A DNA stretch of 64,000 bases. Source: Pseudoroseomonas cervicalis (GTDB taxonomy: Bacteria; Pseudomonadota; Alphaproteobacteria; Acetobacterales; Acetobacteraceae). A program made the translations under genes and the position numbers. Where the stretch lies: the NCBI RefSeq assembly GCF_030818485.1, contig NZ_JAUTAJ010000005.1, positions 124,001 through 188,000 on the forward strand, given 5' to 3'. Positions 1-64,000 of the stretch are shown here, piece by piece. The first letter of the stretch is position 1; each line of letters opens with the position of its first letter. Under the pieces are notes generated by a model, which was not told where the DNA came from, ran no database searches, and saw nothing but the letters and a program-made list of their open reading frames with translations.

Positions 1-240
1 GCCTGAGCCGGCATCCTGGCGGCGGCCGGCCCGGAAGGCCGGGCCGCGGCCGGGGCGGGCCCGGCGATCAGCGCCGATGCCCCCTCAAGCACACCACATC
101 GATTCATCACATAACAAATATTATGTAACTTATTTGATGTGCCTGATGGGCTTCCAGCCCGGGGGCTACCCGCCGCCAGCCTCGCACCAAGGCGCGCCGC
201 GGGACGGCCGGGAGGCGCCGAGGGCGCCTCCCGCGCCGGC
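1..240. other. Left-edge non-coding stretch with an AT-rich palindrome
   Basis: I see no convincing gene here. Positions 85-140 are strikingly AT-rich for this genome and contain the inverted repeat ACATAA (109-114) / TTATGT (121-126) with a six-base spacer. This looks like a promoter or operator region, most simply for a gene that lies beyond the left edge, because the first gene in the window ends at 241 and is transcribed towards it. The function is inference. Confidence 0.35.
210..232 (-). terminator. GC-rich hairpin behind the phosphoesterase gene
   Basis: A perfect 10-bp stem, GGGAGGCGCC (210-219) and GGCGCCTCCC (223-232), with a three-base loop lies 9 bases beyond the stop codon of the long minus-strand gene. 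There is no clear T-run, so it is a hairpin terminator of the kind common in GC-rich genomes or an mRNA-end stabiliser. Confidence 0.5.
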
Positions 241-3200
241 TCAGGCGATCACGGCATGGGCCATGCGGCCTTCCTGCAGGCCGAATTGCAGGAAGTGCAG
301 CAGCGGATTGACCTCCGCCTCGGCCACATCGGCATTGGCGGCGAGATAGGCCGCCGTGTCGAAGCCGGCGCTGGCGGCGCGGCCCTCCCGCCAGCCGAAG
401 GCGTTGTAATGCGCCAGCGCGTCCAGCCCCGCCCCGGCGACATCGGCATTGGCCGCCAGGTAGTAGCCGGTGTCGAAATAGGCATTCGGGTCGCGCTGCT
501 CGTCGCGGCCGAATTCCTGCCAATGGCCGCGCGCATCCAGCCCGGCCCGCGCCACATCGGCATTGGCCAGCAGGTAGTAGCCGGCATCGAAGCCATCCGC
601 CTCCACCTGGCCGACCGCGGCGGCGATGCCGCGGCCCTCGGCCCGGCCGAAGCCCAGGTAATGCGTCAGCGGATCGATGCCATAGGCGGCGACATCGGCG
701 TTGCGCGCCAGATAGGTCTCACCATCGAACAGGGCGGAAGGATCCCGCCCCTCCTTCCAGCCGAACTGCACATAGTGGTCGAGCGGGTTGAGGCCGGCCG
801 CGGCCACGTCGCGATGGATGGCCAGATAGGCCTCGCCGTCGAACAGCGCGTTGGGGGCGCGGCCTTCCTTCCAGCCATACTCCCGGTAATGCGCCAGCAG
901 GTCGGTGCCGGCGGCCAGCACATCCGGGTTCTGCGCCGCGTAATAGAGCGCATCCAGCAGCGCATGGCCGTGGTCGAGCCTGACGCTGCCATCGGCGAAC
1001 TCGATCCGCTCGATGCCGCTGGCGCGGATCACCTCGCCCGAGGCACGCAGCGTGATGCGGCCGACCGCATGATCCACCGCATAGGCGGCGATGCCCTGGC
1101 CCAGCACCAGCGTGTCGAAGCCGGCGCCGCCCTCGACGATGTCGGCGCCGCCCAGGCCCTGCAGCCGGTCATCGCCGGCGCCGCCGCGCAGCATGTCGCG
1201 CCCGGCGCCGCCGGTCAGCGTCTCGCCGCCATCGCCCGCCTGCTGCTCCGCCGCCAGCACCCCATCCTCGCGCAGCGCCAGGTTCTGGATGCGGCCGTCG
1301 CCGCCGGCGCCGGTATCGGCCCCGGCGAAGGCGCTCTCGCGCGTGCCATGCTCGGCCAGCAGATATTCGGCCAGCGCGTCCTGCTCGGTGCCGCGGGTGG
1401 CGAAGCCGCTGCGCCCCTCGCCCAGCAGCGCGCTGCCCTGCAGATCGATGCGGTCGGTAGCGTAGAGGCCGATCGGATAGCCATCGCCGCCATCGGCCAG
1501 GTAGCTCAGCGTGGTCATGCGGATGCCGCGCGCCGCATCGCCCTGCAGCACGCCATCCTGCAGGAGGGTGTCGAGGACGAAGCCATCCTCGTCGACGATC
1601 GCCAGGTTCCGGATGCGGCTGCCGGCCACCGCCACGCTGCCATCGGCATTCAGCCGCTGCGCCGTGCCGGCGGGGTCGTAGGAGAAGACGATGCCGCCCA
1701 CCTGGCCGAAGGAGCCCGGCGTGGCGCCCGGCGCGACACCGGCCACCGCATGCTCGACGATGCGCAGCAGCGCCTCGGCCGAGACGGTGACGATGGAGAG
1801 CGCATTGTTGAAGCGCAGCGAATTCTCGATGTCGAGCTGGCTGACCGCGCCTTCCGGCTTGCCGGCCTCCGGGTTGGCGGCCGGCGGCAGCTCACCCGCC
1901 TCGGCGCCCGTGCCGATGGTGCCGATCTCGGCGCGGATGCCGCCGCCATTCTTGATCGAGACGCTGACCGCGGCGTCGACCTGGCGCGCCAGCCAGAGAT
2001 TGGCGTCGGCGGTCAGGTTGCCGAGATTGGTCTCCTCGCTGCGCACCTCGCCGCGGCGGCCCTCCAGGAACACCTCGGTATAGCCGAGGATCTCGCCATC
2101 CTTCTGCTCGATGACGCCGCCAATGGCGTCGGTCAGCTGCTTGACCATGCCGCCGCGCGTGCCCTCGGCATAGGCGTCGGCGTCGCCCCAGAGCGACTCC
2201 ACTGTCTCCTCGGTCGCGGCATAGGCGCCGGACTGGGCGGGGTCGACGCTGTCGCGCAGGATGTTGCCCTCGGCGTCGAAGGTCACCACCAGCCGGCCGA
2301 CATAGGAATACTCGTTGCCCGTGTTGACCACGGCGACCAGCCCGCCATCGGCGGCCTCGACGAAGACCGGATAGGGCTGCGCCGCGCTCTCGCTGGGCAG
2401 CAGCGTGTCGGTGCCATCGGCGAAGACGGCATGGCTGCCGCCGGCCACGATGACGTCGACGCCGCTCAGCCTGCCGGCCAGCTCCAGCTCCAGCTGGTAT
2501 TGCTGCAGATGGCTCAGCAGGATGATCTTGTTGATGCCCTGCGCCAGCATCTGGTCGACATAGCCCTGCAGGATGCCGGCCAGCTCCTGCGTGTTGTTGG
2601 CGCCGCCATCGCCGGCCGGGTCCTTCACCACCGTGCCCGAGGGCGAGGAGATGCTGGCCAGCAGCTGGGTGGTGACGCCGAGCACGCCGATGGTCTGTCC
2701 ATTCTCCTGGATCGTCGTCCAGGGCGCGATCTGCGCATCCGCAGCCTCGGCGTTCAGCGCGGCCGGGTCGCGCAGCTCCTCCGCCGTGGTGGCGTAGCTG
2801 GCGGCGTCGCGCAGCGCCTCGGTGAACAGGGCGCGCATCGCCGGGTCGGCGCTGAAATCCAGATTGGCCGAGAGATAGGGGAACAGCGCGCCGATCGAGG
2901 AGACGGCGCTGGCCGTGCTGCCGCTGCCCTTGATGACATCGATGGCGCTGGCCAGGGCGTTGGAGCCCAGATCCCATTCATGGTTGCCGAAGACGCTGGC
3001 CTGCACGCCAAGCGCGTTCATGATGGCGATATCCGCCGCCGCCGGATTGGCGGCCAGCCCCGCCAGCTCCTCCACCGGCACGCCGAGCAGCGTCGCATAG
3101 AGCTGCTGCAGCGCGCTGCGCACCCCGGCATCGGTGCCGGCGGCGATGAAGGGGCCGGGCAGGAAATTGTCGCCGGAGGACAGGGTGATGCTGTTGGCGA

Positions 3201-4752
3201 CGCTGTCCTCGAGCTTGTCGATGATGGCGGCGAAGCGGCTGGCGCGGTCCACCGCGGCGAGCCCGGCCTCGAAATCCGAGGCGTGCAGGATCTGCAGGGT
3301 GAAGCTGCCATCCGCCGGCGCGGGCCGCGCGATGGCGATGGCGTCCACCGTGCCGTCGCCCTCATTCGGCGAGAGCAGCACGCCGCCGCCCTGCGCGGTC
3401 TCGACCACGCGGATGACCTCGGGCGCGTCGCCGGTGGCGATCAGCCCGGCATAGGTCACCTCGGTGGGCGAGTCGATGCGGAAGGCCATGACGGAATCGG
3501 AGCGCTCCAGCGCCACGAAGGCGTGCAGCACGCCGCCCAGCTCGACCAGCGTCACGCTCTCCGGCTCCGGCCCCTTGTTGTCGGAGCGGCCATCGTCGAA
3601 CAGCTCGGGGAATTGCGCGATCAGCACGCGCTCCAGCATGTCGCCGGAATCATAGACCTGGGTCAGCCCGTCCTCGCCCACTTCCCAGATCGAGAAGGAG
3701 CGGCCGCCGAGGCTGGTGATGACGTCGATATCGCCATCGCCATCCGTGTCGCCCTCGGTGGTCAGCACGTCGAGCCGGCCGAGCGCGGCATCCGCCTGCA
3801 GCGCCGCGACCGCCTCCGCCCCGCCGAAGCCCGCCTCGTCCAAAGTGAGGTCCTTCAGCCGCGCCACATCGGTGTAGTCGCCCCATTCGCGGGCATCGCC
3901 CTCATTGGCGGTGACCAGATAGGTGCGGCCCTCATGGATGAAGCTGGCGATGCCGTCGGGCATGTAGAGCCCCTGCACCGGCGCGTTGACGATGGCGCCG
4001 CCGCCATCGCGGTCGGAGGGGTCGAGCCCCTGCCCCGTCGCCGAATGGTCCTTGCTGCCGAGGCCGAACACGCCGGTGTATTCCAGGCTCTCCAGGTCGA
4101 GCACGGCGATGGCGTTGTTCTCCTGCAGCGTCACATAGGCGGTGCGGCCATCCTCGGAGAGGGCGATGTATTCCGGCTCCAGGTCGGTGGCGGCCAGCGT
4201 GCCGGCCGGGCCGGTGATGCGCACCCCGGCGGCGCGCAGCGCCGCGGTGTCGAAACCCTCGAAGCCCAGGAAACGGCTTTCGCCGGTCGCCACATCGATC
4301 ACCGCGACGCCGCCCGGCGGGTCGATGGCGTAGTCATCGGCGGGCTCGCCCTCGATCGCCACCAGCAGGCGGCTGCCATCGGGGGTGAAGGTCACCATGT
4401 CCGGCACGGCGCCGACGCTGACGGTGCGGACCAGGCTGGCGCCGCTGCCATCCGCGGCCAGGCTGTAGAGGGCGACCAGCCCGTCGCTGCCGGGCTCCGG
4501 CCCGTCGAAGGCCACGGCCAGCACATCGCCCTGCACCGCCACGCTGTTGCCGGTGCCGAGCTCGCCCAGCGCCGCGGCGGGCAGCGAGAAGGCCAGGCTG
4601 CCATCCGCCATGCGCAGCGCGTCGACGCCTTCGGGCCCCAGCACCAGCACCAGCTGGCGGGCCGCGTCGAAGGCGATCACCTCGGCGCTGCCAGCGGCAC
4701 CCCCGCTCGCAGTGTCGTGGCTCCAGAGCGGAGAGGTCTGCAGGTCGGACAT
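241..4752 (-). CDS. Choice-of-anchor I / 5'-nucleotidase-type phosphoesterase with RTX motifs and six C-terminal repeats
   Basis: This 1503-residue protein is probably a secreted, calcium-binding phosphoesterase. Residues about 20-470 match the choice-of-anchor I propeller-like region (motifs MPDGIASF, VTANEGDARE). Residues about 480-1090 are a metallophosphatase plus 5'-nucleotidase C-terminal domain: LHASDFE, SSGDNF, FGNHEWD and GGSHAVF mark the metal site. The usual GHSH of the last motif is GGSH. Residues about 1170-1220 carry RTX-type GGxGxD nonapeptides (GGAGRDMLRG, GGAGDDRLQG). The last 240 residues are six degenerate repeats of about 38 residues. There is no N-terminal signal peptide, which with RTX motifs suggests type I secretion; no T1SS genes are in the window. 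I chose the ATG at 4752 (MSDLQ); another ATG at 4812 would add 20 residues and neither has a strong ribosome site. The substrate is not predictable. Confidence 0.85.
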   Translation of the reverse strand: MSDLQTSPLWSHDTASGGAAGSAEVIAFDAARQLVLVLGPEGVDALRMADGSLAFSLPAAALGELGTGNSVAVQGDVLAVAFDGPEPGSDGLVALYSLAADGSGASLVRTVSVGAVPDMVTFTPDGSRLLVAIEGEPADDYAIDPPGGVAVIDVATGESRFLGFEGFDTAALRAAGVRITGPAGTLAATDLEPEYIALSEDGRTAYVTLQENNAIAVLDLESLEYTGVFGLGSKDHSATGQGLDPSDRDGGGAIVNAPVQGLYMPDGIASFIHEGRTYLVTANEGDAREWGDYTDVARLKDLTLDEAGFGGAEAVAALQADAALGRLDVLTTEGDTDGDGDIDVITSLGGRSFSIWEVGEDGLTQVYDSGDMLERVLIAQFPELFDDGRSDNKGPEPESVTLVELGGVLHAFVALERSDSVMAFRIDSPTEVTYAGLIATGDAPEVIRVVETAQGGGVLLSPNEGDGTVDAIAIARPAPADGSFTLQILHASDFEAGLAAVDRASRFAAIIDKLEDSVANSITLSSGDNFLPGPFIAAGTDAGVRSALQQLYATLLGVPVEELAGLAANPAAADIAIMNALGVQASVFGNHEWDLGSNALASAIDVIKGSGSTASAVSSIGALFPYLSANLDFSADPAMRALFTEALRDAASYATTAEELRDPAALNAEAADAQIAPWTTIQENGQTIGVLGVTTQLLASISSPSGTVVKDPAGDGGANNTQELAGILQGYVDQMLAQGINKIILLSHLQQYQLELELAGRLSGVDVIVAGGSHAVFADGTDTLLPSESAAQPYPVFVEAADGGLVAVVNTGNEYSYVGRLVVTFDAEGNILRDSVDPAQSGAYAATEETVESLWGDADAYAEGTRGGMVKQLTDAIGGVIEQKDGEILGYTEVFLEGRRGEVRSEETNLGNLTADANLWLARQVDAAVSVSIKNGGGIRAEIGTIGTGAEAGELPPAANPEAGKPEGAVSQLDIENSLRFNNALSIVTVSAEALLRIVEHAVAGVAPGATPGSFGQVGGIVFSYDPAGTAQRLNADGSVAVAGSRIRNLAIVDEDGFVLDTLLQDGVLQGDAARGIRMTTLSYLADGGDGYPIGLYATDRIDLQGSALLGEGRSGFATRGTEQDALAEYLLAEHGTRESAFAGADTGAGGDGRIQNLALREDGVLAAEQQAGDGGETLTGGAGRDMLRGGAGDDRLQGLGGADIVEGGAGFDTLVLGQGIAAYAVDHAVGRITLRASGEVIRASGIERIEFADGSVRLDHGHALLDALYYAAQNPDVLAAGTDLLAHYREYGWKEGRAPNALFDGEAYLAIHRDVAAAGLNPLDHYVQFGWKEGRDPSALFDGETYLARNADVAAYGIDPLTHYLGFGRAEGRGIAAAVGQVEADGFDAGYYLLANADVARAGLDARGHWQEFGRDEQRDPNAYFDTGYYLAANADVAGAGLDALAHYNAFGWREGRAASAGFDTAAYLAANADVAEAEVNPLLHFLQFGLQEGRMAHAVIA
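249..967 (-). repeat. Six tandem ~38-residue coding repeats
   Basis: The 3' end of the phosphoesterase gene encodes six consecutive units with the pattern FDxxYYLAxNxDVAxAGxxPLxHYxxFGWxEGR. The third unit has an insertion of about 10 residues after its EGR end. The units differ enough that the DNA is not a perfect tandem repeat, so this is an old duplication kept at the protein level. Tyr/His/Phe/Gly positions and the closing EGR are the most conserved. I do not recognise a named domain; a surface-binding or anchoring role is inference. Confidence 0.75.
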
Positions 4753-4944
4753 GAAGGATTCCCGGTTCGCAATCCAGGCCAGCGCCTTAGACGCGGCCCG
4801 GGCGGGCTTCATGCATGGTTCCGTGACATTTCTTCATGCGCCGTCCATCCGCGCGCCATGTGCCGCGCCCCGAGCGGCTGTGATTTGCCCGCGCCGCCGC
4901 CCTGCCCGAGGCTGCGCCGCCCCGCCCCGCTCCCAGGACCGATC

Positions 4945-5664
4945 ATGGCCAACCGCGCCGCCCTGCTGCTGTCGCCCGCGCCGCACCCCGATGCGGAACC
5001 CGACGCGGCCGGCCAGGCGCGCCTCGCCTATAGCGGCGCCTATGCGACGCCGCCCTTCTGGTATGCCGCGCTGGACGAGGCCGCACTCGAAGGCTGGGAG
5101 GCGCGCTGGCAGCGCCTGACGGTCGAGGCGCCGGCGGAGGAGGATTACGACGCCGCCACGCTCTGGCTGCCCTGGCCGGCGGCGGAAGCCCGGCTGCGGG
5201 CGGCGGCCGAGGGCGCCCGGGCGCGCGGCGAGCCCTGGGCCGAGGCCTTCGATCACTGGCGGCAGGCGCTCTCCGCCCGGGCCGCGCGCGACCGGGCGCG
5301 CTGGCTGGGCTTGGCGCTGGCGCAGATCTTCGCCCTGCATGAGGAGCCGGCAGCGATGCTGGCGGAGGCGCGCGCCGGCATCGCCCTCTTCGCCGGGCAC
5401 GGGCCGGATCCGCGCTGGATCGAATGGCCGGAGGATCCGCGGCGCCTGGGCGGCGATGCCGAAGCGCCGGAAGGCGGCCCCGCGCCGGCCCGGGCCGCCG
5501 CCGGCCGCCGCCCGCTGCGGCCGCTGCTGCTGCATCTGCCCGGGGCCGCGCTGATCGCCTATGGGCTGTGGGAGGTGAGCCGCTCGCCCTGGCTCACCGC
5601 CGGCGGCGGCCTGCTGCTGCTCTACGGGCTGTGGCGGCTGCACGGCCCCGGCCGGGTGGCCTAG
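4945..5664 (+). CDS. Hypothetical protein with C-terminal membrane segments
   Basis: I do not recognise this 239-residue protein. It begins MANRAALLLS and is rich in Ala, Trp and acidic residues; the first 190 residues look soluble and largely helical (a run of Trp, Glu and Arg between about 45 and 130). The last 50 residues contain two hydrophobic stretches (LLLHLPGAALIAYGLW and LTAGGGLLLLYGLW), so it is probably anchored by a C-terminal helical hairpin. The ATG at 4945 follows CAGGAC. Its TAG stop overlaps the convergent flavoprotein stop inside a shared CTAG. Confidence 0.65.
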   Translation: MANRAALLLSPAPHPDAEPDAAGQARLAYSGAYATPPFWYAALDEAALEGWEARWQRLTVEAPAEEDYDAATLWLPWPAAEARLRAAAEGARARGEPWAEAFDHWRQALSARAARDRARWLGLALAQIFALHEEPAAMLAEARAGIALFAGHGPDPRWIEWPEDPRRLGGDAEAPEGGPAPARAAAGRRPLRPLLLHLPGAALIAYGLWEVSRSPWLTAGGGLLLLYGLWRLHGPGRVA

Positions 5665-7304
5665 CCGGCCTGCGGGCCGCGCGCCGCCCCCGGCGCGGCG
5701 TTGCGCTGCGCCAGGCTGCGCCCGGCGATGTAGCCCCAGGCCATGTTCGGCCCGATCGTCGTGCCGGTGCCGACATTGCGCGTGCCGATCGGGTTGGCCA
5801 TGGCCAGCCCGGCCGCGTAGAGGCCGGGGATGATGCTGCCATCCGGGCGCAGCACCTCGGCCCGCGCATTGGTGCGCGCGCCGCCCTTGGTGCCCAGGAT
5901 GGCGCGGCTGAAGGGCATGGCCAGGTAGGGCGGCCGGTCGATCGGCTTGATGCCGGCCCGCCGCCTCTTGTCCCCGGCCGAGGCGGCGTCGGCCCGCGCC
6001 GGGCGGCCGAACTCGGCGTCCTCACCGGCCAGGGCGGCGGCGTTGAAGCGCGCGACGCTGTCGGCCAGGGCGTCGTGCGGCAGGCCGGTCTGCCGCGCCA
6101 GATCCTCCAGCCGGTCGGCGCGGCGCAGCCAGGCGGGGTCGGCGGCGGCGGCCCAGCGCACCGGCGGCACTTCCAGCATGCGGGAATCGGTGATCACCCA
6201 GGCCGGCAGATGCAGCGGCTGGCCGGCGGCGTCGCGGCGGTCCAGCACCTCGCCGATGTTGAAGGTGAGTTCATTGACGAAGCGGCGGCCGCTGCGGTCG
6301 ACCAGCATCGCATAGGGCTCGGTGTGGAAGGGCACGGGCTGGGCCAGCAGATGCCCCTCATAGCGGGTGGGGACGGAGGGGGTGAAGGTCGCCTGGTCCA
6401 TGCGCGCCAGCGCCGCGCCAGCGGCGGCCGCCATGCGCTGCCCATCGCCGGTGTTGGCGGGCGGGCTGCCGCGATAATCCACCGGCCCCGGAAAATGCCT
6501 TTGCAGTTGCGCCGGGTCCCATTCGAAGCCGCCGGTGGCCAGCACCACGCCGGCGCGGGCGGTCCAGCTCTCCTCCCGGCCTTGCCGGCGGATGCGGGCG
6601 CCGGTCACCGCGCCCATCGCATCCTGGGTCAGCGCCAGCGCCTCGGCCTGCAGCACCACCCGCACACCCGCATCGAGACAGCCGCGCAGCAGGCCGGTGA
6701 CCAGCGCCGTGCCCTTGCCACGGCTGTTGGTCAGCAGCCGCCAGAGCAGGCGCGGCCAGAGTTCGAAGGCGGTGCGGTAGGGACGGTGGTAGAGATCGGT
6801 CGTCACCGCCTCGTGGTAGGTGAAGATCTCCGGGATGGTGGAACGGCGGATGCGCAGCGCGTGGCGCCCGGCGCGCCAGCGGCTGAGCGGCAGGGGCGAG
6901 AGCATGCGCCCGCGCGGCAGCGCCCCCGGCAGGGTGCGCAGCGGGTCAGGCTCCGGCGTCAGGGCGAAGCGCAGCGGCGTGTTCTCCTCGACGAAGCGCA
7001 GCATCCGCGGCGCCGCCTCGACGAAGGCCTGCCAGAGCGGCGCCTCCTGCTCGGCCCAGCCCGCGGGGGCGGCGGCGTGCAGATATTCCAGCGCCGCCTC
7101 CGCGCTGTCCGCGATGCCGGCCGCGGCGGCGTGGTGGTTGGCCGGGATCCAGGTGCCGGCACCCGACATGGCCGAGGTGCCGCCGAGCCGGTCGGTCTTC
7201 TCCAGCACCGCGACCGAGAGCCCCTGCCGCGCCGCGGTCAGCGCCGCCACCAGCCCCGCCGCGCCGGAGCCCAGCACCAGCACATCCACCGCCCGTTCCG
7301 CCAT
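5661..7304 (-). CDS. FAD-dependent dehydrogenase (fumarate reductase / 3-ketosteroid dehydrogenase type)
   Basis: This 547-residue flavoprotein belongs to the FAD_binding_2 family, which includes fumarate reductase flavoprotein and 3-ketosteroid-delta1-dehydrogenase. The dinucleotide-binding motif VLVLGSGAAGLVAAL is at the N-terminus, followed by the acidic-end motif AVLEKTDRLGGTSAMSGAG. The C-terminal GLYAAGLAMANPIG and GTGTTIGPNMAWGYIAG segments close the FAD site, as expected for the family. The ATG at 7304 is preceded by GGGGCAGGGCGG; an in-frame start at 7328 would add only non-conserved residues. It is probably transcribed alone. The substrate is unknown: a steroid- or enone-type dehydrogenase is the best guess, without catalytic proof. 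Confidence 0.85.
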   Translation of the reverse strand: MAERAVDVLVLGSGAAGLVAALTAARQGLSVAVLEKTDRLGGTSAMSGAGTWIPANHHAAAAGIADSAEAALEYLHAAAPAGWAEQEAPLWQAFVEAAPRMLRFVEENTPLRFALTPEPDPLRTLPGALPRGRMLSPLPLSRWRAGRHALRIRRSTIPEIFTYHEAVTTDLYHRPYRTAFELWPRLLWRLLTNSRGKGTALVTGLLRGCLDAGVRVVLQAEALALTQDAMGAVTGARIRRQGREESWTARAGVVLATGGFEWDPAQLQRHFPGPVDYRGSPPANTGDGQRMAAAAGAALARMDQATFTPSVPTRYEGHLLAQPVPFHTEPYAMLVDRSGRRFVNELTFNIGEVLDRRDAAGQPLHLPAWVITDSRMLEVPPVRWAAAADPAWLRRADRLEDLARQTGLPHDALADSVARFNAAALAGEDAEFGRPARADAASAGDKRRRAGIKPIDRPPYLAMPFSRAILGTKGGARTNARAEVLRPDGSIIPGLYAAGLAMANPIGTRNVGTGTTIGPNMAWGYIAGRSLAQRNAAPGAARGPQAG

Positions 7305-7375
7305 CCGCCCTGCCCCGCCCGCGACCACCCTTCGCTCATCGCATCAAGCGGCACGGCGCGCCAGGGCAGCGCGGC

Positions 7376-8218
7376 TCAGCCATGCGCCGCATAGGCCACG
7401 CGCCCGCCATGGCAGAACACGTCGAAGCCGCCGCCACGGGCGCGGGCGATCAGCGTCATGCCGCAGGCCTCGGCGCTGCGCAGCGCCAGGGCGGTGGGGG
7501 CGGAGACGGCGATCAGCACCGGCGCGCCCAGGATCGCCGCCTTCTGCACCATCTCGACCGAGACACGGCTGGTCAGCAGCACGGCGCCGCGCCGCGCATC
7601 GATGCCGCGCCCGACCAGCGCGCCCACCAGCTTGTCCAGCGCGTTGTGGCGGCCGACATCCTCGCGCAGCGCCACCAGCCCGGTGCCCGGCCCCTCGCCC
7701 GGCACCCAGAAGCCGGCGGCGTGCAGCGCGTGGCTGGCATGGTGCAGCGCCTGGCCGGCCGAGAGCGCCGCCAGCGCCGCCGGGATCGCCGCCGCGTCGA
7801 CCGAGGCGCCGCCGGGCGGCAGCGCCGGCAGCGGGCGCGCCGCCTCGGCCAGGCTTTCCAGCCCGCACAGCCCGCAGCCCACCGGCCCGGCCATGTGGCG
7901 GCGGCGGCGGCGCAGCGCCGTCTCGCGCTCCGGCGCCAGCTCCATGCGCAGCTCGATGCCGGACGGGCGCTCCAGCACCTCCAGCTCGGTCAGCTGGGCC
8001 GGATCGGTGACCAGCCCCTCGGTCAGGCTGAAGCCCAGGGCGAAATCGGCCAGGTCGCGCGGCGTGGCCATCATCACGGCGTGGCTGGCGCGGCCATAGG
8101 TCATGGCCACCGGCATTTCCTCCGGCAGCAGATCGGCGCGCGGGCGCGCCGGGCGGGACGGCTCCTCGGCGGTCCAGCGCAGCGGCGTGCAGGGGATGAG
8201 GGGTTGTGGCGTGATCAT
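7376..8218 (-). CDS. fdhD: Formate dehydrogenase accessory sulfurtransferase FdhD
   Basis: FdhD passes sulfur from a cysteine desulfurase to the bis-MGD molybdenum (or tungsten) cofactor of formate dehydrogenases in the cytoplasm. The 280-residue protein carries the family's cysteine loop (GCGLCGLES), the EDVGRHNALDK motif, LTSRVSVEMVQKAA and the C-terminal ISAPTALAL-like segment (here VSAPTALALRSAEACGMTL). The ATG at 8218 follows GTGGAGGGACC, a strong ribosome site; the in-frame start at 8269 is not supported. No formate dehydrogenase structural gene is in the window, so its client lies elsewhere. The gene is divergent from the purine permease. Confidence 0.93.
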   Translation of the reverse strand: MITPQPLIPCTPLRWTAEEPSRPARPRADLLPEEMPVAMTYGRASHAVMMATPRDLADFALGFSLTEGLVTDPAQLTELEVLERPSGIELRMELAPERETALRRRRRHMAGPVGCGLCGLESLAEAARPLPALPPGGASVDAAAIPAALAALSAGQALHHASHALHAAGFWVPGEGPGTGLVALREDVGRHNALDKLVGALVGRGIDARRGAVLLTSRVSVEMVQKAAILGAPVLIAVSAPTALALRSAEACGMTLIARARGGGFDVFCHGGRVAYAAHG

Positions 8219-8531
8219 GCGGGGTCCCTCCACGCCCGGCCGGCTGCCGGGGGGCGCTGGGCTAAACACCCGGGCGCGGCAAAAGGCGGCATGACCAGGG
8301 CCGTTTGCGGGCGCGGCCGGCGCCAGGGCCGACCGCGCCGGGGGTCGACAGCGCCGGTGGTTTGGTCAGAAGCTGTGACCCAGGCCGGCCGCCGTCGCGG
8401 GCGCGCCGCGGCCGCGACCCCCGTGCCCGCCCGACGCCCCGCCGCCAGGAATCCGCGATGCGCCCGCCTTGCCCCCCTCCGACGCCGGCCCGCCTGGCCC
8501 GGACCCGCCCCGACCGGAAGGGCGTGGCGCG
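8219..8531. other. Divergent intergenic region between fdhD and the NCS2 permease
   Basis: This stretch of about 310 bases separates two divergently transcribed genes and must hold both promoters. It is uniformly GC-rich. I see no clear operator, riboswitch or small gene; an upstream TTG at 8469 could extend the permease by 21 Pro/Gly-rich residues but looks less likely than the TTG at 8532. Confidence 0.4.
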
Positions 8532-10286
8532 TTGAAACCCGGCCCCTGGCTGGCGCTGCTGGCGCCACCCCTGCCGCCGCGCCGCACGCCGGAGGACATG
8601 GCCTATGGCCTGGCCGACCGGCCGCCCGCCGGCGTGCTGCTCGGCATGGGGCTGCAGCATGCGGCGCTGGCCATGGTCTTCGCCCTCTACGCCGCCATCG
8701 CCGGGGCGGCGATGGGCTATGCGCCGGCGCAGATCACCGCCTATGTCAGCGCCACCATCTTCGTCATGGGCTGCGCCACACTGCTGCAGGCGCTGCCCTG
8801 GCGCTTCGGCGCCGGCATGCCGCTGGTCACCATCCCCGGCGCCGGGCGGCTGTCGATCCAGGTGGCGCTGGCGGCGCAATACGGGCTGGGCGCGGTGATG
8901 GGGGCCACGCTGGTGGCCGGGCTGCTGACGCTGGCCTTCGCCCGGCTGGTGCCGCGGCTGCGCCCGGTCTTCCCGCCCGAGGTGATCGGCGTGGTGCTGG
9001 TGATGATGGGGCTGAGCCTGGTGGCCGGCGGCGTCTCGCGCAGCGTCGGCATGGCCGGGCCCAGCCACGCCCCGGCCCTGCCGGAGATGGCCGCGGCCAG
9101 CGCCACCCTGGCCGCCATGGTGGCGCTGGCCATCTGGGGCAGCCCGGCCTGGCGGCGCGTCGCCATGCTGGGCGGCATCCTGGCCGGCACCGCCATCGCC
9201 TGGGCGAGCGGGGCCGGCGGTGGCGCCAGCCCGCCGCAGACCGCGCTGGTGGCGCTGCCGCTGCTGGGGCTTGCCCTGCCGCGGCCGGAATTCCTCCCCG
9301 TGCCGATCCTGGTGATGGCCATCTCCCAGTTCATCATGGTGATGGACCAGATGGGCGGCACGCTGTCGATGGACCGGCTGACCGATGCCGGCTGGCGCCG
9401 CGCCGATCTGCGGCTGGCGCGGCGCTCGATCTCCGGCCTCGGCCTGGCCACCCTGCTGTTCGGGGCGACCGGCACCGTCTCCGGCGGCACCTCGACGGCG
9501 CATATCGGGCTGGTGCATGCCTCCGGCGTCGCCGCCTGGCGGGTCGGCGTCGCCGCCGGGCTGGCGCTGATGCTGGCCAGCCTGTTCCCGCCGCTGGCGG
9601 CGCTCCTGGTGATGATCCCGACCCCGGTGGTCGGCGGCATCCTGGTCTATGCCGCCGCCTACATGATCAGCACCGGCATCGAGATGATCATGTCGCGGCT
9701 GATGACCAGCCGGCGCAGCTTCACCGTGGGGCTGGCCATCGTCATGGGCACGGCGGTGATGCTGCTGCCCGAGCTCGGCCGCGGCGTGCCGGACTGGCTG
9801 CAGGGCATCGCCCGCTCCGGCCTGATCGTCGGCGCGCTGACCGCCATCCTGCTGAACGCGCTGTTCCGCATCGGGCTGAGGCGGGTGCGGCAGACCTGGC
9901 TCGACCCGGCGCGGGAGGGCGCGGCGGCGGCCGAGCTGCTGGAGCAATGCGGCCGCGAATGGGGCCTGCGCGCCGACACGGTGGCGCGCGCCGGCCACGC
10001 CACGGGCGAGGCGCTGGAGGCGCTGCGCGAGGCCGGCATCGCGGGCCCGATCCGCCTCTCCGCCAGCTTCGACGAGTTCAGCCTGACCGTCGGACTGCAG
10101 CATGAGGGGCTGCCGCTGCGGCTGGAGGTGGCAGCACCCGAGGCCGATCTGCTGCTGCGCGAGGAGGCCGAGCTGGACGAGGCGATGCGCCGTGTCTCCG
10201 CCGCGCTGATCCGCCGCCTGGCCGACACGGTGCGCAGCGCCCGGCAGGGCGGCGGCGCCGGGCTGACGCTGACCTTCCTGCACTGA
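8532..10286 (+). CDS. NCS2-family xanthine/uracil permease with C-terminal soluble domain
   Basis: This is a nucleobase:cation symporter-2 protein of about 584 residues in the inner membrane. Hydrophobic segments run from about residue 30 to 450 and include family-typical stretches: GLQHAALAMVFAL, ATIFVMGCATLLQ, PPEVIGVVLVMMGLSL, VMDQMGGTLSMDR, GTVSGGTSTAHIGL and IPTPVVGGILVYAAAYM. The final 120 residues are soluble and include SFDEFSLTVGLQHEG and a Gly-rich GGGAGLTLTFLH end that resembles a degenerate GHKL/anti-sigma ATPase fold. I prefer the TTG at 8532, which follows GGAAGGG and keeps the conserved RRTPEDMAYGLADRPP segment; ATG 8598 would cut it. Xanthine or uric acid is the likely substrate class; the exact one is not decided. 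Confidence 0.82.
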   Translation: MKPGPWLALLAPPLPPRRTPEDMAYGLADRPPAGVLLGMGLQHAALAMVFALYAAIAGAAMGYAPAQITAYVSATIFVMGCATLLQALPWRFGAGMPLVTIPGAGRLSIQVALAAQYGLGAVMGATLVAGLLTLAFARLVPRLRPVFPPEVIGVVLVMMGLSLVAGGVSRSVGMAGPSHAPALPEMAAASATLAAMVALAIWGSPAWRRVAMLGGILAGTAIAWASGAGGGASPPQTALVALPLLGLALPRPEFLPVPILVMAISQFIMVMDQMGGTLSMDRLTDAGWRRADLRLARRSISGLGLATLLFGATGTVSGGTSTAHIGLVHASGVAAWRVGVAAGLALMLASLFPPLAALLVMIPTPVVGGILVYAAAYMISTGIEMIMSRLMTSRRSFTVGLAIVMGTAVMLLPELGRGVPDWLQGIARSGLIVGALTAILLNALFRIGLRRVRQTWLDPAREGAAAAELLEQCGREWGLRADTVARAGHATGEALEALREAGIAGPIRLSASFDEFSLTVGLQHEGLPLRLEVAAPEADLLLREEAELDEAMRRVSAALIRRLADTVRSARQGGGAGLTLTFLH

Positions 10287-10304
10287 ACGGCGCCGGCCGG
10301 CCCT

Positions 10305-11351
10305 TCAGCCGCGCGGCACCCCATCCGCGGCGGCGGCCAGCATCAGCCGCTCCAGCAGCGCGTGCAGCGCGTCGCGATGGCCGCTGCGCGCGGCGGAGGC
10401 ATCGGCGGCCGAGGTCATCGCCACGCTCAGGCCACGCCCCGGCACGACATAGATCATCTGCCCGCCAAAGCCCCAGCCATAGCGCACCGCCTCGCCGCCG
10501 ATGCGGCGCAGGAACCAGCCATAGCCATAGCCATCCCCGGTGAAGCGGGAGGCGGTGCGCGGCGTCCAGGCCTGCTCCACCCAGCCCTCCGGCAGCAGCC
10601 GCGCCCCGTCCGGCGCCAGGCCGCCGGTGCGGTGCAGCTCGCCGAAGGCCAGCAGGGCGCGCGGGCGCATCGCCATCTCATTGCCGCCGAGATGGATGCC
10701 CTGCGGGTCGCGCATCCAGTCGGTGATGGCGAAATCGGGCAGCCGGCCCAGCCAGTCGCGCGCCAGGGCCAGGGTCGGGCGGCCGCTGCGCCGCGCCAGG
10801 ATGGCCGAGAGCAGATGGGTGGAGCCGGTGGAATAGACCATCGGCCCGCCCGGCTCGGCCTCGAAGGGCTCGGCCAGGGCGGCGCGCACCCAGTCGCTTC
10901 TGGCCACCCAGGCGCCGTAGCGCGGGCCGGAGGTGGAGCGCAGCCCGGCCTGCATCGACAGCAGATGGCCGATGGTGATGCGCCGCAGCCGCGGATCGGG
11001 CTGGCGCGGCAGGCGGTCGGCCAGCAGCGGGGCGATGGGCTGCTCCACCCCCTCCAGCAGGCCGCGCCCGATGGCGATGCCGACCAGCGCGCTCATCACC
11101 GATTTGGAGGCGGATTTGATGTTGGCCGCCGCCTCCAGCGACTGGCCGTGATAGCCGCGCGCCGCCAGCAGCCGGCCATGGGCGGAGATCGAGACGCTGC
11201 GCAGCGCCGGCAGCTGCGCCGCCTCCTCCAGCACGGCGGCCAGCGCCGGCATGTCCTCCGCCGCCTCCTGCGCCGCCGCGCCGGCGGGGCGCAGCAGCCA
11301 GGGCGATGCCGCCAGCAGGCCGGCCGATCGGAGCCAGGCACGTCGCCGCAT
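10305..11351 (-). CDS. Exported serine hydrolase, beta-lactamase (class C) family
   Basis: This 348-residue serine hydrolase is related to class C beta-lactamases, DD-peptidases and EstB-type esterases. The nucleophile motif SxxK is S80-A-S-K83, followed by the Tyr motif YST (in MVYSTGSTHL) and a C-terminal GWGFGGQ in place of the classical KTG box. The N-terminus (MRRRAWLRSAGLLAASPWLL) has an arginine pair and a hydrophobic core ending near AAAQ, consistent with Tat or Sec export. The gene lies between the convergent permease and a dehydrogenase gene, with a 12-bp palindrome about 130 bases upstream. The substrate is unknown, and an esterase or amidase role is as likely as beta-lactam hydrolysis. 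Confidence 0.85.
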   Translation of the reverse strand: MRRRAWLRSAGLLAASPWLLRPAGAAAQEAAEDMPALAAVLEEAAQLPALRSVSISAHGRLLAARGYHGQSLEAAANIKSASKSVMSALVGIAIGRGLLEGVEQPIAPLLADRLPRQPDPRLRRITIGHLLSMQAGLRSTSGPRYGAWVARSDWVRAALAEPFEAEPGGPMVYSTGSTHLLSAILARRSGRPTLALARDWLGRLPDFAITDWMRDPQGIHLGGNEMAMRPRALLAFGELHRTGGLAPDGARLLPEGWVEQAWTPRTASRFTGDGYGYGWFLRRIGGEAVRYGWGFGGQMIYVVPGRGLSVAMTSAADASAARSGHRDALHALLERLMLAAAADGVPRG

Positions 11352-11481
11352 CGCATCCCCTTCCCTGCCAGAGACTGGCAGATCGGGGCGCCGGGGCGCC
11401 GCGACAAGCCCGCCCCGGCTGGCTTCGGTCGCCGGCCGGCGGGCCGGCCCGCCAAGGCCAGGCTGGCGGCGGGAGGCGGCT

Positions 11482-11493
11482 TTTACCGGTAAA
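11482..11493. promoter_or_regulatory. Perfect 12-bp palindrome TTTACCGGTAAA
   Basis: TTTACCGGTAAA is a perfect palindrome with a central CG, the general architecture of LacI-family operators. It lies in the 258-base gap upstream of the serine hydrolase gene (start 11351) and behind the dehydrogenase stop (11610). The flanking sequence is GC-rich, which makes this AT-bearing site stand out. Assignment to any regulator is inference. Confidence 0.4.
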
Positions 11494-11609
11494 CGCGGGC
11501 CCGGCGGGCCTGGGCTGCCGGGGGGCCGATGCCCGCGCCTGCGCCCTGCCCTGCCACACGGGCCGTGGCGCCGCCTGCCAGAGGCGGCCAGGGCGGCGCC
11601 GCGCCCGCC

Positions 11610-12509
11610 TCAGCCGGCGCGGCCGATCTCCACCCCGGCCCAGCCTTCGACCACCCGGGCGATATTGGTAAAATCGCTCTCCGGCCCGAAGCTGGCGCTG
11701 GTCACCGCCAGCATCTGCCGCACCGCGCTGCCCACCACCATCGGCACGCCCATCGCCTCGGCCTCGTCGACGCAGAGCCGGACATCCTTGTGCGACAGCC
11801 CGGTGGCGAAGCCGAAATCGAAGCTGCGCGGGATGATGGCGCGGGGGAATTTGTCCTGCGTCGCGCTGTTGCGGCCGCTGCTGGCGTTGATCACCTCGCA
11901 CATCAGGCTGGGATCCAGCCCGGCCTTGACGCCCATCACGATGGCTTCCGAGGACACCGCCAGCGCCGCCGCCGCCAGCAGGTTGTTGCACAGCTTCATC
12001 ACCTGCGCCTGGCCCGGCTGCTCGCCACAGAAGAACGCCTTGCCCAGCAGGCCGAGGATCGGCGCCACCTCCTCGAAAGCCTCGCGCGGGCCGGAGACCA
12101 TGATCGCCAGCGTGCCGCGCTCCGCCCCGGTGATGCCGCCGCTGACCGGCGCGTCGATCACCACGCGCCCCTTCCCGGCGAAGGCCTCGGCCAGCAGCCG
12201 CGCCACGCGCGGCCCGGTGGTGGAGAGGTCGATGAAGCGCCGCGCCCGCTGCCCCTGCAGCAGCCCCTCGGGCCCCAGCCCCACCGCGCGCACCGCATCC
12301 GGGTTGGGCAGGCTGCCCAGCACCCAATCGGCGCGGTCCGCCACCTCGCGCGGCGTCGCGGCGCGCTGCGCGCCGCGGGCCAGCAGCGGCGCCAGCGCCG
12401 CTTCCGAAGTGTCGCAGACCACCAGCCAATGCCCGGCCTTGATCAGCCGCGCCGCCATGCGGCTGCCCATCTGCCCCAGCCCGACAAAGCCCAGCACCTG
12501 GCCCGACAT
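11610..12509 (-). CDS. NAD(P)-dependent oxidoreductase, 3-hydroxyisobutyrate dehydrogenase family
   Basis: This 299-residue beta-hydroxyacid dehydrogenase should oxidise a short 3-hydroxy acid (or reduce the semialdehyde) with NAD(P). It has the N-terminal GFVGLGQMGSRMAARL nucleotide motif, the substrate-binding DAPVSGGITGAERGTL segment, and the catalytic Lys in MKLCNNLLAAA. The C-terminal HKDVRLCVDEAEAMGVPMVV is also typical. The ATG at 12509 follows GCGGAGGGG. It is the last gene of the LacI-linked minus-strand group, and an operator-like TGTTATCGATACC lies 66 bases upstream. Two paralogues occur at 19360 and 20423; the substrate specificity of each is unknown. Confidence 0.87.
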   Translation of the reverse strand: MSGQVLGFVGLGQMGSRMAARLIKAGHWLVVCDTSEAALAPLLARGAQRAATPREVADRADWVLGSLPNPDAVRAVGLGPEGLLQGQRARRFIDLSTTGPRVARLLAEAFAGKGRVVIDAPVSGGITGAERGTLAIMVSGPREAFEEVAPILGLLGKAFFCGEQPGQAQVMKLCNNLLAAAALAVSSEAIVMGVKAGLDPSLMCEVINASSGRNSATQDKFPRAIIPRSFDFGFATGLSHKDVRLCVDEAEAMGVPMVVGSAVRQMLAVTSASFGPESDFTNIARVVEGWAGVEIGRAG

Positions 12510-12574
12510 GACGATTCCCCTCCGCTGCCTTGCCTCGGGTCTAGGCAGCCGGCGGCCGGTCGACAAGCGAAATA

Positions 12575-12587
12575 TGTTATCGATACC
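12575..12587. promoter_or_regulatory. LacI-type operator candidate, site 1 (TGTTATCGATACC)
   Basis: TGTTATCGATACC is a near-palindrome around a central CG (TATCGATA core), the form expected for LacI-family operators. An identical 13-mer occurs at 15438-15450 and I found no third copy. It sits just upstream of the dehydrogenase (start 12509) and just behind the LacI gene (stop 12608), so the dehydrogenase probably has its own regulated promoter. Confidence 0.65.
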
Positions 12588-12607
12588 GTCAGACTAAGGG
12601 ACGCGCC

Positions 12608-13618
12608 TCAGCTGCTGCCGCGCTGGATGATCTCGAAGCGCAGATCGACGATCCGCCGCTCGGTCGAGCGGCCCTGGATGCGGTCCAGCAGCATCTCCGC
12701 CCCGCAGCGGCCGATCTGCGCGCGCGGCAGCCGCAGCGTGGTGATGCCCGGCTGCAGATGGCCGAGCAGCTCCAAATCGTCGAAGGCCGCCAGCGCGACG
12801 CGCTGCGGCACCTTCCAGCCGCGCCGCTGGCATTCCAGCAGTGCCCCCACCGCCAGCACATCGCCGGCGAAGAAGATGGCATCCGCCGGCGCATCCGCCT
12901 CCACCAGCCGCGCCACGGCCTCCGCCCCCGATTCCAGCCCGGGCGGCCGTTCCAGCACCAGGCGCGGATCGGCGGGCAGCCCGGCCTCGGCCAGCGCCGC
13001 GCGATAGCCGCGCTGGCGGTCGCGGCTGCGGTCATTCTCGGCCGAGGGCAGCGTCACCAGCGCGATGCGCCGATAGCCCAGCCGCGCCAGATGCAGCGTC
13101 ATCGCCCGCGCCGCGTCATGGTTGGAATAGCTCACCACCATGTCGAGCGGCGCTTCCGGCAGATTGCCGATCTCCACCACCGGCACGCCGGCGCGCTGGA
13201 TCATCGCCCGCGCTGTCTCGGTATGCGTCGCGCTGTGCAGGATCAGCCCGGCCGCCTGCTGCGCCAGGAAGGCGCCGATCAGCGCCTCCTCCTCGCGCGC
13301 ATCGCTGCCGCTGTCGGCGATCATCAGCTGGTGGCCGCTCTGCCGCAGCACCGCCGACACCGCCTGGATGGTGGTGGAGTAGAGCGAGTTCTCGATGCCC
13401 GGCACCACCAGCCCGACCAGGCTGGTGCGGCGGGAGGACAGGCTGCCCGCCAGGCGGTTCGGCAGATAGCCCACCGCCTGCACCGCCGCCTGCACCCGCG
13501 CCAGCACCTCGGCCGAGACCTTGGCCGGGTCGTTCAGCGCGCGCGACACCGTCATGGTCGAGACGCCCGCGGCCCGCGCCACATCCTGCATCCGCGCCAG
13601 CCGCGCCCCGCCGCTCAT
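12608..13618 (-). CDS. LacI-family transcriptional regulator
   Basis: This 336-residue repressor-type regulator has an N-terminal LacI helix-turn-helix (MQDVARAAGVSTMTVSRALND, shown here in parts: DVARAAGVS and TMTVSRALND) and hinge SSRRTSLVGLVVPGI, followed by a periplasmic-binding-protein-like effector domain to the C-terminus. It lies inside the cluster it probably controls: behind two SDR genes (same strand) and in front of a dehydrogenase gene. Both operator-like TGTTATCGATACC sites border this cluster, one 5' of the dehydrogenase and one in the divergent SDR/Bug promoter. The effector is probably the substrate, or an intermediate, of the encoded pathway. Confidence 0.92.
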   Translation of the reverse strand: MSGGARLARMQDVARAAGVSTMTVSRALNDPAKVSAEVLARVQAAVQAVGYLPNRLAGSLSSRRTSLVGLVVPGIENSLYSTTIQAVSAVLRQSGHQLMIADSGSDAREEEALIGAFLAQQAAGLILHSATHTETARAMIQRAGVPVVEIGNLPEAPLDMVVSYSNHDAARAMTLHLARLGYRRIALVTLPSAENDRSRDRQRGYRAALAEAGLPADPRLVLERPPGLESGAEAVARLVEADAPADAIFFAGDVLAVGALLECQRRGWKVPQRVALAAFDDLELLGHLQPGITTLRLPRAQIGRCGAEMLLDRIQGRSTERRIVDLRFEIIQRGSS

Positions 13619-13669
13619 GGCAGGGCCTGGCCGGGACAGGGGCGAAGGAGGGCGTGCATCCGCCCGCTT

Positions 13670-14440
13670 CTACACCGCGCGCAGCCAGCCGCCATCCACA
13701 TCCAGGATCGCGCCCTGGACGTAGCTCGCCTCCGGGCCCGCCAGAAAGGCCACCGCCGCCGCGATTTCCTCCGGCAGGCCGAAGCGGGCAATGCCGGATT
13801 CCGCGGCCAGCGCCGCCGCCGCCGGCTCCATCTCCAGCCCGCGCTCCCGCGCCATGGTGGCGATGCGTCCCGTGAGGCGCTCGGTGCGGATGCTGCCCGG
13901 GTTGATGGCGTTCACCCGCACGCCGTCCGTCACGCCGCGATCGGCCAGCGCCTTGGTCAGATTGATCAGCGCCGCATTGACCGAGCCGCCAATGGTGAAA
14001 TCGGCGCTGGCCAGCCGCCCGCCAATGCCGGCGATCAGCACCGCCGAGCCGGAGGATTGCACCAGATGCGGCCAGGCGGCGCGGCACAGCCGCATGCCGC
14101 CGAACAGCTTCAGTGCGTAGCCCGATTCCCAGGCCTCGTCGCTGAGCTGCAGGAAATCGCCCCGCTGGGTGGCGCCGGCGCTGTGCACCAGCACATCCAG
14201 CCGGCCGAAGGCGGCGATGGCGGCCTGCACCGCCTCCCCCGCCGCCTCGGGGCGCGACAGATCGGCGGCGAAGGGCACGGCGCCCGGCAAGGCGGCCGCC
14301 TCGGCCTGCAGCAGATCGGCGGAGCGGGCCACCAGCATGACCCGCGCGCCGTCCGCCGCCAGCCGCTTCGCGATGGCCAGGCCAATGCCGCGGCTGGCGC
14401 CACTGACCAGGGCAGTGCGGCCTTCGAAGCTTCGGGTCAT
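13670..14440 (-). CDS. SDR-family protein lacking the Tyr/Lys catalytic pair
   Basis: This 256-residue protein has the short-chain dehydrogenase fold: GASRGIG nucleotide motif at residues 14-20, HSAGA in place of NNAG, and the C-terminal DVDGGWL. The catalytic YxxxK is not there. Where SDRs read YxxSKAAL, this protein has GGSVNAAL, placing Gly151 and Asn155 at the Tyr and Lys positions, and the upstream catalytic Ser region reads LIAGIGG. It may therefore be a non-classical SDR using other residues, an isomerase-type activity or a structural partner. It is transcribed from the same strand as the SDR at 14615, but a hairpin repeat lies between them. The start ATG 14440 lies downstream of GAGGAAACGCC. 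Confidence 0.85.
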   Translation of the reverse strand: MTRSFEGRTALVSGASRGIGLAIAKRLAADGARVMLVARSADLLQAEAAALPGAVPFAADLSRPEAAGEAVQAAIAAFGRLDVLVHSAGATQRGDFLQLSDEAWESGYALKLFGGMRLCRAAWPHLVQSSGSAVLIAGIGGRLASADFTIGGSVNAALINLTKALADRGVTDGVRVNAINPGSIRTERLTGRIATMARERGLEMEPAAAALAAESGIARFGLPEEIAAAVAFLAGPEASYVQGAILDVDGGWLRAV

Positions 14441-14474
14441 GCGGGGCGTTTCCTCTGTTGTTTGAAGAGAAGAT

Positions 14475-14590
14475 GTTCTTTTTTGAAAAAAAGAACCAAA
14501 AAACTTTTTTTCAGTTTGGCGTCCCGCCTGGACGGAAGACGGCGGCAGCCTGAAAAAGTCTTTTTGCTTCTTTTTCTTCAGAAAAAGAAG
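14475..14590. repeat. Three-hairpin AT-rich intergenic repeat, copy 1
   Basis: This block is built from three successive inverted repeats. Hairpin A spans 14475-14496 (GTTCTT...AAGAAC). Hairpin B has outer arms ACTTTTTTTCAG and CTGAAAAAGT with GGCGTCCCGCC inside. Hairpin C is CTTCTTTTTC (14567-14576) / GAAAAAGAAG (14581-14590) with a TTCA loop. A second copy at 20301-20418 matches closely in sequence and order. The T/A runs on both strands mean it could act as a bidirectional terminator. Here it sits between two same-strand SDR genes, so it may reduce expression of the downstream genes. Confidence 0.8.
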
Positions 14591-14614
14591 ATATCTTTAG
14601 CTGAAGAAGAAACC

Positions 14615-15391
14615 TTAGCTAATCGACCAGCCCCCGTCGACCGGCAGCGCCGCCCCGGTGATATCGCCTGCCGCCTCGCTGCACAGGAAACCCACCAGCC
14701 CGGCCACTGCCGCTTCCTGCACGAAGCGCCCGCTGGGCTGCTTCCCGGCCAGCACCTCCGCCTCCGCCGCCGCACGGGCGGCCCCGGTTTGCATCGCCGC
14801 CTGCACCCGCGCCTCGATCCCCGGCGTCAGCGCCGTGCCGGGGCAGAGCGCGTTGCAGGTGATGCCCTGCCGCGCCGTCTCCAACGCCACAGCCCGCGTC
14901 AGGCCGAGCAGCGCCGTCTTGGTGGTGACATAGCCGGCGCGGTCCGCCGCGCCGATCAGCCCGTAGATCGAGGACATGTTGACGATCCGCCCCCAGCCGC
15001 GCCGCCGCATGCCGGGCAGCGCCAGGCGGATGGTGTCGAAGGCGGCCGAGAGGTTGACGGCGATGTCCGCATCCCAGGCCGCGCGCGGCAGGGCGTCGAC
15101 CGGCGCGAAATGCCGGCTGGCGGCGTTGTTGACGAGGATGTCGATCTCCCCCGCCGCCCGCATCAGCGCTTCGGTCTGCCCCGGGTCGCGCAGATCGGCG
15201 GCGCGATAGGCCACCGCCACCCCCTGCGCCTGGGCCAGGCTGGCGGCCACCGCCGCGCCCTCCACCGCCTCGGCAAGCCCGTGCAGCAGGATCTCGCACC
15301 CCTCCGCCGCCAGCTGCCCCGCGATCGCCAGCCCCAGCCCGCCCGTGGCCCCGGTGACCAGGGCGCGCCGTCCCTCCAGCGCCCGCCTCAT
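14615..15391 (-). CDS. SDR-family oxidoreductase, 3-hydroxybutyrate dehydrogenase-like
   Basis: This 258-residue classical SDR has GATGGLGLA for NAD binding, NNAASRHFAPVDA, the catalytic Ser in MSSIYGL, and YVTTK as the YxxxK pair. The ITCNALCPGTALTP segment and the overall pattern are those of D-3-hydroxybutyrate dehydrogenases and related 3-hydroxyacyl dehydrogenases. The gene is the first of the LacI-linked minus-strand set, starting 47 bases from the operator-like site at 15438-15450 and divergent from a Bug/PrpD operon. It probably oxidises a 3-hydroxy acid delivered by that uptake system; this link is inference from context. Confidence 0.87.
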   Translation of the reverse strand: MRRALEGRRALVTGATGGLGLAIAGQLAAEGCEILLHGLAEAVEGAAVAASLAQAQGVAVAYRAADLRDPGQTEALMRAAGEIDILVNNAASRHFAPVDALPRAAWDADIAVNLSAAFDTIRLALPGMRRRGWGRIVNMSSIYGLIGAADRAGYVTTKTALLGLTRAVALETARQGITCNALCPGTALTPGIEARVQAAMQTGAARAAAEAEVLAGKQPSGRFVQEAAVAGLVGFLCSEAAGDITGAALPVDGGWSIS

Positions 15392-15437
15392 GCCCTGTCG
15401 TTCCGCAATTGACGGTTCCCGCCCCAGAGGTTCAGAT

Positions 15438-15450
15438 TGTTATCGATACC
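15438..15450. promoter_or_regulatory. LacI-type operator candidate, site 2 (TGTTATCGATACC)
   Basis: This is the second copy of the 13-mer found at 12575-12587. It lies in the 127-base divergent region between the SDR start (15391, minus) and the Bug-protein start (15519, plus), so one bound repressor could silence both transcription units. The flanks (ATTG on the left, ACAAT on the right) extend the partial dyad to ATTG...ACAAT. Confidence 0.68.
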
Positions 15451-15518
15451 ACAATACAGACGGCCGCGGCGGGGCTCAAGCCATCCGGATGCCGACGGGC
15501 CGCATCAGGAGGACCTCC

Positions 15519-16505
15519 ATGCCAGACTTCCCGCCTTTGCGGCGGCGCGGCCTGCTCGCCGCCGGCCTTGCCACCCCGCTCGCCCTGGCCCGCCCTTCCC
15601 TGGCGCAGCCCGCCTGGCCGCAGCGCCCGGTGCGGCTGCTGGTGCCCTATTCCCCGGGCGGCGGCACCGACATCTTCGCCCGCGCCCTGGCCGAGGGCCT
15701 GTCCCAGGCGCTGGGCCAGACCGTGCTGGTGGAGAACCGCGCCGGCGCCAATGGCGCCATCGGCTCCGAGATGGTGGCGCGCGCCGAGCCCGATGGCAGC
15801 GTCTTCCTGGTCGACACCGGCAGCCTGGTGATGAACCGCTATGTCATGCCGAGCCTGTCCTATGAGGCGCTGCGCGATTTCGCGCCGGTCTCGCTGCTGT
15901 CGCGCTACCCGCTGCTGCTGACGGCCTCGGTGAAGGCGCCCTTCGGCGATGTCGCCGGGCTGGTCGCCGCGGCCAGGGCGGCGCCGCGCAGCATCGGCTT
16001 CGGCACCTCGGATGCCGCCATCTCCTATGCCGGCAATCTGTTCACCCGGCTGGCCGGGATCGAGATGGTGGAGGTCTCCTATCGCGGCGCCGCGCCGATC
16101 CTGAATGATCTGGTCGCCGGCCATCTGCCTACCGGCTGGAACAGCACCGTCGCCGCCGCGCAGCACCTGGCGGCGGGGCGCATCCGGGCGCTCGGCGTCA
16201 CCACCACCGCGCGCACGCCGCTGCTGCCCGAGGTGCCGACGCTGCAGGAAGCCGGTGTGCCCGGCTATGATTTCGCCGGCTGGTACGCCATGGTCGGCCC
16301 CGCCGGCCTGCCTCCCGCCATCGCCGCCCGCATGCACGAGGCGGTGCTGGCCGCGCTGGAGATGCCCAGGGTGCGGGAGCGGCTGCTCTCCATCGGCGCC
16401 GATCTCGGCACGCTGGGCCCGGCGCCGCTGGCCGCCTTCCTGCGCGAGGATGATGCCCGCTGGGCCGAGGCCGCGCGCCAGGGCCTGATCACGAGGGCGC
16501 AGTGA
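15519..16505 (+). CDS. Tripartite tricarboxylate transporter substrate-binding protein (Bug family)
   Basis: This 328-residue periplasmic binding protein of the Bug/TctC family captures a carboxylate-type ligand. The leader (LRRRGLLAAGLATPLALARPSLA) is Tat- or Sec-like. Family motifs follow: RPVRLLVPYSPGGGTDIFAR, VLVENRAGANGAIGSEMVA, the VSYRGAAPILNDLVAGH ligand-loop region, and LPEVPTLQEAGVPGYDFAGWYA. The ATG at 15519 has AGGAGGACC as ribosome site. The next gene, MmgE/PrpD, overlaps its stop, so they form an operon driven from the LacI-site promoter. No TctA/TctB partner is adjacent, as is usual for orphan Bug proteins. Confidence 0.9.
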   Translation: MPDFPPLRRRGLLAAGLATPLALARPSLAQPAWPQRPVRLLVPYSPGGGTDIFARALAEGLSQALGQTVLVENRAGANGAIGSEMVARAEPDGSVFLVDTGSLVMNRYVMPSLSYEALRDFAPVSLLSRYPLLLTASVKAPFGDVAGLVAAARAAPRSIGFGTSDAAISYAGNLFTRLAGIEMVEVSYRGAAPILNDLVAGHLPTGWNSTVAAAQHLAAGRIRALGVTTTARTPLLPEVPTLQEAGVPGYDFAGWYAMVGPAGLPPAIAARMHEAVLAALEMPRVRERLLSIGADLGTLGPAPLAAFLREDDARWAEAARQGLITRAQ

Positions 16506-17845
16506 CCGCCTCGGCCAGCGAGGCGCTGGGCGCCTTCATCGCCGGCAGCCGCCCGGGCAGCCTGGACCCGGCGCTGCGGCATGAGGGGAAGCGCGCCTTG
16601 CTGAACTTCTTCGGCGGCGCCCTCGGCGTGGCGCGGGACCCGGCGGTGGAGGTGGCGATCCGCGTCATGGCCCCCTTCTCCGGCCCCGGGCGCACCACGC
16701 TGATCGGCCGCGCCGAGCGGCTAGACGCCATGGGCAGCGCCTTCGTCAACTGCATCGCCGCCAATCTGCTCGACTATGACGACACGCATCTGGAGACGGT
16801 GATCCACCCCACCGCCGCGGTGGCGCCGCCCCTGCTGGCGCTGGCCGAGTTGCGCGGCCTGTCCGGCGCCGCGCTGCTGCACGCCTTCATCCTGGGGGCG
16901 GAGGTGGAGTGCCGCATCGGCTGCGCCGTCTCGCCCGGGCATTATGCGCGGGGCTGGCATATCACCTCCACCTGCGGCGTGTTCGGCGCGGCGGCGGGCG
17001 CGGCCTGGCTGCTGGGGCTGGACGCGGCCGGCTGCGCCGCGGCGCTGGGCATCGCCGCCAGCCAATCCGCCGGGCTGGTGGAGAACCTCCCGACAGCGGC
17101 CAAGAATGTCGGCATGGGCAATGCGGCGCGCAACGGGCTGCTGGCGGCGCTCTTCGCCGAGGCCGGCTACAGCGCCGCCCCCACCGCGCTGGAAGGCCCT
17201 CTGGGCTGGGCCCGCGCCATGGGCGACGCGCCGGACACGGCCCGCATCACCGCGGGGCTGGGCCGGCATTGGGAATTCGCCCGCATCACCTACAAGCCCT
17301 ATCCCGCCGGCATCGTCTTCCACGCCGTCATCGACGCCGCCCTGGCGCTGCGCGAGCACGTCGCGCCTGACGCCATCGCGGACATCATCATCGCCGGCGA
17401 CCAGCTGCTGCTCGACCGCGGCGACCGGCCGCTGCGCAATGCCCGCGATGCACGCGTCAGCATCCACCACGCCGCCGCCATCGGCCTGCTGCGCGGCAGC
17501 GCCGGCGTCGCGGATTTCTCGGAGGAGGCCGTGGCCGACCCGGCCCTGGCCGCGCTGCGCGGCAAGGTGCGGGCCGAGCTGGACGCCAGCCTGCCGCGCG
17601 GCGCCGCCCGCGTGACGCTGCGGCTGAAGAATGGCACGCAATGCGAGGCCATCGTGCAGAACCCGCGCGGCAGCGAAACGCGCCCGATGAGCGACGTCGA
17701 GCTGGAGGGAAAATATCGCGCCAATGCGCCGGGGCCGCAGGCGGCGGCGCAGATCGCGCGGCTCTGGGCGCTGGAGGAGGCGCGCGACATCGGCGCGCTG
17801 ATGCGCGCCTTCGCCGCGCCCGGTCCCGCCCCTATTGCGGGGTGA
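16502..17845 (+). CDS. MmgE/PrpD family protein
   Basis: This 447-residue protein belongs to the MmgE/PrpD family, which includes 2-methylcitrate dehydratase and cis-aconitate decarboxylase and removes water or CO2 from polycarboxylates. Typical features are LLDYDDTHLETVIHPTAAVAPPLLALAE, GWHITSTCGVFGAAAGAA and TYKPYPAGIVFHAVIDAA. The GTG start at 16502 overlaps the Bug-protein TGA (GTGA), indicating translational coupling. It probably acts on the acid captured by that binding protein, with the SDRs of the same regulated locus. Its 3' end overlaps the convergent Bug gene by 14 bases. Which PrpD reaction it runs cannot be told from sequence; a second family member is at 23027. Confidence 0.87.
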   Translation: MTASASEALGAFIAGSRPGSLDPALRHEGKRALLNFFGGALGVARDPAVEVAIRVMAPFSGPGRTTLIGRAERLDAMGSAFVNCIAANLLDYDDTHLETVIHPTAAVAPPLLALAELRGLSGAALLHAFILGAEVECRIGCAVSPGHYARGWHITSTCGVFGAAAGAAWLLGLDAAGCAAALGIAASQSAGLVENLPTAAKNVGMGNAARNGLLAALFAEAGYSAAPTALEGPLGWARAMGDAPDTARITAGLGRHWEFARITYKPYPAGIVFHAVIDAALALREHVAPDAIADIIIAGDQLLLDRGDRPLRNARDARVSIHHAAAIGLLRGSAGVADFSEEAVADPALAALRGKVRAELDASLPRGAARVTLRLKNGTQCEAIVQNPRGSETRPMSDVELEGKYRANAPGPQAAAQIARLWALEEARDIGALMRAFAAPGPAPIAG

Positions 17846-18806
17846 TGCCGGCCTCGCGGGTGATGCGGATCCAGCGATCCACATCCTCCGCGATGCGCCG
17901 GCGCAGCACCTCCGGCCCGCGCTCCTCCGCCGGCGGCGCGGTGGTCGCCAGGTCGGCGAAGCGCGCCGTGACATTGGGGCTGGCCAGGGCTGCCTCCACC
18001 GCGCGCACCAGCCGCTGCACCGCGGCCTCCGGCATGCCGCGCGGCCCGACAATGGCGTTCCAGATCACCATGTCGAAGCCGGGCACACCGGCCTCGGCGA
18101 AGGTCGGCACATCGGGCAGCTGCGCCAGGCGCTGCGGCCCGGTCACCGCCAGGGCGAAGGCGGTGTTGCCGCGATGCGCCGGGATCATCGTCACGGTCTG
18201 GTCGATCACCGCATCAACGGTGCCCGAGGCCAGGTCGCCCATCGCCGGGCCGGCGCCGCGATAGGGCACCAGCGTCGCCTGCAACTTCGTCAGGGACAGC
18301 AGATAGGCGGGCGCCAGATGGCCGGTGGTGCCGGTGCCCGGCGTGCCGAAGGTGACGCCCTCGCCGCGTTCGCGGATGCGCGACAGCAGCGTGCGCAGAT
18401 CGCGCACCCCGGATCGGGTGCTGACCGCGATCACCATCGGCACATTGGCGACGATCGAGATCGGCGTCAGATCCTGGCGCGGGTCGAAGCCCAGCTCGCG
18501 CGTGATCGCGACATTCGCCGCCAGCGAGCCGAGATTGCCGAAGCCGATGACATAGCCATCCGAGGGCGAGCGCACCAGGCGCTGCATGCCGACGATGCTG
18601 CCCGCGCCGCTGACATTCTCCACCACGACATTCTGGCCGAGATCGGCCGCCATGCCCTGCGCCATCAGCCGCCCCAGCGCGTCCAGCGTGCCGCCGGGGG
18701 CGGAGGGCACGATCATGGTCACGGGCCGCGCCGGAAACTCCTGCGCCAGGGCCGGGCCGCCGCAGCACAGCGCCAGGATGGCGGCGCACCGGAATACTGC
18801 TCGCAT
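17832..18806 (-). CDS. Tripartite tricarboxylate transporter substrate-binding protein (Bug family)
   Basis: This 324-residue Bug protein starts with a short Sec-type leader (AILALCCGGPALAQ) and shows ARPVTMIVPSAPGGTLDALGR, VVVENVSGAGSIVGMQ, TLVPYRGAGPAMGDLASG and LPDVPTFAEAGVPGFDMVIW. The usual pair of Gly residues before Thr-Asp is shortened to PGGTLD. The ATG at 18806 follows CAGGAGGAACCC; an in-frame ATG at 18893 lacks support. It is divergent from the carboxymuconolactone-decarboxylase-like gene, and a GntR-type operator candidate lies between them. It is likely the binding component of the GntR-linked island. Confidence 0.9.
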   Translation of the reverse strand: MRAVFRCAAILALCCGGPALAQEFPARPVTMIVPSAPGGTLDALGRLMAQGMAADLGQNVVVENVSGAGSIVGMQRLVRSPSDGYVIGFGNLGSLAANVAITRELGFDPRQDLTPISIVANVPMVIAVSTRSGVRDLRTLLSRIRERGEGVTFGTPGTGTTGHLAPAYLLSLTKLQATLVPYRGAGPAMGDLASGTVDAVIDQTVTMIPAHRGNTAFALAVTGPQRLAQLPDVPTFAEAGVPGFDMVIWNAIVGPRGMPEAAVQRLVRAVEAALASPNVTARFADLATTAPPAEERGPEVLRRRIAEDVDRWIRITREAGITPQ

Positions 18807-18898
18807 GGGATGGGTTCCTCCTGCCGGTTCTTCTTGGCGCGGCGTCGTTGCGCCGCGTGCCCGCAGGCAACCATGCCGCCGGGGTGCCGGCAATCTTT

Positions 18899-18915
18899 TT
18901 GTCTAACAATCTTAC
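18899..18915. promoter_or_regulatory. GntR-type operator candidate, site 1
   Basis: TTGTCTAACAA (18899-18909) fits the TTGTnnnACAA dyad typical of FadR-subfamily GntR operators, and it overlaps ACAATCTTAC (18906-18915), the reverse of GTAAGATTGT. The same 10-mer recurs at 21789 and 30910. It lies in the divergent region between the Bug gene (start 18806) and the carboxymuconolactone-decarboxylase-like gene (start 19022). Confidence 0.65.
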
Positions 18916-19021
18916 GACGCCTTGCCCTCCCCTCCACCCGGCCATAAGCTCGCGGCCGGGAAGAAGCGCCAGCCGGGCGCGGCGCAGGGCCGCGCACCGC
19001 ACCGCGCAGGAGTGTCCAAGA

Positions 19022-19354
19022 ATGAGCAAGCCGATCCCGCAATCCGCGCAGCGCGACCGCGTGCGCAAGACCGTGCCCGCCCTGGTCGCCTATACCGAGG
19101 GCGTGGTCTACAGCGATCTCTGGGAGCGCGAGGATCTCTCCAAGCGCGACCGCAGCCTGGTGACGGTGGCCGCCCTCGTTGCCACCTACCGCCCCGAGCA
19201 GCTCAGCGTGCATATCGGCCGCGCCCTCGACAATGGCGTGACGCAGGAGGAGATCGCCGGCGCCATCACGCATCTCGCCTTCTATGCCGGCTGGCCGGCG
19301 GCCATGTCGGCGGCGCAGGTGCTGACCGAAGTGCTCGAGAAGCGGGGCGCGTGA
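19022..19354 (+). CDS. Carboxymuconolactone decarboxylase family protein
   Basis: This 110-residue protein belongs to the CMD/AhpD-like family of small all-helical proteins that includes gamma-carboxymuconolactone decarboxylase and peroxidase-type members. It has RDRSLVTVAALVATYRPEQLSVHI, DNGVTQEEIAGAITHLAFYAGWPAAMSA, the usual core of the family. It lacks the CxxC of AhpD-type peroxidases, so a decarboxylase/lactonase-like or unknown role is more likely. A GCAGGAG sequence precedes the ATG at 19022. Its TGA overlaps a GTG of the following dehydrogenase. The same gene pair occurs in mirror image at 20423-21750. Confidence 0.88.
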   Translation: MSKPIPQSAQRDRVRKTVPALVAYTEGVVYSDLWEREDLSKRDRSLVTVAALVATYRPEQLSVHIGRALDNGVTQEEIAGAITHLAFYAGWPAAMSAAQVLTEVLEKRGA

Positions 19355-19359
19355 GCGCC

Positions 19360-20292
19360 ATGCGTGTCGGATTCATCGGCCTCGGCACAATGGGCGCCAG
19401 CATGGCCGCCAATCTGGCCAGGGCGGAGGGCGTCGCGCTCACCGTGCACGACATGCGGCGCGAGGCCGCCGCCGCGCTGCTGGAGGGCGGCGCGCAATGG
19501 GCGGAGAGCCCCGCGGCGCTCGGCGCGGGCTGCGAGGTGGTGTTCACCTCCCTCCCCGGCCCGAAGGAGGTCGAGGCGGTGGGCAGCGCGCTGATCGGCA
19601 GCATGGCGCGGGGCGGCATCATCGTCGACATCTCGACCAATGCGGTTTCCGCCGTGCGCGCGCTGCATGCGGCGGCGGCGGAGCGCGGGCTGCATGTGCT
19701 GGACGCGCCGATCAGCGGCGGCCCGCGCGGTGCCGCCAGCCGCAAGCTGGCCTTCTTCGTCGGCGGCGACCGCGCCGTCTTCGACCGCGTGCGGCCGCTG
19801 CTCAATGCCATGGGCGACCGCGCCATTCTGGTCGGCGAGATCGGCGCCGGCAGCATCGCCAAGCTGGCGCACAACCTCTCCGGCTATGCGCTGAACGCCA
19901 TCATGGCGGAGGTCTTCGCCATGGGCGCCAAGGCGGGGCTGGAGCCGCTGGCGCTCTACGCCGCCATCCGCCAGGGCGTGCATGGCCGCCGCCGCACCTA
20001 TGACGGCGTAACCGAGCAATTCCTGCCCAACAGCTACGACCCGCCGGCCTTCCAGCTGCGCCTGGCGCACAAGGATGTCGCCCTGGCCTGCGCGCTGGGG
20101 CGCGAGGTCGGCGTGCCGATGCGCTTCGCGGCGCTGACGCTGGAAGAGATGACCGAGGCGCTGAACCGCGGCTGGGGCCATCGGGATTCCCGCTCCGCCA
20201 TGCTGCTGGAGCTGGAGCGCGCGGGGGTGGAGATCGCCGTGGATCGCGCGAAGATGCAGGCGGTGATCGATGCGGACGGAAAAGACTTTTAG
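19360..20292 (+). CDS. NAD(P)-dependent oxidoreductase, 3-hydroxyisobutyrate dehydrogenase family
   Basis: This 310-residue beta-hydroxyacid dehydrogenase carries MRVGFIGLGTMGASMAANL for nucleotide binding, LDAPISGGPRGAASRKLAFF as the substrate loop and IAKLAHNLSGYALN with the catalytic Lys. I use the ATG at 19360; a GTG at 19351 that overlaps the preceding stop would add three residues and is equally possible. It is in an operon with the CMD-like protein at 19022. A three-hairpin repeat lies directly behind its stop and separates it from a convergent paralogue. The likely role is oxidation of a hydroxy acid in the GntR-linked pathway. Confidence 0.87.
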   Translation: MRVGFIGLGTMGASMAANLARAEGVALTVHDMRREAAAALLEGGAQWAESPAALGAGCEVVFTSLPGPKEVEAVGSALIGSMARGGIIVDISTNAVSAVRALHAAAAERGLHVLDAPISGGPRGAASRKLAFFVGGDRAVFDRVRPLLNAMGDRAILVGEIGAGSIAKLAHNLSGYALNAIMAEVFAMGAKAGLEPLALYAAIRQGVHGRRRTYDGVTEQFLPNSYDPPAFQLRLAHKDVALACALGREVGVPMRFAALTLEEMTEALNRGWGHRDSRSAMLLELERAGVEIAVDRAKMQAVIDADGKDF

Positions 20293-20300
20293 AAAGTAAG

Positions 20301-20418
20301 GGTTCTTTTTTGGAAAAAAGAACCAAAAAACTTTTGTCAGTTGGCGTCCCGCCTCAGGCCTTGGGAGGGACGCCAGACTGACAAAGTCTTTTTGCTTCTT
20401 TTTCTTCAGAAAAAGAAG
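20301..20418. repeat. Three-hairpin AT-rich intergenic repeat, copy 2
   Basis: This copy has hairpin A at 20301-20324 (GGTTCTTTTTT / AAAAAAGAACC-type arms), hairpin B with 21-base arms starting ACTTTTGTCAG at 20330 and returning as CTGACAAAGT ending 20387, and hairpin C at 20395-20418 (CTTCTTTTTC / GAAAAAGAAG). It fills the 130-base gap between two convergent dehydrogenase genes, where it can terminate both. Hairpin B is better preserved than in copy 1. The high similarity to the 14475-14590 copy, despite different neighbours, marks it as a dispersed element. Confidence 0.82.
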
Positions 20419-20422
20419 ATTC

Positions 20423-21349
20423 TTAGCTGGCTCTGTTGCCGCCGCCCAGCGTCTCGCCCACCAGCTTCTCCGAGAACTGCGCCATCGCCGTATGGTCCAT
20501 GCCCGGGCCGAGCAGGCCGACGGCACTGGCCCACATCTCGCGGCACAGCGCGGCGAAGGGCACGGGCGTGCCGGTCTCCTTCGCCACTTCGAGCGCGACG
20601 GAGACATCCTTCGCCATCAGCTCCAGCCCGAAGCCGGCATCGAAGCGGCGCGACAGCACGAACTGCTTGAACTTCTTCTGCGTGCTGTTGTTCATGCCCG
20701 TCGAGTTGTTCAGCACATCGACCATCTGCGCGGGATCGAGCCCGAAGCGCTGGCCGATCAGCAGCGCCTCCACCCCGATCAGGAAGCCCGCCGCGCCCAT
20801 CAGGTTGTTCAGCGCCTTCATCGCCTGGCCGGCGCCGATGCCGCCCACATGCGTCAGATTGTTGCCCATGGCGCGCAGCACCGCATCGGCGCGCGCGACA
20901 TCGGCGGCCTCGCCGCCCAGCATGATCGCCAGCTCGCCACTGCGCGCGCGCGGCACACCGCCCGAGACCGGCGCATCGATCATGGCGACACCGCGCGGCG
21001 TCAGCGCTTCCGCGAAGCCGCGCGTCGCCGTCGGCACGCCGGAGCTCATCTCGATCAGCAGCGCGCCCGGCGACAGCGCATCGCCCATCGCCTCGATCGC
21101 CTGGCCGACATGCTTCGAGGTCGGCAGGATGGTGATGACGGCATCCGCGCCCCGCGCCGCGGTGGCGGCATCGGCAGCGGCCTCGCCACCCACCTCGGTG
21201 GCGAAGCGCGCGGAGCGCTCGGCGGCGACATCGCAGACCACGACATCGAAGCCGGCGCCGACCAGCCGCGCCGCCATCGGCCAGCCCATATTGCCGATGC
21301 CGATGAAGGCGATGCGGCGCAGCGCGCCGCCCGGAGAGGCGGCGCTCAC
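20423..21349 (-). CDS. NAD(P)-dependent oxidoreductase, 3-hydroxyisobutyrate dehydrogenase family
   Basis: This 308-residue beta-hydroxyacid dehydrogenase has IAFIGIGNMGWPMAARL, the DAPVSGGVPRARSGELAIM loop and the catalytic Lys in MKALNNLMGAAGF, then NNSTGMNNST and AKDVSVALEVAKETG near the C-terminus. It starts at a GTG (21349) that overlaps the TGA of the upstream CMD-like gene, so the two are translationally coupled. The gene pair is the mirror image of 19022-20292. Its sequence is clearly diverged from the other two paralogues in the window, suggesting different substrates or steps. Confidence 0.87.
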   Translation of the reverse strand: MSAASPGGALRRIAFIGIGNMGWPMAARLVGAGFDVVVCDVAAERSARFATEVGGEAAADAATAARGADAVITILPTSKHVGQAIEAMGDALSPGALLIEMSSGVPTATRGFAEALTPRGVAMIDAPVSGGVPRARSGELAIMLGGEAADVARADAVLRAMGNNLTHVGGIGAGQAMKALNNLMGAAGFLIGVEALLIGQRFGLDPAQMVDVLNNSTGMNNSTQKKFKQFVLSRRFDAGFGLELMAKDVSVALEVAKETGTPVPFAALCREMWASAVGLLGPGMDHTAMAQFSEKLVGETLGGGNRAS

Positions 21350-21750
21350 TTCTTCGCCGGCTCGCCGGTCAGCGCGCCTTCCTTCACCAGCACCTCATGC
21401 GCCGCCTTGAAGGCGTCGAGCCCGGCCGGGATGCCGCAATAGACCGTGGCGTGCAGCAGGATCTCCTTGATCTCCTCGACGGTGACGCCGTTGGTCAGCG
21501 CGCCTTTCACATGCAGCTTGATCTCCGGCGTCTTGCCCAGCGCTGTCAGCATGGCGAGGTTCAGCATGGAGCGCGTCTTGCGGTCGAGCCCGGGGCGCGT
21601 CCAGGCATAGCCCCAGCACCATTCGGTGGTGATGTTCTGGAAGGCCATCATGAAATCATCGGCCTTGGCGATGCTGCCATCCACATAGTCGGGACCCAGC
21701 ACGGCGCGGCGGACCTCGAGCCCGCGTTGGAACAGCGTGTCGTCGGACAT
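21346..21750 (-). CDS. Carboxymuconolactone decarboxylase family protein (PcaC-like)
   Basis: This 134-residue protein resembles gamma-carboxymuconolactone decarboxylase (PcaC) more than the shorter family member at 19022. It has MSDDTLFQRGLEVRRAVLG at the start, DRKTRSMLNLAMLTALGK, GALTNGVTVEEIKEILLHATVYCGIPAG and the C-terminal AFKAAHEVL. The ATG at 21750 follows GAGGGAG; the in-frame start at 21774 is less likely. A true PcaC role would place it in the beta-ketoadipate branch, but no other pca gene is nearby, so I infer decarboxylation or isomerisation of a related lactone. Confidence 0.88.
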   Translation of the reverse strand: MSDDTLFQRGLEVRRAVLGPDYVDGSIAKADDFMMAFQNITTEWCWGYAWTRPGLDRKTRSMLNLAMLTALGKTPEIKLHVKGALTNGVTVEEIKEILLHATVYCGIPAGLDAFKAAHEVLVKEGALTGEPAKK

Positions 21751-21788
21751 TTCTGGCGTCTCCCTCAACGTCATGATGCTAGAGTTTT

Positions 21789-21805
21789 GTAAGATTGTCT
21801 GTCAA
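21789..21805. promoter_or_regulatory. GntR-type operator candidate, site 2
   Basis: GTAAGATTGT (21789-21798) is followed by CTGTCAA, giving TTGTCTGTCAA (21795-21805), one mismatch from TTGTnnnACAA. Aligned with site 1 on the other strand, 15 of 17 positions match through GTAAGATTGTnnGnCAA. It lies in the divergent region between the PcaC-like gene (start 21750) and the GntR gene (start 21911), which fits autoregulation plus control of the enzyme operon. Confidence 0.66.
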
Positions 21806-21910
21806 TACGCCGCACGCCGATGCCCGTTTCGCTGGACGCCACGGACCGGCCCGTCTAATTGTGCGACGCGGCGGCCGCGGGATGGCGCCTACAGGGAATG
21901 CGAGACAGAG

Positions 21911-22615
21911 ATGCCGGACGATTCGCTGCGGATCACCCCCCAGCCGGTGCGTCGCCAGGTCGAGGAAAGGCTGCGCGACGCCATCATCACCAGCCGCTTC
22001 GCGCCCGGCGAACACCTGTCCGACCGCATGCTGTGCGACCTGTTCGGCGTCAGCCGCGGCGTGATCCGCGAAGCAGTGCGGCTGCTGGAAGCCGAGGGGC
22101 TGATCGTCGTGGTGCCCAATCGCGGCCCCTTCGTCGCCTATCTCTCCGCCGCCGAGGCCACCCAGGTCTATGAAGTGCGCGCGGTGCTCGAGGCCCTGGC
22201 CGGCCAGGGCTTCGCCGAGCGCGCCTCGGTCGAGGAGATCGCCGAGCTGCGCGCGGTGTTCGAGGAGCTGGCGGCAACGAAGCCCGGCGCCGACCGCATG
22301 GTGCTGCTCGGCCTGAAGCGCCGCTTCTACGACGTCATGCTGCGCGGCTGCCGCAACGCCTATGTGGCGCGCATGCTGGACCAGCTGCTGAACCGCAATT
22401 CCCAGCTGCGCGCCACGACGCTGTCCGACCCCTCGCGCCTGCCCAACACCGTCGCCGAGATCCGCCGCATCGTCGAGGCGATCGAACGCCGCGACCGCGA
22501 GGGCGCCTGGCATGCCTGCCGCGAGCATGTGCTGCAGGCGGCGCAGGTGGCGCTGCGCATCCTGAACGAGCGCGCCAGCGGCGCCCCGGCCCCGGCGGAG
22601 GCGCCGCCCGGCTGA
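21911..22615 (+). CDS. GntR-family (FadR/FCD subfamily) transcriptional regulator
   Basis: This 234-residue regulator has an N-terminal winged helix (RDAIITSRFAPGEHLSDRMLCD-type start, then LFGVSRGVIREAVRLLEAEGLI) and a C-terminal FCD ligand-binding domain from about residue 80, with metal-site-type His/Asp positions less obvious than in FadR relatives. The ATG at 21911 follows a weak purine stretch (GAGACAGAG). It sits in the middle of the catabolic island and shares a divergent promoter with the PcaC-like operon. The recurring GTAAGATTGT sites at 18.9, 21.8 and 30.9 kb are its most likely targets; the effector is probably the imported acid or a CoA/lactone intermediate. Confidence 0.91.
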   Translation: MPDDSLRITPQPVRRQVEERLRDAIITSRFAPGEHLSDRMLCDLFGVSRGVIREAVRLLEAEGLIVVVPNRGPFVAYLSAAEATQVYEVRAVLEALAGQGFAERASVEEIAELRAVFEELAATKPGADRMVLLGLKRRFYDVMLRGCRNAYVARMLDQLLNRNSQLRATTLSDPSRLPNTVAEIRRIVEAIERRDREGAWHACREHVLQAAQVALRILNERASGAPAPAEAPPG

Positions 22616-22632
22616 GACGGCGCCGCCCCCTC

Positions 22633-22959
22633 TCACCGCACCGCGGAGAAGGCTGTCGGCTGCAGGATCAGATTGCTGATGCTGGCGACGATCGGGCCGT
22701 TGCGCTCCGTCTCGGCCCGCCGCGCGATCCATTCCGGATCGGCCTGGAAGGCGTTCCATTTCTGCTCGCGCTCGGCGAGCGAATCCCATTCCAGCAGATA
22801 GTAGAGATCCTGGTTGGAATCGCCGATGGCGACGGTCCAGAACCCCGCCTGGCGGATGCCGTGCTTCTGCCAGATGCCCAGCGTGATCGTCTCGAAGCGC
22901 TTCAGCAGATCCGGCAGCCGGCCGGAGACGCAGTGATAGATGCGCAACTCATGGATCAT
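22633..22959 (-). CDS. NIPSNAP family protein
   Basis: This 108-residue protein matches the NIPSNAP fold, a dimeric ferredoxin-like domain of poorly known role often found in catabolic clusters. The start MIHELRIYHCVSGRLPDLLKRF and the LYYLLEWDSLAEREQKWNAFQADPEW-like middle (Trp-rich, shown in part) are characteristic. The ATG at 22959 is preceded by GGGAGGGGC. It is the last gene of the eight-gene minus-strand operon that begins with the ABC importer binding protein. An enzymatic role on a small acid or lactone is possible but not shown. Confidence 0.85.
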   Translation of the reverse strand: MIHELRIYHCVSGRLPDLLKRFETITLGIWQKHGIRQAGFWTVAIGDSNQDLYYLLEWDSLAEREQKWNAFQADPEWIARRAETERNGPIVASISNLILQPTAFSAVR

Positions 22960-23026
22960 GGATAAGCCCCTCCCTTCTGGGCGATGAATGTTGCGGTGCG
23001 CGGCACACGTTGCGCAAGCGCGGCGG

Positions 23027-24367
23027 TCATGCGGCGGGCTCGGCCAGGCGCAGCGCCGCGCCGACATCGTCCAGCGTCGCGAGACCGGCGAAAGCCGCTT
23101 CCAGCTGCGCCGCGCGCGCCCCGCCCAGCCGCTCCGCCGCCGCGGCGCGGCAGCGCTGGCGCACCATGGCCGCATCGGCGGGCAGCAGGTCTGGCAGCGC
23201 GGCGGAGAGGCGCCGCCCATCCCGCAGCGTGACGATCACCTCCGCACCCTGGCGCGCCGGGAAGGCGGCGGTCGCCGCGTCATCCGCCTCCAGCCGCGCC
23301 AGCCCGACCAGGCGCAACAGCGCGGGATCGGCCGGCAGTGCGAAATGCGCCTCCTCCACCGCGCCATGGCACAGCGCGGCGGCGACGCAGAAGGGGATGC
23401 TCATCTTCGCCTGCAGCACCCGCGCGAAGGGCCCGGTGCCGTCACAGCCCGGATAGCGCACCGCTGCCTCCGAGGCGCGGATGGTGATGGCGGCGATGGA
23501 ATCCGCCTCCAGCCCGCCCGCCTCCTGGCGCAGTCGCTGCGCCGCCTGGGCCGGCGTCTGCGCGAAATTGCAGAGCGGCAGCGCCTTGCGGAACACCTGC
23601 GACACTTCCGAGGCACCGCCGGCGAAAAGCGGCAGCGCAACGGGCGGCGCGGCGCCGGCGGCGGCGAACAGCCCCGCCGGGCCGTCCAGCGCCGTCGCCG
23701 AACCCTCCGCGCCGGCCTCGGCCATGGCGAGCACCGCCAGCGCATTGCGCGCGGCGAAGCCGGGGTGGAAGAACATCTCGTCGCCGCCATCGCGCGGCCA
23801 TTCGTTCAACCCGCCCACCGTGTTGGCCGCCAGGCAGAGGGCGGAGGCGGTCTGCGCCGCTGTCAGGCCCAGCAGCCTGGCGCCGGCGGCGACCGCGGCC
23901 AGCGGCCCGGTCCAGCCCGTGGGCCGCCATTGCCGGCTGAAGCGCGGATTGACCAAAGCGCGGCCGAGAGCGGCGCCGACCTCATAGCCGGTCGCGGCGG
24001 CCGCGATGAAGGCCTGGCCCTCGACAGGGTGGCGCTGCGCCAGCGCCAGCAGCACCGGCAGCACCACCACACCCAGATGGCTGACGGCGCCGGCATGCAT
24101 ATCCTCGCGCACCAGGCCGTGGCCGGCCGCCGCATTGGCGAAGGCGGCGGCGCCAGGCGAGGCGCGGGCCGAGAGGCCGATGATGCTGGCCTCCCCGGGC
24201 TCGGTCGCGGCCAGGGCGCGGGCCGCGCGGCTCGGCGCCGTGTCGCGCGCTTCCAGCGCGCAGGCGATGAAGTCCAGCAGGCAGAGCGTCACCTCCGGCG
24301 CCACGGCGGGTGGCGGCGCTGCCTGCAGCAATTCCTCCGCCAGGCGCGCGGCGAGCGGCGGGCTCAC
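23027..24367 (-). CDS. MmgE/PrpD family protein
   Basis: This 446-residue MmgE/PrpD protein is a second member of the dehydratase/decarboxylase family in the window, distinct from the one at 16502. It shows LDFIACALEARDTAPSRAA, AAGHGLVREDMHAGAVSHLG in place of the usual DYDDTH region, NTVGGLNEWPRDGGDEMFFHPGFAARN-type active-site region (in part) and AALCHGAVEEAHF. The GTG at 24367 overlaps the TGA of the upstream SDR (GTGA). As part of the GntR-linked operon it probably dehydrates or isomerises the pathway intermediate. The HAG in place of DDTH is notable and argues for a substrate other than 2-methylcitrate. Confidence 0.86.
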   Translation of the reverse strand: MSPPLAARLAEELLQAAPPPAVAPEVTLCLLDFIACALEARDTAPSRAARALAATEPGEASIIGLSARASPGAAAFANAAAGHGLVREDMHAGAVSHLGVVVLPVLLALAQRHPVEGQAFIAAAATGYEVGAALGRALVNPRFSRQWRPTGWTGPLAAVAAGARLLGLTAAQTASALCLAANTVGGLNEWPRDGGDEMFFHPGFAARNALAVLAMAEAGAEGSATALDGPAGLFAAAGAAPPVALPLFAGGASEVSQVFRKALPLCNFAQTPAQAAQRLRQEAGGLEADSIAAITIRASEAAVRYPGCDGTGPFARVLQAKMSIPFCVAAALCHGAVEEAHFALPADPALLRLVGLARLEADDAATAAFPARQGAEVIVTLRDGRRLSAALPDLLPADAAMVRQRCRAAAAERLGGARAAQLEAAFAGLATLDDVGAALRLAEPAA

Positions 24368-25083
24368 TGCATCACCATGCCGCCATCCGCCACCACCGTG
24401 CTGCCATGCAAATAGGCGGCGGCGGGGGAGAGCAGCCAGGCGATCACCTCGGCGATCTCCTCCGGCGTGCCCAGGCGGTGGAAGCTGGTCATGCCCTCGA
24501 TGCGCGCGCGGATCTCGGGATTGGCCAGCGGTGCTGCGGCAAAGGGCGTGTCGATCATGCCGGGCGCCACGGTGTTGACGGCGATGCCGCGCGGACCCAG
24601 TTCGCGCGCCGCCGATTTGGTCAGCGTCATCACCGCGCCCTTGCTGGTGGCGTAGGAGGCAGTGCCGGCGAGGCCACCCCCGCGCAGGCCCGCGACACTG
24701 CCCACGGTGCAGATGCGCCCGCCGCGCCGCATGCGCTTCGCGGCCTCGCGCAGGCAGAGGAAGGTGCCGATGACATTGACCTCGTGCACACGCCGAAAAG
24801 TCTCGGCCGTGCTGTCGAAGAAGGGCGTGGTCTCGTAGATGCCGGCGCAGGTGGCCAGCGCGTCGATACCGCCCAGCGCCGAATCCGCTTCCGCGATGGC
24901 GGCGATCACCGCCGCCTCATCCGCCACGTCGACGGCGATCACGGGCTGGTCACCGGCGACGGCGCGGGCCGCCTCGGCATTGCGGTCCAGGCAGGCGACG
25001 CGCCAGCCCCCCGCGACCAGGCGCCGCACGGTCGCGGCGCCGATGCCGCTGCCGGCGCCGGTGACGATGGCCCGCCCGCTCAC
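24364..25083 (-). CDS. SDR-family oxidoreductase
   Basis: This 239-residue classical SDR has GAGSGIGAATV for NAD(P) binding, ATCAGIYETTP, catalytic Ser in TVGSVAGL and YATSK as the YxxxK pair, then VNTVAPGMIDTPF and ADGGMVMQ at the end. It starts at a GTG (25083) overlapping the TGA of the upstream hydrolase. It is translationally coupled on both sides, so it must act in the same pathway as the lactonase-like hydrolase and the PrpD protein, probably oxidising an alcohol intermediate. Confidence 0.88.
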   Translation of the reverse strand: MSGRAIVTGAGSGIGAATVRRLVAGGWRVACLDRNAEAARAVAGDQPVIAVDVADEAAVIAAIAEADSALGGIDALATCAGIYETTPFFDSTAETFRRVHEVNVIGTFLCLREAAKRMRRGGRICTVGSVAGLRGGGLAGTASYATSKGAVMTLTKSAARELGPRGIAVNTVAPGMIDTPFAAAPLANPEIRARIEGMTSFHRLGTPEEIAEVIAWLLSPAAAYLHGSTVVADGGMVMQ

Positions 25084-25889
25084 GCCGCATCCTCCCGCGG
25101 CGCCACATCCAGCCGCACCGCGATACCCTCCAGCTCTGGCGAGACGGCGGGGTAGCGGCGCATCACCTCCGGATCGTGGCCGGGGATGATATGCGCCGGG
25201 CTCGGTGCCGCGCGGCGCAGGATCTCGTGGCTTTCCAGCATGTCGGCGATGCTGACGCAGGTCGGGAAGGGCCTGCCCTTCTCCATATTCTCGTAGAAAT
25301 GCGTCACGTCGGAGGCCAGCACGACGGGGCCGCGCGCCGTGTTGACGCGCACAAATTGCAGCCCGGCCGAATGGCCCGGCGCCGGATGCAGGGTGATGCC
25401 GGGCGCCAGCTCCACCTGCCCGTTATAGAGCCGCACCCGCTCGGCGAAGTTCAGCCGGACGATGCCGACGACATCCTCCACCTCGAAGGAATGGCGCAGG
25501 AAGCCGTGCCGCATATGCCGCCCGCAGGCGAAATGCAGGTCGGCCTCCTGCAGATGGAACTGGGCCACCGGGAAGCGGTGGAAATTGCCGACATGGTCGT
25601 AATGCAGATGCGTCAGCACGACATCCTGCACCGTGTCGACATCGCAGCCGAGCAGGCGCAGCGCATCGATCGGGTCGCGCAGATAGTTGCGCCTGCGGCG
25701 GGCGGCGACCTCGGCGGTGAAGCCGGAATCGACGACGATGCTGCGCCCTTCGCCCTTGATGAGCCAGACGAAATAATCCATCGGCATCGGGCCGTCATGC
25801 GGGTCACCGCCGATGAAATGCTCGGAACGCATCGCCTCGCGCATGGCGTAGCGCAGGGCGAAGACCTCATAGGTCGGGGTGTCGGTCAT
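25080..25889 (-). CDS. MBL-fold hydrolase, N-acyl homoserine lactonase-like
   Basis: This 269-residue metallo-beta-lactamase-fold protein has the dinuclear-zinc motif HLHYDH (His94, His96, Asp98, His99), followed by APGHSAG, DVTHFYENM and HIIPGHDPEV, which supply the remaining ligands. This motif set is shared with AHL and other lactonases (AttM/AiiA branch). In this operon, next to CMD-type and PrpD-type genes, hydrolysis of a catabolic lactone is more plausible than quorum quenching. The ATG at 25889 is preceded by CCAGG. It is coupled to the following SDR by a 4-bp overlap. Confidence 0.87.
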   Translation of the reverse strand: MTDTPTYEVFALRYAMREAMRSEHFIGGDPHDGPMPMDYFVWLIKGEGRSIVVDSGFTAEVAARRRRNYLRDPIDALRLLGCDVDTVQDVVLTHLHYDHVGNFHRFPVAQFHLQEADLHFACGRHMRHGFLRHSFEVEDVVGIVRLNFAERVRLYNGQVELAPGITLHPAPGHSAGLQFVRVNTARGPVVLASDVTHFYENMEKGRPFPTCVSIADMLESHEILRRAAPSPAHIIPGHDPEVMRRYPAVSPELEGIAVRLDVAPREDAA

Positions 25890-25899
25890 CCTGGATTCC

Positions 25900-26607
25900 T
25901 CATGCGCCGAGATAGGCTTCGCGCAGGCCCTTGTCGGCCAGCAGCTCGGAGCGCGTGCCGCGCATCACCACCTCCCCGGTGGAGAGCACATAGCCGCGGT
26001 CGCAGGCCTCGATCGCCTCGATGGCGCGCTGCTCGACGATCAGCACGGTCAGCCCCGCCTCGCGGTTGAGCCGCTGCACCGCCTCGAAGATCGTGTCGAC
26101 GATGGTGGGGGCGAGGCCCATGGAGGGCTCGTCCAACATCAGCAGGCGGGGTTCGGAGGCGATGCCGCGGCCGATCGCCAGCATCTGCTGCTGCCCGCCG
26201 GAGAGCGAGCCGGCCAGCTGGTTCCGCCGCTCCCGCAGCACCGGGAACAAATCGTAGCAGCGCTCCAGGCTGCGTCCCGCCGCATTGCGGTCACGCAGCG
26301 CGATGGTGCCGAGCTGCAGATTCTCCTCAACGCTGAGATCGCTGAAGACCTGCCGCCCCTCCGGCACATGGGCGATGCCTCGATGCGGACGCTCCGCCGG
26401 CGGCAGGCGGTCGAGCTGCTCGCCCTCCAGCGTGATGCGGCCGGCGGCGAGCGGCACCACGCCGGAGATCGCCTTGAACAGCGTCGTCTTGCCGGCGCCG
26501 TTCGGGCCGATCACGGCCACGACCTCGCCCTGGTTCACCTGCAGCGACACGTCGCGCAGCGCCACTAGGCCGCCATAGCGGATCTCGACCCCTTCAAGTG
26601 CCAGCAT
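25900..26607 (-). CDS. ABC transporter ATP-binding protein, branched-chain amino acid type (LivF-like)
   Basis: This 235-residue ATPase of the HAAT (branched-chain amino acid and organic acid) importer family has Walker A GPNGAGKT, the signature LSGGQQQ, Walker B LLMLDEPSMGLAP and the LivF-typical HVPEGRQVFSDLSVEENL. The ATG at 26607 overlaps the end of the fused permease/ATPase gene by 14 bases. It forms the second ATPase of a heterodimer with the C-terminal half of that fusion. The substrate is inferred to be an organic or aromatic acid given the enzymes downstream in the operon. Confidence 0.93.
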   Translation of the reverse strand: MLALEGVEIRYGGLVALRDVSLQVNQGEVVAVIGPNGAGKTTLFKAISGVVPLAAGRITLEGEQLDRLPPAERPHRGIAHVPEGRQVFSDLSVEENLQLGTIALRDRNAAGRSLERCYDLFPVLRERRNQLAGSLSGGQQQMLAIGRGIASEPRLLMLDEPSMGLAPTIVDTIFEAVQRLNREAGLTVLIVEQRAIEAIEACDRGYVLSTGEVVMRGTRSELLADKGLREAYLGA

Positions 26608-28357
26608 GTTCGACCCATTTCTTGCCGAGATAGGCCGAGACCACCTCAGGCTCGCGCACCACCTTCTCCGGCAGGCCCTCGGCCAGGTTGCGGCCACGGT
26701 CCAGCACCACGAAGCGGGTGGCCAGCCGCACCATGGCGTTCATGGTGTGCTCGATGATCACGACCGTCATGCCCTCCGCCGCCAGGCGCCGGATCTGGCG
26801 CATCATCACCTCGACATCGGCGCTGGAGAGGCCGGCGAAGCTCTCATCCATCAGCACCAGCTTGGGGTTGGAGGCGAGCGCGCGGGCGAGTTCCATCAGC
26901 CGCAGCTCGCGATTGGTCAGCTGCGAGGCCGGCACCAGCGCGCGATCGGCGAGCCCCACGCGCTCCAGCATGGCGCGCGCCGCCTCCAGCGCCGCATGAT
27001 CGTCGCTGTTGGCGCCGAAGGCGCCGACCACGACGTTCTCCAGCAGCGTCAGCCGCGGGAAGGCGCGCACCGTCTGGAAAGTGCGGGCGATGCCCAGCGC
27101 GCTGACCTCCTGCGGCGCGCGGCCGAGCAGCTCGACACCCTCCAGCTTCGCCGAGCCCGCGCTGGCGCGCACGATGCCGTTCAGCACGTTGAACAGCGTC
27201 GTCTTGCCGGCGCCATTCGGGCCGATGATGCCGAGGATCTCGCCCCGCCGCACCTCCAGCGAGACGTCGGACAGCGCCTGCAGACCGCCGAAGCGCACCG
27301 AGATGTCGCGCACCACCAGCAGCGCCTCGCCCGGCGCCTCGTGATAGTCGGGGCGCGGCACCGCCGCTTCCGGCGGCGGAGGCGCGGCGAGATCGGGCGC
27401 CGCCGGCTGCCCCACAAAATGGTCGCGCACCGCCCAGTAGATGCCCTGCGGGCGGAACAGGATCACCGCCATGATGGCCACGCCGAAGATCACGCCCTGC
27501 ATGCCCGGCAGCCGCGCGCCGATGGTGGCGTTCAGCAGCTCGGCCATCGGCACCAGGATGACGGCGCCGATCACCGGGCCCCAGGCGGCGCCGAGCCCGC
27601 CGAACATCGACACGATCAGCCCCTGTGCCGAGACCAGCATGCCGAACACCGAATGCGGCGTGACCACCAGCACCACCGTGGCGTAGAGCGCGCCGGCCAG
27701 CCCCGCGATGCCGCCCGAGATGGCGCTGGCCACCAGCTTGGTGCGCAGCGTCGCGATGCCGGCGCATTGCGCCGCCAGCTCGTTCTGCCGGATGGCGAAG
27801 AGCTGCAGGCCGAGACGCGTGCGCTCGATGCGCAGGCAGACATAGAGCGCGATGCCGAGCGCGCCGAGGATGATCAGCGGCATCACCCGCGGATCGCTGA
27901 ACTGCATGTAGTGCAGCGGATCCTCGCGCTTCAGCGGCAGCGCCAGCTCGTGCCAGCCGGCCCAGGTGAAGACCGGGATCAGCGCCAGCGGATAGGCCAG
28001 CATCGCCAGGCTGAAGTAATGGCCCTTCAGGCGAAAGGTGACGGCGCCGATCAGCACCGCCATCAGCGCGCCCACCGCCATGCCCAGCAGGCAGCCGATC
28101 CAGGGCGTCACGCCGTAATCATGGAACAGGATGGCGACGGTGTAGGCGCCGCCGCCGAAGAAGGCGGCGTGGCCGAAGCTGACCAGGCCGCCATAGCCGC
28201 CCAGGATGTTCCAGGACAGGCCGAGCATCGCCCAGATGCCGACCATGGAGATCACCAGCAGCTCATAGCCGCTGATCAGGAAGGTGGCGGCGACGCCGCA
28301 GAGCAGCAGCGCCAGCAGCACCAGGCGCTGGCGGCCGGAGGGGGCGAGGAATTGCAT
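26594..28357 (-). CDS. Fused ABC permease and ATPase (LivM-LivG type)
   Basis: This 587-residue protein joins a LivM-type membrane permease (residues 1 to about 325, with SWNILGGYGGLVSFGHAAFFGGGAY in part as the family hallmark) to a LivG-type ATPase (about 345-587). The ATPase has Walker A GPNGAGKT, Q-loop region IARTFQTVRAFPRLTLLENV-like, Walker B KLVLMDESFAGLS and switch His in IIEHTMNAM. The signature LSGGQ is replaced by LTNRE, so this half depends on partner LivF for a canonical composite site. Its ATG shares one base with the upstream LivH stop. Confidence 0.92.
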   Translation of the reverse strand: MQFLAPSGRQRLVLLALLLCGVAATFLISGYELLVISMVGIWAMLGLSWNILGGYGGLVSFGHAAFFGGGAYTVAILFHDYGVTPWIGCLLGMAVGALMAVLIGAVTFRLKGHYFSLAMLAYPLALIPVFTWAGWHELALPLKREDPLHYMQFSDPRVMPLIILGALGIALYVCLRIERTRLGLQLFAIRQNELAAQCAGIATLRTKLVASAISGGIAGLAGALYATVVLVVTPHSVFGMLVSAQGLIVSMFGGLGAAWGPVIGAVILVPMAELLNATIGARLPGMQGVIFGVAIMAVILFRPQGIYWAVRDHFVGQPAAPDLAAPPPPEAAVPRPDYHEAPGEALLVVRDISVRFGGLQALSDVSLEVRRGEILGIIGPNGAGKTTLFNVLNGIVRASAGSAKLEGVELLGRAPQEVSALGIARTFQTVRAFPRLTLLENVVVGAFGANSDDHAALEAARAMLERVGLADRALVPASQLTNRELRLMELARALASNPKLVLMDESFAGLSSADVEVMMRQIRRLAAEGMTVVIIEHTMNAMVRLATRFVVLDRGRNLAEGLPEKVVREPEVVSAYLGKKWVEHAGT

Positions 28358-29310
28358 CAGGCGCGCTCCACGCCACGGCCGAACAGGCCCTGCGGCCGGA
28401 TCAGCAGGACGGCCAGGAAGACGATGAACACCGCCGTGTTCTGCAGCTGCGGCGGCAGCACCAGGTTGGAGAGCTGCTGCACCAGGCCGATGATCAGCCC
28501 GCCCAGGAAGGCGCCGCCGACGCTACCCATGCCGCCCAGCACCACGCCGGCATACATGATGATGACGAAGTCGAAGCCGGTATAGGCCTGGAAGGGATAG
28601 AAGGTGGCGACGCAGACACCTGCGACCGCGGTCAGCGCCAGGCCGATGCCGAAGGCGGTGCGGAAGGCGCGGTCGACATTGATGCCCATATAGAGCGCGG
28701 CGATCGGGTTGTTGGCCACCGCGCGCAGCTGGCGGCCGATGCCGCTGCGCGCCATCAGCAGGATCACCAGCAGCACCGCGGCCACCGCCATCAGAGCCGA
28801 CCAGGAGCGCGCCTGGTTGATGAACAGCATGATGTCGCCGCTGGCGAGATCCAGCGTCCAGGAGCGTGTCGCCGCCTCGTTCGGGATCGAGACCGGGGAG
28901 GAGCCGAACAGCATCAGCCCGCCATTCTGCAGCACCAGCGACAGGCCGAGCGTCAGGATCAGCTGGCCGGTATGGCCGGCATCCGCCGTGCCGATGGCGC
29001 GCGCGCCGCTGACGCGGCTGACCAGCGCCCAATGCGTCGCGGCGCCGATGCCGTAGAACAGGGCGGCGGCGGCGCAGGCCACCAGCATGGCGATGGCGAA
29101 GGCCCAGGAGCGGCCCGGCGCCAGCAGCGCGACACCGGCGAGGCCGGTGTACATGGCCAGCATCATGAAGTCGCCCTGGGCGAAGTTGATCACCCGCATG
29201 ATGCCGAAGATCAGGCCAAGGCCCGCGCACATCAGCCCGTAGAGGCAGCCCAGCAGCAGGCCGGCCGCCAGGATCTGCAGCAGGGCCTCGATTTCACCCG
29301 CATAGCTCAT
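28357..29310 (-). CDS. ABC transporter permease, branched-chain amino acid type (LivH-like)
   Basis: This 317-residue inner-membrane permease has eight or so hydrophobic segments and the LivH marks GLLLGCLYGLMCAGLGLIFG, MRVINFAQGDFMMLAMY, the EAA-like region AVANNPIAALYMGINVDRAFRTAF (shown in part) and AGVVLGGMGSVGGAFLGG. The ATG at 29310 lies 11 bases behind the binding-protein stop, without a strong ribosome site, so its translation is probably coupled. It pairs with the LivM half of the downstream fusion to form the channel. Confidence 0.92.
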   Translation of the reverse strand: MSYAGEIEALLQILAAGLLLGCLYGLMCAGLGLIFGIMRVINFAQGDFMMLAMYTGLAGVALLAPGRSWAFAIAMLVACAAAALFYGIGAATHWALVSRVSGARAIGTADAGHTGQLILTLGLSLVLQNGGLMLFGSSPVSIPNEAATRSWTLDLASGDIMLFINQARSWSALMAVAAVLLVILLMARSGIGRQLRAVANNPIAALYMGINVDRAFRTAFGIGLALTAVAGVCVATFYPFQAYTGFDFVIIMYAGVVLGGMGSVGGAFLGGLIIGLVQQLSNLVLPPQLQNTAVFIVFLAVLLIRPQGLFGRGVERA

Positions 29311-29321
29311 GGCGCGGCCGA

Positions 29322-30551
29322 TCAGCCCGGCCGCGGCCAGGAGAGCTCGGCCTCGGCGTCCGCCTCGGGCAGCACGGTCAGCGGGCGGCCATTCTTCCAC
29401 TGGTAGACGGCGGGCACCGGATTGGCGCGGCGGCCATTGCGCTCGAAGCGCAGGCGTTCGCCGAGGAACAGGCGCGCCGGGCCCTCGGCGGTGTCGGTGG
29501 CCAATAGGGCGGCCATCAGCGCGTCGCGATCGGCGCGGCCGGCGCGCTCCAGCGCATCGGCCACCAGCAGCACATGGCCGTAATTGGACAGCGTGTCCTG
29601 GATCAGCCAGGGCTCGCCGGCGCGCTGCAGCAGGTTCTGGTTCAGCGCCGCCTGCTGCTTCGAGGTCCAGTTGCCGGCCACGCCGATGACGCCTTCCAGG
29701 TAGTTGGCGCCCATGTTCTTCAGCATCTCCGGCGTGCCCCAGTTCGCCGAGGGCGCGATCACCGGCACCTTGCCCTGGCCCAGGCCGAATTCGGTCAGGG
29801 TCTGCAGCAGCAGGCGGGAATCCGAGGTCGCCGTGGTGCCGAGCAGCACCAGATCCGGCCGGCTGCGGCGCATGCGCTGGATCAGCGGCGCGGCATCCGA
29901 CAGCGGCACGCTGAAATTCTCGTCCATCACCGTGGTCAGGCCGAGCCGCGCGAAGCCGCCCTCGCGCAGCGGCTTCATGTTCGCCTGGTTCACCGCCGTG
30001 TCGTCATTGATGCAGGCGATGGTGGCGGGCTTCTTGCCGGCGGCGCGCTCGGCCATGGCCAGCAGCGGCCGCAGCGCCGCGGGGATGATGCTGCTGGAGG
30101 GCGGCGAGGTCGCGATGACGTAGTGGAAGCCGCGCTCGGTGATGGTGTCGGCCCAGGAGAGGGTGATCCAGGGCAGCTTGGCGCGCTCGGTCACCTCGGT
30201 CGCTGCCAGGGTGAAGGAGGAGGCCCAGGCGCCAAGGCCCGCGACCAGCCCGCGATCAGCGACCAGCCGCTGCGCGGCGGCCGTCACCTGCTCCACATTG
30301 GCCCCCGCATCGGCGATGCTGAGCTCCAGCCGCGCGCCGCCCAGCGCCTTGATGCCGCCCTGGCGGTTGATGTCCTCCACCGCCAGCACGGCGCCGAGCC
30401 GCTCCAGCTCGCCCTGCCGCGCGAAGGGGCCGGAAAGCGGCGTCAGCAGTGCCAGCCGCACCGTGGATGGTTGCGCATGGGCGCTGGCCTGGATGAAGGC
30501 AGGCGCCGCCAGGGCGCCGCCCAACAGGGCGCGCCGGGTGATCCTCGTCAT
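29322..30551 (-). CDS. ABC transporter substrate-binding protein (Peripla_BP_6, LivJ-like)
   Basis: This 409-residue periplasmic protein of the branched-chain amino acid binding family starts with a leader RRALLGGALAAPAFIQASAHA (Tat-like, MTRITRR). It contains LALLTPLSGPFARQGELERLG and GGIKALGGARLELSIADAG, the start of the type 1 fold, and GVIGVAGNWTSKQQ later. The ATG at 30551 follows GGAGGAGACGG; about 60 further in-frame codons upstream have no such signal. It opens the eight-gene operon reading to 22633. The promoter lies in the 600-base gap with GntR-type sites. The ligand is unknown. Confidence 0.91.
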   Translation of the reverse strand: MTRITRRALLGGALAAPAFIQASAHAQPSTVRLALLTPLSGPFARQGELERLGAVLAVEDINRQGGIKALGGARLELSIADAGANVEQVTAAAQRLVADRGLVAGLGAWASSFTLAATEVTERAKLPWITLSWADTITERGFHYVIATSPPSSSIIPAALRPLLAMAERAAGKKPATIACINDDTAVNQANMKPLREGGFARLGLTTVMDENFSVPLSDAAPLIQRMRRSRPDLVLLGTTATSDSRLLLQTLTEFGLGQGKVPVIAPSANWGTPEMLKNMGANYLEGVIGVAGNWTSKQQAALNQNLLQRAGEPWLIQDTLSNYGHVLLVADALERAGRADRDALMAALLATDTAEGPARLFLGERLRFERNGRRANPVPAVYQWKNGRPLTVLPEADAEAELSWPRPG

Positions 30552-30783
30552 GACCGTCTCCTCCAGGCCGGGCTTGGCGCCGGCTTGTGCGTGCACGGGC
30601 GCGTCCGGCGCCCTGTCCCGGATGGGCTGGGCGGCTCCGGGACGGAGCGCGAGGGCGGGGAGAGGGCGCGCCGCCGGCGGCGTAGTCGCCGGGCGGCCCG
30701 GCCCTCTCATCCGGCCGGCTGCACGGCCCCGGAAGGACACATTCCGTGTGGTTGAGCGGAGCCTAGGCCCGGGTTTCGAAGGC

Positions 30784-30796
30784 TGTCAATATGACA
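30784..30796. promoter_or_regulatory. Palindrome TGTCA-ATA-TGACA upstream of the ABC operon
   Basis: TGTCA (30784-30788) and TGACA (30792-30796) form a perfect dyad with a three-base centre. Its right side continues ATCTGCC, so the reverse strand reads AGATTGTC as in the GntR-type sites at 21.8 kb. It lies about 230 bases upstream of the ABC binding-protein start and could be a weaker or auxiliary site of the same regulator. Confidence 0.45.
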
Positions 30797-30878
30797 ATCT
30801 GCCCTGGGCGACCATCGGTAGATCTGAAGGATGGCCTTCAAAGCGTTGATATTAAAACATAAATACAAAGGCCCTGTC

Positions 30879-30907
30879 AGCGACGCCCGGAGGGGCGCGT
30901 CGCTTTT
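30879..30907 (+). terminator. Hairpin plus T-run with no upstream plus-strand gene
   Basis: AGCGACGCCC (30879-30888) pairs with GGGGCGCGTCGCT (ending 30904) through a stem with a small bulge, followed by TTTT (30904-30907). In form this is an intrinsic terminator for plus-strand transcription. No plus-strand coding region ends nearby, so it could end a short RNA made from the AT-rich island or act against read-through. Confidence 0.4.
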
Positions 30908-30909
30908 CA

Positions 30910-30926
30910 GTAAGATTGTAGGACGA
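30910..30926. promoter_or_regulatory. GntR-type operator candidate, site 3
   Basis: GTAAGATTGT (30910-30919) is identical to the 10-mer at 21789 and to the reverse of 18906-18915. It continues AGGACGA, giving TTGTAGGACGA (30916-30926), one mismatch from TTGTnnnACAA. It lies about 360 bases upstream of the ABC operon start, so it either marks a distant promoter or an auxiliary site. Confidence 0.58.
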
Positions 30927-31121
30927 TTTTGGCATCAGCCGGGGAGATTCCGCCTGCGGCTACCCCCGCCAGGCCAAGGCCGGCCATGCCCGAGGTCACG
31001 CAACAGGGCCCTTCCGGCGCGGGCATCCGCGCCGCGCTGCCTCACCGCAGGAAAGCGGGGCCCAGGGGCGGCATCGGCCTGCCCCTCCCACGCCGTCGCG
31101 GCATGCCGCGCCAAGGCGCGG

Positions 31122-31152
31122 AAAAAAGGCGGCGGCGGTTTGCGCCGCCGCC
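31122..31152 (-). terminator. Intrinsic terminator of msrB
   Basis: Read on the minus strand, GGCGGCGGCG (31152-31143) and CGCCGCCGCC (31137-31128) form a 10-bp stem with a five-base loop, followed at once by six Ts (31127-31122). This is a canonical rho-independent terminator six bases behind the msrB stop codon. Confidence 0.85.
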
Positions 31153-31157
31153 GGGTC

Positions 31158-31556
31158 TCAGGCCGGCTGGAAGTCCAGCGCGACGCCGTTGATGCAGTAG
31201 CGCAGCCCGGTGGGCGGCGGCCCGTCGGGGAAGACATGGCCCAGATGGCTGCCGCAGCCGGCGCAGCGCACCTCGGTCCGCACCATGCCGTAGGAGCGGT
31301 CCTCATACAGCTCGACCGAGCCCTCCACCGGCTCGGTGAAGCTCGGCCAGCCCGTGCCGCTCTCGAACTTGCCGCCCGATTCGAACAGCGCCTGGCCGCA
31401 GCCGACGCAGACGAAACGGCCCTGGCGCTTCTCGCGCAGCAGGCCGCAGCTGCCCGGCCGCTCCGTGCCGTGCTGGCGCATCACCGCATACTGGGCCGGG
31501 GAGAGCATCTGCCGCCACTCGGCGTCGCTGCGCATCACCGGATAGGTCTTGTCCAT
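31158..31556 (-). CDS. msrB: Peptide-methionine (R)-S-oxide reductase MsrB
   Basis: MsrB reduces methionine-R-sulfoxide in oxidised proteins, in the cytoplasm. The 132-residue protein is full length and has the four zinc cysteines (Cys50, Cys53, Cys98, Cys101 in CVGC and CAGC), the GTGWPSF motif and the catalytic Cys121 in RYCING. The ATG at 31556 follows AGAAGGATCC. It is a single-gene unit with a clear intrinsic terminator, divergent from the nickel importer. Confidence 0.96.
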   Translation of the reverse strand: MDKTYPVMRSDAEWRQMLSPAQYAVMRQHGTERPGSCGLLREKRQGRFVCVGCGQALFESGGKFESGTGWPSFTEPVEGSVELYEDRSYGMVRTEVRCAGCGSHLGHVFPDGPPPTGLRYCINGVALDFQPA

Positions 31557-31625
31557 GGGCGGATCCTTCTCGCTGTCCCTGCCAATGTATTGACGCCATC
31601 CGCCATTGCGAGGTGCGGCGCCGGC

Positions 31626-31655
31626 TGGACAGGGTCGCGCCCGGCTCGGTATGAA
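31626..31655 (+). promoter_or_regulatory. Candidate sigma-70-type promoter of nikABCDE
   Basis: TGGACA (31626-31631) and TATGAA (31650-31655) are spaced by 18 bases and resemble -35 and -10 elements. The -10 element overlaps the left half of the NikR box, which would explain repression when nickel is plentiful. The nikA ATG is 42 bases downstream. Confidence 0.5.
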
Positions 31656-31676
31656 TTTTCCGACAAATCGTCATAC
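31649..31676. promoter_or_regulatory. NikR operator GTATGA-N16-TCATAC
   Basis: GTATGA (31649-31654) and TCATAC (31671-31676) are separated by exactly 16 bases. This is the published recognition sequence of the nickel-responsive repressor NikR of Escherichia coli, with no mismatch. It lies 20 bases upstream of nikA. No nikR gene is in the window, so the regulator must be encoded elsewhere. Confidence 0.9.
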
Positions 31677-31696
31677 CCCAGCCGGAGGCCGGATGC

Positions 31697-33268
31697 ATGC
31701 GGCGCCGCTCCCTGCTCCAGGCGCTGCCCGGCGCCCTCTCCGCCCCCTGGATCGCGCCCCGCGCGGCGCAGGCCGCCATGCCGCGCCGGCTGCGCTTCTC
31801 CTGGCCCTCCAATGCGGGGCCGCTGCATCCGCAGGGCTATTCGCCCAACCAGCTCTACGCCCAGTCCATGCTGTATGAGCCGCTGCTGCGCTATGTCGAG
31901 GGCGGCGGCCTGGCCCCCGCCCTGGCGACCGCCTGGCGCGCCGAGGCGGATGGGCGCGGCTGGGTCTTCACCCTGCGCCCGGGCGTGCGCTTCAGCGATG
32001 GCTCGCCCTTCGACGCCGCCGCGGTGGTGGCCAATGTCGAGGCGCTGCTGCGCGACCGCGCCCGCCATGCCTGGCTGGCGCTGGTGGCGCAGATCGAGGG
32101 GGCGGAGGCGCTGGATGGCGGCACGGTGCGGCTGCGCCTGCGCGGCCCCTATCACCCGACGCTGATGGAGCTGGCGCTGATCCGCCCGCTGCGCTTCGCC
32201 GCCCCTGGCGCGCTGCGGGGGGATGGAAGCATCGCCGCGCCGATCGGCACCGGCCCCTGGATGCTGGCCGAAAGCCGCCCCGGCCAGCATGATCTGTTCC
32301 GCCGCAACCCGCATTACCACGGCACCCCCCCGGCGCTGGAGGAGGTGCTGGTCCGGGTGGTGGCCGACAGCAACACAAGGGCGCTGGCGCTGGAGGCCGG
32401 CGAGATCGACCTCGCCTATGGCGCCGACCAGCTGGATGCCGACAGCCTTCGCCGCTTCGCGGGCGATCCGCGCTTCACCACCGCCATCTCGCCGCCGCTG
32501 GCCACGCGGCTGGTGGCGCTGAACTCCGCCCGCTTCCCGACCGATGAGCTGGCGGTGCGCCAGGCCATCGCCCAGGCCGTGGACCGCGCCGCCCTGATCC
32601 GCCATGTGCTGCTGGACACCGAGCCGCCGGCCGAGGCACTGTTCGCCCCGAACTTCCCCTATGCCGATCTCGGCCTCACCGCGCCGCGCCTCGACCGCGA
32701 AGCCGCCATGGCGCGGCTGGAGCGGGCCGGCTGGGCGCTGCCGCCGGGCGGCCGCGTGCGCCAGCGCGCGGGGCAGGAACTGGCGCTGGAGCTCTGCTTC
32801 ATCGGCAGCGACGCGCTGCAGAAATCGCTCGCCGAGGCGGTGCAGGGCGATCTGGCGCGCATCGGCATCGCCGCCAGGCTGCGCGGCGAGGACAGCGCCT
32901 CCCATTTCGGCCGGCAGAAATCCGGCGAGTTCGGCCTGATCTTCACCGAGAGCTGGGGCGCGCCCTATGACCCGCATGCCTATCTCGGCTCGATGCGCCA
33001 GCCGGCCCATGCCGACTACCAGGCGCAGCGTGGCCTGCCGATGAAGGCGGAGATCGACCGCCGCATCGGCGAGGCGCTGGTGACCGCCGACGAGGCGGGG
33101 CGCGCCGGGACCTATCGCTGGCTGCTGACCACGCTGCATGAGCAGGCGGTCTATCTGCCGATCTCGCATCTGACCAACAAGCTGGTGCACCGGCGCGGCC
33201 TCGGCACCGTGCCCTTCGGCGACACGCGCTACGAGATCCCCTTCGACCGCATCCAGCTGCGCGGCTGA
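31697..33268 (+). CDS. nikA: Nickel ABC transporter substrate-binding protein NikA
   Basis: NikA captures nickel, as a complex with small ligands such as histidine, in the periplasm. The 523-residue protein belongs to the SBP_bac_5 family and follows E. coli NikA along its length: GPLHPQGYSPNQLYAQSMLYEPL (in part) near the N-terminus, RHAWLALV, APIGTGPWML, and TWGAPYDPHAFLSSMR-like SWGAPYDPHAYLGSMR. Trp420, Tyr424 and His438 occupy the positions of the E. coli ligand-pocket residues Trp398, Tyr402 and His416. The leader MRRRSLLQALPGALSAPWI is Tat-like. The ATG at 31697 is chosen for this leader. It begins the nikABCDE operon behind a NikR box. Confidence 0.93.
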   Translation: MRRRSLLQALPGALSAPWIAPRAAQAAMPRRLRFSWPSNAGPLHPQGYSPNQLYAQSMLYEPLLRYVEGGGLAPALATAWRAEADGRGWVFTLRPGVRFSDGSPFDAAAVVANVEALLRDRARHAWLALVAQIEGAEALDGGTVRLRLRGPYHPTLMELALIRPLRFAAPGALRGDGSIAAPIGTGPWMLAESRPGQHDLFRRNPHYHGTPPALEEVLVRVVADSNTRALALEAGEIDLAYGADQLDADSLRRFAGDPRFTTAISPPLATRLVALNSARFPTDELAVRQAIAQAVDRAALIRHVLLDTEPPAEALFAPNFPYADLGLTAPRLDREAAMARLERAGWALPPGGRVRQRAGQELALELCFIGSDALQKSLAEAVQGDLARIGIAARLRGEDSASHFGRQKSGEFGLIFTESWGAPYDPHAYLGSMRQPAHADYQAQRGLPMKAEIDRRIGEALVTADEAGRAGTYRWLLTTLHEQAVYLPISHLTNKLVHRRGLGTVPFGDTRYEIPFDRIQLRG

Positions 33269-33273
33269 AGGCG

Positions 33274-34212
33274 ATGCCGGGTTTCGCGCTGCGCCGCCTG
33301 CTGTCGCTGCCGCCGCTGCTGCTGGCGGTGTCGTTCGGTTTCTTCGCCATGCTGCGGCTGGGGCGCGGCGACCCGGCGCTGGACTATCTGCGCCTGGCGC
33401 AGATCCCGCCCACCGATGCGGCGCTGGCCGCCGCCCGGGCGGAGCTGGGCCTCGACCGGCCGCTGCTGGCGCAATATGGCGCCTGGCTCGCGGATGCGCT
33501 GCGCCTCGATCTCGGCACCTCCTGGTTCACCCGCCGCCCCGTCACCGAGGAACTCCTGGAGTTCCTGCCGGCGACGCTGCAACTCGCCGGCAGCGCCATG
33601 CTGGTGACGCTGGCCTTCGGCATTCCGCTCGGCCTCTGGGCGGCGCTGCGGCGCGACCGCTGGCCGGACCATGCGACGCGGCTGATCGCCTTCCTCGGCG
33701 TCTCGCTGCCGAATTTCTGGCTGGCCTTCCTGCTGGTGCTGCTGTTCGCCGTCACGCTCGGCTGGCTGCCGGCCATGGGGCGCGACGGCCCCGCCAGCCT
33801 GGTGCTGCCGGCCCTGGCCACCGCCTGCATGTCGGCCTGCGTCATGCTGCGGCTGGTGCGCGCCTCGGTGCTCGGCACGCTGGGGGAGCCGCATCTGCGC
33901 TTCGCCGCCGCGCGCGGCCTGCCGCGCCGGGTGCTGATCGGCCGGCATGTGGCGCTGAACGCGGCGCTGCCGCCGCTGACCGCCATGGGGCTGCATCTGG
34001 GCGAGCTGATCGGCGGCGCCATGGTGGTGGAGACGGTGTTCGGCTGGCCCGGCATCGGCCGCTGGGCGCTGCTGGCCATCACCAATCGCGACTATCCGGT
34101 GCTGCAGGGCTTCGTCATCGTGCTGACCCTGGTCTTCGTGCTGGGCAATCTGCTGGTCGACCTCGCCTATGCCTGGCTCGACCCGCGCATCCGGCTGGAG
34201 CGCGCGGCATGA
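33274..34212 (+). CDS. nikB: Nickel ABC transporter permease NikB
   Basis: This 312-residue inner-membrane permease forms the channel with NikC. It has the type of DppB/NikB: GLDRPLLAQYGAWLADALRLDLGTSWFTRRPV (in part), FLPATLQLA, GVSLPNFWLAFLLVLLF, and the EAA-loop region ARGLPRRVLIGRHVALNAALPP followed by GGAMVVETVFGWPGIGRW. It begins five bases after the nikA stop with GAAGGCG as ribosome site and overlaps nikC by four bases. Confidence 0.92.
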   Translation: MPGFALRRLLSLPPLLLAVSFGFFAMLRLGRGDPALDYLRLAQIPPTDAALAAARAELGLDRPLLAQYGAWLADALRLDLGTSWFTRRPVTEELLEFLPATLQLAGSAMLVTLAFGIPLGLWAALRRDRWPDHATRLIAFLGVSLPNFWLAFLLVLLFAVTLGWLPAMGRDGPASLVLPALATACMSACVMLRLVRASVLGTLGEPHLRFAAARGLPRRVLIGRHVALNAALPPLTAMGLHLGELIGGAMVVETVFGWPGIGRWALLAITNRDYPVLQGFVIVLTLVFVLGNLLVDLAYAWLDPRIRLERAA

Positions 34213-35024
34213 GGCGCCTCGCCTTGCCCTTCGCCCTGCTGCTGATGGCGCTGCTGCTGGCGGCGGCGCTGCTGGCGCCCTGGGTCGCGCCTTACGACCC
34301 GGCGCTGACCGACCTCTCCCAGCGGCTGCTGCCACCCTCCGCCACGCATTGGCTGGGCACCGACCATCTGGGGCGGGATCTGCTCTCCCGCCTGCTCTGG
34401 GGCGCGCGCGCCTCCTTCGCCGCCGTGGCCGGCATCCTGGCGCTGGTGCTGGCGATCGGCTGCGGCGTGGGCCTTGCCGCCGGCATGGCGGGGGGCGTGG
34501 TGGATGCGGTGCTGATGCGCATCTGCGACGCCTTCATGACGGTGCCCACCCTGGTGCTGGCGCTGTTCATGATCGGCGCGCTGGGCACCGGGCTCACCAA
34601 TGTCGTCATCGCCATCGCGCTCTCCCACTGGGCCTGGTATGCGCGGCTGGTGCGCGGGCTGACGCTCTCGCTGCGCAGCCGCGAGCATATCCTGGCGGCG
34701 CGGCTGGCCGGGCTGTCGCGCCTGGCCATCCTGCGGCGGCATGTGGCGCCGGTGCTGGCCGGGCAGCTCGCCGTGCTGGCCTCGCTCGATCTCGGCCACT
34801 GGATGCTGCATCTGGCGGGGCTTTCTTTCCTGGGCCTTGGCGTCGCGCCGCCCGCGCCGGAATGGGGCATCATGATCAACGATGCCCGCCCCTTCTTCCG
34901 CAGCGCGCCGATGCTGGTGCTGCTGCCGGGCGCGGCCATCCTGCTCACCGTCATGGCCTGCAACCTGCTGGGCGATGCGCTGCGCGACCGTCTGGACCCG
35001 GCGCTGCGGGGGGTGGCGCATTGA
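34209..35024 (+). CDS. nikC: Nickel ABC transporter permease NikC
   Basis: This 271-residue permease is the NikB partner. Family signatures are LGTDHLGRDLLSRLLWGARASF, the EAA loop in AARLAGLSRLAILRRHVAPVLAGQ and LSFLGLGVAPPAPEWGIMINDARPFF (in part). The ATG at 34209 overlaps the nikB TGA (ATGA), and its own stop overlaps the nikD start, so the operon is tightly coupled. Assignment to nickel rests on the NikA sequence and the NikR box, because permease sequence alone would fit any DppC-type system. Confidence 0.92.
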   Translation: MRRLALPFALLLMALLLAAALLAPWVAPYDPALTDLSQRLLPPSATHWLGTDHLGRDLLSRLLWGARASFAAVAGILALVLAIGCGVGLAAGMAGGVVDAVLMRICDAFMTVPTLVLALFMIGALGTGLTNVVIAIALSHWAWYARLVRGLTLSLRSREHILAARLAGLSRLAILRRHVAPVLAGQLAVLASLDLGHWMLHLAGLSFLGLGVAPPAPEWGIMINDARPFFRSAPMLVLLPGAAILLTVMACNLLGDALRDRLDPALRGVAH

Positions 35025-35824
35025 GCCCGCAGACCCTGTCCATCGAGGGGCTTTGCCTCGCCGCCGGCGACACTCCGCTGCTGCACGAGGTCGGGCTGGC
35101 GCTGCGGCGCGGCCAGGTGCTGGCGCTGGTGGGCGCCAGCGGCGGCGGCAAGAGTCTGACCACCGCCGCTTTGCTCGGCCTGCTGCCGGCCGGGGTGCGG
35201 CAGAGGGGCGGGACGCTGCGCCTGGATGGCGTGGCGCAGGACGGCAGGGCCCAGGCGGCGCTGCGCGGCGCCGTGCTGGGCTTCGTGCAGCAGGCGCCGC
35301 GCGGCGGCTTCAACCCGCTGGTGACCATCGGCCGCCACTTCCTGGAGACGCTGGCCTGCGACGGGCTGCGCGGCGGCGCGGCCCGCGACCGGGCGGCGAC
35401 CCTGCTGCGCGAGGTCGGCTTCGACGCGCCGCAGGCGGTGCTGCCGCTCTACCCCTCGCAGCTCAGCGGCGGCATGCTGCAGCGGGCGATGATCGCGCTC
35501 GCCCTGGCGCGGCAGCCCGCCTTCCTGCTGGCCGACGAGCCGACCACCGATCTCGACCTGATCGTGCAGGCGCAGATCCTCGATCTGCTGGAGACGATGG
35601 TGCGGCAGCGCGGCATCGGCCTGCTGCTGGTCACGCATGATCTCTCCGTGGCCGCGCGGCTGGCCGACCGGGTCGCGGTGATGCAGGCCGGCCGCATCGT
35701 CGAGCGGGCGGAGATCGAGGCCTTCTTCGCCGCGCCGAGCCACCCGCACAGCCGCGCCCTGATGGCGGCGCATCTGGCGCTGTATGGCGAAGCGCTGGCC
35801 GAGGCCGAGGCGCTGCCGGCGTGA
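35021..35824 (+). CDS. nikD: Nickel ABC transporter ATP-binding protein NikD
   Basis: This 267-residue ATPase energises nickel import. It has Walker A GASGGGKS, Q-loop in GFVQQAPRGGFNPL, signature LSGGMLQRAMIALALA, Walker B FLLADEPTTDLD and the switch His in LLVTHDLSVAARLADRV. Its start is a TTG at 35021 that overlaps the nikC TGA (TTGA), an arrangement that usually ties its translation to the gene before it. It lacks the long C-terminal oligopeptide motif of OppD-type ATPases, as expected of NikD. Confidence 0.92.
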   Translation: MSPQTLSIEGLCLAAGDTPLLHEVGLALRRGQVLALVGASGGGKSLTTAALLGLLPAGVRQRGGTLRLDGVAQDGRAQAALRGAVLGFVQQAPRGGFNPLVTIGRHFLETLACDGLRGGAARDRAATLLREVGFDAPQAVLPLYPSQLSGGMLQRAMIALALARQPAFLLADEPTTDLDLIVQAQILDLLETMVRQRGIGLLLVTHDLSVAARLADRVAVMQAGRIVERAEIEAFFAAPSHPHSRALMAAHLALYGEALAEAEALPA

Positions 35825-36630
35825 CCCCGCTGCTGGAAGCGCGCGGCCTGCGCCACGCCTATCGCCAGGGTGGGCTGTTGGCGCGCCGCCGCGTCCCCGT
35901 GCTGGAGGATGCGGCGCTGTCCATCGCACCGGGCGAATGCGTCGCCCTGCTCGGCCCCACCGGCAGCGGCAAGAGCACGCTGGGCCGGCTGCTGCTGGGG
36001 CTGGAGGCGCCCGATGCCGGCGAGATCCTCTTTGAGGGCATGCCTTTGCGCGATGCGCGCGGCCGCATCGACCCGGTGCGCCGCCGCGCGCTGCAGGCGG
36101 TGTTCCAGGACCCTTTCGGCGCCACCAGCCCGCGCCTTTCCGCCTTCGGGGTGGTGGCCGAGCCGCTGCTGGCCGAGCGCCTGTCATCCGCCGCGCTGCG
36201 GGACCGCGTCGCGGCGCTGCTGCATCAGGTCGGGCTGGATCCGACCATCATGGACCGGCTGGCGCACCGGCTCAGCGGCGGGCAGCTGCAGCGGCTCTGC
36301 ATCGCCCGCGCCCTGGCGCCCGCGCCGCGGCTGGTGGTGCTGGACGAGGCGGTGAACAGCCTGGACCTCGAGACGCAGTCGCGCATCCTCGACCTGCTGC
36401 GTGGGCTGCGCCGGCGGGGCGGCACTGCCTTCCTGTTCATCACGCATGATCTGCGGCTGCTGCGCGGCTTCGCCGATCGCTGCTACGTGCTGCAGGATCG
36501 CCGCGCCATCGCGGTCGACGACCCTTTCGGCGATCCCGCGCCGCCGCCGGTGCTGGCCGCCTTGCGCGCCGCCATCCTGCCGGCGCGGCCGGCCGCGCGG
36601 CGGGCGGAACCGGCCGACACATGGCGCTGA
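35821..36630 (+). CDS. nikE: Nickel ABC transporter ATP-binding protein NikE
   Basis: This 269-residue ATPase partners NikD. It shows Walker A GPTGSGKST, VFQDPFGATSPRLSAFGVV around the Q-loop, signature LSGGQLQRLCIARALA, Walker B LVVLDEAVNSLD and switch His in FITHDLRLLRGFADRC. Walker B reads DEAVN, as in E. coli NikE, which supports the assignment over OppF. The GTG at 35821 overlaps the nikD TGA. It closes the operon; the following transporter gene has its own ribosome site after an 84-base gap. Confidence 0.92.
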   Translation: MTPLLEARGLRHAYRQGGLLARRRVPVLEDAALSIAPGECVALLGPTGSGKSTLGRLLLGLEAPDAGEILFEGMPLRDARGRIDPVRRRALQAVFQDPFGATSPRLSAFGVVAEPLLAERLSSAALRDRVAALLHQVGLDPTIMDRLAHRLSGGQLQRLCIARALAPAPRLVVLDEAVNSLDLETQSRILDLLRGLRRRGGTAFLFITHDLRLLRGFADRCYVLQDRRAIAVDDPFGDPAPPPVLAALRAAILPARPAARRAEPADTWR

Positions 36631-36714
36631 GACGCGGCCCTCCCGCCGCCGCAACGGGTGGACAGGGTGGCGGCCGCGCTGCACCTTGCCGCGCGGAACA
36701 GGAGGAGGAAGGCC

Positions 36715-38220
36715 GTGCTCGAGCGCATCCGGGCCATGTTCATCTATTTCAACGACGCGGTGCCCTTCCGGCTGAAGCCCGCGATCATCACCACCCTGGT
36801 GCTCTTCGCCCTGCTGGCGGTGCCGACGCCGGAGGGGCTGACCCCCAAGGCCTGGGGGCTGGTCGCTATCTTCCTGACCACCATCGTCGCCATCATCCTC
36901 AAGGTGATGCCGATCGGCGTGATGGCGATGATGGCGATCGTCATCGTCTCGCTGTCCCAGGTTACCTCCACCTCCTCGCGCGGGGCGGTGGCGGATGCGC
37001 TGGCCAGCTTCGCCAATCCGCTGATCTGGCTGATCGTGGTCGCCATCCTGGTGTCGCGCGGGCTGAAGAAGACCGGGCTCGGCAGCCGCATCGGGCTGAT
37101 GTTCATCTCGCTGCTCGGCCGCCGGACGCTCGGCATCGGCTATGGCATCGCCGCCTGCGAGCTGGCGCTGGCCCCCTTCACGCCGAGCAACACGGCGCGC
37201 GGCGGCGGCATCGTGCACCCGATCATGAAGTCGATCGCCGGCGCCTTCGATTCCGACCCGGCCAAGGGCACGGAGCGCAAGATCGGCTCCTACCTGGCGC
37301 TGGTGAACATGCATGCCAACACCATCACCTCGGGCATGTTCGTCACCGCGACGGCGCCGAACCCGCTGGTGGTGGACTATGTGGCGCGGGTGACGAACCA
37401 GAATTTCCACCTCTCCTGGACCACCTGGGCGCTGTGCATGCTGCTGCCGGGCCTGGCCTGCCTGGTGCTGATGCCGCTGGCGCTGATGCTGCTCTCGCCG
37501 CCCGAGATCCGCGCCACGCCGCACGCCATCGACTATGCCCGCGGCGAGCTGCAGCGCATGGGTCCGCTGAGCGGGCCGGAGAAGGTGATGATCGGCACCT
37601 TCGCCCTGCTGCTGGTGCTCTGGGCCAATATCCCGGCCATGCTGTTCGGCCCGGCCTTCACGCTCGACCCGACGGCGGTCGCCTTTGTCGGCCTGTTCGC
37701 GCTGATCATCACCGGCACCATCGACTGGGACGACGTGCTGTCCGAGAAGAGCGCCTGGGACACGCTGATCTGGTTCGGCGCGCTGGTGATGATGGCCGAG
37801 CAGCTGAACAAGACCGGCGTCATCGCCTGGTTCTCGGCCGGGCTGCGCGACGGCATCATCGCCGCCGGCATGGGGTGGGAGCTGGCGGCGGGGCTGCTGG
37901 TGCTGCTCTTCGTCTTCTCGCACTATTTCTTCGCCAGCACGACGGCGCATATCAGCGCCATGATGCTGGCCTTCCTGACCGTCGGCGTGCAGCTGGTGCC
38001 GCCCGACTACCACATCCCCTTCCTGCTGATGATGGTCGCCGGCTCCACCATCATGATGACGCTGACGCATTACGCGACCGGCACCTCGCCGATCATCTTC
38101 GGCAGCGGCTATGTCTCGCTCGGCGAATGGTGGCGCGTCGGCTTCGCCATGTGCGTGGGCGAGCTGGTGATCTTCGCCACGCTGGGCATGCTGTGGTGGA
38201 AGCTGCTCGGCTTCTGGTGA
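36715..38220 (+). CDS. DASS (SLC13) family anion / dicarboxylate transporter
   Basis: This 501-residue inner-membrane protein has about twelve hydrophobic segments and the family's paired substrate motifs: TPSNTARGGGIVHPI in the first half and FFASTTAHISAMM in the second, where SNT-type triplets bind Na+ and carboxylate. It is closest in type to CitT/TtdT/2-oxoglutarate-malate translocators. I use the GTG at 36715, which follows the strong site GGAGGAGGAAG; an upstream GTG at 36658 has none. The convergent LysR gene ends ten bases away. A C4-C6 di- or tricarboxylate substrate is inferred. Confidence 0.88.
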   Translation: MLERIRAMFIYFNDAVPFRLKPAIITTLVLFALLAVPTPEGLTPKAWGLVAIFLTTIVAIILKVMPIGVMAMMAIVIVSLSQVTSTSSRGAVADALASFANPLIWLIVVAILVSRGLKKTGLGSRIGLMFISLLGRRTLGIGYGIAACELALAPFTPSNTARGGGIVHPIMKSIAGAFDSDPAKGTERKIGSYLALVNMHANTITSGMFVTATAPNPLVVDYVARVTNQNFHLSWTTWALCMLLPGLACLVLMPLALMLLSPPEIRATPHAIDYARGELQRMGPLSGPEKVMIGTFALLLVLWANIPAMLFGPAFTLDPTAVAFVGLFALIITGTIDWDDVLSEKSAWDTLIWFGALVMMAEQLNKTGVIAWFSAGLRDGIIAAGMGWELAAGLLVLLFVFSHYFFASTTAHISAMMLAFLTVGVQLVPPDYHIPFLLMMVAGSTIMMTLTHYATGTSPIIFGSGYVSLGEWWRVGFAMCVGELVIFATLGMLWWKLLGFW

Positions 38221-38230
38221 GGCGCCGGGC

Positions 38231-39202
38231 TCAGCCGGGGGCGGCGCGCATCGCCGCCGCCTCCTCCAGCAGCCAGGCGCGGAGCGCGGCCAGGCCAGGC
38301 TCGGCCAGCCGCGCCGCCGGCAGCAGCAGGGCGTAGTCGCCGGCGCTCTCGATCCGCGCGGTGCTGGCGCGCAGCAGCCCCTCCGGCGCGCCGCCCTCGG
38401 CGAGCGGTGGCAGCAGGATATCGGGCAGCAGCGCCACCCCCTCGCCGCGCCGCGCCGCCTCCAGCGCCATGAAGAAATGGCCGAAGCCGGGCCCCGCTCC
38501 GGGATCCGGGATCCGCTTCACCCCTTGCGCGCGCAGCCAGTCCGGCCAGGCCCCGGGCCGCGTCGTGGTGTGCAGCAGCGGCAATTGCGCCAGCGCCGCG
38601 GCGGGCAGCGGCCGCCCGCCCGGCAGCAGGTCGCGCCGGCAGACCGGCACCAGCACGTCCGGGAAGAGCGGCTCCGCCACCACCCCCTCCCAGCCCGCCA
38701 CCATCTGCAGGTCGACACGCGGCGCACCCGGGGAATAGCGCCGCCCCGGCAGGGGCCCGACCCGGATGGCGAGGTCGAGCGCCCCCGGCGCCAGCACCGC
38801 CGGCTCGATCGAGGAGAGCAGCCGCAGTTCCAGCTCCGGATGGCGGCGGGCGAAGCGGTCCAGCCGCGGCATCAGCCAGGCCGAGGTGATGCTGGGCAGC
38901 GCCCCCAGCACCAGGCGCTGCCGGGTGGCGCCGCCGCGCAGCCGCGCCGACCCCTCCTCCAGCGTGTCCAGCGTCTCCGCCGCCAGCCGCGCCATGGCCC
39001 GCCCGGCCTCGGTCAGCTCGACGCGGCGGGTCATGCGCCGGAACAGGGGCTGGCCCAGCCATTCCTCCAGCGCCCGCACCTGCCGGCTGACCGCGCCCTG
39101 GGTCAGCCCCAGCTCCGCCGCCGCCAGACTGAAAGAAAGATGGCGGGCGGCGGCGTCGAAGCCGCGCAGGGCGTTCAGGGGCGGCAGGGTGCGGCGGGCC
39201 AT
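38231..39202 (-). CDS. LysR-family transcriptional regulator (GcvA-like)
   Basis: This 323-residue regulator has the N-terminal LysR helix-turn-helix (LNALRGFDAAARHLSFSLAA in part, ELGLTQGAVSRQVRALEEWL, GQPLFRR) and a substrate-binding domain from about residue 90. The start PPLNALRGFDAAAR and the Q-G-A-V-S-R-Q recognition helix are typical of the GcvA branch. The ATG at 39202 (MARRTLPP) is chosen by homology of the start; longer in-frame extension is not conserved. Its targets are most likely the convergent DASS gene or the divergent aspartate dehydrogenase gene 88 bases away. Confidence 0.9.
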   Translation of the reverse strand: MARRTLPPLNALRGFDAAARHLSFSLAAAELGLTQGAVSRQVRALEEWLGQPLFRRMTRRVELTEAGRAMARLAAETLDTLEEGSARLRGGATRQRLVLGALPSITSAWLMPRLDRFARRHPELELRLLSSIEPAVLAPGALDLAIRVGPLPGRRYSPGAPRVDLQMVAGWEGVVAEPLFPDVLVPVCRRDLLPGGRPLPAAALAQLPLLHTTTRPGAWPDWLRAQGVKRIPDPGAGPGFGHFFMALEAARRGEGVALLPDILLPPLAEGGAPEGLLRASTARIESAGDYALLLPAARLAEPGLAALRAWLLEEAAAMRAAPG

Positions 39203-39290
39203 GCATGAGCCTAGCGCATCCATGGCGGGCGGCAAATTCGGTTGTCGCCCCGGCATGACGGGGCTGTGATGGCGGCGAGACAATTCCGGG

Positions 39291-40112
39291 ATGATCGCCT
39301 TGGCCAAGCCTCCGCTCCGCATCGCCATCGCCGGGCTAGGCGCCGTCGGCCTGCAGGTCGCCCGCGCGCTCGATGCCGGCATTCCCGGCTGCGAGCTGGT
39401 CGCCGTCTCCGCCCGCAACCGGGAGGCGGCCGCCGCGCGCCTCTCCACCCTGCGCCGCCCGGTGCCGGTGCTGGAGATCGCGGCGCTGGAGCCGCTCGCC
39501 GACCTCGTCGTCGAATGCGCCCCCGCCGCCCTGCTGCCGGAGATCGCCGAGCCCTTCCTCGCCGCCGGCAAATCGGTGGTGGTGCTGAGCGCCGGCGCCC
39601 TGCTGCAGCATGAGATGCTGATCGAGCTGGCGCGCCAGACCGAGGGCCAGATCATCGTGCCGACCGGCGCGCTGCTCGGGCTGGACGCCGTGCTGGCCGC
39701 GGCCGAGGGCGAGATCCGCGCGGTGCGCATGGTCACCCGCAAGCCGGTGCGCGGGCTGGTGGGCGCGCCCTATCTGGTCGAGCACAACATCGCCATCGAC
39801 GACATTCGCGAACCCTTGCGCATCTTCAACGGCACGCCGCGCGAGGCGGCGGTGGGCTTCCCGGCCAATCTCAACGTCGCCGTGGCGCTGTCGCTGGCCG
39901 GCATCGGGCCGGACCGCACCACGCTGGAGATCTGGGCGGACCCGGCGCTGACCCGCAACACCCACCGCATCGAGGTGGAGGCGGATTCGGCCAGCTTCTC
40001 CATGACCATCGAGAACATCCCGTCGGAGAATCCGAAGACGGGCAAGATCACCGCCCTTTCGGTGATCGCCTGCCTGCGCAAGCTGCGGGCACCTTTGCGC
40101 GTCGGGACCTGA
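39291..40112 (+). CDS. nadX: Aspartate dehydrogenase
   Basis: L-aspartate dehydrogenase oxidises aspartate to iminoaspartate with NAD(P), either for NAD synthesis (replacing NadB) or for aspartate breakdown. The 273-residue protein has the Rossmann start RIAIAGLGAVGLQVARAL, IIVPTGALLGLDAVLAA, VGFPANLNVAVALSLAGIGPDRT and TRNTHRIEVEADS, all hallmarks of the family. The usual PSGA reads PTGA. There are no nadA or nadC neighbours, and the next gene encodes a Bug protein, so a catabolic role with an imported amino or dicarboxylic acid is also possible. Confidence 0.9.
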   Translation: MIALAKPPLRIAIAGLGAVGLQVARALDAGIPGCELVAVSARNREAAAARLSTLRRPVPVLEIAALEPLADLVVECAPAALLPEIAEPFLAAGKSVVVLSAGALLQHEMLIELARQTEGQIIVPTGALLGLDAVLAAAEGEIRAVRMVTRKPVRGLVGAPYLVEHNIAIDDIREPLRIFNGTPREAAVGFPANLNVAVALSLAGIGPDRTTLEIWADPALTRNTHRIEVEADSASFSMTIENIPSENPKTGKITALSVIACLRKLRAPLRVGT

Positions 40113-40127
40113 TCCCGGCGAGACGAC

Positions 40128-40151
40128 CGGGCGCGGCAACGACCGCGCCCG
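40128..40151. terminator. Nine-bp GC hairpin behind the aspartate dehydrogenase gene
   Basis: CGGGCGCGG (40128-40136) pairs perfectly with CCGCGCCCG (40143-40151) across a six-base loop, 16 bases behind the stop codon. No T-run follows on the plus strand. It probably ends or attenuates transcription before the following Bug-protein gene. Confidence 0.5.
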
Positions 40152-40209
40152 CAACGACCAAAAAAGCCACGCCAGGCACAGGGTCCACAACCGGACCGGG
40201 ATACCGCCC

Positions 40210-41178
40210 ATGCAACGCCGCCAGCTTCTGGCCGCCGCCGCCGCGCCGCTTTTCCTGCCCCGCCTGGCCCGCGCCCAGGCCTGGCCCAGCCAGCCGATCC
40301 GGCTGCTGGTGCCCTTCTCCGCCGGCGGGCCGACCGACCTGCCCGCCCGCCTGGTCGCCGATGAGCTGTCGCGCAGCCTCGGCCAGCGGGTGGTGGTGGA
40401 GAACCGCACCGGCTCGGGTGTCATCGTCGCCAGCGACGCCGTCGCCAAGGCGCCGAAGGATGGCTACACCCTGCTCTACACCACGGTGGGGCATGCGGTG
40501 GCGCGGGCGCTGTTCCCGCATCTGCCCTTCGACCCGATCGCGGATTTCCAGCCGGTCGCGCATATCGGGCGCATCCACAACGTCGTCATGGTCAACCGCG
40601 ACGTGCCGGCGCAGACCCTGCCGGAGCTGCTGGCGCTGTTCCGCAACAACCCCGGCAAGTACAACTACGCCAGCAACGGCAATGGCGGCTCGATCCATCT
40701 GGCGACCGAGCTGCTGCTCTCCATGGCCGGCGGGCTGGAGGTGACGCATGTCGCCTATCGCGGCTCCACCGCCGCCATGCCCGACCTGCTGAGCGGCCAG
40801 GTGGCGATGATGCTCGACGTCATCTCCAGCGGCATGCCGTTCATCCAGAAAGGGGAGACGCGCGGCCTGGCAATCACCGCTGCGCAGCGTTCGCCGCTCT
40901 ACCCCGATCTGCCGACGGTGGCGGAGACGGTGCCGGGCTATGAATCCTTCACCTGGCACATGGTGCTGGCCCCGGCCGGCACGCCGCCCGAGATCGTCCG
41001 CCGGCTGAATACCGCCATCAACGCCGTGGTGGCCGATCCGCGCCACAACCGCACCCTGCAATCCCAGGGCATGGATGTCGTCACCGACAGCACGCCGGAG
41101 AGCAGCGGCGCCTTCCTGCGCGCCGAGATCGCCAAATGGGAGGCGGTGATCCAGCGCGCCGGCATCAAGGCGAGCTGA
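40210..41178 (+). CDS. Tripartite tricarboxylate transporter substrate-binding protein (Bug family)
   Basis: This 322-residue Bug protein starts MQRRQLLAAAAAPLFLPRLARAQ (a leader, shown in part) and has PIRLLVPFSAGGPTDLPARLVADEL, VVVENRTGSGVIVASDAVAKA, VTHVAYRGSTAAMPDLLSGQVAMML (in parts) and LPTVAETVPGYESFTWHM. The Asp of the ligand loop is in GGPTDLPAR. It lies between aspartate dehydrogenase and a convergent Lrp-type gene. If co-transcribed with nadX, the ligand could be aspartate or a related acid (Bug27-type proteins bind amino and pyridine carboxylates); this is inference. Confidence 0.9.
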   Translation: MQRRQLLAAAAAPLFLPRLARAQAWPSQPIRLLVPFSAGGPTDLPARLVADELSRSLGQRVVVENRTGSGVIVASDAVAKAPKDGYTLLYTTVGHAVARALFPHLPFDPIADFQPVAHIGRIHNVVMVNRDVPAQTLPELLALFRNNPGKYNYASNGNGGSIHLATELLLSMAGGLEVTHVAYRGSTAAMPDLLSGQVAMMLDVISSGMPFIQKGETRGLAITAAQRSPLYPDLPTVAETVPGYESFTWHMVLAPAGTPPEIVRRLNTAINAVVADPRHNRTLQSQGMDVVTDSTPESSGAFLRAEIAKWEAVIQRAGIKAS

Positions 41179-41190
41179 GCCGGGCGCGGC

Positions 41191-41685
41191 TCAGCCGTCC
41201 GGCCGCCGCAGCGCGCCGAGCGGCAGCCGCGCCGATTGCTTCAGCCGCTCCAGCACGATGGAGGAGCGCAGCCGCGCCACGCTGTCATGCGCCAGCAGCA
41301 CCTCGTTCACCAGGCGCGACAGGGCGTTGAGATCGGCGACACAGGCCTTCAGCAGGTAGTCGGTGTCGCCGGTCAGCGCATAGGCCTCCTGCACCTCCTC
41401 GACACTGTCGAGGAAGGCGCGGAAGCGGCGCGAATTCTCCCCGCTATGGGCCGAGAGCGTGACCTGGATGAAGGCCAGCACCTGCAGGCCGAGCGGCTCC
41501 GCCGCCAGCTCGGCGCGGTAGCCGCGGATCAGCCCGGCCGCCTCCAGCGCGCCGCGCCGGCGCGAGCATTGCGAGGCGGAGAGGCCGATGCGCTCGCCCA
41601 GCTGCTGGTTGGTCAGCCGCGCCTCCTCCTGCAGTGCCGCCAGCAGGCGCAGGTCGAAACCGTCCAGCTCGACGCTTCCGTGCAT
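41191..41685 (-). CDS. Lrp/AsnC-family transcriptional regulator
   Basis: This 164-residue regulator has the AsnC-type helix-turn-helix (LDGFDLRLLAALQEEARLTNQQL in part, GERIGLSASQCSRRRGALEAAGLI) and a RAM effector domain with VQEAYALTGDTDYLLKA, where amino acids usually bind. It is divergent from hppD, so control of tyrosine or phenylalanine breakdown by an aromatic amino acid is likely. Its start codon lies inside the first of a set of phased TGCAnnnTCCG direct repeats, which suggests autoregulation. Confidence 0.91.
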   Translation of the reverse strand: MHGSVELDGFDLRLLAALQEEARLTNQQLGERIGLSASQCSRRRGALEAAGLIRGYRAELAAEPLGLQVLAFIQVTLSAHSGENSRRFRAFLDSVEEVQEAYALTGDTDYLLKACVADLNALSRLVNEVLLAHDSVARLRSSIVLERLKQSARLPLGALRRPDG

Positions 41686-41751
41686 GATCCGGGCCCCTTA
41701 TGCATGATCCGTGCGCTATCCTGCTCCACAAGGCGCGGTTTGCACACTCCG
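41681..41751. promoter_or_regulatory. Phased TGCAnnnTCCG direct repeats in the lrp-like/hppD promoter
   Basis: TGCATGATCCG occurs at 41681-41691 and again at 41701-41711, exactly 20 bases apart. TGCACACTCCG follows at 41741-41751, exactly 40 bases further. All three are on the same helical face, and the last two continue GTGC. Lrp-family proteins wrap DNA around multimers and bind such phased arrays. The first repeat covers the start codon of the Lrp-like gene, and the array ends 54 bases before hppD. Confidence 0.65.
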
Positions 41752-41804
41752 TGCACGAGGCCGCGCCTATCCTGGCCGGAACAACGAACCGGCAGGAGAC
41801 TTCC

Positions 41805-42935
41805 ATGGGCCCCTTCCCGCATGACGCGCCGCGCCCCAGCCTCTCCGAGCACAATCCGATGGGCACGGATGGCTTCGCCTTCGTCGAATACGCCCATCCC
41901 GAGCCCGCGCAGCTGCACGCCCTGTTCCACCGCATGGGCTTCACCGCGGTGGCGCGGCATCCGCGCCGGAAGGTGACGCTCTACCGCCAGGGCGACATCA
42001 ACTACCTGCTGAACGAGGACCCCGGCAGCCACGCCACGCGCTTCGCCGCGCTGCACGGGCCGAGCGTGCCCTCCATGGGCTTCCGCGTGGTCGATGCGCA
42101 GCACGCCTATCGCCGCGCGCTGGAACTCGGCGCCGAGCCCGCCAATGCCATGGAAGGCGGCCTCACCCTCGACATCCCGGCGATCAAGGGCATTGGCGGC
42201 AGCCTGCTCTATTTCGTCGACCGCTATGGCGAGACGGGCTCGGTCTATGACGAGAACGGCTTCGAATGGCTGGGCGAGCGCGAGCCCGCGCCCCAGGGCG
42301 CCGGGCTGTTCTACATCGACCACCTGACGCACAATGTGCATCGCGGCCGCATGGATGTCTGGTACGAATTCTACGCCAAGCTCTTCAACTTCCGGCAGAT
42401 CCGCTATTTCGACATCAAGGGCGAGTATACGGGCCTGTTCTCCCGCGCGCTCACCAGCCCGGATGGCCGCATCCGCATCCCGCTGAACGAGAGCGCGGAT
42501 GAGGAAAGCCAGATCGAGGAATATCTGCGCGAATACAAGGGCGAGGGCATCCAGCACATCGCCTGCGGCTGCGACGACATCTACGCCACCATCGAAGGGC
42601 TGCGCGAGGCGGGCCTGGCCTTCATGCCGGCGCCGCCCGACACCTATTACGAGCGCGTCGATGCCCGCCTGCCCGGCCATGGCGAGGATCTGGCCCGGCT
42701 GAAGAGGAACGGCATCCTGGTGGATGGCGAGGGCGTGGTGGAGCACAAGCAGGCCCGCCTGCTGCTGCAGATCTTCTCCGGCAATGTCATCGGACCCGTC
42801 TTTTTCGAGTTCATCCAGCGCAAGGGCGATGACGGCTTCGGCGAGGGCAATTTCCGCGCCCTGTTCGAAAGCATCGAGGAGGACCAGATCCGCCGCGGCG
42901 TGCTCTCCGCCCCGAACCGCGCCGCCGCCGAATAG
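41805..42935 (+). CDS. hppD: 4-hydroxyphenylpyruvate dioxygenase
   Basis: This Fe(II) enzyme converts 4-hydroxyphenylpyruvate to homogentisate in tyrosine degradation. The 376-residue protein has the two vicinal-oxygen-chelate halves of bacterial HPPD. The iron ligands are His173 (IDHLTHN), His251 (IQHIACG) and Glu335 (FFEFIQRKG). The C-terminal [18 protein letters not shown] closes the active site. The ATG at 41805 follows GGCAGGAGAC. Homogentisate dioxygenase and fumarylacetoacetase are not adjacent, so the rest of the pathway is elsewhere. The divergent Lrp-type regulator is the likely controller. Confidence 0.95.
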
Positions 42936-42978
42936 GGGCCTCCGGCCGCGAAGCGGCGCCCACCATTGCGGCCCCGCA

Positions 42979-43006
42979 TTGACATTGCGGGGCCGGCCCC
43001 AATACT
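42979..43006 (+). promoter_or_regulatory. Sigma-70-type promoter of the kelch gene
   Basis: TTGACA (42979-42984) matches the -35 consensus perfectly, and AATACT (43001-43006) is a fair -10 element 16 bases away. The kelch-protein ATG is 48 bases downstream. The spacer is part of a GGCCCCGC / GCGGGGCC inverted repeat (42970-42977 and 42987-42994), which could also act as operator or hppD terminator. Confidence 0.6.
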
Positions 43007-43053
43007 CGGCCGGCGGCGCGATGCGGGCCGCCGGATCCTGGGGGGAAGCAGCG

Positions 43054-44184
43054 ATGAAGCGTCGTCACCTGATCGGCAGCGCGGCCGGACTGCTGGCCGC
43101 GCCCGCCCTGGCGCGGGCGCAGGGCCATGCCGGGCACGGCCCTTCGCTGCGCGAGGCGCTGCCCTCCCCCGACCCCTACCACAATGTCTTCCAGGGCGGC
43201 GCGCCGCACCACCTGACCCCGGCGCAGGAGGCGCAGCGCGTCTTCGACAGCCCCGCCCCGGCCGGGCCGGAAGGCCGCTGGGCGGCGCGCGCCGCCATGC
43301 CGATCCCGCGCAGCGAAATGGCCTGGGCCACCGCCTGGCAGGGCCGCATGCATGTCGTCGGCGGCTATGGCGAGGGGCGGTTCGACCGCGCCTACCACTC
43401 GATCTACGACCCGGCCAATGACCGCTGGTTCGATGCGGCGCCGCTGCCGCGCGGCGCCAACCATGTGGCGGTCGCCGCCGATGCGGGCCGCGTCTATGCG
43501 CTGGGCGGCTTCATCCAGCAGAACCGGCTCTGCGACGACAAGGCCTTTTTCTACGATATCGCCAGCGATCGCTGGCAGCCCATCGCGCCGCTGCCGCGCC
43601 CGCGCGGCGCCGCCGCGGCGGTGTTGCTGGAGGGCCGGCTGCACCTGATCGGCGGCGCGACGGATCCGGCGCCGGAGCGCGCCAGCATCGCCTGGCACGA
43701 GGTCTATGACCCGGCGGCGGACAAATGGGAGCTGCGGCGCCCGCTGCCGGCGGCGCGCGACCATGTCGGCTGCGTGGCGCATGCCGGGCGCATCCATGTG
43801 GTGGGCGGCCGCTTCAACACCTTCCAGTACAACACGGCGATGCATCATGTGTATCTGCCCGGCCAGGACACATGGGAGGAGCGCGCGCCGATGCCGACCG
43901 AGCGCTCCGGCCATGGCATGGTGGTCTATCGCGGCCGGCTCTGGTGCATGGGCGGCGAGGGCGGCATCCTGCAGAACGGCCAGCCGGTGGTGGCGAAGGT
44001 GTTCGGCCAGATGGAAAGCTACGACCCCGAGGCCGATTCCTGGCAGCGCCACGCGCCGATGATCACGCCGCGCCATGCGGTGGCCGCCGTCGCCATCGGC
44101 GACTGGATCCATGTGGCGGGCGGCGGCGCGGTGCTGGGCGGGGCGGTGCAATCCTCGATCCACGAGGCCTTCACCCTGGGCTGA
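43054..44184 (+). CDS. Exported kelch-repeat protein
   Basis: This 376-residue protein is a predicted periplasmic beta-propeller. A twin-arginine-type leader (MKRRHLIGSAAGLLAAPALARA in part) is followed by kelch units, each with a GG pair and spaced Tyr-Asp...Trp: RMHVVGGYGEGRFDRAY, RVYALGGFIQQ, RLHLIGGATDP, RIHVVGGRFNT, RLWCMGGEGG and WIHVAGGGAVL. That is about six blades, a complete propeller. The GGGGGAAGC site supports the ATG at 43054. The family includes galactose-oxidase-like and sialate mutarotase (NanM) proteins; no copper or catalytic site can be confirmed, so the function is unknown. Confidence 0.87.
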   Translation: MKRRHLIGSAAGLLAAPALARAQGHAGHGPSLREALPSPDPYHNVFQGGAPHHLTPAQEAQRVFDSPAPAGPEGRWAARAAMPIPRSEMAWATAWQGRMHVVGGYGEGRFDRAYHSIYDPANDRWFDAAPLPRGANHVAVAADAGRVYALGGFIQQNRLCDDKAFFYDIASDRWQPIAPLPRPRGAAAAVLLEGRLHLIGGATDPAPERASIAWHEVYDPAADKWELRRPLPAARDHVGCVAHAGRIHVVGGRFNTFQYNTAMHHVYLPGQDTWEERAPMPTERSGHGMVVYRGRLWCMGGEGGILQNGQPVVAKVFGQMESYDPEADSWQRHAPMITPRHAVAAVAIGDWIHVAGGGAVLGGAVQSSIHEAFTLG

Positions 44185-44303
44185 GGCCGGGCTCGCCCGG
44201 GGGGCCGCCGCGCCGGCCCTGGTGCGGCGCGGCGGCGCATGCTCCGATGGCCGGGTCTTGCCCTGGCCCCTGGCCGTGGCCCAACAACGATACGGAAACG
44301 CCC

Positions 44304-45317
44304 ATGCCGTCCCTTGCCCGCCGCCGGCTGCTGCATGCCCTGGCAGCCTCTCCCCTGGCCGCCTCTCCCCTGGCTCTGGCGCCGCTCGGCGCGGCCCGCG
44401 CCCAGGGCACGCCCTGGCCGAACGCGCCGCTGAAATGGATCGTCGCCTATCCCGCCGGCGGCGGCACCGACGCGCTGGCGCGCATCCTGGGCGCCGCCCT
44501 GTCGCGCGAGCTGGGCCAGCCGGTGGTGATCGACAACCGCCCGGGCGCGGCCACCAATATCGGCGCCGACGCCGCCGCGAAATCGCCGCCCGACGGGCTG
44601 ACCCTGTTCAGCGCCGACAATGGCACGCTGGTGTTCAACCCCGCCCTCTTCGCCCGCCTGCCCTATGACCCGGCGAAGGATTTCCGCCCGGTGGGCCTGA
44701 TGGCGCGCTTCCCGCTGGTGCTGGCGGTGAAGCAGGACTCCCGCCTGCGCAGCGCGGCCGAGCTGGTGGAGGCGGCGAAGCGCGAGCCGGGGCGGATCGA
44801 TTACGGCTCGCCCGGCATCGGCTCCCCGCACCATCTGACCATGGCGCGGCTGGCGCGGGAGACGGGCATCCAGCTCAACCACATCCCCTATCGCGGCGTC
44901 GCGCCGGCGATGAACGACCTGGTGGCCGGGCGGTTCGAGGCGGCGATCCTCGATATCCCCTCGGGCGGCGCCTATCTGCGCGACGGGCGCGGCGCGCGGC
45001 CGCTGGCGGTCTGCGGCGCCGCCCGCCATCCCAGCCTGCCCGATATCCCGACGGTGGCCGAGGCGCTGGGCCTGGCCAATTTCCAGGCCGCCGCCTGGCA
45101 GGGCATGGTGGTGCCGACCCGCACGCCGGATGCGGTGGTGGCGCGGCTGGGGGCTGCGCTCGGCACGGCGCTCGCCGATGCGGCGGTGCGCGAGCGGCTG
45201 GGCAGCACCGGCATCGAGCCCCTGCCCGGCGGCCCGGCGGAGTTCGACGCGCTGCTGAAGGCCGAGCGCGATGTCTGGGTGCCGCTGATCCGCGATCTCG
45301 GCATCACGCTGGACTAG
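44304..45317 (+). CDS. Tripartite tricarboxylate transporter substrate-binding protein (Bug family)
   Basis: This 337-residue Bug protein has a leader with an arginine cluster (MPSLARRRLLHALAASPLAA) and AlaxAla cleavage near GAARAQ. Family motifs are KWIVAYPAGGGTDALARILG, VVIDNRPGAATNIGADAAAK, LNHIPYRGVAPAMNDLVAGRF (in part) and LPDIPTVAEALGLANFQAAAW. It follows the kelch gene by 120 bases and ends four bases into the convergent cytochrome gene. No enzyme or TctAB partner is adjacent, so the ligand cannot be suggested. Confidence 0.9.
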   Translation: MPSLARRRLLHALAASPLAASPLALAPLGAARAQGTPWPNAPLKWIVAYPAGGGTDALARILGAALSRELGQPVVIDNRPGAATNIGADAAAKSPPDGLTLFSADNGTLVFNPALFARLPYDPAKDFRPVGLMARFPLVLAVKQDSRLRSAAELVEAAKREPGRIDYGSPGIGSPHHLTMARLARETGIQLNHIPYRGVAPAMNDLVAGRFEAAILDIPSGGAYLRDGRGARPLAVCGAARHPSLPDIPTVAEALGLANFQAAAWQGMVVPTRTPDAVVARLGAALGTALADAAVRERLGSTGIEPLPGGPAEFDALLKAERDVWVPLIRDLGITLD

Positions 45318-46444
45318 TCCACGGCGCCGGCGGCGGCGAACCAGGCGGCCACCGCCCGCGCCTGCCCGGGCGAGAGGCGGCCGGCGATCGCCGCCATCAC
45401 CTGCGGGCTTTCGCCGCCGCCGCGCGCCCCCTCCCGCCACAGGGCCAGCTGGTTCTCCAGATAGCCCGCATGCTGGCCGTGCAGCCGCGGCAGCGCCGGG
45501 TTGCGCGCCAGCGCCGCGCCGCCATGGCAGGACAGGCAGGCGGGCACGCCGCGCAGGGCAAACCCTTCCCGAGCCAGGCGGCCGCCTTCCTCCAGCATAG
45601 CGGGATCGGCGGCGGGGGCGGGGGGGCCGGGATGCGGCTGGGCGGCGTAGTGCTCGGCCAGGGCGCGCAGCTGGCCGGGCTCCGGCCTTGCCGCGGCGGG
45701 CTGCATGATGCCGCTCTGCCGCCGCGCTTCGGCATAGTCGCGCAGCGTGGCCTCCAGATAGGCGGCGCTCTGCCCCGCCAGGATGGGGAAGGCGGTGCCG
45801 GCACCCAGCCCGTCCAGGCCATGGCAGCGGGCGCAATCGCGCAGCGATGCCGCCAGGGCGCCGCCGCCGGGCCGCGTCGCCAGCCCCTCCAGCCCCGGCG
45901 GCGTGGCGGGCGGGGCGGCCGGGTCGCGGCGCAGCCCGGCCTCGGCCAGCGCCAGGTAGCGGGCGGCGTCCAGCCCCGGCATCTGCCGCAGGAAGGCGAC
46001 CATGGCCCAGACCTCGTCCTGCCGCGCCGGCGCCACCCAGCCCGGCATGCCGCTGTAGCGCACGCCATGGCGGATGATGACGAACAGCTCCTCCGCCGAC
46101 CAATCCGCCAGCCCCTGGGCCAGGGCGGGCGGCGGCGGGGTGCTCTGCGCCAGGACCGGGCTCTGGGGCTGGCCGGGCGCGCCATGGCAGGGGGCGCAGG
46201 AGGTGGCGTAATGCCCGGCGCCGCGCGGCAGCAGGGCGGGATCGGACAGGTCGGGCGCCTGGTGGGGCAGCGCATGGGTGCGGATGGAGTTCTGCATCAC
46301 CCAGTGCAGGAACCAGCCGACCGGCGCGCTGTGCCCGCCGGTGGCGCCGATATACAGCACCCCGGACCAGGCGAAGAGCAGCCCGGCCAGCGCCAGGCCG
46401 CCCAGGCCCAGCAGCGCCCGCCGCCAGGTGATGCGCAGGGTCAT
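45314..46444 (-). CDS. Membrane-anchored tri-haem cytochrome c
   Basis: This 376-residue protein has an N-terminal membrane anchor (residues about 10-33) and three CxxCH haem c sites: Cys83-Cys86-His87 (CAPCH), Cys204-Cys207-His208 (CARCH) and Cys303-Cys306-His307 (CLSCH). Each begins a cytochrome-c-like domain. It resembles the cytochrome subunits of alcohol/aldehyde dehydrogenases and oxidase-linked cytochromes. As the last gene of the oxidase operon, it probably delivers electrons to the CuA subunit from the periplasmic face. The ATG at 46444 would overlap the stop of the ctaG-like gene once that gene's frameshift is corrected. Confidence 0.88.
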   Translation of the reverse strand: MTLRITWRRALLGLGGLALAGLLFAWSGVLYIGATGGHSAPVGWFLHWVMQNSIRTHALPHQAPDLSDPALLPRGAGHYATSCAPCHGAPGQPQSPVLAQSTPPPPALAQGLADWSAEELFVIIRHGVRYSGMPGWVAPARQDEVWAMVAFLRQMPGLDAARYLALAEAGLRRDPAAPPATPPGLEGLATRPGGGALAASLRDCARCHGLDGLGAGTAFPILAGQSAAYLEATLRDYAEARRQSGIMQPAAARPEPGQLRALAEHYAAQPHPGPPAPAADPAMLEEGGRLAREGFALRGVPACLSCHGGAALARNPALPRLHGQHAGYLENQLALWREGARGGGESPQVMAAIAGRLSPGQARAVAAWFAAAGAVD

Positions 46445-46462
46445 GGGGCTTCCTCCGCCAGA

Positions 46463-47083
46463 TCATCCGCGGGCGCCTCCAGCAGCCGCGCGCCCAGCCA
46501 CAGGCCCGCCGGCCAGATAGGCGGCGCCGCCCACCAGCAGCATCACCACCCCGCCCAGGCTCTGGTCCTGCAGCGCGTCCAGCCAGAGGCAGCCGGCATG
46601 GTCGTAAAGCGGGCGCGGCGCCAGGGCGAGCAGCCCGCCCAGCAGCGTCATATGCATCGAGGTCAGCAGCAGCCCGACCATGCCCGCCGCCCGCGCCCCC
46701 TGCCCCGCGGCGGCGCCCAGGCAGCCGGACCAGACCAGCAGCCCGGCCAGCAGGAAGCTGCCCTGTTCCAGCGCCTTCCAGCCGGGATGCGCCTGCGCCG
46801 CCGCATGCGCCGCCGGGGCGTGCCAGCCCCAGACCAGGGCGAATTCCAGCAGCGCCGCCAGCAGCGGGGCGGCGCGCGCGCGGAGGCGCCGCGCCGGGTC
46901 GAGGGCGGTGCCGGACAGCCCGATGGCCAGCAGCGGCGCCGCCACGGCCACCACCGCCATATGCATCACCATATGCCCGGTGAAGGAGGCGCCGAGCGCC
47001 AGCCGCAGCGGCCCGCCCCAGGCCAGGGCCAGCACGCCCAGGCCGAGCCACAGCGCCATGGAGGGGCGGCGGGCGGCGCTCAC
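46463..47083 (-). CDS. CtaG-like cytochrome c oxidase assembly protein, C-terminus probably frameshifted
   Basis: This membrane protein belongs to the caa3-type CtaG family, thought to help build the copper centre of the oxidase. It has several hydrophobic helices and the family's His-rich signatures TGHMVMHMAVVAVAAPLLAIG-like, VWGWHAPAAH, and SMHMTLLGGLLALAPRPLY. The GTG at 47083 overlaps the previous stop. As read, the protein ends GGPVAGRAAAGGARG at 46463. Removing one base near 46503-46504 gives GGLWLGARLLEAPADDLAEEAP, with a TGA at 46441-46443 that overlaps the next ATG, as in the rest of this operon. I therefore suspect a one-base insertion, real or from sequencing. Confidence 0.82.
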   Translation of the reverse strand: MSAARRPSMALWLGLGVLALAWGGPLRLALGASFTGHMVMHMAVVAVAAPLLAIGLSGTALDPARRLRARAAPLLAALLEFALVWGWHAPAAHAAAQAHPGWKALEQGSFLLAGLLVWSGCLGAAAGQGARAAGMVGLLLTSMHMTLLGGLLALAPRPLYDHAGCLWLDALQDQSLGGVVMLLVGGAAYLAGGPVAGRAAAGGARG

Positions 47084-47463
47084 CGGCAATCCGCCACGGT
47101 CAGCGCCGGCAGGGCGGTGAACAGCACGGCCACGGCGCTGAGCGAGGCCAGCAGCAGCGTGGCGAAGCCCAGGAAACGCTGCCGGTCGGCCTCGGTCGGC
47201 GCATCATGCGGCGGGTCGGCGGCGTCGAAGCCGCCCCAATGCCGGTGCGCCTGCCGCCCGGCCAGCAGGATCAGCAGCAGCGCCAGCAGCGTGGCGACGC
47301 CGATGACCAGGCGGGTGGTGGGCTGATTGACAAAAATGTCCGGCGCCTTGGCGCAGGCGATGGCGGCATAGCCGTAGCAGAGCAGGAAATGCAGCGCCCA
47401 GATGGTGGGCGGCGCCAGCAGCGTCCAGAGATTGGCCTTGTCGCGGTTCAGCCAGAAGGGCAT
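47080..47463 (-). CDS. Small membrane protein of the oxidase operon
   Basis: I do not recognise a named family for this 127-residue protein. It has three hydrophobic segments (about residues 14-36, 50-68 and 96-118) and the N-terminal start NRDKANLWTLLAPPTIWALHFLLCYGYAA, quoted in part, with a conserved-looking Trp, His and Cys. Genes of this size commonly sit between subunit I/III and ctaG in such oxidase clusters. The ATG lies seven bases behind the subunit I+III stop, with GTGAGG as ribosome site. A role in assembly or as a small subunit is inferred from position. Confidence 0.75.
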   Translation of the reverse strand: MPFWLNRDKANLWTLLAPPTIWALHFLLCYGYAAIACAKAPDIFVNQPTTRLVIGVATLLALLLILLAGRQAHRHWGGFDAADPPHDAPTEADRQRFLGFATLLLASLSAVAVLFTALPALTVADCR

Positions 47464-47470
47464 CGGCGCC

Positions 47471-50023
47471 TCACGCGACCAGGGGGAAGAGCGCGGTGAC
47501 GGCCAGCGTCACCAGCCCGGTGAGGGCGGCGAAATGCGTGTAGAGCACGATGTTGTGGAGATCGATGTCGCGCTCCGCCGTCAGCCGTCCGGCCAGGCTG
47601 CGCGCCAGCCCATAGGCCTGCATCAGCGCGCCGAGCGCCAGATGCAGCGCCGCCCAGCCCAGCAGCACCCAGACGGTCGCCGGATAGGCATGGGTGGTGG
47701 GCTGCAGCCCGGCCTGCCAGGGGGCGTAGAGCATGGCCGCGCCGCTGGCGAGCCCGAGCAGCAGCGCCAGGACGAGGCCGAGCCGCAGCCCCGCCGCGCT
47801 GCCCGCCGCGTTGCGCCGGCGCGCCCAGAGCATGCACAGCCAGCTGCCGGCCAGCGCCAGGAAGGCCAGCCCCGGCCAGAGCAGCCCCGGGCCGAGCGGC
47901 TGGCCGGCGGCATCCGTCGGCGGGAAGACCGGATGCACCGTCCAGAAGAAGAAATAGCCGAAGACCAGGCTGGCGAAGGCCGTCATGTCGCCGGTCATGG
48001 TGATGAACATCGCCCACCAGCCGACCGATTGCGGGCCGGAGGCGTAGAGCGGCAGGCGCAGCCCCTGGCCGACATCCTTCTCCGGCTTCTCCGGCACCAT
48101 GGCGGTGCCGCGCCACAGCCAGACCAGGATCACCGCGATGGCGCCGAGGCCGATGAGCAGCCCGGTCCAGTAGAGGTGGAAGGTGGTCAGGATGAACACC
48201 GCACCGGTCAGCAGCGCCGCCAGCATCGGCAGCACGCTGTCCCCCGGCACGCGCAGGCACTGGATCGGGCGGGCGTCGAGCACCGAGGTCACCAGCGTCT
48301 CGCGCTGGCCTTCCTCGGCGTCGGGCAGATAGCCCTGGCCGGCATCGATGCGGCGCGGCAGGTCCGGATCGTCCCAGAGCGGATAGCGCGAGGCGATGCG
48401 CGGCACCGAGCGCACGCCCCAATCCGGCGCCGGCAGCGGGTTCAGCCATTCCAGCGTGCCGGCCTGCCAGGGGTTGCGCGGCGTGTCGCTGCGGCGGCGA
48501 TGGCCCCAGAGCGCATCCCAGGCGAACAGCAGCACGCCGGCGGCGAAGATGAAGGCGCCCAGGGTGGAGACCAGGTTCAGCCAGTCCCAGCCGAGGCCGG
48601 TCGGGTAGCGGAAGACGCGCCGCGGCATGCCGCGCAGCCCAGTGACATGCATGGGCAGGAAGGCGATGTTGAAGCCGGCGAACATCAGCCAGAACACCCA
48701 GCGCCCCAGCCGGTCGGACAGCTTCTTGCCCGTCGCCAGCGGGAAGAAATAATAGGCGCCGGCGAAGAGCGGCAGCAGCATGCCGCCGATCAGCACGTAG
48801 TGCAGATGCGCCACGACGAAGTAGCTGTCATGCGCCTGCCAGTCGAAGGGCGCGATGGCGACCATCACGCCGGTCAGCCCGCCCACCACGAAGATGGCGA
48901 GCGAACCGCCGGCGAAGAGCATCGGCACCGAGGGCACGACGCGCCCGGCCAGCATGGTGGCGATGAAGACGAAGATCTGCACCCCGGTCGGGATCGCCAC
49001 GGCCTCGGAGGCCGCCGAGAAGAAGCCGAGCGAGATGGCCGGCAGGCCGGTGGTGAACATGTGGTGCACCCACAGCCCGAAGCTGAGGAAGCCGGTGCCC
49101 ACCGCCGCCAGCACGATCCAGGAATAGCCGATGATCGGCCGCCGCGCGAAGGTCGGCACGATCATCGCCATCAGCGCGATCGAGGGCAGGAAGACGATGT
49201 AGACCTCCGGGTGCCCGAAGATCCAGAACAGGTGCTGCCACAGCAGCGGGTCGCCGCCGCGCGCCGGGTCGAAGAAGGGCCAGCCGGCCAGCCGCTCCAG
49301 CTCGAACAGGATGTCGCCCGCGATCAGCGGCGGGAAGGCGAACAGGATCATGCCGCCGACGATCAGCACATACCAGCAATAGAGCGGCATCATGTTGATG
49401 CGCATGCCGGGGGGGCGGCATTTCAGCACGCCGACGATCAGCTCCACCGCCGCGGCGATCGAGGCGACCTCGATGAAGGAGAGGCCGAGCAGCCAGATAT
49501 CGGCGCCGATGCCGGTCAGGTCGGTGCGGGTGGTCAGCGGCGGATACATGAACCAGCCGGCATCCGGCGCCGCGCCGAACAGGATCGAGCCGCAGACGAA
49601 GACGCCGCCGATCAGGAAGCACCAATAGCCATAGGCGGAGAGGCGCGGGAAAGGCAGGTCGCGCGCCGCCAGGAAGGCCGGCAGCAGCAGGATCGCCACC
49701 GCCTCGAAGATTGGCACGGCGAAGAGGAACATCATCGCCGTGCCGTGCAGCGTGAAGGCCTGGTTGTAGAGGCCGGCCGACAGGAAATCATTGTCCGGCA
49801 CCGCCAGCTGCACCCGCACCAGCAGCGCCAGCAGCCCGGCGAACAGGAAGAAGGCGAAGGCGGTGGTGGTGTACCACATCCCCACCTCGGTGTTGTTCAC
49901 CGCCAGCCAGTAGCGCCAGCCTTTCTGCGAGCCCCAGACGGCGACCAGCCGCCGCTCCTGCGCCTTCGCCAGCTCGGGGTCGGGCGGCGTGCCCTCGGCC
50001 TGGGGCAGTTCTGGCGCGGTCAC
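47471..50023 (-). CDS. ctaD: Cytochrome c oxidase subunit I+III fusion
   Basis: This 850-residue protein fuses haem-copper oxidase subunit I (about 1-560) to subunit III (about 620-850). Metal ligands are complete: His93 and His408 for low-spin haem, His406 for the high-spin haem, His271, His320 and His321 for CuB, and Tyr275 for the His-Tyr cross-link (GHPEVY). Glu273 and Asp122 (ARDLPFPR) mark a D-channel of the A1 type. At the usual K-channel lysine (PTGIKIF) it reads PTGVQIF, so Gln349 replaces Lys. The GTG at 50023 overlaps the subunit II stop. It reduces oxygen at the inner membrane and pumps protons. Confidence 0.93.
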   Translation of the reverse strand: MTAPELPQAEGTPPDPELAKAQERRLVAVWGSQKGWRYWLAVNNTEVGMWYTTTAFAFFLFAGLLALLVRVQLAVPDNDFLSAGLYNQAFTLHGTAMMFLFAVPIFEAVAILLLPAFLAARDLPFPRLSAYGYWCFLIGGVFVCGSILFGAAPDAGWFMYPPLTTRTDLTGIGADIWLLGLSFIEVASIAAAVELIVGVLKCRPPGMRINMMPLYCWYVLIVGGMILFAFPPLIAGDILFELERLAGWPFFDPARGGDPLLWQHLFWIFGHPEVYIVFLPSIALMAMIVPTFARRPIIGYSWIVLAAVGTGFLSFGLWVHHMFTTGLPAISLGFFSAASEAVAIPTGVQIFVFIATMLAGRVVPSVPMLFAGGSLAIFVVGGLTGVMVAIAPFDWQAHDSYFVVAHLHYVLIGGMLLPLFAGAYYFFPLATGKKLSDRLGRWVFWLMFAGFNIAFLPMHVTGLRGMPRRVFRYPTGLGWDWLNLVSTLGAFIFAAGVLLFAWDALWGHRRRSDTPRNPWQAGTLEWLNPLPAPDWGVRSVPRIASRYPLWDDPDLPRRIDAGQGYLPDAEEGQRETLVTSVLDARPIQCLRVPGDSVLPMLAALLTGAVFILTTFHLYWTGLLIGLGAIAVILVWLWRGTAMVPEKPEKDVGQGLRLPLYASGPQSVGWWAMFITMTGDMTAFASLVFGYFFFWTVHPVFPPTDAAGQPLGPGLLWPGLAFLALAGSWLCMLWARRRNAAGSAAGLRLGLVLALLLGLASGAAMLYAPWQAGLQPTTHAYPATVWVLLGWAALHLALGALMQAYGLARSLAGRLTAERDIDLHNIVLYTHFAALTGLVTLAVTALFPLVA

Positions 50024-51024
50024 CGCAGGCTCCCCAGCCAATCGGCGATGGCGGCCAGCTCCGGCTCCGCCAGCCCGGCATAGGCGGGCATGCGGGCGGC
50101 GGGCTTGAGGCGATCGGTCTCGCGGATGAAGCGCATGCGGTGCTCGCGCGTGTTGTCGAGGAGGCCGGCGCCGAGGCTGGGCCGGCTGCCGAGATGCGTC
50201 AGGTCGGGCCCCAGCTGGCCGCGCGCCGCGGTGCCGCGCACCGCATGGCAGGCGCCGCAGCCCTCGGCCAGGAACAGGCGCTGCCCCTCGGCCAAGGGGG
50301 GCTCGGCCGGCGCCGGGGCGGGGGCGGCCTGGGCGCGCAGCCAGGCGGCGAAGGCCTCCGGCTCCATCACCTCGACGGTGAAGGCCATCAGCGCGTGGGA
50401 GGCGCCGCAGAATTCGGCGCAGGCGCCGCGGAAGCGGCCCAGTTCGGTCGGTTCCAGCACCAGCCGCGTGGCGCGGCCGGGGATCATGTCCATCTTGCCG
50501 GCCAGCGCCGGGATCCAGAAGGAGTGGATGACGTCGCGCGCCGAGAGGCTCAGCTCCACCCGCTGGCCGCGCGGCAGGCGGATCTCGTTGGCGGCCTCCA
50601 CCGGGGCCTGGCCGGGCGCCTGGTAGCGCACCCGCCACCAGAACTGCTCGCCCTCCACCGCGATGCGCAAGGGGCCGCCGGGCTCGCGCAGCGCCGGCAT
50701 CAGCACCAGGCCATAGGCCAGCAGCGCGGCCAGGATCAGCGTCGGCACCACGGCGCCGCCCCACAGCACCAGGCGGCCCGCGCGGCGCTCGGGCCAGGGC
50801 TCGCCGCGGCGGCGCTGGGCGAACAGCGCCAGCGCCATGACGCCGAGCCAGATCGCCACGGCGCCACCCAGCATCACCCAGAACAGCCGGGCCACCGCGG
50901 CGGCCTCGAAGCCGCCCGGGTCGAGGGCGGATTGCACGCCATCGCAGCCGGCCAGCGGCAGCACGGCCAGCAGCATCGCCCGCCGCGCCGCATCCCGACC
51001 GCCCCTGCCCCGCCCCGCCGCCAT
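50020..51024 (-). CDS. ctaC: Cytochrome c oxidase subunit II with C-terminal cytochrome c domain (caa3-type)
   Basis: This 334-residue lipoprotein-like subunit takes electrons into the oxidase. A lipobox (LPLAGC, Cys27) follows a short leader, then two membrane helices (about 44-68 and 86-109). The CuA site is complete: His167, Cys202, Glu204, Cys206, His210 and Met213 (CAEFCGASHALM). A haem c domain follows with Cys256-Cys259-His260 (CGACH) and a distal Met in RMPAY. I use the ATG at 51024; another ATG at 51072 would add 16 residues and one at 50976 would trim the leader. It is the first gene of the oxidase operon. Confidence 0.92.
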   Translation of the reverse strand: MAAGRGRGGRDAARRAMLLAVLPLAGCDGVQSALDPGGFEAAAVARLFWVMLGGAVAIWLGVMALALFAQRRRGEPWPERRAGRLVLWGGAVVPTLILAALLAYGLVLMPALREPGGPLRIAVEGEQFWWRVRYQAPGQAPVEAANEIRLPRGQRVELSLSARDVIHSFWIPALAGKMDMIPGRATRLVLEPTELGRFRGACAEFCGASHALMAFTVEVMEPEAFAAWLRAQAAPAPAPAEPPLAEGQRLFLAEGCGACHAVRGTAARGQLGPDLTHLGSRPSLGAGLLDNTREHRMRFIRETDRLKPAARMPAYAGLAEPELAAIADWLGSLR

Positions 51025-51211
51025 CTGGCCCCGCTCATGCTTCGATTGCGGCTGCAACGCGGCCTGGGCCATCGGGTTCAGGACATGGATAAAATTACAG
51101 ATAAAACCTGGCCATCCCGCCGCGCGCCGGTCACGCCACGGTCATGCGGGGCCATCTTGCCCCCGCGCTTGTGCGGCGCAAACTGCGGAGGGTGACAGCG
51201 GGAGCCCGGGC

Positions 51212-52168
51212 ATGCATGACACGCCGATGACGACCTCCACCCCGGCGGGCGGCGGCCCGCTGCGGCAGGGCCCGGTGACCGAGGGGCTGTGGCGCATGGT
51301 CATGCCGAATGGCGAGACCGGCGCCGAGGCGCTGCGCTTCCTGGAGGATGGCCGGCTCTCCGGCCACCCGATGGCCGAGGCGCTGGGCTGGCGGCTGGAG
51401 GAGGGCATGCCCTGCCTCACCGGGCCGGACGGTGCCCCCGCCATCCGCTTCGTGGCCGTGCCCGACACCGATTTCCTCGAGGCGCGCTCGGCCCGCAGCG
51501 GCGGCGCCATCTTCCGCATCGCCCGGCGCGACTGGGACGGACGGGAACGCTGGTCCGCCCTGATGCGCCACCATTTCGGCGCCGAGATGGCGACCTATGG
51601 CTGGGAGATCGGCGACCATTCCTATGGCCGGCCGATCGTGCATGAGCGCCTGGCGCGGCTCCGCATCGGCAAATACGTCTCGATCGCCGAGGGGGTGCGC
51701 ATCGCGCTCGGCAACCACCGCACCGATTGCGCCACCACCTATCCCTTCGCGGCGCTGGCGCGCTGGTGGCCCTCCGCCCCCACCGGCACCGAGGACCACA
51801 CGACGCGCGGCGATGTGGTGATCGGCCATGATGTCTGGATCGCCGCCGGCGCCTTCATCGGCTCCGGCGTCACCATCGGCGATGGCGCGGTGATCGGTGC
51901 CATGGCGGTGGTGACGCGCGACGTGCCGCCCTATGCGGTGATGGGCGGCAATCCGGCGCGCTGCCTGCGCTACCGCTTCGATGCGGAGACGGTGGCGGCG
52001 CTGCAGGCGCTGCAATGGTGGCACTGGCCGGATGCGGTGGTGGACCGCTTCCTGCCGCTGATGCTGGATGGCGATGTCGCCGCCTTCATCGCCGCCGCCC
52101 GGCGGGAGGGGCTGGGCGCGAGCCCGCGGGCGGCGCCCGACCCCTCCCCCGGCCTCGCGCCGGATTGA
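51212..52168 (+). CDS. CatB-related O-acetyltransferase with N-terminal extension
   Basis: The C-terminal half (about 115-300) of this 318-residue protein is a left-handed beta-helix acetyltransferase of the xenobiotic/Vat type: YSYGRP-like SYGRPIVHER, IGKYVSIAEGVRIALGNHRTD with the catalytic-type His, YPFAALARWWP, then hexapeptide repeats VVIGHDVWIAAGAFIGSGVTIGDGAVIGA (in part) and the end VMGGNPARCLRYRF. The first 110 residues are an extra domain of no family I recognise. These enzymes acetylate small hydroxylated molecules or surface sugars. Whether this one confers antibiotic resistance cannot be said. Confidence 0.87.
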   Translation: MHDTPMTTSTPAGGGPLRQGPVTEGLWRMVMPNGETGAEALRFLEDGRLSGHPMAEALGWRLEEGMPCLTGPDGAPAIRFVAVPDTDFLEARSARSGGAIFRIARRDWDGRERWSALMRHHFGAEMATYGWEIGDHSYGRPIVHERLARLRIGKYVSIAEGVRIALGNHRTDCATTYPFAALARWWPSAPTGTEDHTTRGDVVIGHDVWIAAGAFIGSGVTIGDGAVIGAMAVVTRDVPPYAVMGGNPARCLRYRFDAETVAALQALQWWHWPDAVVDRFLPLMLDGDVAAFIAAARREGLGASPRAAPDPSPGLAPD

Positions 52169-52226
52169 AGCCGGGCCCAGGCCGGCGCGGCTGGGCAGCC
52201 GGGCGGCCAGCGCCTAGAGCCGGGGC

Positions 52227-52811
52227 ATGGCACATTCCATCCCCCCCCGCGCCGCCGCGGCGGCGCTGCTGGGCCTGACCCTCGCCCTGCCGCTTCCGGC
52301 CCTGGCGAGCGGCCCCTTCCCCGACAGCCTGTCGACCGAGGACCGGCAGCGGCTGGACGGTTTCGAGACGGCGCGCGGCGCGGCGCTGGCGCAGGCCAAC
52401 ACGACGCAGAACGCCGACGGGCTGCTGGCGCAGCAGGCCTTCGCCGGCACGCCGCAGCGCCTGGCCCCGGCCAGCCTGGCCGGCGAGTGGCGCTGCCGCT
52501 CGATCCAGTTCGGCCCCTATGGCGTCACCGCCTATGGCGAGTTCCGCTGCCGCATCACCGATGACGCCGCCGGTCTGCGGCTGCAGAAGCTGAACGGCTC
52601 GCAGCGGCAATCCGGCACCTTCTACGACATCGGCGAGGCGCGGCTCGGCTATATGGGCGCCATCTCGCTCGGCGATGGCGACGGGCCGCGCCGCTATGGC
52701 GAGGATCCGGAGCGCAACCAGGTCGGCTATCTGGTGCCGGTCTCGGCGCGGCATCTGCGGCTGGAATATGTCTCCCGCATGGGCTTCGATGTGCTCGATC
52801 TGCGCCGCTGA
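52227..52811 (+). CDS. DUF4893-type exported protein
   Basis: This 194-residue protein has a Sec signal peptide (AAAALLGLTLALPLPALAS, cleavage near residue 28). The mature part starts LSTEDRQRLDGFETARGAALAQA and contains SLAGEWRCRSIQFGPYGVTAYGEFRCRI in part, a pattern that I associate with DUF4893. A pair of Cys residues (WRCR...FRCR) may form a disulfide. No function is known. The gene follows the acetyltransferase by 58 bases and precedes a small gene by 24 bases; these three may share transcripts. Confidence 0.75.
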   Translation: MAHSIPPRAAAAALLGLTLALPLPALASGPFPDSLSTEDRQRLDGFETARGAALAQANTTQNADGLLAQQAFAGTPQRLAPASLAGEWRCRSIQFGPYGVTAYGEFRCRITDDAAGLRLQKLNGSQRQSGTFYDIGEARLGYMGAISLGDGDGPRRYGEDPERNQVGYLVPVSARHLRLEYVSRMGFDVLDLRR

Positions 52812-52835
52812 GGCGCCCGCACGCAAGGAGGGCCG

Positions 52836-53270
52836 ATGCTGACCCTGGAGAGCCTGCTCGCCGAGCGGGATGCGCGCCGCAAGGCGCAGCTGGCCGAGCG
52901 CGAGGAGCAGGAGCGCCTGGAGCGCCAGAAAGCGGCGGAGGAGCGCCGCCATTTCGACAGCTACGAGCTGACCGAGGAGGATGAGCGCAAGATCGAGCGC
53001 CGCATCCGCAAGGCCTTTGACGATGGGGAGAAGGAGGTGATGCTCGGCTCCTTCCCCAGCGAGTACTGCACCGATGCCGGGCGCCGCATCAACCACGCCC
53101 TGCCGGATTGGGAGACGACGCTGACCGGCGCCGCGCAGCGTGTCCATGCGCTGTGGGAGCGCAAGCTGAAGCCGGGCGGCTTCGGCTTCGCCGCCCGCAT
53201 CATCTCCTATCCGGACGGCATGCCGGGCGATGTCGGGCTGTTCATTACCTGGCACGAGAAGCTGGACTGA
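52836..53270 (+). CDS. Small hypothetical protein with N-terminal coiled coil
   Basis: This 144-residue protein has a strongly charged helical N-terminus (ERDARRKAQLAEREEQERLE and on to about residue 40), likely a coiled coil, followed by a compact domain: SYELTEEDERKIERRIRKAF, EVMLGSFPSEYCTDAGRRIN and KPGGFGFAARIISYPDGMPGD. No secretion signal is seen. I recognise the layout from conserved alphaproteobacterial hypothetical proteins, but not a function. The AAGGAGGGCC site places the start at 52836. Confidence 0.78.
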   Translation: MLTLESLLAERDARRKAQLAEREEQERLERQKAAEERRHFDSYELTEEDERKIERRIRKAFDDGEKEVMLGSFPSEYCTDAGRRINHALPDWETTLTGAAQRVHALWERKLKPGGFGFAARIISYPDGMPGDVGLFITWHEKLD

Positions 53271-53299
53271 GCGCGGCGCGCCGGCGGCGCTGAGGCGGC

Positions 53300-54307
53300 T
53301 CAGCCGGCCGGGATGCCGAGCCCGGCCTCGGCCACCAGCCGGCGCAGCAGCGCCTCCTCCTGCACCAGGCGGCGGCGGAAGCCGGAGAGCGGGCCGGTGA
53401 CCGGCCGGGCGCCGAAGCCGGCCAGGATGCGCGCCAGATCCTGGTCCTGCGTCGCATAATCCAGCGCCGCCTCCAGCATCAGCCGCGCATCGCGCGGCGT
53501 GCCATCGGGGATGAAGGCGGCGACCCAGTTGGCCAGCCCCGCCCCCGCCTCCTCCGTGCCCTCCAGCCCGAAGCGGTCGAGCCGCGGCAGGCCGGGCGGC
53601 AGCCCCTCCCAGCCGCCGCTGGAGATCGCCAGCGGCACGGCGCGCCCGGCCTCGGCCAAGGTGAGGAAGGTGGAGGGCGTCAGATAGGCGGAATCCAGCC
53701 GGCCGCCGGCCAGGTCGCGCGCCATGTCGGCGCTGCCGCGATAGGGCACGTGCTGGAAGCGCAGCCCGGTGCGGTGGCCGAGCAGCGCGCCGGCGACATG
53801 GCCGATGCTGCCGATGCCCGGCGTGCCATAGACCAGCGGCAGCTCGGCCAGCCGCGCCGTCTGCAGATAGGCCTCGAAGCTGCCGATGCCGCTCTGGCGG
53901 GAGGCGGCCAGCATCACCGGCATCTCGGCCAGGGCGCCGACCGCGCGGAAGGTCACCGGATAGGCGCCGGCGCCGGTCGCCGAGAGCAGCGGCGAGACCA
54001 GGAAGGACAGGTCGTCCACCAGGATGCTGTGGCCATCGGCGGGGGCGGCGGCGACGCTGTTCAGCGCGATCACCCCGGCGCCGCCGCCGCGATTCTCCAC
54101 CACCACGCTCTGGCCCAGGAACTCGGCGATGCGCGGCTGCACCAGCCGGGCGATGCGGTCCACCGCGCCACCGGGCGGGAAGGCCACCACCAGGCGCAGC
54201 GGGCGCTCCGGCCAGGCGGCCCGCGCCGGGCGCGGCAGGGCCATCGCGGCCCCGGCGGCCAGGGCCAGGGGCGCGTCGCGCAGCAGGCGGCGGCGGGTCC
54301 GGGTCAT
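53300..54307 (-). CDS. Tripartite tricarboxylate transporter substrate-binding protein (TctC-like)
   Basis: This 335-residue Bug/TctC protein has a leader with MTRTRRRLLRDAPLALAAGA and cleavage near RPARAA. Its motifs are LRLVVAFPPGGAVDRIARLV, VVVENRGGGAGVIALNSVAA, FQHVPYRGSADMARDLAGGR and LPRLDRFGLEGTEEAG in place of the usual LPDVPTxxEAG. The ATG at 54307 follows GAGGGAGAG. It is divergent from tctB-tctA, so unlike the other five Bug proteins here it probably serves a full TTT importer. Confidence 0.88.
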   Translation of the reverse strand: MTRTRRRLLRDAPLALAAGAAMALPRPARAAWPERPLRLVVAFPPGGAVDRIARLVQPRIAEFLGQSVVVENRGGGAGVIALNSVAAAPADGHSILVDDLSFLVSPLLSATGAGAYPVTFRAVGALAEMPVMLAASRQSGIGSFEAYLQTARLAELPLVYGTPGIGSIGHVAGALLGHRTGLRFQHVPYRGSADMARDLAGGRLDSAYLTPSTFLTLAEAGRAVPLAISSGGWEGLPPGLPRLDRFGLEGTEEAGAGLANWVAAFIPDGTPRDARLMLEAALDYATQDQDLARILAGFGARPVTGPLSGFRRRLVQEEALLRRLVAEAGLGIPAG

Positions 54308-54732
54308 GGCTCTCTCCCTCGTCCAGGGCGGCCGGGCCGCGCGGCCCGCCTCCGCTGCACTGCATCGCCGGCCCGGCGGGCGAAGTCCAGCCCCCCATGA
54401 CAGGGCATCGCCGGGCCGGCGGCGCCGCGCGCACCCCGGCCTGGCGGTGGCCCGGCGCGCGCCGCGCATGTCCGGATTTCCGAACATGCCGGCGGGAAGC
54501 GGTTCGGGAATCCGGACGAATCCCCGGTCCAGCCGCCTCTCTGGCCTGCATTTTTCAAAGGGTTACGTCGAAAAATGCCGCTGGCAGGCGGATTGCAGAA
54601 GGGCGCCCCCATGCGCTGGCTCCGCCCTGCCGCCGCCGGGCCGCCCGCCGATCCACCCGGCGCGGCCCGCGCGGCGGTGGTGCGGGGCCAGACGCGATCA
54701 TGAATCGCGGGGGAGTGATCCGTTTGAGAGGA
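54308..54732. other. Divergent intergenic region between tctC-like and tctB genes
   Basis: About 425 bases without a gene separate the divergent TTT transporter genes. Most of it is GC-rich and featureless. One AT-rich inverted repeat at 54548-54578 stands out and is listed separately. Earlier in-frame starts for tctB (54700, 54715, 54724) fall at its right end. Confidence 0.5.
54548..54578. promoter_or_regulatory. Nine-bp inverted repeat GCATTTTTC / GAAAAATGC
   Basis: GCATTTTTC (54548-54556) and GAAAAATGC (54570-54578) are perfect complements separated by 13 bases. The centre-to-centre distance of about two helical turns suits a dimeric activator or repressor better than an RNA hairpin. It lies between the divergent tctC-like and tctB genes, so it may control both; no regulator gene is adjacent. 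Confidence 0.5.
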
Positions 54733-55173
54733 ATGAGAGACTATGCCGACATCATCGGCGGGGCGCTGCTGATCGCCGGCGGCACCTGGTTCCTGCTGCA
54801 TTCCGGCCATTACAGCATGGGCACGCTGCGCCGGATGGGGCCGGGCTACTTCCCGGTGGTCATCGGCGGGATGATCATCCTGTTCGGCCTGCTGGTGCTG
54901 GTGCCGGGCATGATGCGCGCGGGCAGCCTGCCGCGGCCGGAATGGCGCCCCTTCCTGACCATCAGCCTGTCGGTGCTGGTCTTCGCCCTGATCGTCGAGC
55001 GCTTCGGCCTGATCCCGGCCACCTTCGCGCTCACCATCGCCGCCGCCCTGGCCGAGCCCGGCCTGCGCCCCGTGCGCACGCTGCTGCTGGCGATCGGCCT
55101 GTCGGCGATCGGTGTGCTCGTCTTCACCCAGGGGCTCGGCATTCCGATTCCCGCCATCCGGTGGCCGCAGTAA
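54733..55173 (+). CDS. tctB: Tripartite tricarboxylate transporter small membrane subunit TctB
   Basis: This 146-residue inner-membrane protein has four hydrophobic segments (ADIIGGALLIAGGTWFLL, FPVVIGGMIILFGLLVLV, FLTISLSVLVFALIV and the last pair around LLLAIGLSAIGVLVF). The MGPGYFPV motif after the first helix is the hallmark of TctB. It works with TctA to move carboxylates with a cation gradient. I use the ATG at 54733, preceded closely by GAGAGGA; three alternative in-frame starts lie within 33 bases upstream. The stop is two bases before the tctA start. Confidence 0.88.
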   Translation: MRDYADIIGGALLIAGGTWFLLHSGHYSMGTLRRMGPGYFPVVIGGMIILFGLLVLVPGMMRAGSLPRPEWRPFLTISLSVLVFALIVERFGLIPATFALTIAAALAEPGLRPVRTLLLAIGLSAIGVLVFTQGLGIPIPAIRWPQ

Positions 55174-55175
55174 CC

Positions 55176-56699
55176 ATGGACATGTTCGCCAATCTGGCGC
55201 TGGGCTTCAGCGAAGCCTTCGCCATGCAAAACCTGCTCTACTGCTTCTTCGGCGTGTTCCTCGGCACCTTCATCGGCGTGCTGCCGGGGATCGGGCCGCT
55301 CGCCACCATCTCGATGCTGCTGCCGCTCACCTTCTACGTGCCGCCGACCGCGGCGCTGGTGATGCTGGCCGGCATCTATTACGGCGCGCAGTATGGCGGC
55401 TCCACCGCCTCCATCCTGATGAACCTGCCGGGCACGCCGGCGGCGGCGGTGGTCTGCCTCGACGGCTACCCGATGGCCAAGCAGGGCCGCGCCGGCGTCG
55501 CGCTGTTCATGACGACGGTCGCCTCCTTCGTGGGCTCGACCATCGGCATCATCATCCTGACCGCCTTCTCGCCGACCCTGGCGAGCGTCGCCCTGGCCTT
55601 CGGCCCGGCCGACTATTTCTCGATGATGCTGCTCGGCCTCGTCGCCGCCGCCGCCCTGGCGCAAGGCTCGCCGGCCAAGGGCATCTCGATGGTGCTGGTG
55701 GGCCTGGCCCTCGGCATGGTCGGCACCGATGTGCAGACCGGCCAGCAGCGCTTCACCTTCGACATCCCGCAGCTGGCCGACGGGCTCAACCTCGTCGCCG
55801 TCGCCATGGGCCTGTTCGGCGTGTCCGAGGTGATCACCAGCATCATGCGCATGCGTGATGTGAACAAGCAGAAGCAGGAGCGCATCACCATGCGCTCCAT
55901 GCTGCCCAAAAAGGACGATGTGAAGCAGTCCTGGGGCGCCATGCTGCGCGGCAGCGGCGTTGGCTCCTTCTTCGGCACGCTGCCGGGGGCCGGCACCACC
56001 ATCGCCTCCTTCATCGCCTATGCGGTGGAGAAGCGCGTGACCCGCACGCCGGAGCGCTTCGGCAAGGGCGCGATCGAGGGCATCAGCGCGCCGGAATCCG
56101 CCTCCAACGCCTCGGCCCAGACCGCCTTCATCCCGACCCTGACGCTGGGCATCCCGGGGGATGCGGTGATGGCGCTGATGCTGGGCGCCATGATCATCCA
56201 GGGCATCCAGCCGGGCCCGCGCCTGGTGACCGAGCATCCGGAGCTGTTCTGGGGGCTGATCGCCAGCTTCTGGATCGGCAATGTCATGCTGGTGATCTTG
56301 AACATCCCGATGATCGGCCTCTGGGTGCGCATGCTGCGCATTCCCTATGGCATCCTCTACCCGTCGATCCTGCTGTTCATCTGCATCGGCGTGTTCAGCG
56401 TCAACAACAGCGCCTTCGACGTGCTGCTGGTGATGATCTTCGGCATCGTCGGCTATGTCATGCTGCTGCTGAAATTCGAGCCGGCGCCGCTGATCCTGGG
56501 CTTCATCCTGGGGCCGCTGATGGAGGAGCATCTGCGGCGCGCCATGCTGCTCTCGCGCGGCGATCCATCGGTGTTTGTGGAGCGGCCGATCAGCGCCTCC
56601 TTCCTGGCGCTGACCTTCGCCCTGCTGGCCTGGTCGATCTACAGCATGATCAAGCAGACCCGGGCGCAGCGCCGCGCCCTGGCCGCCGCCCGCGCCTGA
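55176..56699 (+). CDS. tctA: Tripartite tricarboxylate transporter large permease TctA
   Basis: This 507-residue permease has about twelve hydrophobic segments and the duplicated TctA motifs: FLGTFIGVLPGIGPLATISMLLP (in part), GIYYGAQYGGSTASILMNLPGTPAA, then in the second half SFFGTLPGAGTTIASFIAYAVEKR (in part) and NASAQTAFIPTLTLGIPGDAVMALMLGAM (in part). The length is standard. It is co-transcribed with tctB and followed by a strong GC hairpin terminator. Substrates of such systems range from citrate to aromatic acids; the divergent binding protein determines specificity. Confidence 0.93.
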   Translation: MDMFANLALGFSEAFAMQNLLYCFFGVFLGTFIGVLPGIGPLATISMLLPLTFYVPPTAALVMLAGIYYGAQYGGSTASILMNLPGTPAAAVVCLDGYPMAKQGRAGVALFMTTVASFVGSTIGIIILTAFSPTLASVALAFGPADYFSMMLLGLVAAAALAQGSPAKGISMVLVGLALGMVGTDVQTGQQRFTFDIPQLADGLNLVAVAMGLFGVSEVITSIMRMRDVNKQKQERITMRSMLPKKDDVKQSWGAMLRGSGVGSFFGTLPGAGTTIASFIAYAVEKRVTRTPERFGKGAIEGISAPESASNASAQTAFIPTLTLGIPGDAVMALMLGAMIIQGIQPGPRLVTEHPELFWGLIASFWIGNVMLVILNIPMIGLWVRMLRIPYGILYPSILLFICIGVFSVNNSAFDVLLVMIFGIVGYVMLLLKFEPAPLILGFILGPLMEEHLRRAMLLSRGDPSVFVERPISASFLALTFALLAWSIYSMIKQTRAQRRALAAARA

Positions 56700-56705
56700 G
56701 GCGCC

Positions 56706-56732
56706 GGGGCGGGGGAGCCTCTCCCCCGCCCC
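56706..56732 (+). terminator. Twelve-bp GC hairpin terminator behind tctA
   Basis: GGGGCGGGGGAG (56706-56717) pairs perfectly with CTCCCCCGCCCC (56721-56732) over a three-base loop, followed by a pyrimidine-rich TTCCTCTCC tail. This is a strong intrinsic-type terminator for the tctBA operon, seven bases behind its stop codon. Confidence 0.75.
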
Positions 56733-56759
56733 TTCCTCTCCCTCCCGACCGGAACCGGC

Positions 56760-57377
56760 ATGTCGGAGCGTCTCCTCACCGCCTTCCTGGCCTGGATCGA
56801 GGCCCACCAGGCCTGGGCCGGGCCGGCCGTCTTCCTGCTGGCCTTCCTGGAGGCCCTGCCGCTGGTCGGGCTGGTGGTGCCCGGCTCGGCGCTGATCTTC
56901 GGCGCCGGGCTGCTGGTCGCCTCCGGCGTGCTGCCGCTCTGGCCGGTCATGGCCGGGGCGGCGCTGGGCGCGGCGCTCGGCGACAGCAGCGGCTACTGGC
57001 TGGCGCGGCGGCAGGGTCGCAGCCTGGTGCGCGGCCGCCTGCCGCGCCGCTACCGCCGCCTCTATGCCCGCTCCCTGGTGGGGTTCCGCCGCTGGGGCTG
57101 GTGGGCGGTCTTCGCCAGCCGCTTCTTCGCGCCGCTGCGCGCCTTCATCCCCGTCGTCGCCGGCCTGGCCGGCATGCGGCATGGCCGCTTCCAGAGCGCC
57201 AACCTGCCCTCCGCCCTGCTCTGGGCGCCGCTGATCCTGATGCCGGGTCAGCTGCTGGGCTGGACGCTGGGGCTGCTGCCGCCGCTGCGGCTGGAGCTGC
57301 TGGCGGCCGTCACGCTGCTGGCGCTGGCCGGCGCGCTGCTGCTGCGCCGCCGCGCGCGCCGCAGCCCCGCCGGCTAG
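56760..57377 (+). CDS. DedA-family membrane protein
   Basis: This 205-residue protein belongs to the DedA/SNARE-associated (VTT) family, inner-membrane lipid carriers or scramblases needed for envelope homeostasis. It has FLEALPLVGLVVPGSALIFGAGLL (in part), the GDSSGYWLARRQGR motif with the conserved Gly-Asp and Arg, and FASRFFAPLRAFIPVVAGLAGM with the second family motif. The ATG at 56760 follows CGGAACCGGC without a strong ribosome site. The gene is monocistronic and converges on the lyase gene. Confidence 0.9.
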   Translation: MSERLLTAFLAWIEAHQAWAGPAVFLLAFLEALPLVGLVVPGSALIFGAGLLVASGVLPLWPVMAGAALGAALGDSSGYWLARRQGRSLVRGRLPRRYRRLYARSLVGFRRWGWWAVFASRFFAPLRAFIPVVAGLAGMRHGRFQSANLPSALLWAPLILMPGQLLGWTLGLLPPLRLELLAAVTLLALAGALLLRRRARRSPAG

Positions 57378-57407
57378 CGCTGGCCAGCTCCTTGGCTGCC
57401 CGCCGGC

Positions 57408-58286
57408 TCAGCCGGCCAGCGCCAGGATCTCCTCGGCCCGCCGCACCACCGGCGGGTCGATCATCCGGCCATCCAGTTGGAAGGCGCCACGCCCCTCGGC
57501 GCGCGCCGCCGCATCCCCCGCCACCACGCGCCGCGCCCAGTCGACCTCCTCGGCCGAGGGCGAGAACACCTCGTTCATGATGGCCACCTGCGCGGGATGC
57601 ACCGCCAGCGCGCCGCGGAAGCCGAGCTGCCGCGCCTCGGCGATGGTGCGGCGGAAGGCCTCCAGATCGGCGAACTGGCCGATGCTGCCGACGAAGCCCA
57701 TGGGCAGCTTCCCCGCCGCCCTGGCCGCCGCCAGCACCGCCAGGTTGGGGCCGAGCAGCGCGCCCGGCCCCGGCACCGCGCCGAGGGCGGCGCAGAAATC
57801 CTCCGGCCCCAGCATCATCGCGGCGATGCGCGGATCGGCCCCCGCAATGGCCGGCAGGTTGAACAGCGCCGCCGGCGTCTCGATCTGCAGCAGCAGCCGC
57901 ACCTGGCCGGGGGGCAGGCCGCGCTCGGCCTCCAGCTCGTCCACCGCGGCGGCGATGTGGCGCAGCAGCCCGGGCTCCTCGACCTTGGGCAGCACCAGCC
58001 CGGCCAGGCCCGGCCGCACCGCGGCTTCCAGATCGGCGGCCAGCGCCCGCAGCCCCTGATTGACCCGCACCAGCACCGCCGGCCCGCGCGCCGCCAGGCC
58101 CGCGATGGTCGGCGCCAGCGTGGCGCGCGCCGCCGGCTTCTCGGCGGCCGGCACCGCATCCTCGAGGTCGAGGATGATGCCATCCGCGCCGCGCTCATGC
58201 GCGCGGGCGATGAAGCGCTCGACATGCGCCGGTACGAAGAGCAGCGAGCGCCAGCGCGGCAGGGGCGGCGAGGAGGTGAGGGTCAT
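57408..58286 (-). CDS. HpcH/HpaI-type CoA ester lyase (CitE-like)
   Basis: This 292-residue TIM-barrel lyase cleaves or thio-esterifies beta-hydroxyacyl-CoA compounds such as citramalyl-, malyl- or citryl-CoA. The family marks are RSLLFVPAHVERFIARA, GIILDLEDAVP with the Mg-binding acid cluster, LVRVNQ (for VRVN), LPKVEEP, LLQIETPAALFNLPAIA and MLGPEDFCAALG. The ATG at 58286 (MTLTSSPPLPRWRS) is chosen because further upstream codons are Arg/Gly-rich and not conserved. It is divergent from the hydroxylase-like gene; the shared promoter region contains several palindromes. Confidence 0.89.
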   Translation of the reverse strand: MTLTSSPPLPRWRSLLFVPAHVERFIARAHERGADGIILDLEDAVPAAEKPAARATLAPTIAGLAARGPAVLVRVNQGLRALAADLEAAVRPGLAGLVLPKVEEPGLLRHIAAAVDELEAERGLPPGQVRLLLQIETPAALFNLPAIAGADPRIAAMMLGPEDFCAALGAVPGPGALLGPNLAVLAAARAAGKLPMGFVGSIGQFADLEAFRRTIAEARQLGFRGALAVHPAQVAIMNEVFSPSAEEVDWARRVVAGDAAARAEGRGAFQLDGRMIDPPVVRRAEEILALAG

Positions 58287-58385
58287 TGCGGCGTGTCCTG
58301 TCCCGGAGCCGCCACTCTCCCCCCTCCCCCTGCGGCTGTGAAGCCCGCGGCCGCGGGCCACCGGGCGCCGCCGCCGCGGCACGCA

Positions 58386-58422
58386 ATACCGCTCGGTATC
58401 ATTTTCAGTGATAGTGACTATC
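58386..58422. promoter_or_regulatory. Two adjacent palindromes: ATACCGctCGGTAT and GATAGtgaCTATC
   Basis: ATACCG (58386-58391) / CGGTAT (58394-58399) is a perfect 14-bp dyad of a form often bound by TetR-family repressors. GATAG (58410-58414) / CTATC (58418-58422) follows ten bases later. They lie 100 bases upstream of the CitE-like gene. The TetR gene at 59470 is a candidate regulator, but this is inference. Confidence 0.5.
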
Positions 58423-58523
58423 GCGAAAACTGCCTTCCTTGCCCTCGCGCTCTCCGCGAAGAGTCCCCATGGGCCGCAACTGGGCCAGACTTGTCATCAT
58501 TCGGCAACGCGAAGTCACGACTC

Positions 58524-58545
58524 CGGAATTATTTCTAAAATTCCG
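58524..58545. promoter_or_regulatory. Inverted repeat CGGAATT / AATTCCG
   Basis: CGGAATT (58524-58530) and AATTCCG (58539-58545) are perfect complements with an eight-base AT spacer, about 115 bases upstream of the hydroxylase-like ATG. It may be an operator or a short hairpin in the leader. Confidence 0.42.
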
Positions 58546-58659
58546 TCCAGCCTCTTCACGCTCCTGCGAGAACTGGCCGCCAAGGCCAGCCCCCGCAGCA
58601 GCGGGGCCGTTGGCTGCCGCCCGCCTCGCCGCGCCGACCGCGAAGGGAAAGGAACGACC

Positions 58660-59394
58660 ATGGATTTCGGTGCCCCGCTGCGCGATCTGGGTCCCGTCGA
58701 CGTCTCCGGCCTGCTCGAGGTGGTGGCCGGGCTGACCGAGGCCGACTGGACCGGCAACACCTTCCGCCAGGAGGCGCTGGCCGCCGGCGTGCACTCGGCC
58801 ACCGACAACATCCTGATGAAGACCGAATGGCACCCCTCGGCCAGCGGCACCGGGCTGCAGCATTTCGAGGACCTCGTCTTCGTCTGGGCGAAGCAGAAGG
58901 GCGTGGACCCCGCCCCCTTCATGCCGATCGCGCGCGAGGACACCGATCTCTGGCCGGTCTACACCATGCCCGACTGGCTGCGCTTCAAATCGGTGCTGGA
59001 GCCGGTGGTACGCCAGGCCATCGCGCCGCTGCGCAAGCCGCATGGCGTGGTGACCCGCCTCGCCCTGGTGCGGCTGCGCGGCGGCGCCACCATCGCGCCG
59101 CATATCGACGGCCAGCCCATGGCCGCCCGCGCCCACCGCATCCATGTCTCGCTGAGCAGCACGCCGAGCGTCGAATACAAGATCGACGGCCGGAAATTCA
59201 CCATGCTCAAGGGCCACGCCTACGACTTCAACAACCGCGTCCGCCACTCCGTCCGCAACAAGGGCCGCGCCGACCGCATCAACCTCTTCGTCGACTACTA
59301 CCCGGATCCGGGCCTGTCGCTGCGCAACCCGCTCGACGTCTCGGCGCCGCGCTTCGCGCCCCCCGCGCCGCTGTACCAGGGCGCCTTCATCTGA
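58660..59394 (+). CDS. Aspartyl/asparaginyl beta-hydroxylase-like dioxygenase
   Basis: This 244-residue cytoplasmic protein belongs to the Asp/Asn beta-hydroxylase family of Fe(II)/2-oxoglutarate oxygenases. The iron-binding triad is present as His148-x-Asp150 (PHIDGQP) and His196 (RVRHSVRN), and Arg206 (RADRINLFVD) is placed to bind 2-oxoglutarate. The fold core reads TRLALVRLRGGATIAPH and KGHAYDFNNRVRHSV. The substrate could be an amino-acid side chain in a protein or a free metabolite. The ATG at 58660 follows GGGAAAGGAAC. A TetR gene follows 75 bases downstream on the same strand. Confidence 0.86.
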   Translation: MDFGAPLRDLGPVDVSGLLEVVAGLTEADWTGNTFRQEALAAGVHSATDNILMKTEWHPSASGTGLQHFEDLVFVWAKQKGVDPAPFMPIAREDTDLWPVYTMPDWLRFKSVLEPVVRQAIAPLRKPHGVVTRLALVRLRGGATIAPHIDGQPMAARAHRIHVSLSSTPSVEYKIDGRKFTMLKGHAYDFNNRVRHSVRNKGRADRINLFVDYYPDPGLSLRNPLDVSAPRFAPPAPLYQGAFI

Positions 59395-59469
59395 CCGGAG
59401 ACAGGGGCTCCCCGCCAGCCGGGACTTGACGCGGGGCGCGCCAGACGCGAACCCGGCAGGACCGGCCCG

Positions 59470-60144
59470 ATGGAGAGCCCCTTGGACCAGCCTGCCCCGC
59501 CCCCCGCCCGCCCGGCGGTGAAGCAGCCGCGCTCGCCCCGCGCCATCGCCACGCGCGAGCGCATCCTGGAGGCGGCGCGCGCGGAATTCGCCCGCCTCGG
59601 CCTGGCCGGCGCCCGGGTGGACGAGATCGCCGCCCGCGCCGGCGCCAACAAGCGCATGCTCTACGCCTATTTCGGCAGCAAGGAGGAGCTCTGGCTCACC
59701 GTGCTGGAAGGCGCCTATGCCGCCAAGCGCGAGGAGGAGCGCGCCCTCGACGTCGACGCCCTGCCCCCCGCCGAGGCCATGGCGCAGCTGGTGCGCTTCA
59801 ACCTGCGCTACACCGCGGCGCATCCGGAATTCGTGGCACTCCTGAACCAGGAGAACCTGCACCAGGCGCAGTACCTGAAGCAGAGCGCACGGGTGCGGGC
59901 GCTCTACTCCCCACTGCTGGAGACGCTGCGCGCGGTGCTGGCCCGCGGCGAGGAAAGCGGCGCCTTCCGCCGCGGCGTCGACCCGCTGCAGCTCTATGTC
60001 ACCATCGTCGCCATCGGGCATTTCTACGTGGCGAACCTGCACACCCTCTCCACCATCTTCGGCGCCGGGCTGGGCGATGAGGGCGCCCTTGCCAGCCGCG
60101 AAGCCCACTGCATCGACGTCGTCCTCGGCTATCTGCGCGCCTGA
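59470..60144 (+). CDS. TetR-family transcriptional regulator
   Basis: This 224-residue repressor has a TetR helix-turn-helix (ATRERILEAARAEFARLGLAG in part, ARVDEIAARAGANKRMLYAYF, GSKEELW) and a helical ligand domain. The N-terminal 22 residues are Pro-rich and probably disordered. Two palindromes between its stop and the sugar-type operon (60216-60229, 60275-60292) are the best candidate operators, which would make that operon its target although it lies downstream on the same strand. A GC hairpin directly behind the gene separates the two transcripts. Confidence 0.9.
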   Translation: MESPLDQPAPPPARPAVKQPRSPRAIATRERILEAARAEFARLGLAGARVDEIAARAGANKRMLYAYFGSKEELWLTVLEGAYAAKREEERALDVDALPPAEAMAQLVRFNLRYTAAHPEFVALLNQENLHQAQYLKQSARVRALYSPLLETLRAVLARGEESGAFRRGVDPLQLYVTIVAIGHFYVANLHTLSTIFGAGLGDEGALASREAHCIDVVLGYLRA

Positions 60145-60153
60145 CCGCGCGAG

Positions 60154-60172
60154 GCGGGGGCGCCGCCCCCGC
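60154..60172 (+). terminator. GC-rich palindrome behind the TetR gene
   Basis: GCGGGGGCG (60154-60162) and CGCCCCCGC (60164-60172) form a near-continuous palindrome ten bases behind the TetR stop codon. It has no T-run but is a strong stem and probably ends or attenuates the transcript before the next operon. Confidence 0.45.
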
Positions 60173-60215
60173 ACCCCCGCCGGGGAGGCAGGGCGTCCCC
60201 GGACCCCGCCATCGG

Positions 60216-60229
60216 TAACTAATCAGTTA
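60216..60229. promoter_or_regulatory. Palindrome TAACTAATCAGTTA, candidate TetR operator
   Basis: TAACT (60216-60220) / AGTTA (60225-60229) form a perfect dyad with a four-base centre. Spacing and composition resemble TetR-family operators. It is 106 bases upstream of the oxidoreductase ATG and 72 bases behind the TetR stop. Confidence 0.55.
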
Positions 60230-60274
60230 TGAAATGCGTCGGGCCGCTTGACGGGGGGCCTTTGTGGGGCGCAG

Positions 60275-60292
60275 GGTAACTGCATGGTTACC
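60275..60292. promoter_or_regulatory. Palindrome GGTAAC-TGCATG-GTTACC
   Basis: GGTAAC (60275-60280) and GTTACC (60287-60292) are perfect complements around TGCATG. The half-site GTAAC/GTTAC is shared with the dyad at 60216 (GGTAACT there as well, 60214-60220). Two such sites about 60 bases apart suggest cooperative repression of the operon beginning at 60335. Confidence 0.55.
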
Positions 60293-60334
60293 TTTCCGGC
60301 GGCGAGACCACCGGAAAACAGGGGAAACGACAAG

Positions 60335-61489
60335 ATGGCAGACCGCCGCATCGGCATCGTCATGAACGGTGTCACCGGCCGCATGGGCATGAACCAGCAC
60401 CTGATCCGCTCCATCGCCGCGATCCGGCAGGATGGCGGGGTGCGCCTGGCCAATGGCGACCGGCTGATGCCCGACCCGATCCTGGTCGGCCGCAACCGCG
60501 AGAAGCTGGAAGCGCTGGCCCGCGCCCACAACATCACCCGCGTGACCACCGACCTCGAGGCCGCGCTGGCCGCCGCCGAGGACGAGATCTTCTTCGACGC
60601 CGCCGCCACCTCGATGCGCGCCGGGCTGATCCGCCAGGCCATCGCCGCCGGCAAGCACATCTACTGCGAGAAACCCTCGGCCGAGAATCTGCAGGACGCG
60701 CTCGACCTCGCCCGCCGCGCCGAGCGGGCCGGCGTGAAGAACGGCATCGTGCAGGACAAGCTGTTCCTGCCCGGGCTGCGCAAGCTGAAGATGGTCATCG
60801 ACAGCGGCTTCCTGGGAAAAATCCTCTCGGTGCGCGGCGAGTTCGGCTACTGGGTGTTCGAGGGCGATCTGCAGCCCGCCCAGCGCCCCTCCTGGAACTA
60901 CCGCAAGGCCGATGGCGGCGGCATCATCCTCGATATGCTGCCGCACTGGCGCTACGTGCTCGACAACATCTTCGGCGAGGTCGAGAGCGTCTCCTGCCTC
61001 GGCGCCACCCATATCCCGCGCCGCATTGCCGAGGATGGCACGCCCTATGCGGCGGATGCCGACGACGCCGCCTACTGCACCTTCCAGCTCTCCGGCGGCA
61101 TCATCGCGCAGATCAACAGCAGCTGGGTGACGCGCGTCCGCCGCGACGACCTTGTCACCTTCCATGTCGACGGCACCCATGGCAGCGCCGTCGCCGGCCT
61201 GACCAGCTGCCGCACCCAGGCCCGCGTCAACACGCCGAAGCCGGTCTGGAACCCCGACCAGCCCCAGGGCATCGATTTCTACGCCGGCTGGGAGGAAGTG
61301 CCCGACACCACCGCCTATCCCAACGGCTTCCGCCTGCAATGGGAGATGTTCCTGAAGCATGTCGTGGGCGAGATCCCCGACTATCCCTGGAACCTTCTCG
61401 CCGGCGCCAAGGGCGTGCAGCTGGCCGAGGCGGCGCTGCAATCCTGGACCGAGCGCCGCTGGGTCGACCTGCCGCGGCTGGAGGCCTGA
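60335..61489 (+). CDS. Gfo/Idh/MocA-family oxidoreductase
   Basis: This 384-residue NAD(P)-dependent oxidoreductase typically acts on sugars, polyols or their keto forms. It begins RIGIVMNGVTGRMGMNQHLIRS, a variant Rossmann start with an insertion, and has HIYCEKPSAENLQDAL with the EKP catalytic Lys motif, ILDMLPHWRYVLDNIFGEV with the usual His, and FRLQWEMFLKHVVGE. The ATG at 60335 follows AGGGGAAACG. It leads an operon with a DUF993 protein and a TIM-barrel isomerase/epimerase, a typical oxidative sugar or inositol-like route. The exact substrate is unknown. Confidence 0.88.
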   Translation: MADRRIGIVMNGVTGRMGMNQHLIRSIAAIRQDGGVRLANGDRLMPDPILVGRNREKLEALARAHNITRVTTDLEAALAAAEDEIFFDAAATSMRAGLIRQAIAAGKHIYCEKPSAENLQDALDLARRAERAGVKNGIVQDKLFLPGLRKLKMVIDSGFLGKILSVRGEFGYWVFEGDLQPAQRPSWNYRKADGGGIILDMLPHWRYVLDNIFGEVESVSCLGATHIPRRIAEDGTPYAADADDAAYCTFQLSGGIIAQINSSWVTRVRRDDLVTFHVDGTHGSAVAGLTSCRTQARVNTPKPVWNPDQPQGIDFYAGWEEVPDTTAYPNGFRLQWEMFLKHVVGEIPDYPWNLLAGAKGVQLAEAALQSWTERRWVDLPRLEA

Positions 61490-61492
61490 GCG

Positions 61493-62665
61493 GTGCCCAC
61501 CATCACCCTGCCCACCGCCGCCGGCACGCTGGAGGAATTCCGCACCAGCCCGCCGCGTGACTTCGCCCGTGCGACGCCCCCCTTCCCGCGCATCGCGCTG
61601 GCCGCCGCCCATGTGGTGGCCGATCCGCTGGCGGCGCAGGATCCCTGGCTGGACGCGAAGATCGACTGGGACCGCACCATCGCCTTCCGCCGCCATCTCT
61701 GGTCGCTCGGCCTCGGTGTCGCGGAAGCCATGGACACCGCCCAGCGCGGCATGGGGCTGGACTGGGCATCGGCGCAGGAGCTGATCCGCCGCTCCCTGGA
61801 TGCCATGCGCGATTTCCCCGAGGCCAGCATGGCTTCCGGTGCCGGCACCGACCATCTGGCGCCGGGGCCGGATGTGACCATCGACGACGTCATCCGCGCC
61901 TATGAGGAGCAATGCGCGGCGGTGGAGGCCATGGGCGGCCGCATCATCCTGATGGCCTCCCGCGCCCTGGCCCGCGCCGCGCGCTCGCCGGCCGATTACG
62001 AGCGTGTCTATGCCCGCGTGCTGTCGCAGGTGAAGCAGCCGGTGATCATCCACTGGCTGGGCGAGATGTTCGACCCTGCTCTGGAAGGCTATTGGGGCCA
62101 TCACGACCACAATGCGGCGATGCAGGTGGCGCTCGATGTCATCGCGGCCCATGCCGACAAGGTCGATGGCGTGAAGATCTCCCTCCTCGACAAGGACAAG
62201 GAGATCGCCATGCGCCGCCGCCTGCCGAAGAACGGCCAGGGCGGGGTGCGCATGTACACCGGCGACGATTTCAACTACGCCGAGCTGATCGCCGGCGACG
62301 AGGATGGCCATTCCGACGCGCTGCTCGGCATCTTCGACCCGATCGCCCCGGCGGTGGGCGGCGCGCTGGCCAGCCTGTCGCGCAACGATCTCAGCACCTT
62401 CCACGAGATTCTGGCGCCCACCGTGCCGCTCTCGCGCCACATCTTCCAGGCACCGACGCGCTTCTACAAGACCGGCGTGGTGTTCATGGCCTGGCTGAAC
62501 GGCCATCAGGACCATTTCGTCATGGTGGGCGGCCAGCAATCCGCCCGCTCCCTCCAGCACTTTTCCGAGTTGTTCCGCCTGGCCGACAAGGCCGGCCTGC
62601 TGCGGGACCCCGACATGGCGGTCACCCGCATGCGGGCGCTGCTGGCGACCCATGGGGTGGCGTGA
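61493..62665 (+). CDS. DUF993 family protein (DHDPS-like TIM barrel)
   Basis: This 390-residue protein matches DUF993, proteins related to the dihydrodipicolinate synthase/aldolase superfamily but of unknown reaction. Characteristic segments are WDRTIAFRRHLWSLGLGVAEAMDTAQRGMG (in part), GAGTDHLAPG, VKQPVIIHWLGEMFDPALEGYWG (in part) and VDGVKISLLDKDKEI, where Lys of VKIS could be the Schiff-base Lys. The GTG at 61493 lies three bases after the previous stop. In its operon an aldolase or retro-aldol step on a keto-sugar or keto-acid made by the oxidoreductase is plausible. Confidence 0.85.
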   Translation: MPTITLPTAAGTLEEFRTSPPRDFARATPPFPRIALAAAHVVADPLAAQDPWLDAKIDWDRTIAFRRHLWSLGLGVAEAMDTAQRGMGLDWASAQELIRRSLDAMRDFPEASMASGAGTDHLAPGPDVTIDDVIRAYEEQCAAVEAMGGRIILMASRALARAARSPADYERVYARVLSQVKQPVIIHWLGEMFDPALEGYWGHHDHNAAMQVALDVIAAHADKVDGVKISLLDKDKEIAMRRRLPKNGQGGVRMYTGDDFNYAELIAGDEDGHSDALLGIFDPIAPAVGGALASLSRNDLSTFHEILAPTVPLSRHIFQAPTRFYKTGVVFMAWLNGHQDHFVMVGGQQSARSLQHFSELFRLADKAGLLRDPDMAVTRMRALLATHGVA

Positions 62666-62666
62666 G

Positions 62667-63477
62667 ATGTATCCGCTCTCGCTGAACACCGTCAGCGTAA
62701 AGGAAAAATGGGATCTGGCTGCCTGCATCGAGGGCTGCGCGCGGCACGGCATTCCCGGCATCTCCCCCTGGCGCGACGTGCTGCAGGCCATGGGCGTGGG
62801 CCAGGCGGCACAGCGCATCCGCGATGCCGGGCTGCGCGTCTCCGGCCTCTGCCGCGGCGGCATGTTCCCGGCCGCCGACCGCGCCGGGCGCCTTGCCGCC
62901 ATCGAGGACAATCGCCGCGCCATCGGCGAGGCGCAGGCGATCGGCGCGGAATGCCTGGTGCTGGTCTGCGGCGGGCTGCCGCCGGGCTCCAAGGACCTGC
63001 CGCGGCGCGCGGGAGATGGTGCGCGAGGGCCTGCACGCCATCCTGCCCGAGGCGCGCGCCGCCGGCGTGACGCTGGCGCTGGAACCGCTGCACCCGATGA
63101 CCTGCGCCGATCGCAGCGTGCTCTCCACAATCGGCCAGGCGCTGGATCTCTGCGACGAACTGGGCGAGGGCGCGGGCGTCGCGCTCGATGTCTACCATGT
63201 CTGGTGGGATCCGGATCTGGCGCGGCAGGTGGCGCGCGCGGGGTCGCGCATCGCCGGCTTCCATCTCTGTGACTGGAAGGTGCCGACCACCGATCTGGTC
63301 TTCGATCGCGGCATGCCGGGCGAGGGTGTCATCGACATCCCCGCCATCCGCGCCATGGTCGAGGCCACGGGCTATCGCGGCTGCGCCGAGATCGAGCTGC
63401 TGTCGCACAGCTGGTGGAAACGGGATCCGGACGAGGTCCTGGCCATCATGAAGGAACGTCACGCCACGGTCTGCTGA
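62667..63477 (+). pseudogene. Sugar phosphate isomerase/epimerase family (TIM barrel), frameshifted
   Basis: The two parts of this gene together form a full xylose-isomerase-like TIM-barrel protein of about 270 residues. The first part (MYPLSLNTVSVKEKWDLAAC to CGGLPPGSKDLP) reads from the ATG at 62667 to about 62996. The second part (AREMVREGLHAILPEARAAG to the stop at 63477) is in another frame and contains the metal-site segments LALEPLHPM, ALDVYHVWWDP, GFHLCDWK and EIELLSHSWW. One extra base between about 63001 and 63015 (in CGCGGCGCGCGGGAG) accounts for the shift. All metal ligands survive, so this may be a sequencing error instead of a dead gene. Confidence 0.82.
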
Positions 63478-63509
63478 AGACAGGCCGGGCGCGCAGGGAG
63501 GAAACCCGC

Positions 63510-64000
63510 ATGTCACTGTCCCGCCGCCATTTTTCTGTCGGTTTGCTCGGCGTGCCGCTGCTGGCGGCGCCCGGGCTGGTGCGCGCCGCGGCGCCGGGCT
63601 GGAAGCCCAGCCATCCGGTGCGCTTCGTCGTTCCCTTCCCCGCCGGCGGCGCCACGGATGTGGTGGCGCGGGTGCTGGCCGACCACATGACCGGCACGCT
63701 CGGCCAGCCCGTGGTGGTGGAGAACCGCACCGGATCGGGCGGCAATATCGGCATGGAGAATGTGGTGCGCAGCGCGCCGGACGGCCACAGCATCGTCATG
63801 GCCACCACCGGCACGCTGACCATCAACCCCTTTCTCTACAAGACCATGGGCTTCGATCCGCGCCAGGCGCTGGCGCCGATCTCCATGGCCTTCTCCACCG
63901 ACCATGTGCTGGTGGTGAACAAGGCGCTGCCCGTCGCCACGGCGCAGGAGCTGGTGGCGCTGGCCCGCAGCAGGCCCGGCCAGCTGGCCTATGGCTCGGC
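63510..64000 (+). CDS. Tripartite tricarboxylate transporter substrate-binding protein (Bug family), cut by the window edge
   Basis: The first 163 residues of a Bug protein are present. A leader MSLSRRHFSVGLLGVPLLAA with an arginine pair is followed by HPVRFVVPFPAGGATDVVARVL, VVVENRTGSGGNIGMENVVRS and LAPISMAFSTDHVLVV. The ATG at 63510 has AGGGAGGAAACC as ribosome site. The gene lies 32 bases behind the isomerase and probably ends the sugar-type operon, providing uptake of its substrate. The C-terminal half is beyond the right edge. Confidence 0.9.
   Translation, partial: MSLSRRHFSVGLLGVPLLAAPGLVRAAAPGWKPSHPVRFVVPFPAGGATDVVARVLADHMTGTLGQPVVVENRTGSGGNIGMENVVRSAPDGHSIVMATTGTLTINPFLYKTMGFDPRQALAPISMAFSTDHVLVVNKALPVATAQELVALARSRPGQLAYGS

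Follow-up and report, generated by a model that had tools for sequence, protein, structure and literature searches.

What do three identical 10-mers in the gaps of one catabolic island stand for? An earlier note had pointed to GTAAGATTGT at 21789-21798 and 30910-30919 (plus strand) and at 18906-18915 (minus strand) of the window (the whole stretch of DNA analyzed, 64,000 nucleotides), and exact matches were found at all three places. The note had read them as marks of a regulon of about 14 genes linked to a GntR gene. Comparison with related genomes makes it very probable, in our judgment, that each of the three 10-mers belongs to an operator of an FCD-type GntR repressor encoded at 21911.

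The genes behind the three sites do number 14. The first site lies between a Bug/TctC-type binding protein gene (17832-18806, minus strand; Pfam TctC) and a plus-strand unit encoding a CMD-family protein (19022-19354; Pfam CMD) and a beta-hydroxyacid (HIBADH-like) dehydrogenase (19351-20292; Pfam NAD_binding_2/NAD_binding_11, below the NCBIfam equivalog cut-offs). The second lies between gntR and a minus-strand unit that consists of a PcaC-like CMD gene (21346-21750) and a second HIBADH-like dehydrogenase gene (20423-21349; Pfam and NCBIfam comparison). The third lies upstream of a minus-strand ABC operon assigned by Pfam scans. It encodes a periplasmic binding protein (29322-30551, first gene), a permease (28357-29316) and a fused permease-ATPase (26594-28357), both of branched-chain type, an ABC ATPase (25900-26616), a metallo-beta-lactamase-fold, lactonase-like hydrolase (25080-25889; Pfam Lactamase_B, weak matches to AHL- and pyridoxolactonases), an SDR oxidoreductase (24364-25083) and an MmgE/PrpD-family protein (23027-24367). 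The NIPSNAP gene (22633-22962; Pfam NIPSNAP) is probably the last gene of this operon, judging from the 64-bp gap. Thus the gene context agrees with a position of each copy before a transcription unit, with two refinements. The start of the PcaC-like gene is more likely 21750, many relatives aligning from the internal ATG; site 3 is 370 bp upstream of the start of the binding protein gene, with a predicted promoter in between. Two functions considered for the island were unsupported: the methylcitrate cycle (PrpD equivalog scores of 44.7 and 26.3 bits, each against a cut-off of 950) and the protocatechuate pathway (139.0 bits for 21346-21750 and 64.7 for 19022-19354 against the PcaC cut-off of 155.7). 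No monooxygenase, the alkB-type target of AlkR systems, was found among the 14 Pfam-scanned island genes.

The 10-mer as a conserved unit was rejected: it was carried by 0 of 32 stretches from relatives (14 loci plus 18 stretches of nine genomes, five genomes being common to both sets). It was also rejected as an oriented -10 element; its orientation relative to the genes varies among the sites. As the alignments present it, the 10-mer is half of a dyad plus a flanking half-box, and the unit is the 13-bp dyad ATTGTCNG(A/T)CAAT. This conserved element lies over the right half of the 10-mer, and a weaker TG(T) half-box, 10-11 nt from the dyad center, lies over its left half; in copy 2 the parts are an accessory half-box GTAAG and the left arm ATTGT. 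Dyads with at most one mismatch from ATTGTNNNACAAT were located at 18898-18910, 21794-21806 and 30915-30927, and five exist genome-wide. All three are one mismatch away, in line with the proposed overlap of each copy with a TTGTnnnACAA-like dyad. At two mismatches the count in the window was not unusual (5 found, 2.2 expected). We refer to the three dyads as candidate operators 1 (TTTGTCTAACAAT), 2 (ATTGTCTGTCAAT) and 3 (ATTGTAGGACGAT); sites 1 and 3 differ from ATTGTCNG(A/T)CAAT by one or two departures.

A PWM trained on relatives only, with the window left out, placed the three sites at ranks 1 (operator 2, 27.0), 2 (operator 1, 16.7) and 3 (operator 3, 14.35). Among 200 Markov shuffles, 0, 1 and 0 reached the scores of ranks 1, 2 and 3, respectively, and an 8-site matrix from other genomes gave the same order. 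Across 14 island loci, 28 sites scored at least 16 (12 of them training sites); 200 column-permuted matrices yielded a mean of 0.37 and a maximum of 3 such sites in the same loci. In the operator 2 alignment of 14 relatives, with sites picked by a scan allowing one mismatch, 11 of 13 columns were invariant and one was kept in 13/14. The T and the G of the half-box were each kept in 13 of the 14, and the flanks resembled background. Upstream of gntR, the dyad is found at a distance of 94-141 bp in 12/14 loci. In Roseomonas sp. E05 all three sites are present in the corresponding gaps; one Methylobacterium locus (L052) had no site scoring at least 11.

Regulators of the GntR/FCD subfamily bind DNA as dimers and are released by a small acid or an acyl-CoA. 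Their FCD domain is all-helical, with six or seven helices. A three-His metal site is usual in the FCD subfamily, not universal; it is absent in FadR itself and is not required for membership. The proposed repressor (21911-22615, plus strand, 234 aa) carries an N-terminal GntR winged HTH (PF00392, 63.2 bits, cut-off 27) and a C-terminal FCD domain (PF07729, 87.2 bits, cut-off 24.3). Roseomonas-group genomes encode relatives of 72-94% identity, and two Methylobacterium encode relatives at 65%. Two homologues bear the database label 'trigonelline degradation regulator', which was not used as evidence. If the dyads of the relatives and the window (TTGT-CNG-ACAA/TCAA) are the regulator's own operators, they agree with TKGT-N3-ACMA. 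Mapping by alignment to 7xp0 of the three-His ligand pattern, taken from PMC7674646, gave Tyr and Ile/Met/Leu/Val at the first two positions in 18/18 sequences and the third His kept.

The dyad also accompanies the regulator. A PcaC-like gene occurs in 103 genomes, of which the 30 best were compared; related genomes among them are not independent. The operator lies upstream of this gene in 8/8 genomes with the regulator versus 3/22 without it. Five of the 8 genomes with the regulator had helped to train the first matrix used; when a matrix was built from genomes not among the 30, the split was identical. One of the 22 (G191) offered only 55 bp of upstream sequence. Six of the 8 genomes with regulator and operator have a single gap that precedes both the PcaC-like gene and gntR. 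The telling cases are G168, with the two genes on separate contigs, and G006, with 4 kb between them. We consider it unlikely that the dyads are real operators of another regulator, a second FCD-type GntR protein or a member of another family, and that the neighboring gntR has a different target. Such a reading could draw on a consensus found with at least one further FCD protein, AlkR, and on CrgA, a LysR protein reported to bind the same alkB2 promoter as AlkR. It could also draw on three genomes of one genus (g62) that have an operator-like site and lack a close relative of the 21911 regulator (matches of 28-36% in two, none in the third). However, the co-occurrence just described holds even when site and regulator are unlinked, and the strongest operator copy is in the gntR gap itself.

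Operator 2 overlaps a predicted promoter of the PcaC-like/dehydrogenase unit (21776-21805, minus strand): the -35 box TTGACA lies inside the operator and is followed by an 18-bp spacer and the -10 box TAGCAT. The arrangement TTGAC-18 bp-TAnnnT was present in 12/15 sequences, the spacing having been picked after the alignment was viewed. TANNNT occurred at 13 of 1050 hexamer positions in these flanks, and 12 of the 13 were at the predicted -10. The overlap of the operator with the TTGAC box implies repression. It also invites the reading that the conserved sequence is a promoter element alone, -35 TTGAC and its context, and no operator; a TTGACA with a well-placed -10 is what one would then see at operator 2. 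We regard this as very unlikely. Among the genomes without the regulator (30 best of 103), TTGAC was kept in 20/22, but the outer (second) arm GACAA in just 1/22, whereas neither arm varies in relatives that have the regulator. The same dyad is present at operators 1 and 3, where by eye there is no such -35 placement. TANNNT followed TTGAC at 17-19 bp in 0/22 genomes without the regulator versus 4/8 with it, so the TTGAC of regulator-less genomes is only a candidate for the same promoter.

In the operator 1 gap, a site scoring at least 11.4 was found in 8/8 stretches with both divergent genes (window included); no clear conserved promoter was overlapped there. Operator 3 is weak, and a non-conserved match at 31655 scored nearly as high (14.08). 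Its aligned counterparts scored 11.0 (L041) and 16.9 (L043), and another place in the L041 gap scored 12.7, above the aligned counterpart. A conserved ATTGTCATATTGAC element (30785-30798, minus strand) contains the -35 box predicted for the ABC operon, followed by 18 bp and TAGGCT (30760-30765). This 14-mer is identical in the window, L041 and L043; counted from start to start, it lies 129, 128 and 129 bp from operator 3, respectively.

Three further candidates were rejected as operators. The match at 31655 lies upstream of a family-5 binding protein gene (31697) with an orthologue in 2/7 genomes searched; both fetched loci, scanned over their whole length, had a best site score of at most 7.2. 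A far dyad at C2:144486 sits within an HlyD-like reading frame. Another, at C4:1462581, follows a putative tRNA (read by eye) upstream of a luciferase-like gene; this gene is present in 4/5 genomes, three of the loci had no site above 3.5, and the best site of the fourth (12.3) was more than 1.4 kb from the gene.

Frequent unrelated copies of the 10-mer would have spoken against the earlier note. The genome (4,889,768 bases, five contigs, 95% complete) contains exactly three, all inside the island. The backward control of GTAAGATTGT gave 0 copies in the same genome, and no copy arose in 100 dinucleotide-preserving shuffles of the window. With window composition, 0.47 (mononucleotide) or 0.16 (Markov-1) copies are expected genome-wide. 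Six 10-mers with at least seven A/T are present at least three times in the window, GTAAGATTGT among them; the other five derive from one repeated palindromic element (14.47-14.59 and 20.28-20.42 kb). That the three copies are a chance recurrence or repeat remnants is extremely improbable: the 10-mer was chosen after the window had been read and a repeat element does make other AT-rich 10-mers recur, but there is no further copy in 4.89 Mb, matrices from relatives find the same three places, and similarity to relatives falls away outside the operator. Phylogenetic footprinting, regulator presence/absence and the genome count thus support a GntR-linked regulon marked by the three sites; the 10-mer itself is not the operator.

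For an FCD-type repressor at 21911, we infer the following course. The GntR protein would bind the three operators, probably as a dimer. Without effector it would occupy operator 2 and cover the -35 box of the PcaC-like/dehydrogenase promoter. Operators 1 and 3 would be occupied likewise, in the gaps before the Bug gene, the CMD/dehydrogenase unit and the ABC-lactonase-SDR-PrpD-NIPSNAP operon. The outcome would be repression of these units and probably of gntR as well, with a carboxylate or lactone intermediate as the proposed releasing effector.

This catabolic cluster, which recurs in the Roseomonas group and partly in Methylobacterium, thus has a testable set of regulator, operators and targets. 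The set may also serve as a comparative example of an operator over a -35 box, with TTGAC mostly kept without the regulator and the outer arm not. A wider and rather doubtful reading combines an undescribed lactone-forming carboxylic acid pathway, an FCD repressor added around an existing -35 box and looping at the ABC operon. If so, the pathway core would be the CMD decarboxylase-like protein, the HIBADH-like dehydrogenase and the lactonase-fold hydrolase, and other genomes of the family would have its genes but not the regulator. A Roseomonas-group repressor that keeps one of the usual three metal ligands would have gained an operator over the -35 box, and looping would join two elements held 128-129 bp apart.

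A literature search returned no paper combining Roseomonas, GntR and regulon; among the papers listed for the operator sequence was the one on AlkR. What is new is this regulon as an example; its type of control is textbook. The best full-length sequence match of the regulator was PDB 7xp0/7xp1 (GntR + FCD along almost the entire length, E 2.3e-21), which has His where the 21911 group has Tyr and Ile/Met/Leu/Val. We take this protein to be PmiR of P. aeruginosa, with the methylcitrate operon as its target; unlike that presumed target, the PrpD-family proteins here are far under the methylcitrate dehydratase cut-offs. Atu1419 of Agrobacterium fabrum, a GntR/VanR tetramer that represses hydroxycinnamic acid degradation, is an FCD protein too; it controls a region for carboxylate catabolism and has paired sites (PMC7797058). 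There, looping was demonstrated over 190 bp. Its palindrome ATGTATACAT is unlike the dyad here, and Atu1419 is zinc-bound, whereas the 21911 regulator has other residues at two of the three positions usually held by His.

The FadR subfamily as described by Suvorova et al. 2015 (PMC4494728) shares with our locus the TKGT-N3-ACMA palindrome, the divergent regulator and target with a site in the gap, and an additional, weaker half-box (7-12 nt from the center there, 10-11 nt here). In the same study, Arg at HTH position 28 favors TGGT over TTGT, and Asn at position 59 associates with A/T, not significantly. The 21911 regulator has Arg at position 28 (alignment by eye) and Asn at 59, and its Arg stands with TTGT, against this statistical preference.

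A close parallel in site and layout is AlkR of P. aeruginosa SJTD-1, a GntR/VanR repressor of alkB2 that protects ATTGTCAGACAAT (PMC12042122; PDB 9ISW). Like the 21911 regulator, it is an FCD-type GntR protein with a palindrome in the regulator/target gap; the motif given for its family is ATTGTCXXACAAT. Compared with ATTGTCNGACAAT, site 2 is one base off and sites 1 and 3 are two. The DNA-contacting Arg45 and Arg49 of AlkR would correspond to R49 and R53 here, retained in 18/18 regulator sequences, if the equal-length match is ungapped, as our inferred offset assumes. The two proteins are weakly related in sequence (E 3.3e-7). AlkR differs in its target, an alkane monooxygenase, and in its effector, long-chain acyl-CoA, and its site is said in that source to span -10 regions, whereas operator 2 spans the -35. 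As AlkR, another FCD-type GntR protein, has such a footprint, the regulon described here is of an already known kind.

All three exact copies of the 10-mer GTAAGATTGT claimed in the earlier note were recovered, at 18906-18915 on the minus strand and at 21789-21798 and 30910-30919 on the plus strand. Frequent unrelated copies would have spoken against the motif, and a search of the whole genome sequence (4,889,768 bases, 5 contigs; window at C5:124001-188000) gave only these three island copies and no fourth. The backward control gave 0 matches in the same genome, and 0.16-0.47 copies per genome are expected from window composition. As a look-elsewhere control, all window 10-mers with at least seven A/T and at least three occurrences were collected. 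Six 10-mers were obtained, five of them from one palindromic repeat family. An AT-rich composite palindromic element, GTTCTTTTTTGAAAAAAAGAAC ... CTTCTTTTTCTTCAGAAAAAGAAG, has intergenic copies at 14475-14592 and 20302-20420. Its second palindrome, CTTCTTTTTCTTCAGAAAAAGAAG, has 58 exact places among the matches listed for this 4.89-Mb GC-rich genome, and 69 forward plus 70 reverse matches at up to 2 mismatches, many sites being counted on both strands; its backward control has 0 places in the 4.89-Mb genome.

As also claimed, each copy overlaps a TTGTnnnACAA-like dyad, in all three cases one mismatch from ATTGTNNNACAAT; at that mismatch level, such dyads occur at five places in the whole genome. 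Fourteen genes were counted behind these proposed operators 1 to 3, in agreement with the predicted regulon of about 14 genes. They are Bug as a unit of its own, CMD plus dehydrogenase, dehydrogenase plus PcaC-like CMD, gntR (the GntR/FCD regulator gene), and a unit of SBP, permease, permease-ATPase, ATPase, lactonase-like hydrolase, SDR, PrpD-like and NIPSNAP genes.

We then looked at relatives. The 10-mer itself had 0 matches in the 32 stretches scanned. Of 200 family genomes, 13 (own genome counted) carry a relative of the regulator, four of the 13 at only 40-51% identity, and further ones came from a scan of named genomes; 14 named loci (L041-L054, 65-94%) were used. A dyad with at most one mismatch lies 94-141 bp 5' of gntR in 12 of these 14, the exceptions being both Methylobacterium loci, L052 and L053. 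The matrix scan described below gave no site scoring at least 11 in L052. In L053 (Methylobacterium sp. J-030), five dyads scoring 16.9-18.6 (9506-12545) surround a gntR relative of 65% identity, which has PcaC-like, lactonase and ABC genes alongside. The regulon seems to be present beyond the family too, which transfer may explain.

Column-by-column comparison of 14 relatives (12 of the named loci plus genomes G059 and G007) showed 11 of 13 dyad positions invariant, one constant in 13/14 and a free centre, with a bias towards constancy at the ten positions specified by the one-mismatch scan used to choose the sites. Outside the scan pattern are the C and G flanking the centre (13/14 and 14/14) and the constant place of the site. 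Flank conservation is close to background except at T-6/G-5 (13/14 each) and at A-18, T-14 and A-13 (12/14 each), the latter being part of a predicted -10 box. The GT of the 10-mer thus matches an accessory half-box, whose distance to the centre of the dyad is 10-11 nt.

In the 64-kb window, a symmetrised matrix built from the sites of the 14 relatives, with the window left out, gave its three highest scores, in this order, to operators 2 (21794-21806; 27.0), 1 (18898-18910; 16.7) and 3 (30915-30927; 14.35). These scores were reached by 0, 1 and 0 of 200 Markov shuffles, respectively, and an 8-site matrix gave the same order. The fourth place, at 31655 (14.08), was not conserved in relatives, so a score of about 14 alone is insufficient as proof, and the case for the predicted operator 3 rests on its conservation. 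Across 14 island loci, 28 sites scored at least 16 (12 of them training sites); 200 column-permuted matrices gave a mean of 0.37 and a maximum of 3. The Bug/CMD gap has a site scoring at least 11.4 in all eight stretches with both genes (window counted). Three loci have the close orthologous ABC operon; scores at the aligned place are 14.35 (window), 11.0 (L041, where a second place in the gap scores 12.7) and 16.9 (L043, Roseomonas sp. E05). In L043, each of the three sites is retained in the same gap, with one mismatch. Extra sites occur in L048 and L050, 5' of NIPSNAP and 5' of an SBP fragment or a PrpD/ABC unit. The window also has a second Bug and PrpD-family pair (15516-17845), with similar genes near the island in L043 and L046-L050; no site of the operator type scoring >10 was found 5' of the window pair.

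The ABC operon gap contains another element, the 14-mer ATTGTCATATTGAC (30785-30798, minus strand), identical in the same three species and followed after 18 bp by TAGGCT. Measured start to start, it lies 129, 128 and 129 bp from operator 3. This spacing, kept in three related species despite divergence of the intervening DNA, suggests looping or phased binding. The GntR regulator may also bind the 14-mer, as a second site with a different spacing. In the window, it has an inverted symmetry of its own, TGTCATATTGACA.

The PcaC-like gene is present in 103 of the 200 family genomes. We compared the 30 best of these 103 loci, 8 from genomes with the regulator (match at E 1e-40 or better) and 22 without. 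All eight had an operator scoring at least 18.6, 29-80 bp 5' of the PcaC-like gene. Among the 22, three scored at least 16 and 19 at most 5.2, one of them with only 55 bp scannable. The hypergeometric probability is 2.8e-5, which takes no account of shared ancestry. Because five of the eight positive genomes had been used to train this matrix, the comparison was redone with one whose training genomes were not among the 30: 8/8 again scored at least 18.6, 3/22 scored 17.6-19.9 and 19/22 at most 6.8. Most telling are G168 and G006. In G168 (Plastoroseomonas hellenica, locus L042), the PcaC-like gene and gntR are on different contigs, and operator TTTGTCCGACAAT lies 80 bp 5' of the separated gene (contig C4, L147). 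In G006, 4 kb separate the two genes, the gntR match being reported with one in-frame stop. The three operator-bearing exceptions (L123, L125 and L126) belong to a single genus, with regulator matches of only 28-36% in two genomes and none in the third. They carry operator-like ATTGACAGA(C/T)AA at the TTGAC place, with PcaC-like/dehydrogenase/lactonase operons, and may reflect either a lost regulator or takeover by a paralogue.

Read in the direction of the PcaC-like/dehydrogenase unit, operator 2 is ATTGACNGACAAT. TTGAC, exactly 18 bp and then TAnnnT were found in 12 of 15 sequences, a spacing picked after viewing the alignment; TANNNT occurs 13 times among 1050 positions of these flanks, 12 of them at the 18-bp place. 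This arrangement would account for the T that is constant in the operator's right arm, and a protein sitting on operator 2 would block RNA polymerase at the PcaC-like/dehydrogenase promoter. TTGAC is present within 100 bp in 20/22 genomes without and 7/8 with the regulator, against an expectation of 0.05 per 100 bp. Both groups thus have the -35-like word in common, but its role as the same promoter in genomes without the regulator is only putative. The outer arm GACAA adjoins TTGAC in 1/22 versus 6/8, and TANNNT follows after 17-19 bp in 0/22 versus 4/8. At operators 1 and 3, we infer the direction of regulation.

Selected island enzymes were all under equivalog cut-offs in an NCBIfam scan, and thus no substrate was assigned from enzyme families. 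The decarboxylase-like, hydroxyacid dehydrogenase and lactonase-fold enzymes, and the presence of two uptake systems of acid type, point to a carboxylate that may form a lactone. The three enzyme genes are also grouped in four mapped loci without the regulator (L123 and L125-L127).

The regulator (21911-22615) has GntR and FCD domains. At the positions aligned with the presumed metal-ligand His residues of its best full-length match, PDB entry 7xp0, all 18 sequences have Tyr, Ile/Met/Leu/Val and His. As the first two presumed ligands of the FCD pattern (taken from PMC7674646) are replaced, metal-dependent effector binding by this group seems unlikely. By the account of that paper, E. coli FadR is likewise without a metal site. 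R49 and R53 are retained in 18/18 sequences and, if the equal-length match is ungapped, would be the counterparts of Arg45 and Arg49 of AlkR from P. aeruginosa SJTD-1, whose mutation weakened DNA binding (PMC12042122).

In our literature searches, neither this regulator group nor its targets nor the overlap with the -35 box was found described. The operator type, in contrast, is already known, since the AlkR DNase I footprint ATTGTCAGACAAT and the ATTGTCXXACAAT pattern conserved among its kin are published (PMC12042122). The half-box spacing seen here (10-11 nt) is also as in the GntR-family sites of Suvorova et al., who described extra half-boxes 7-12 nt from the centre (PMC4494728).
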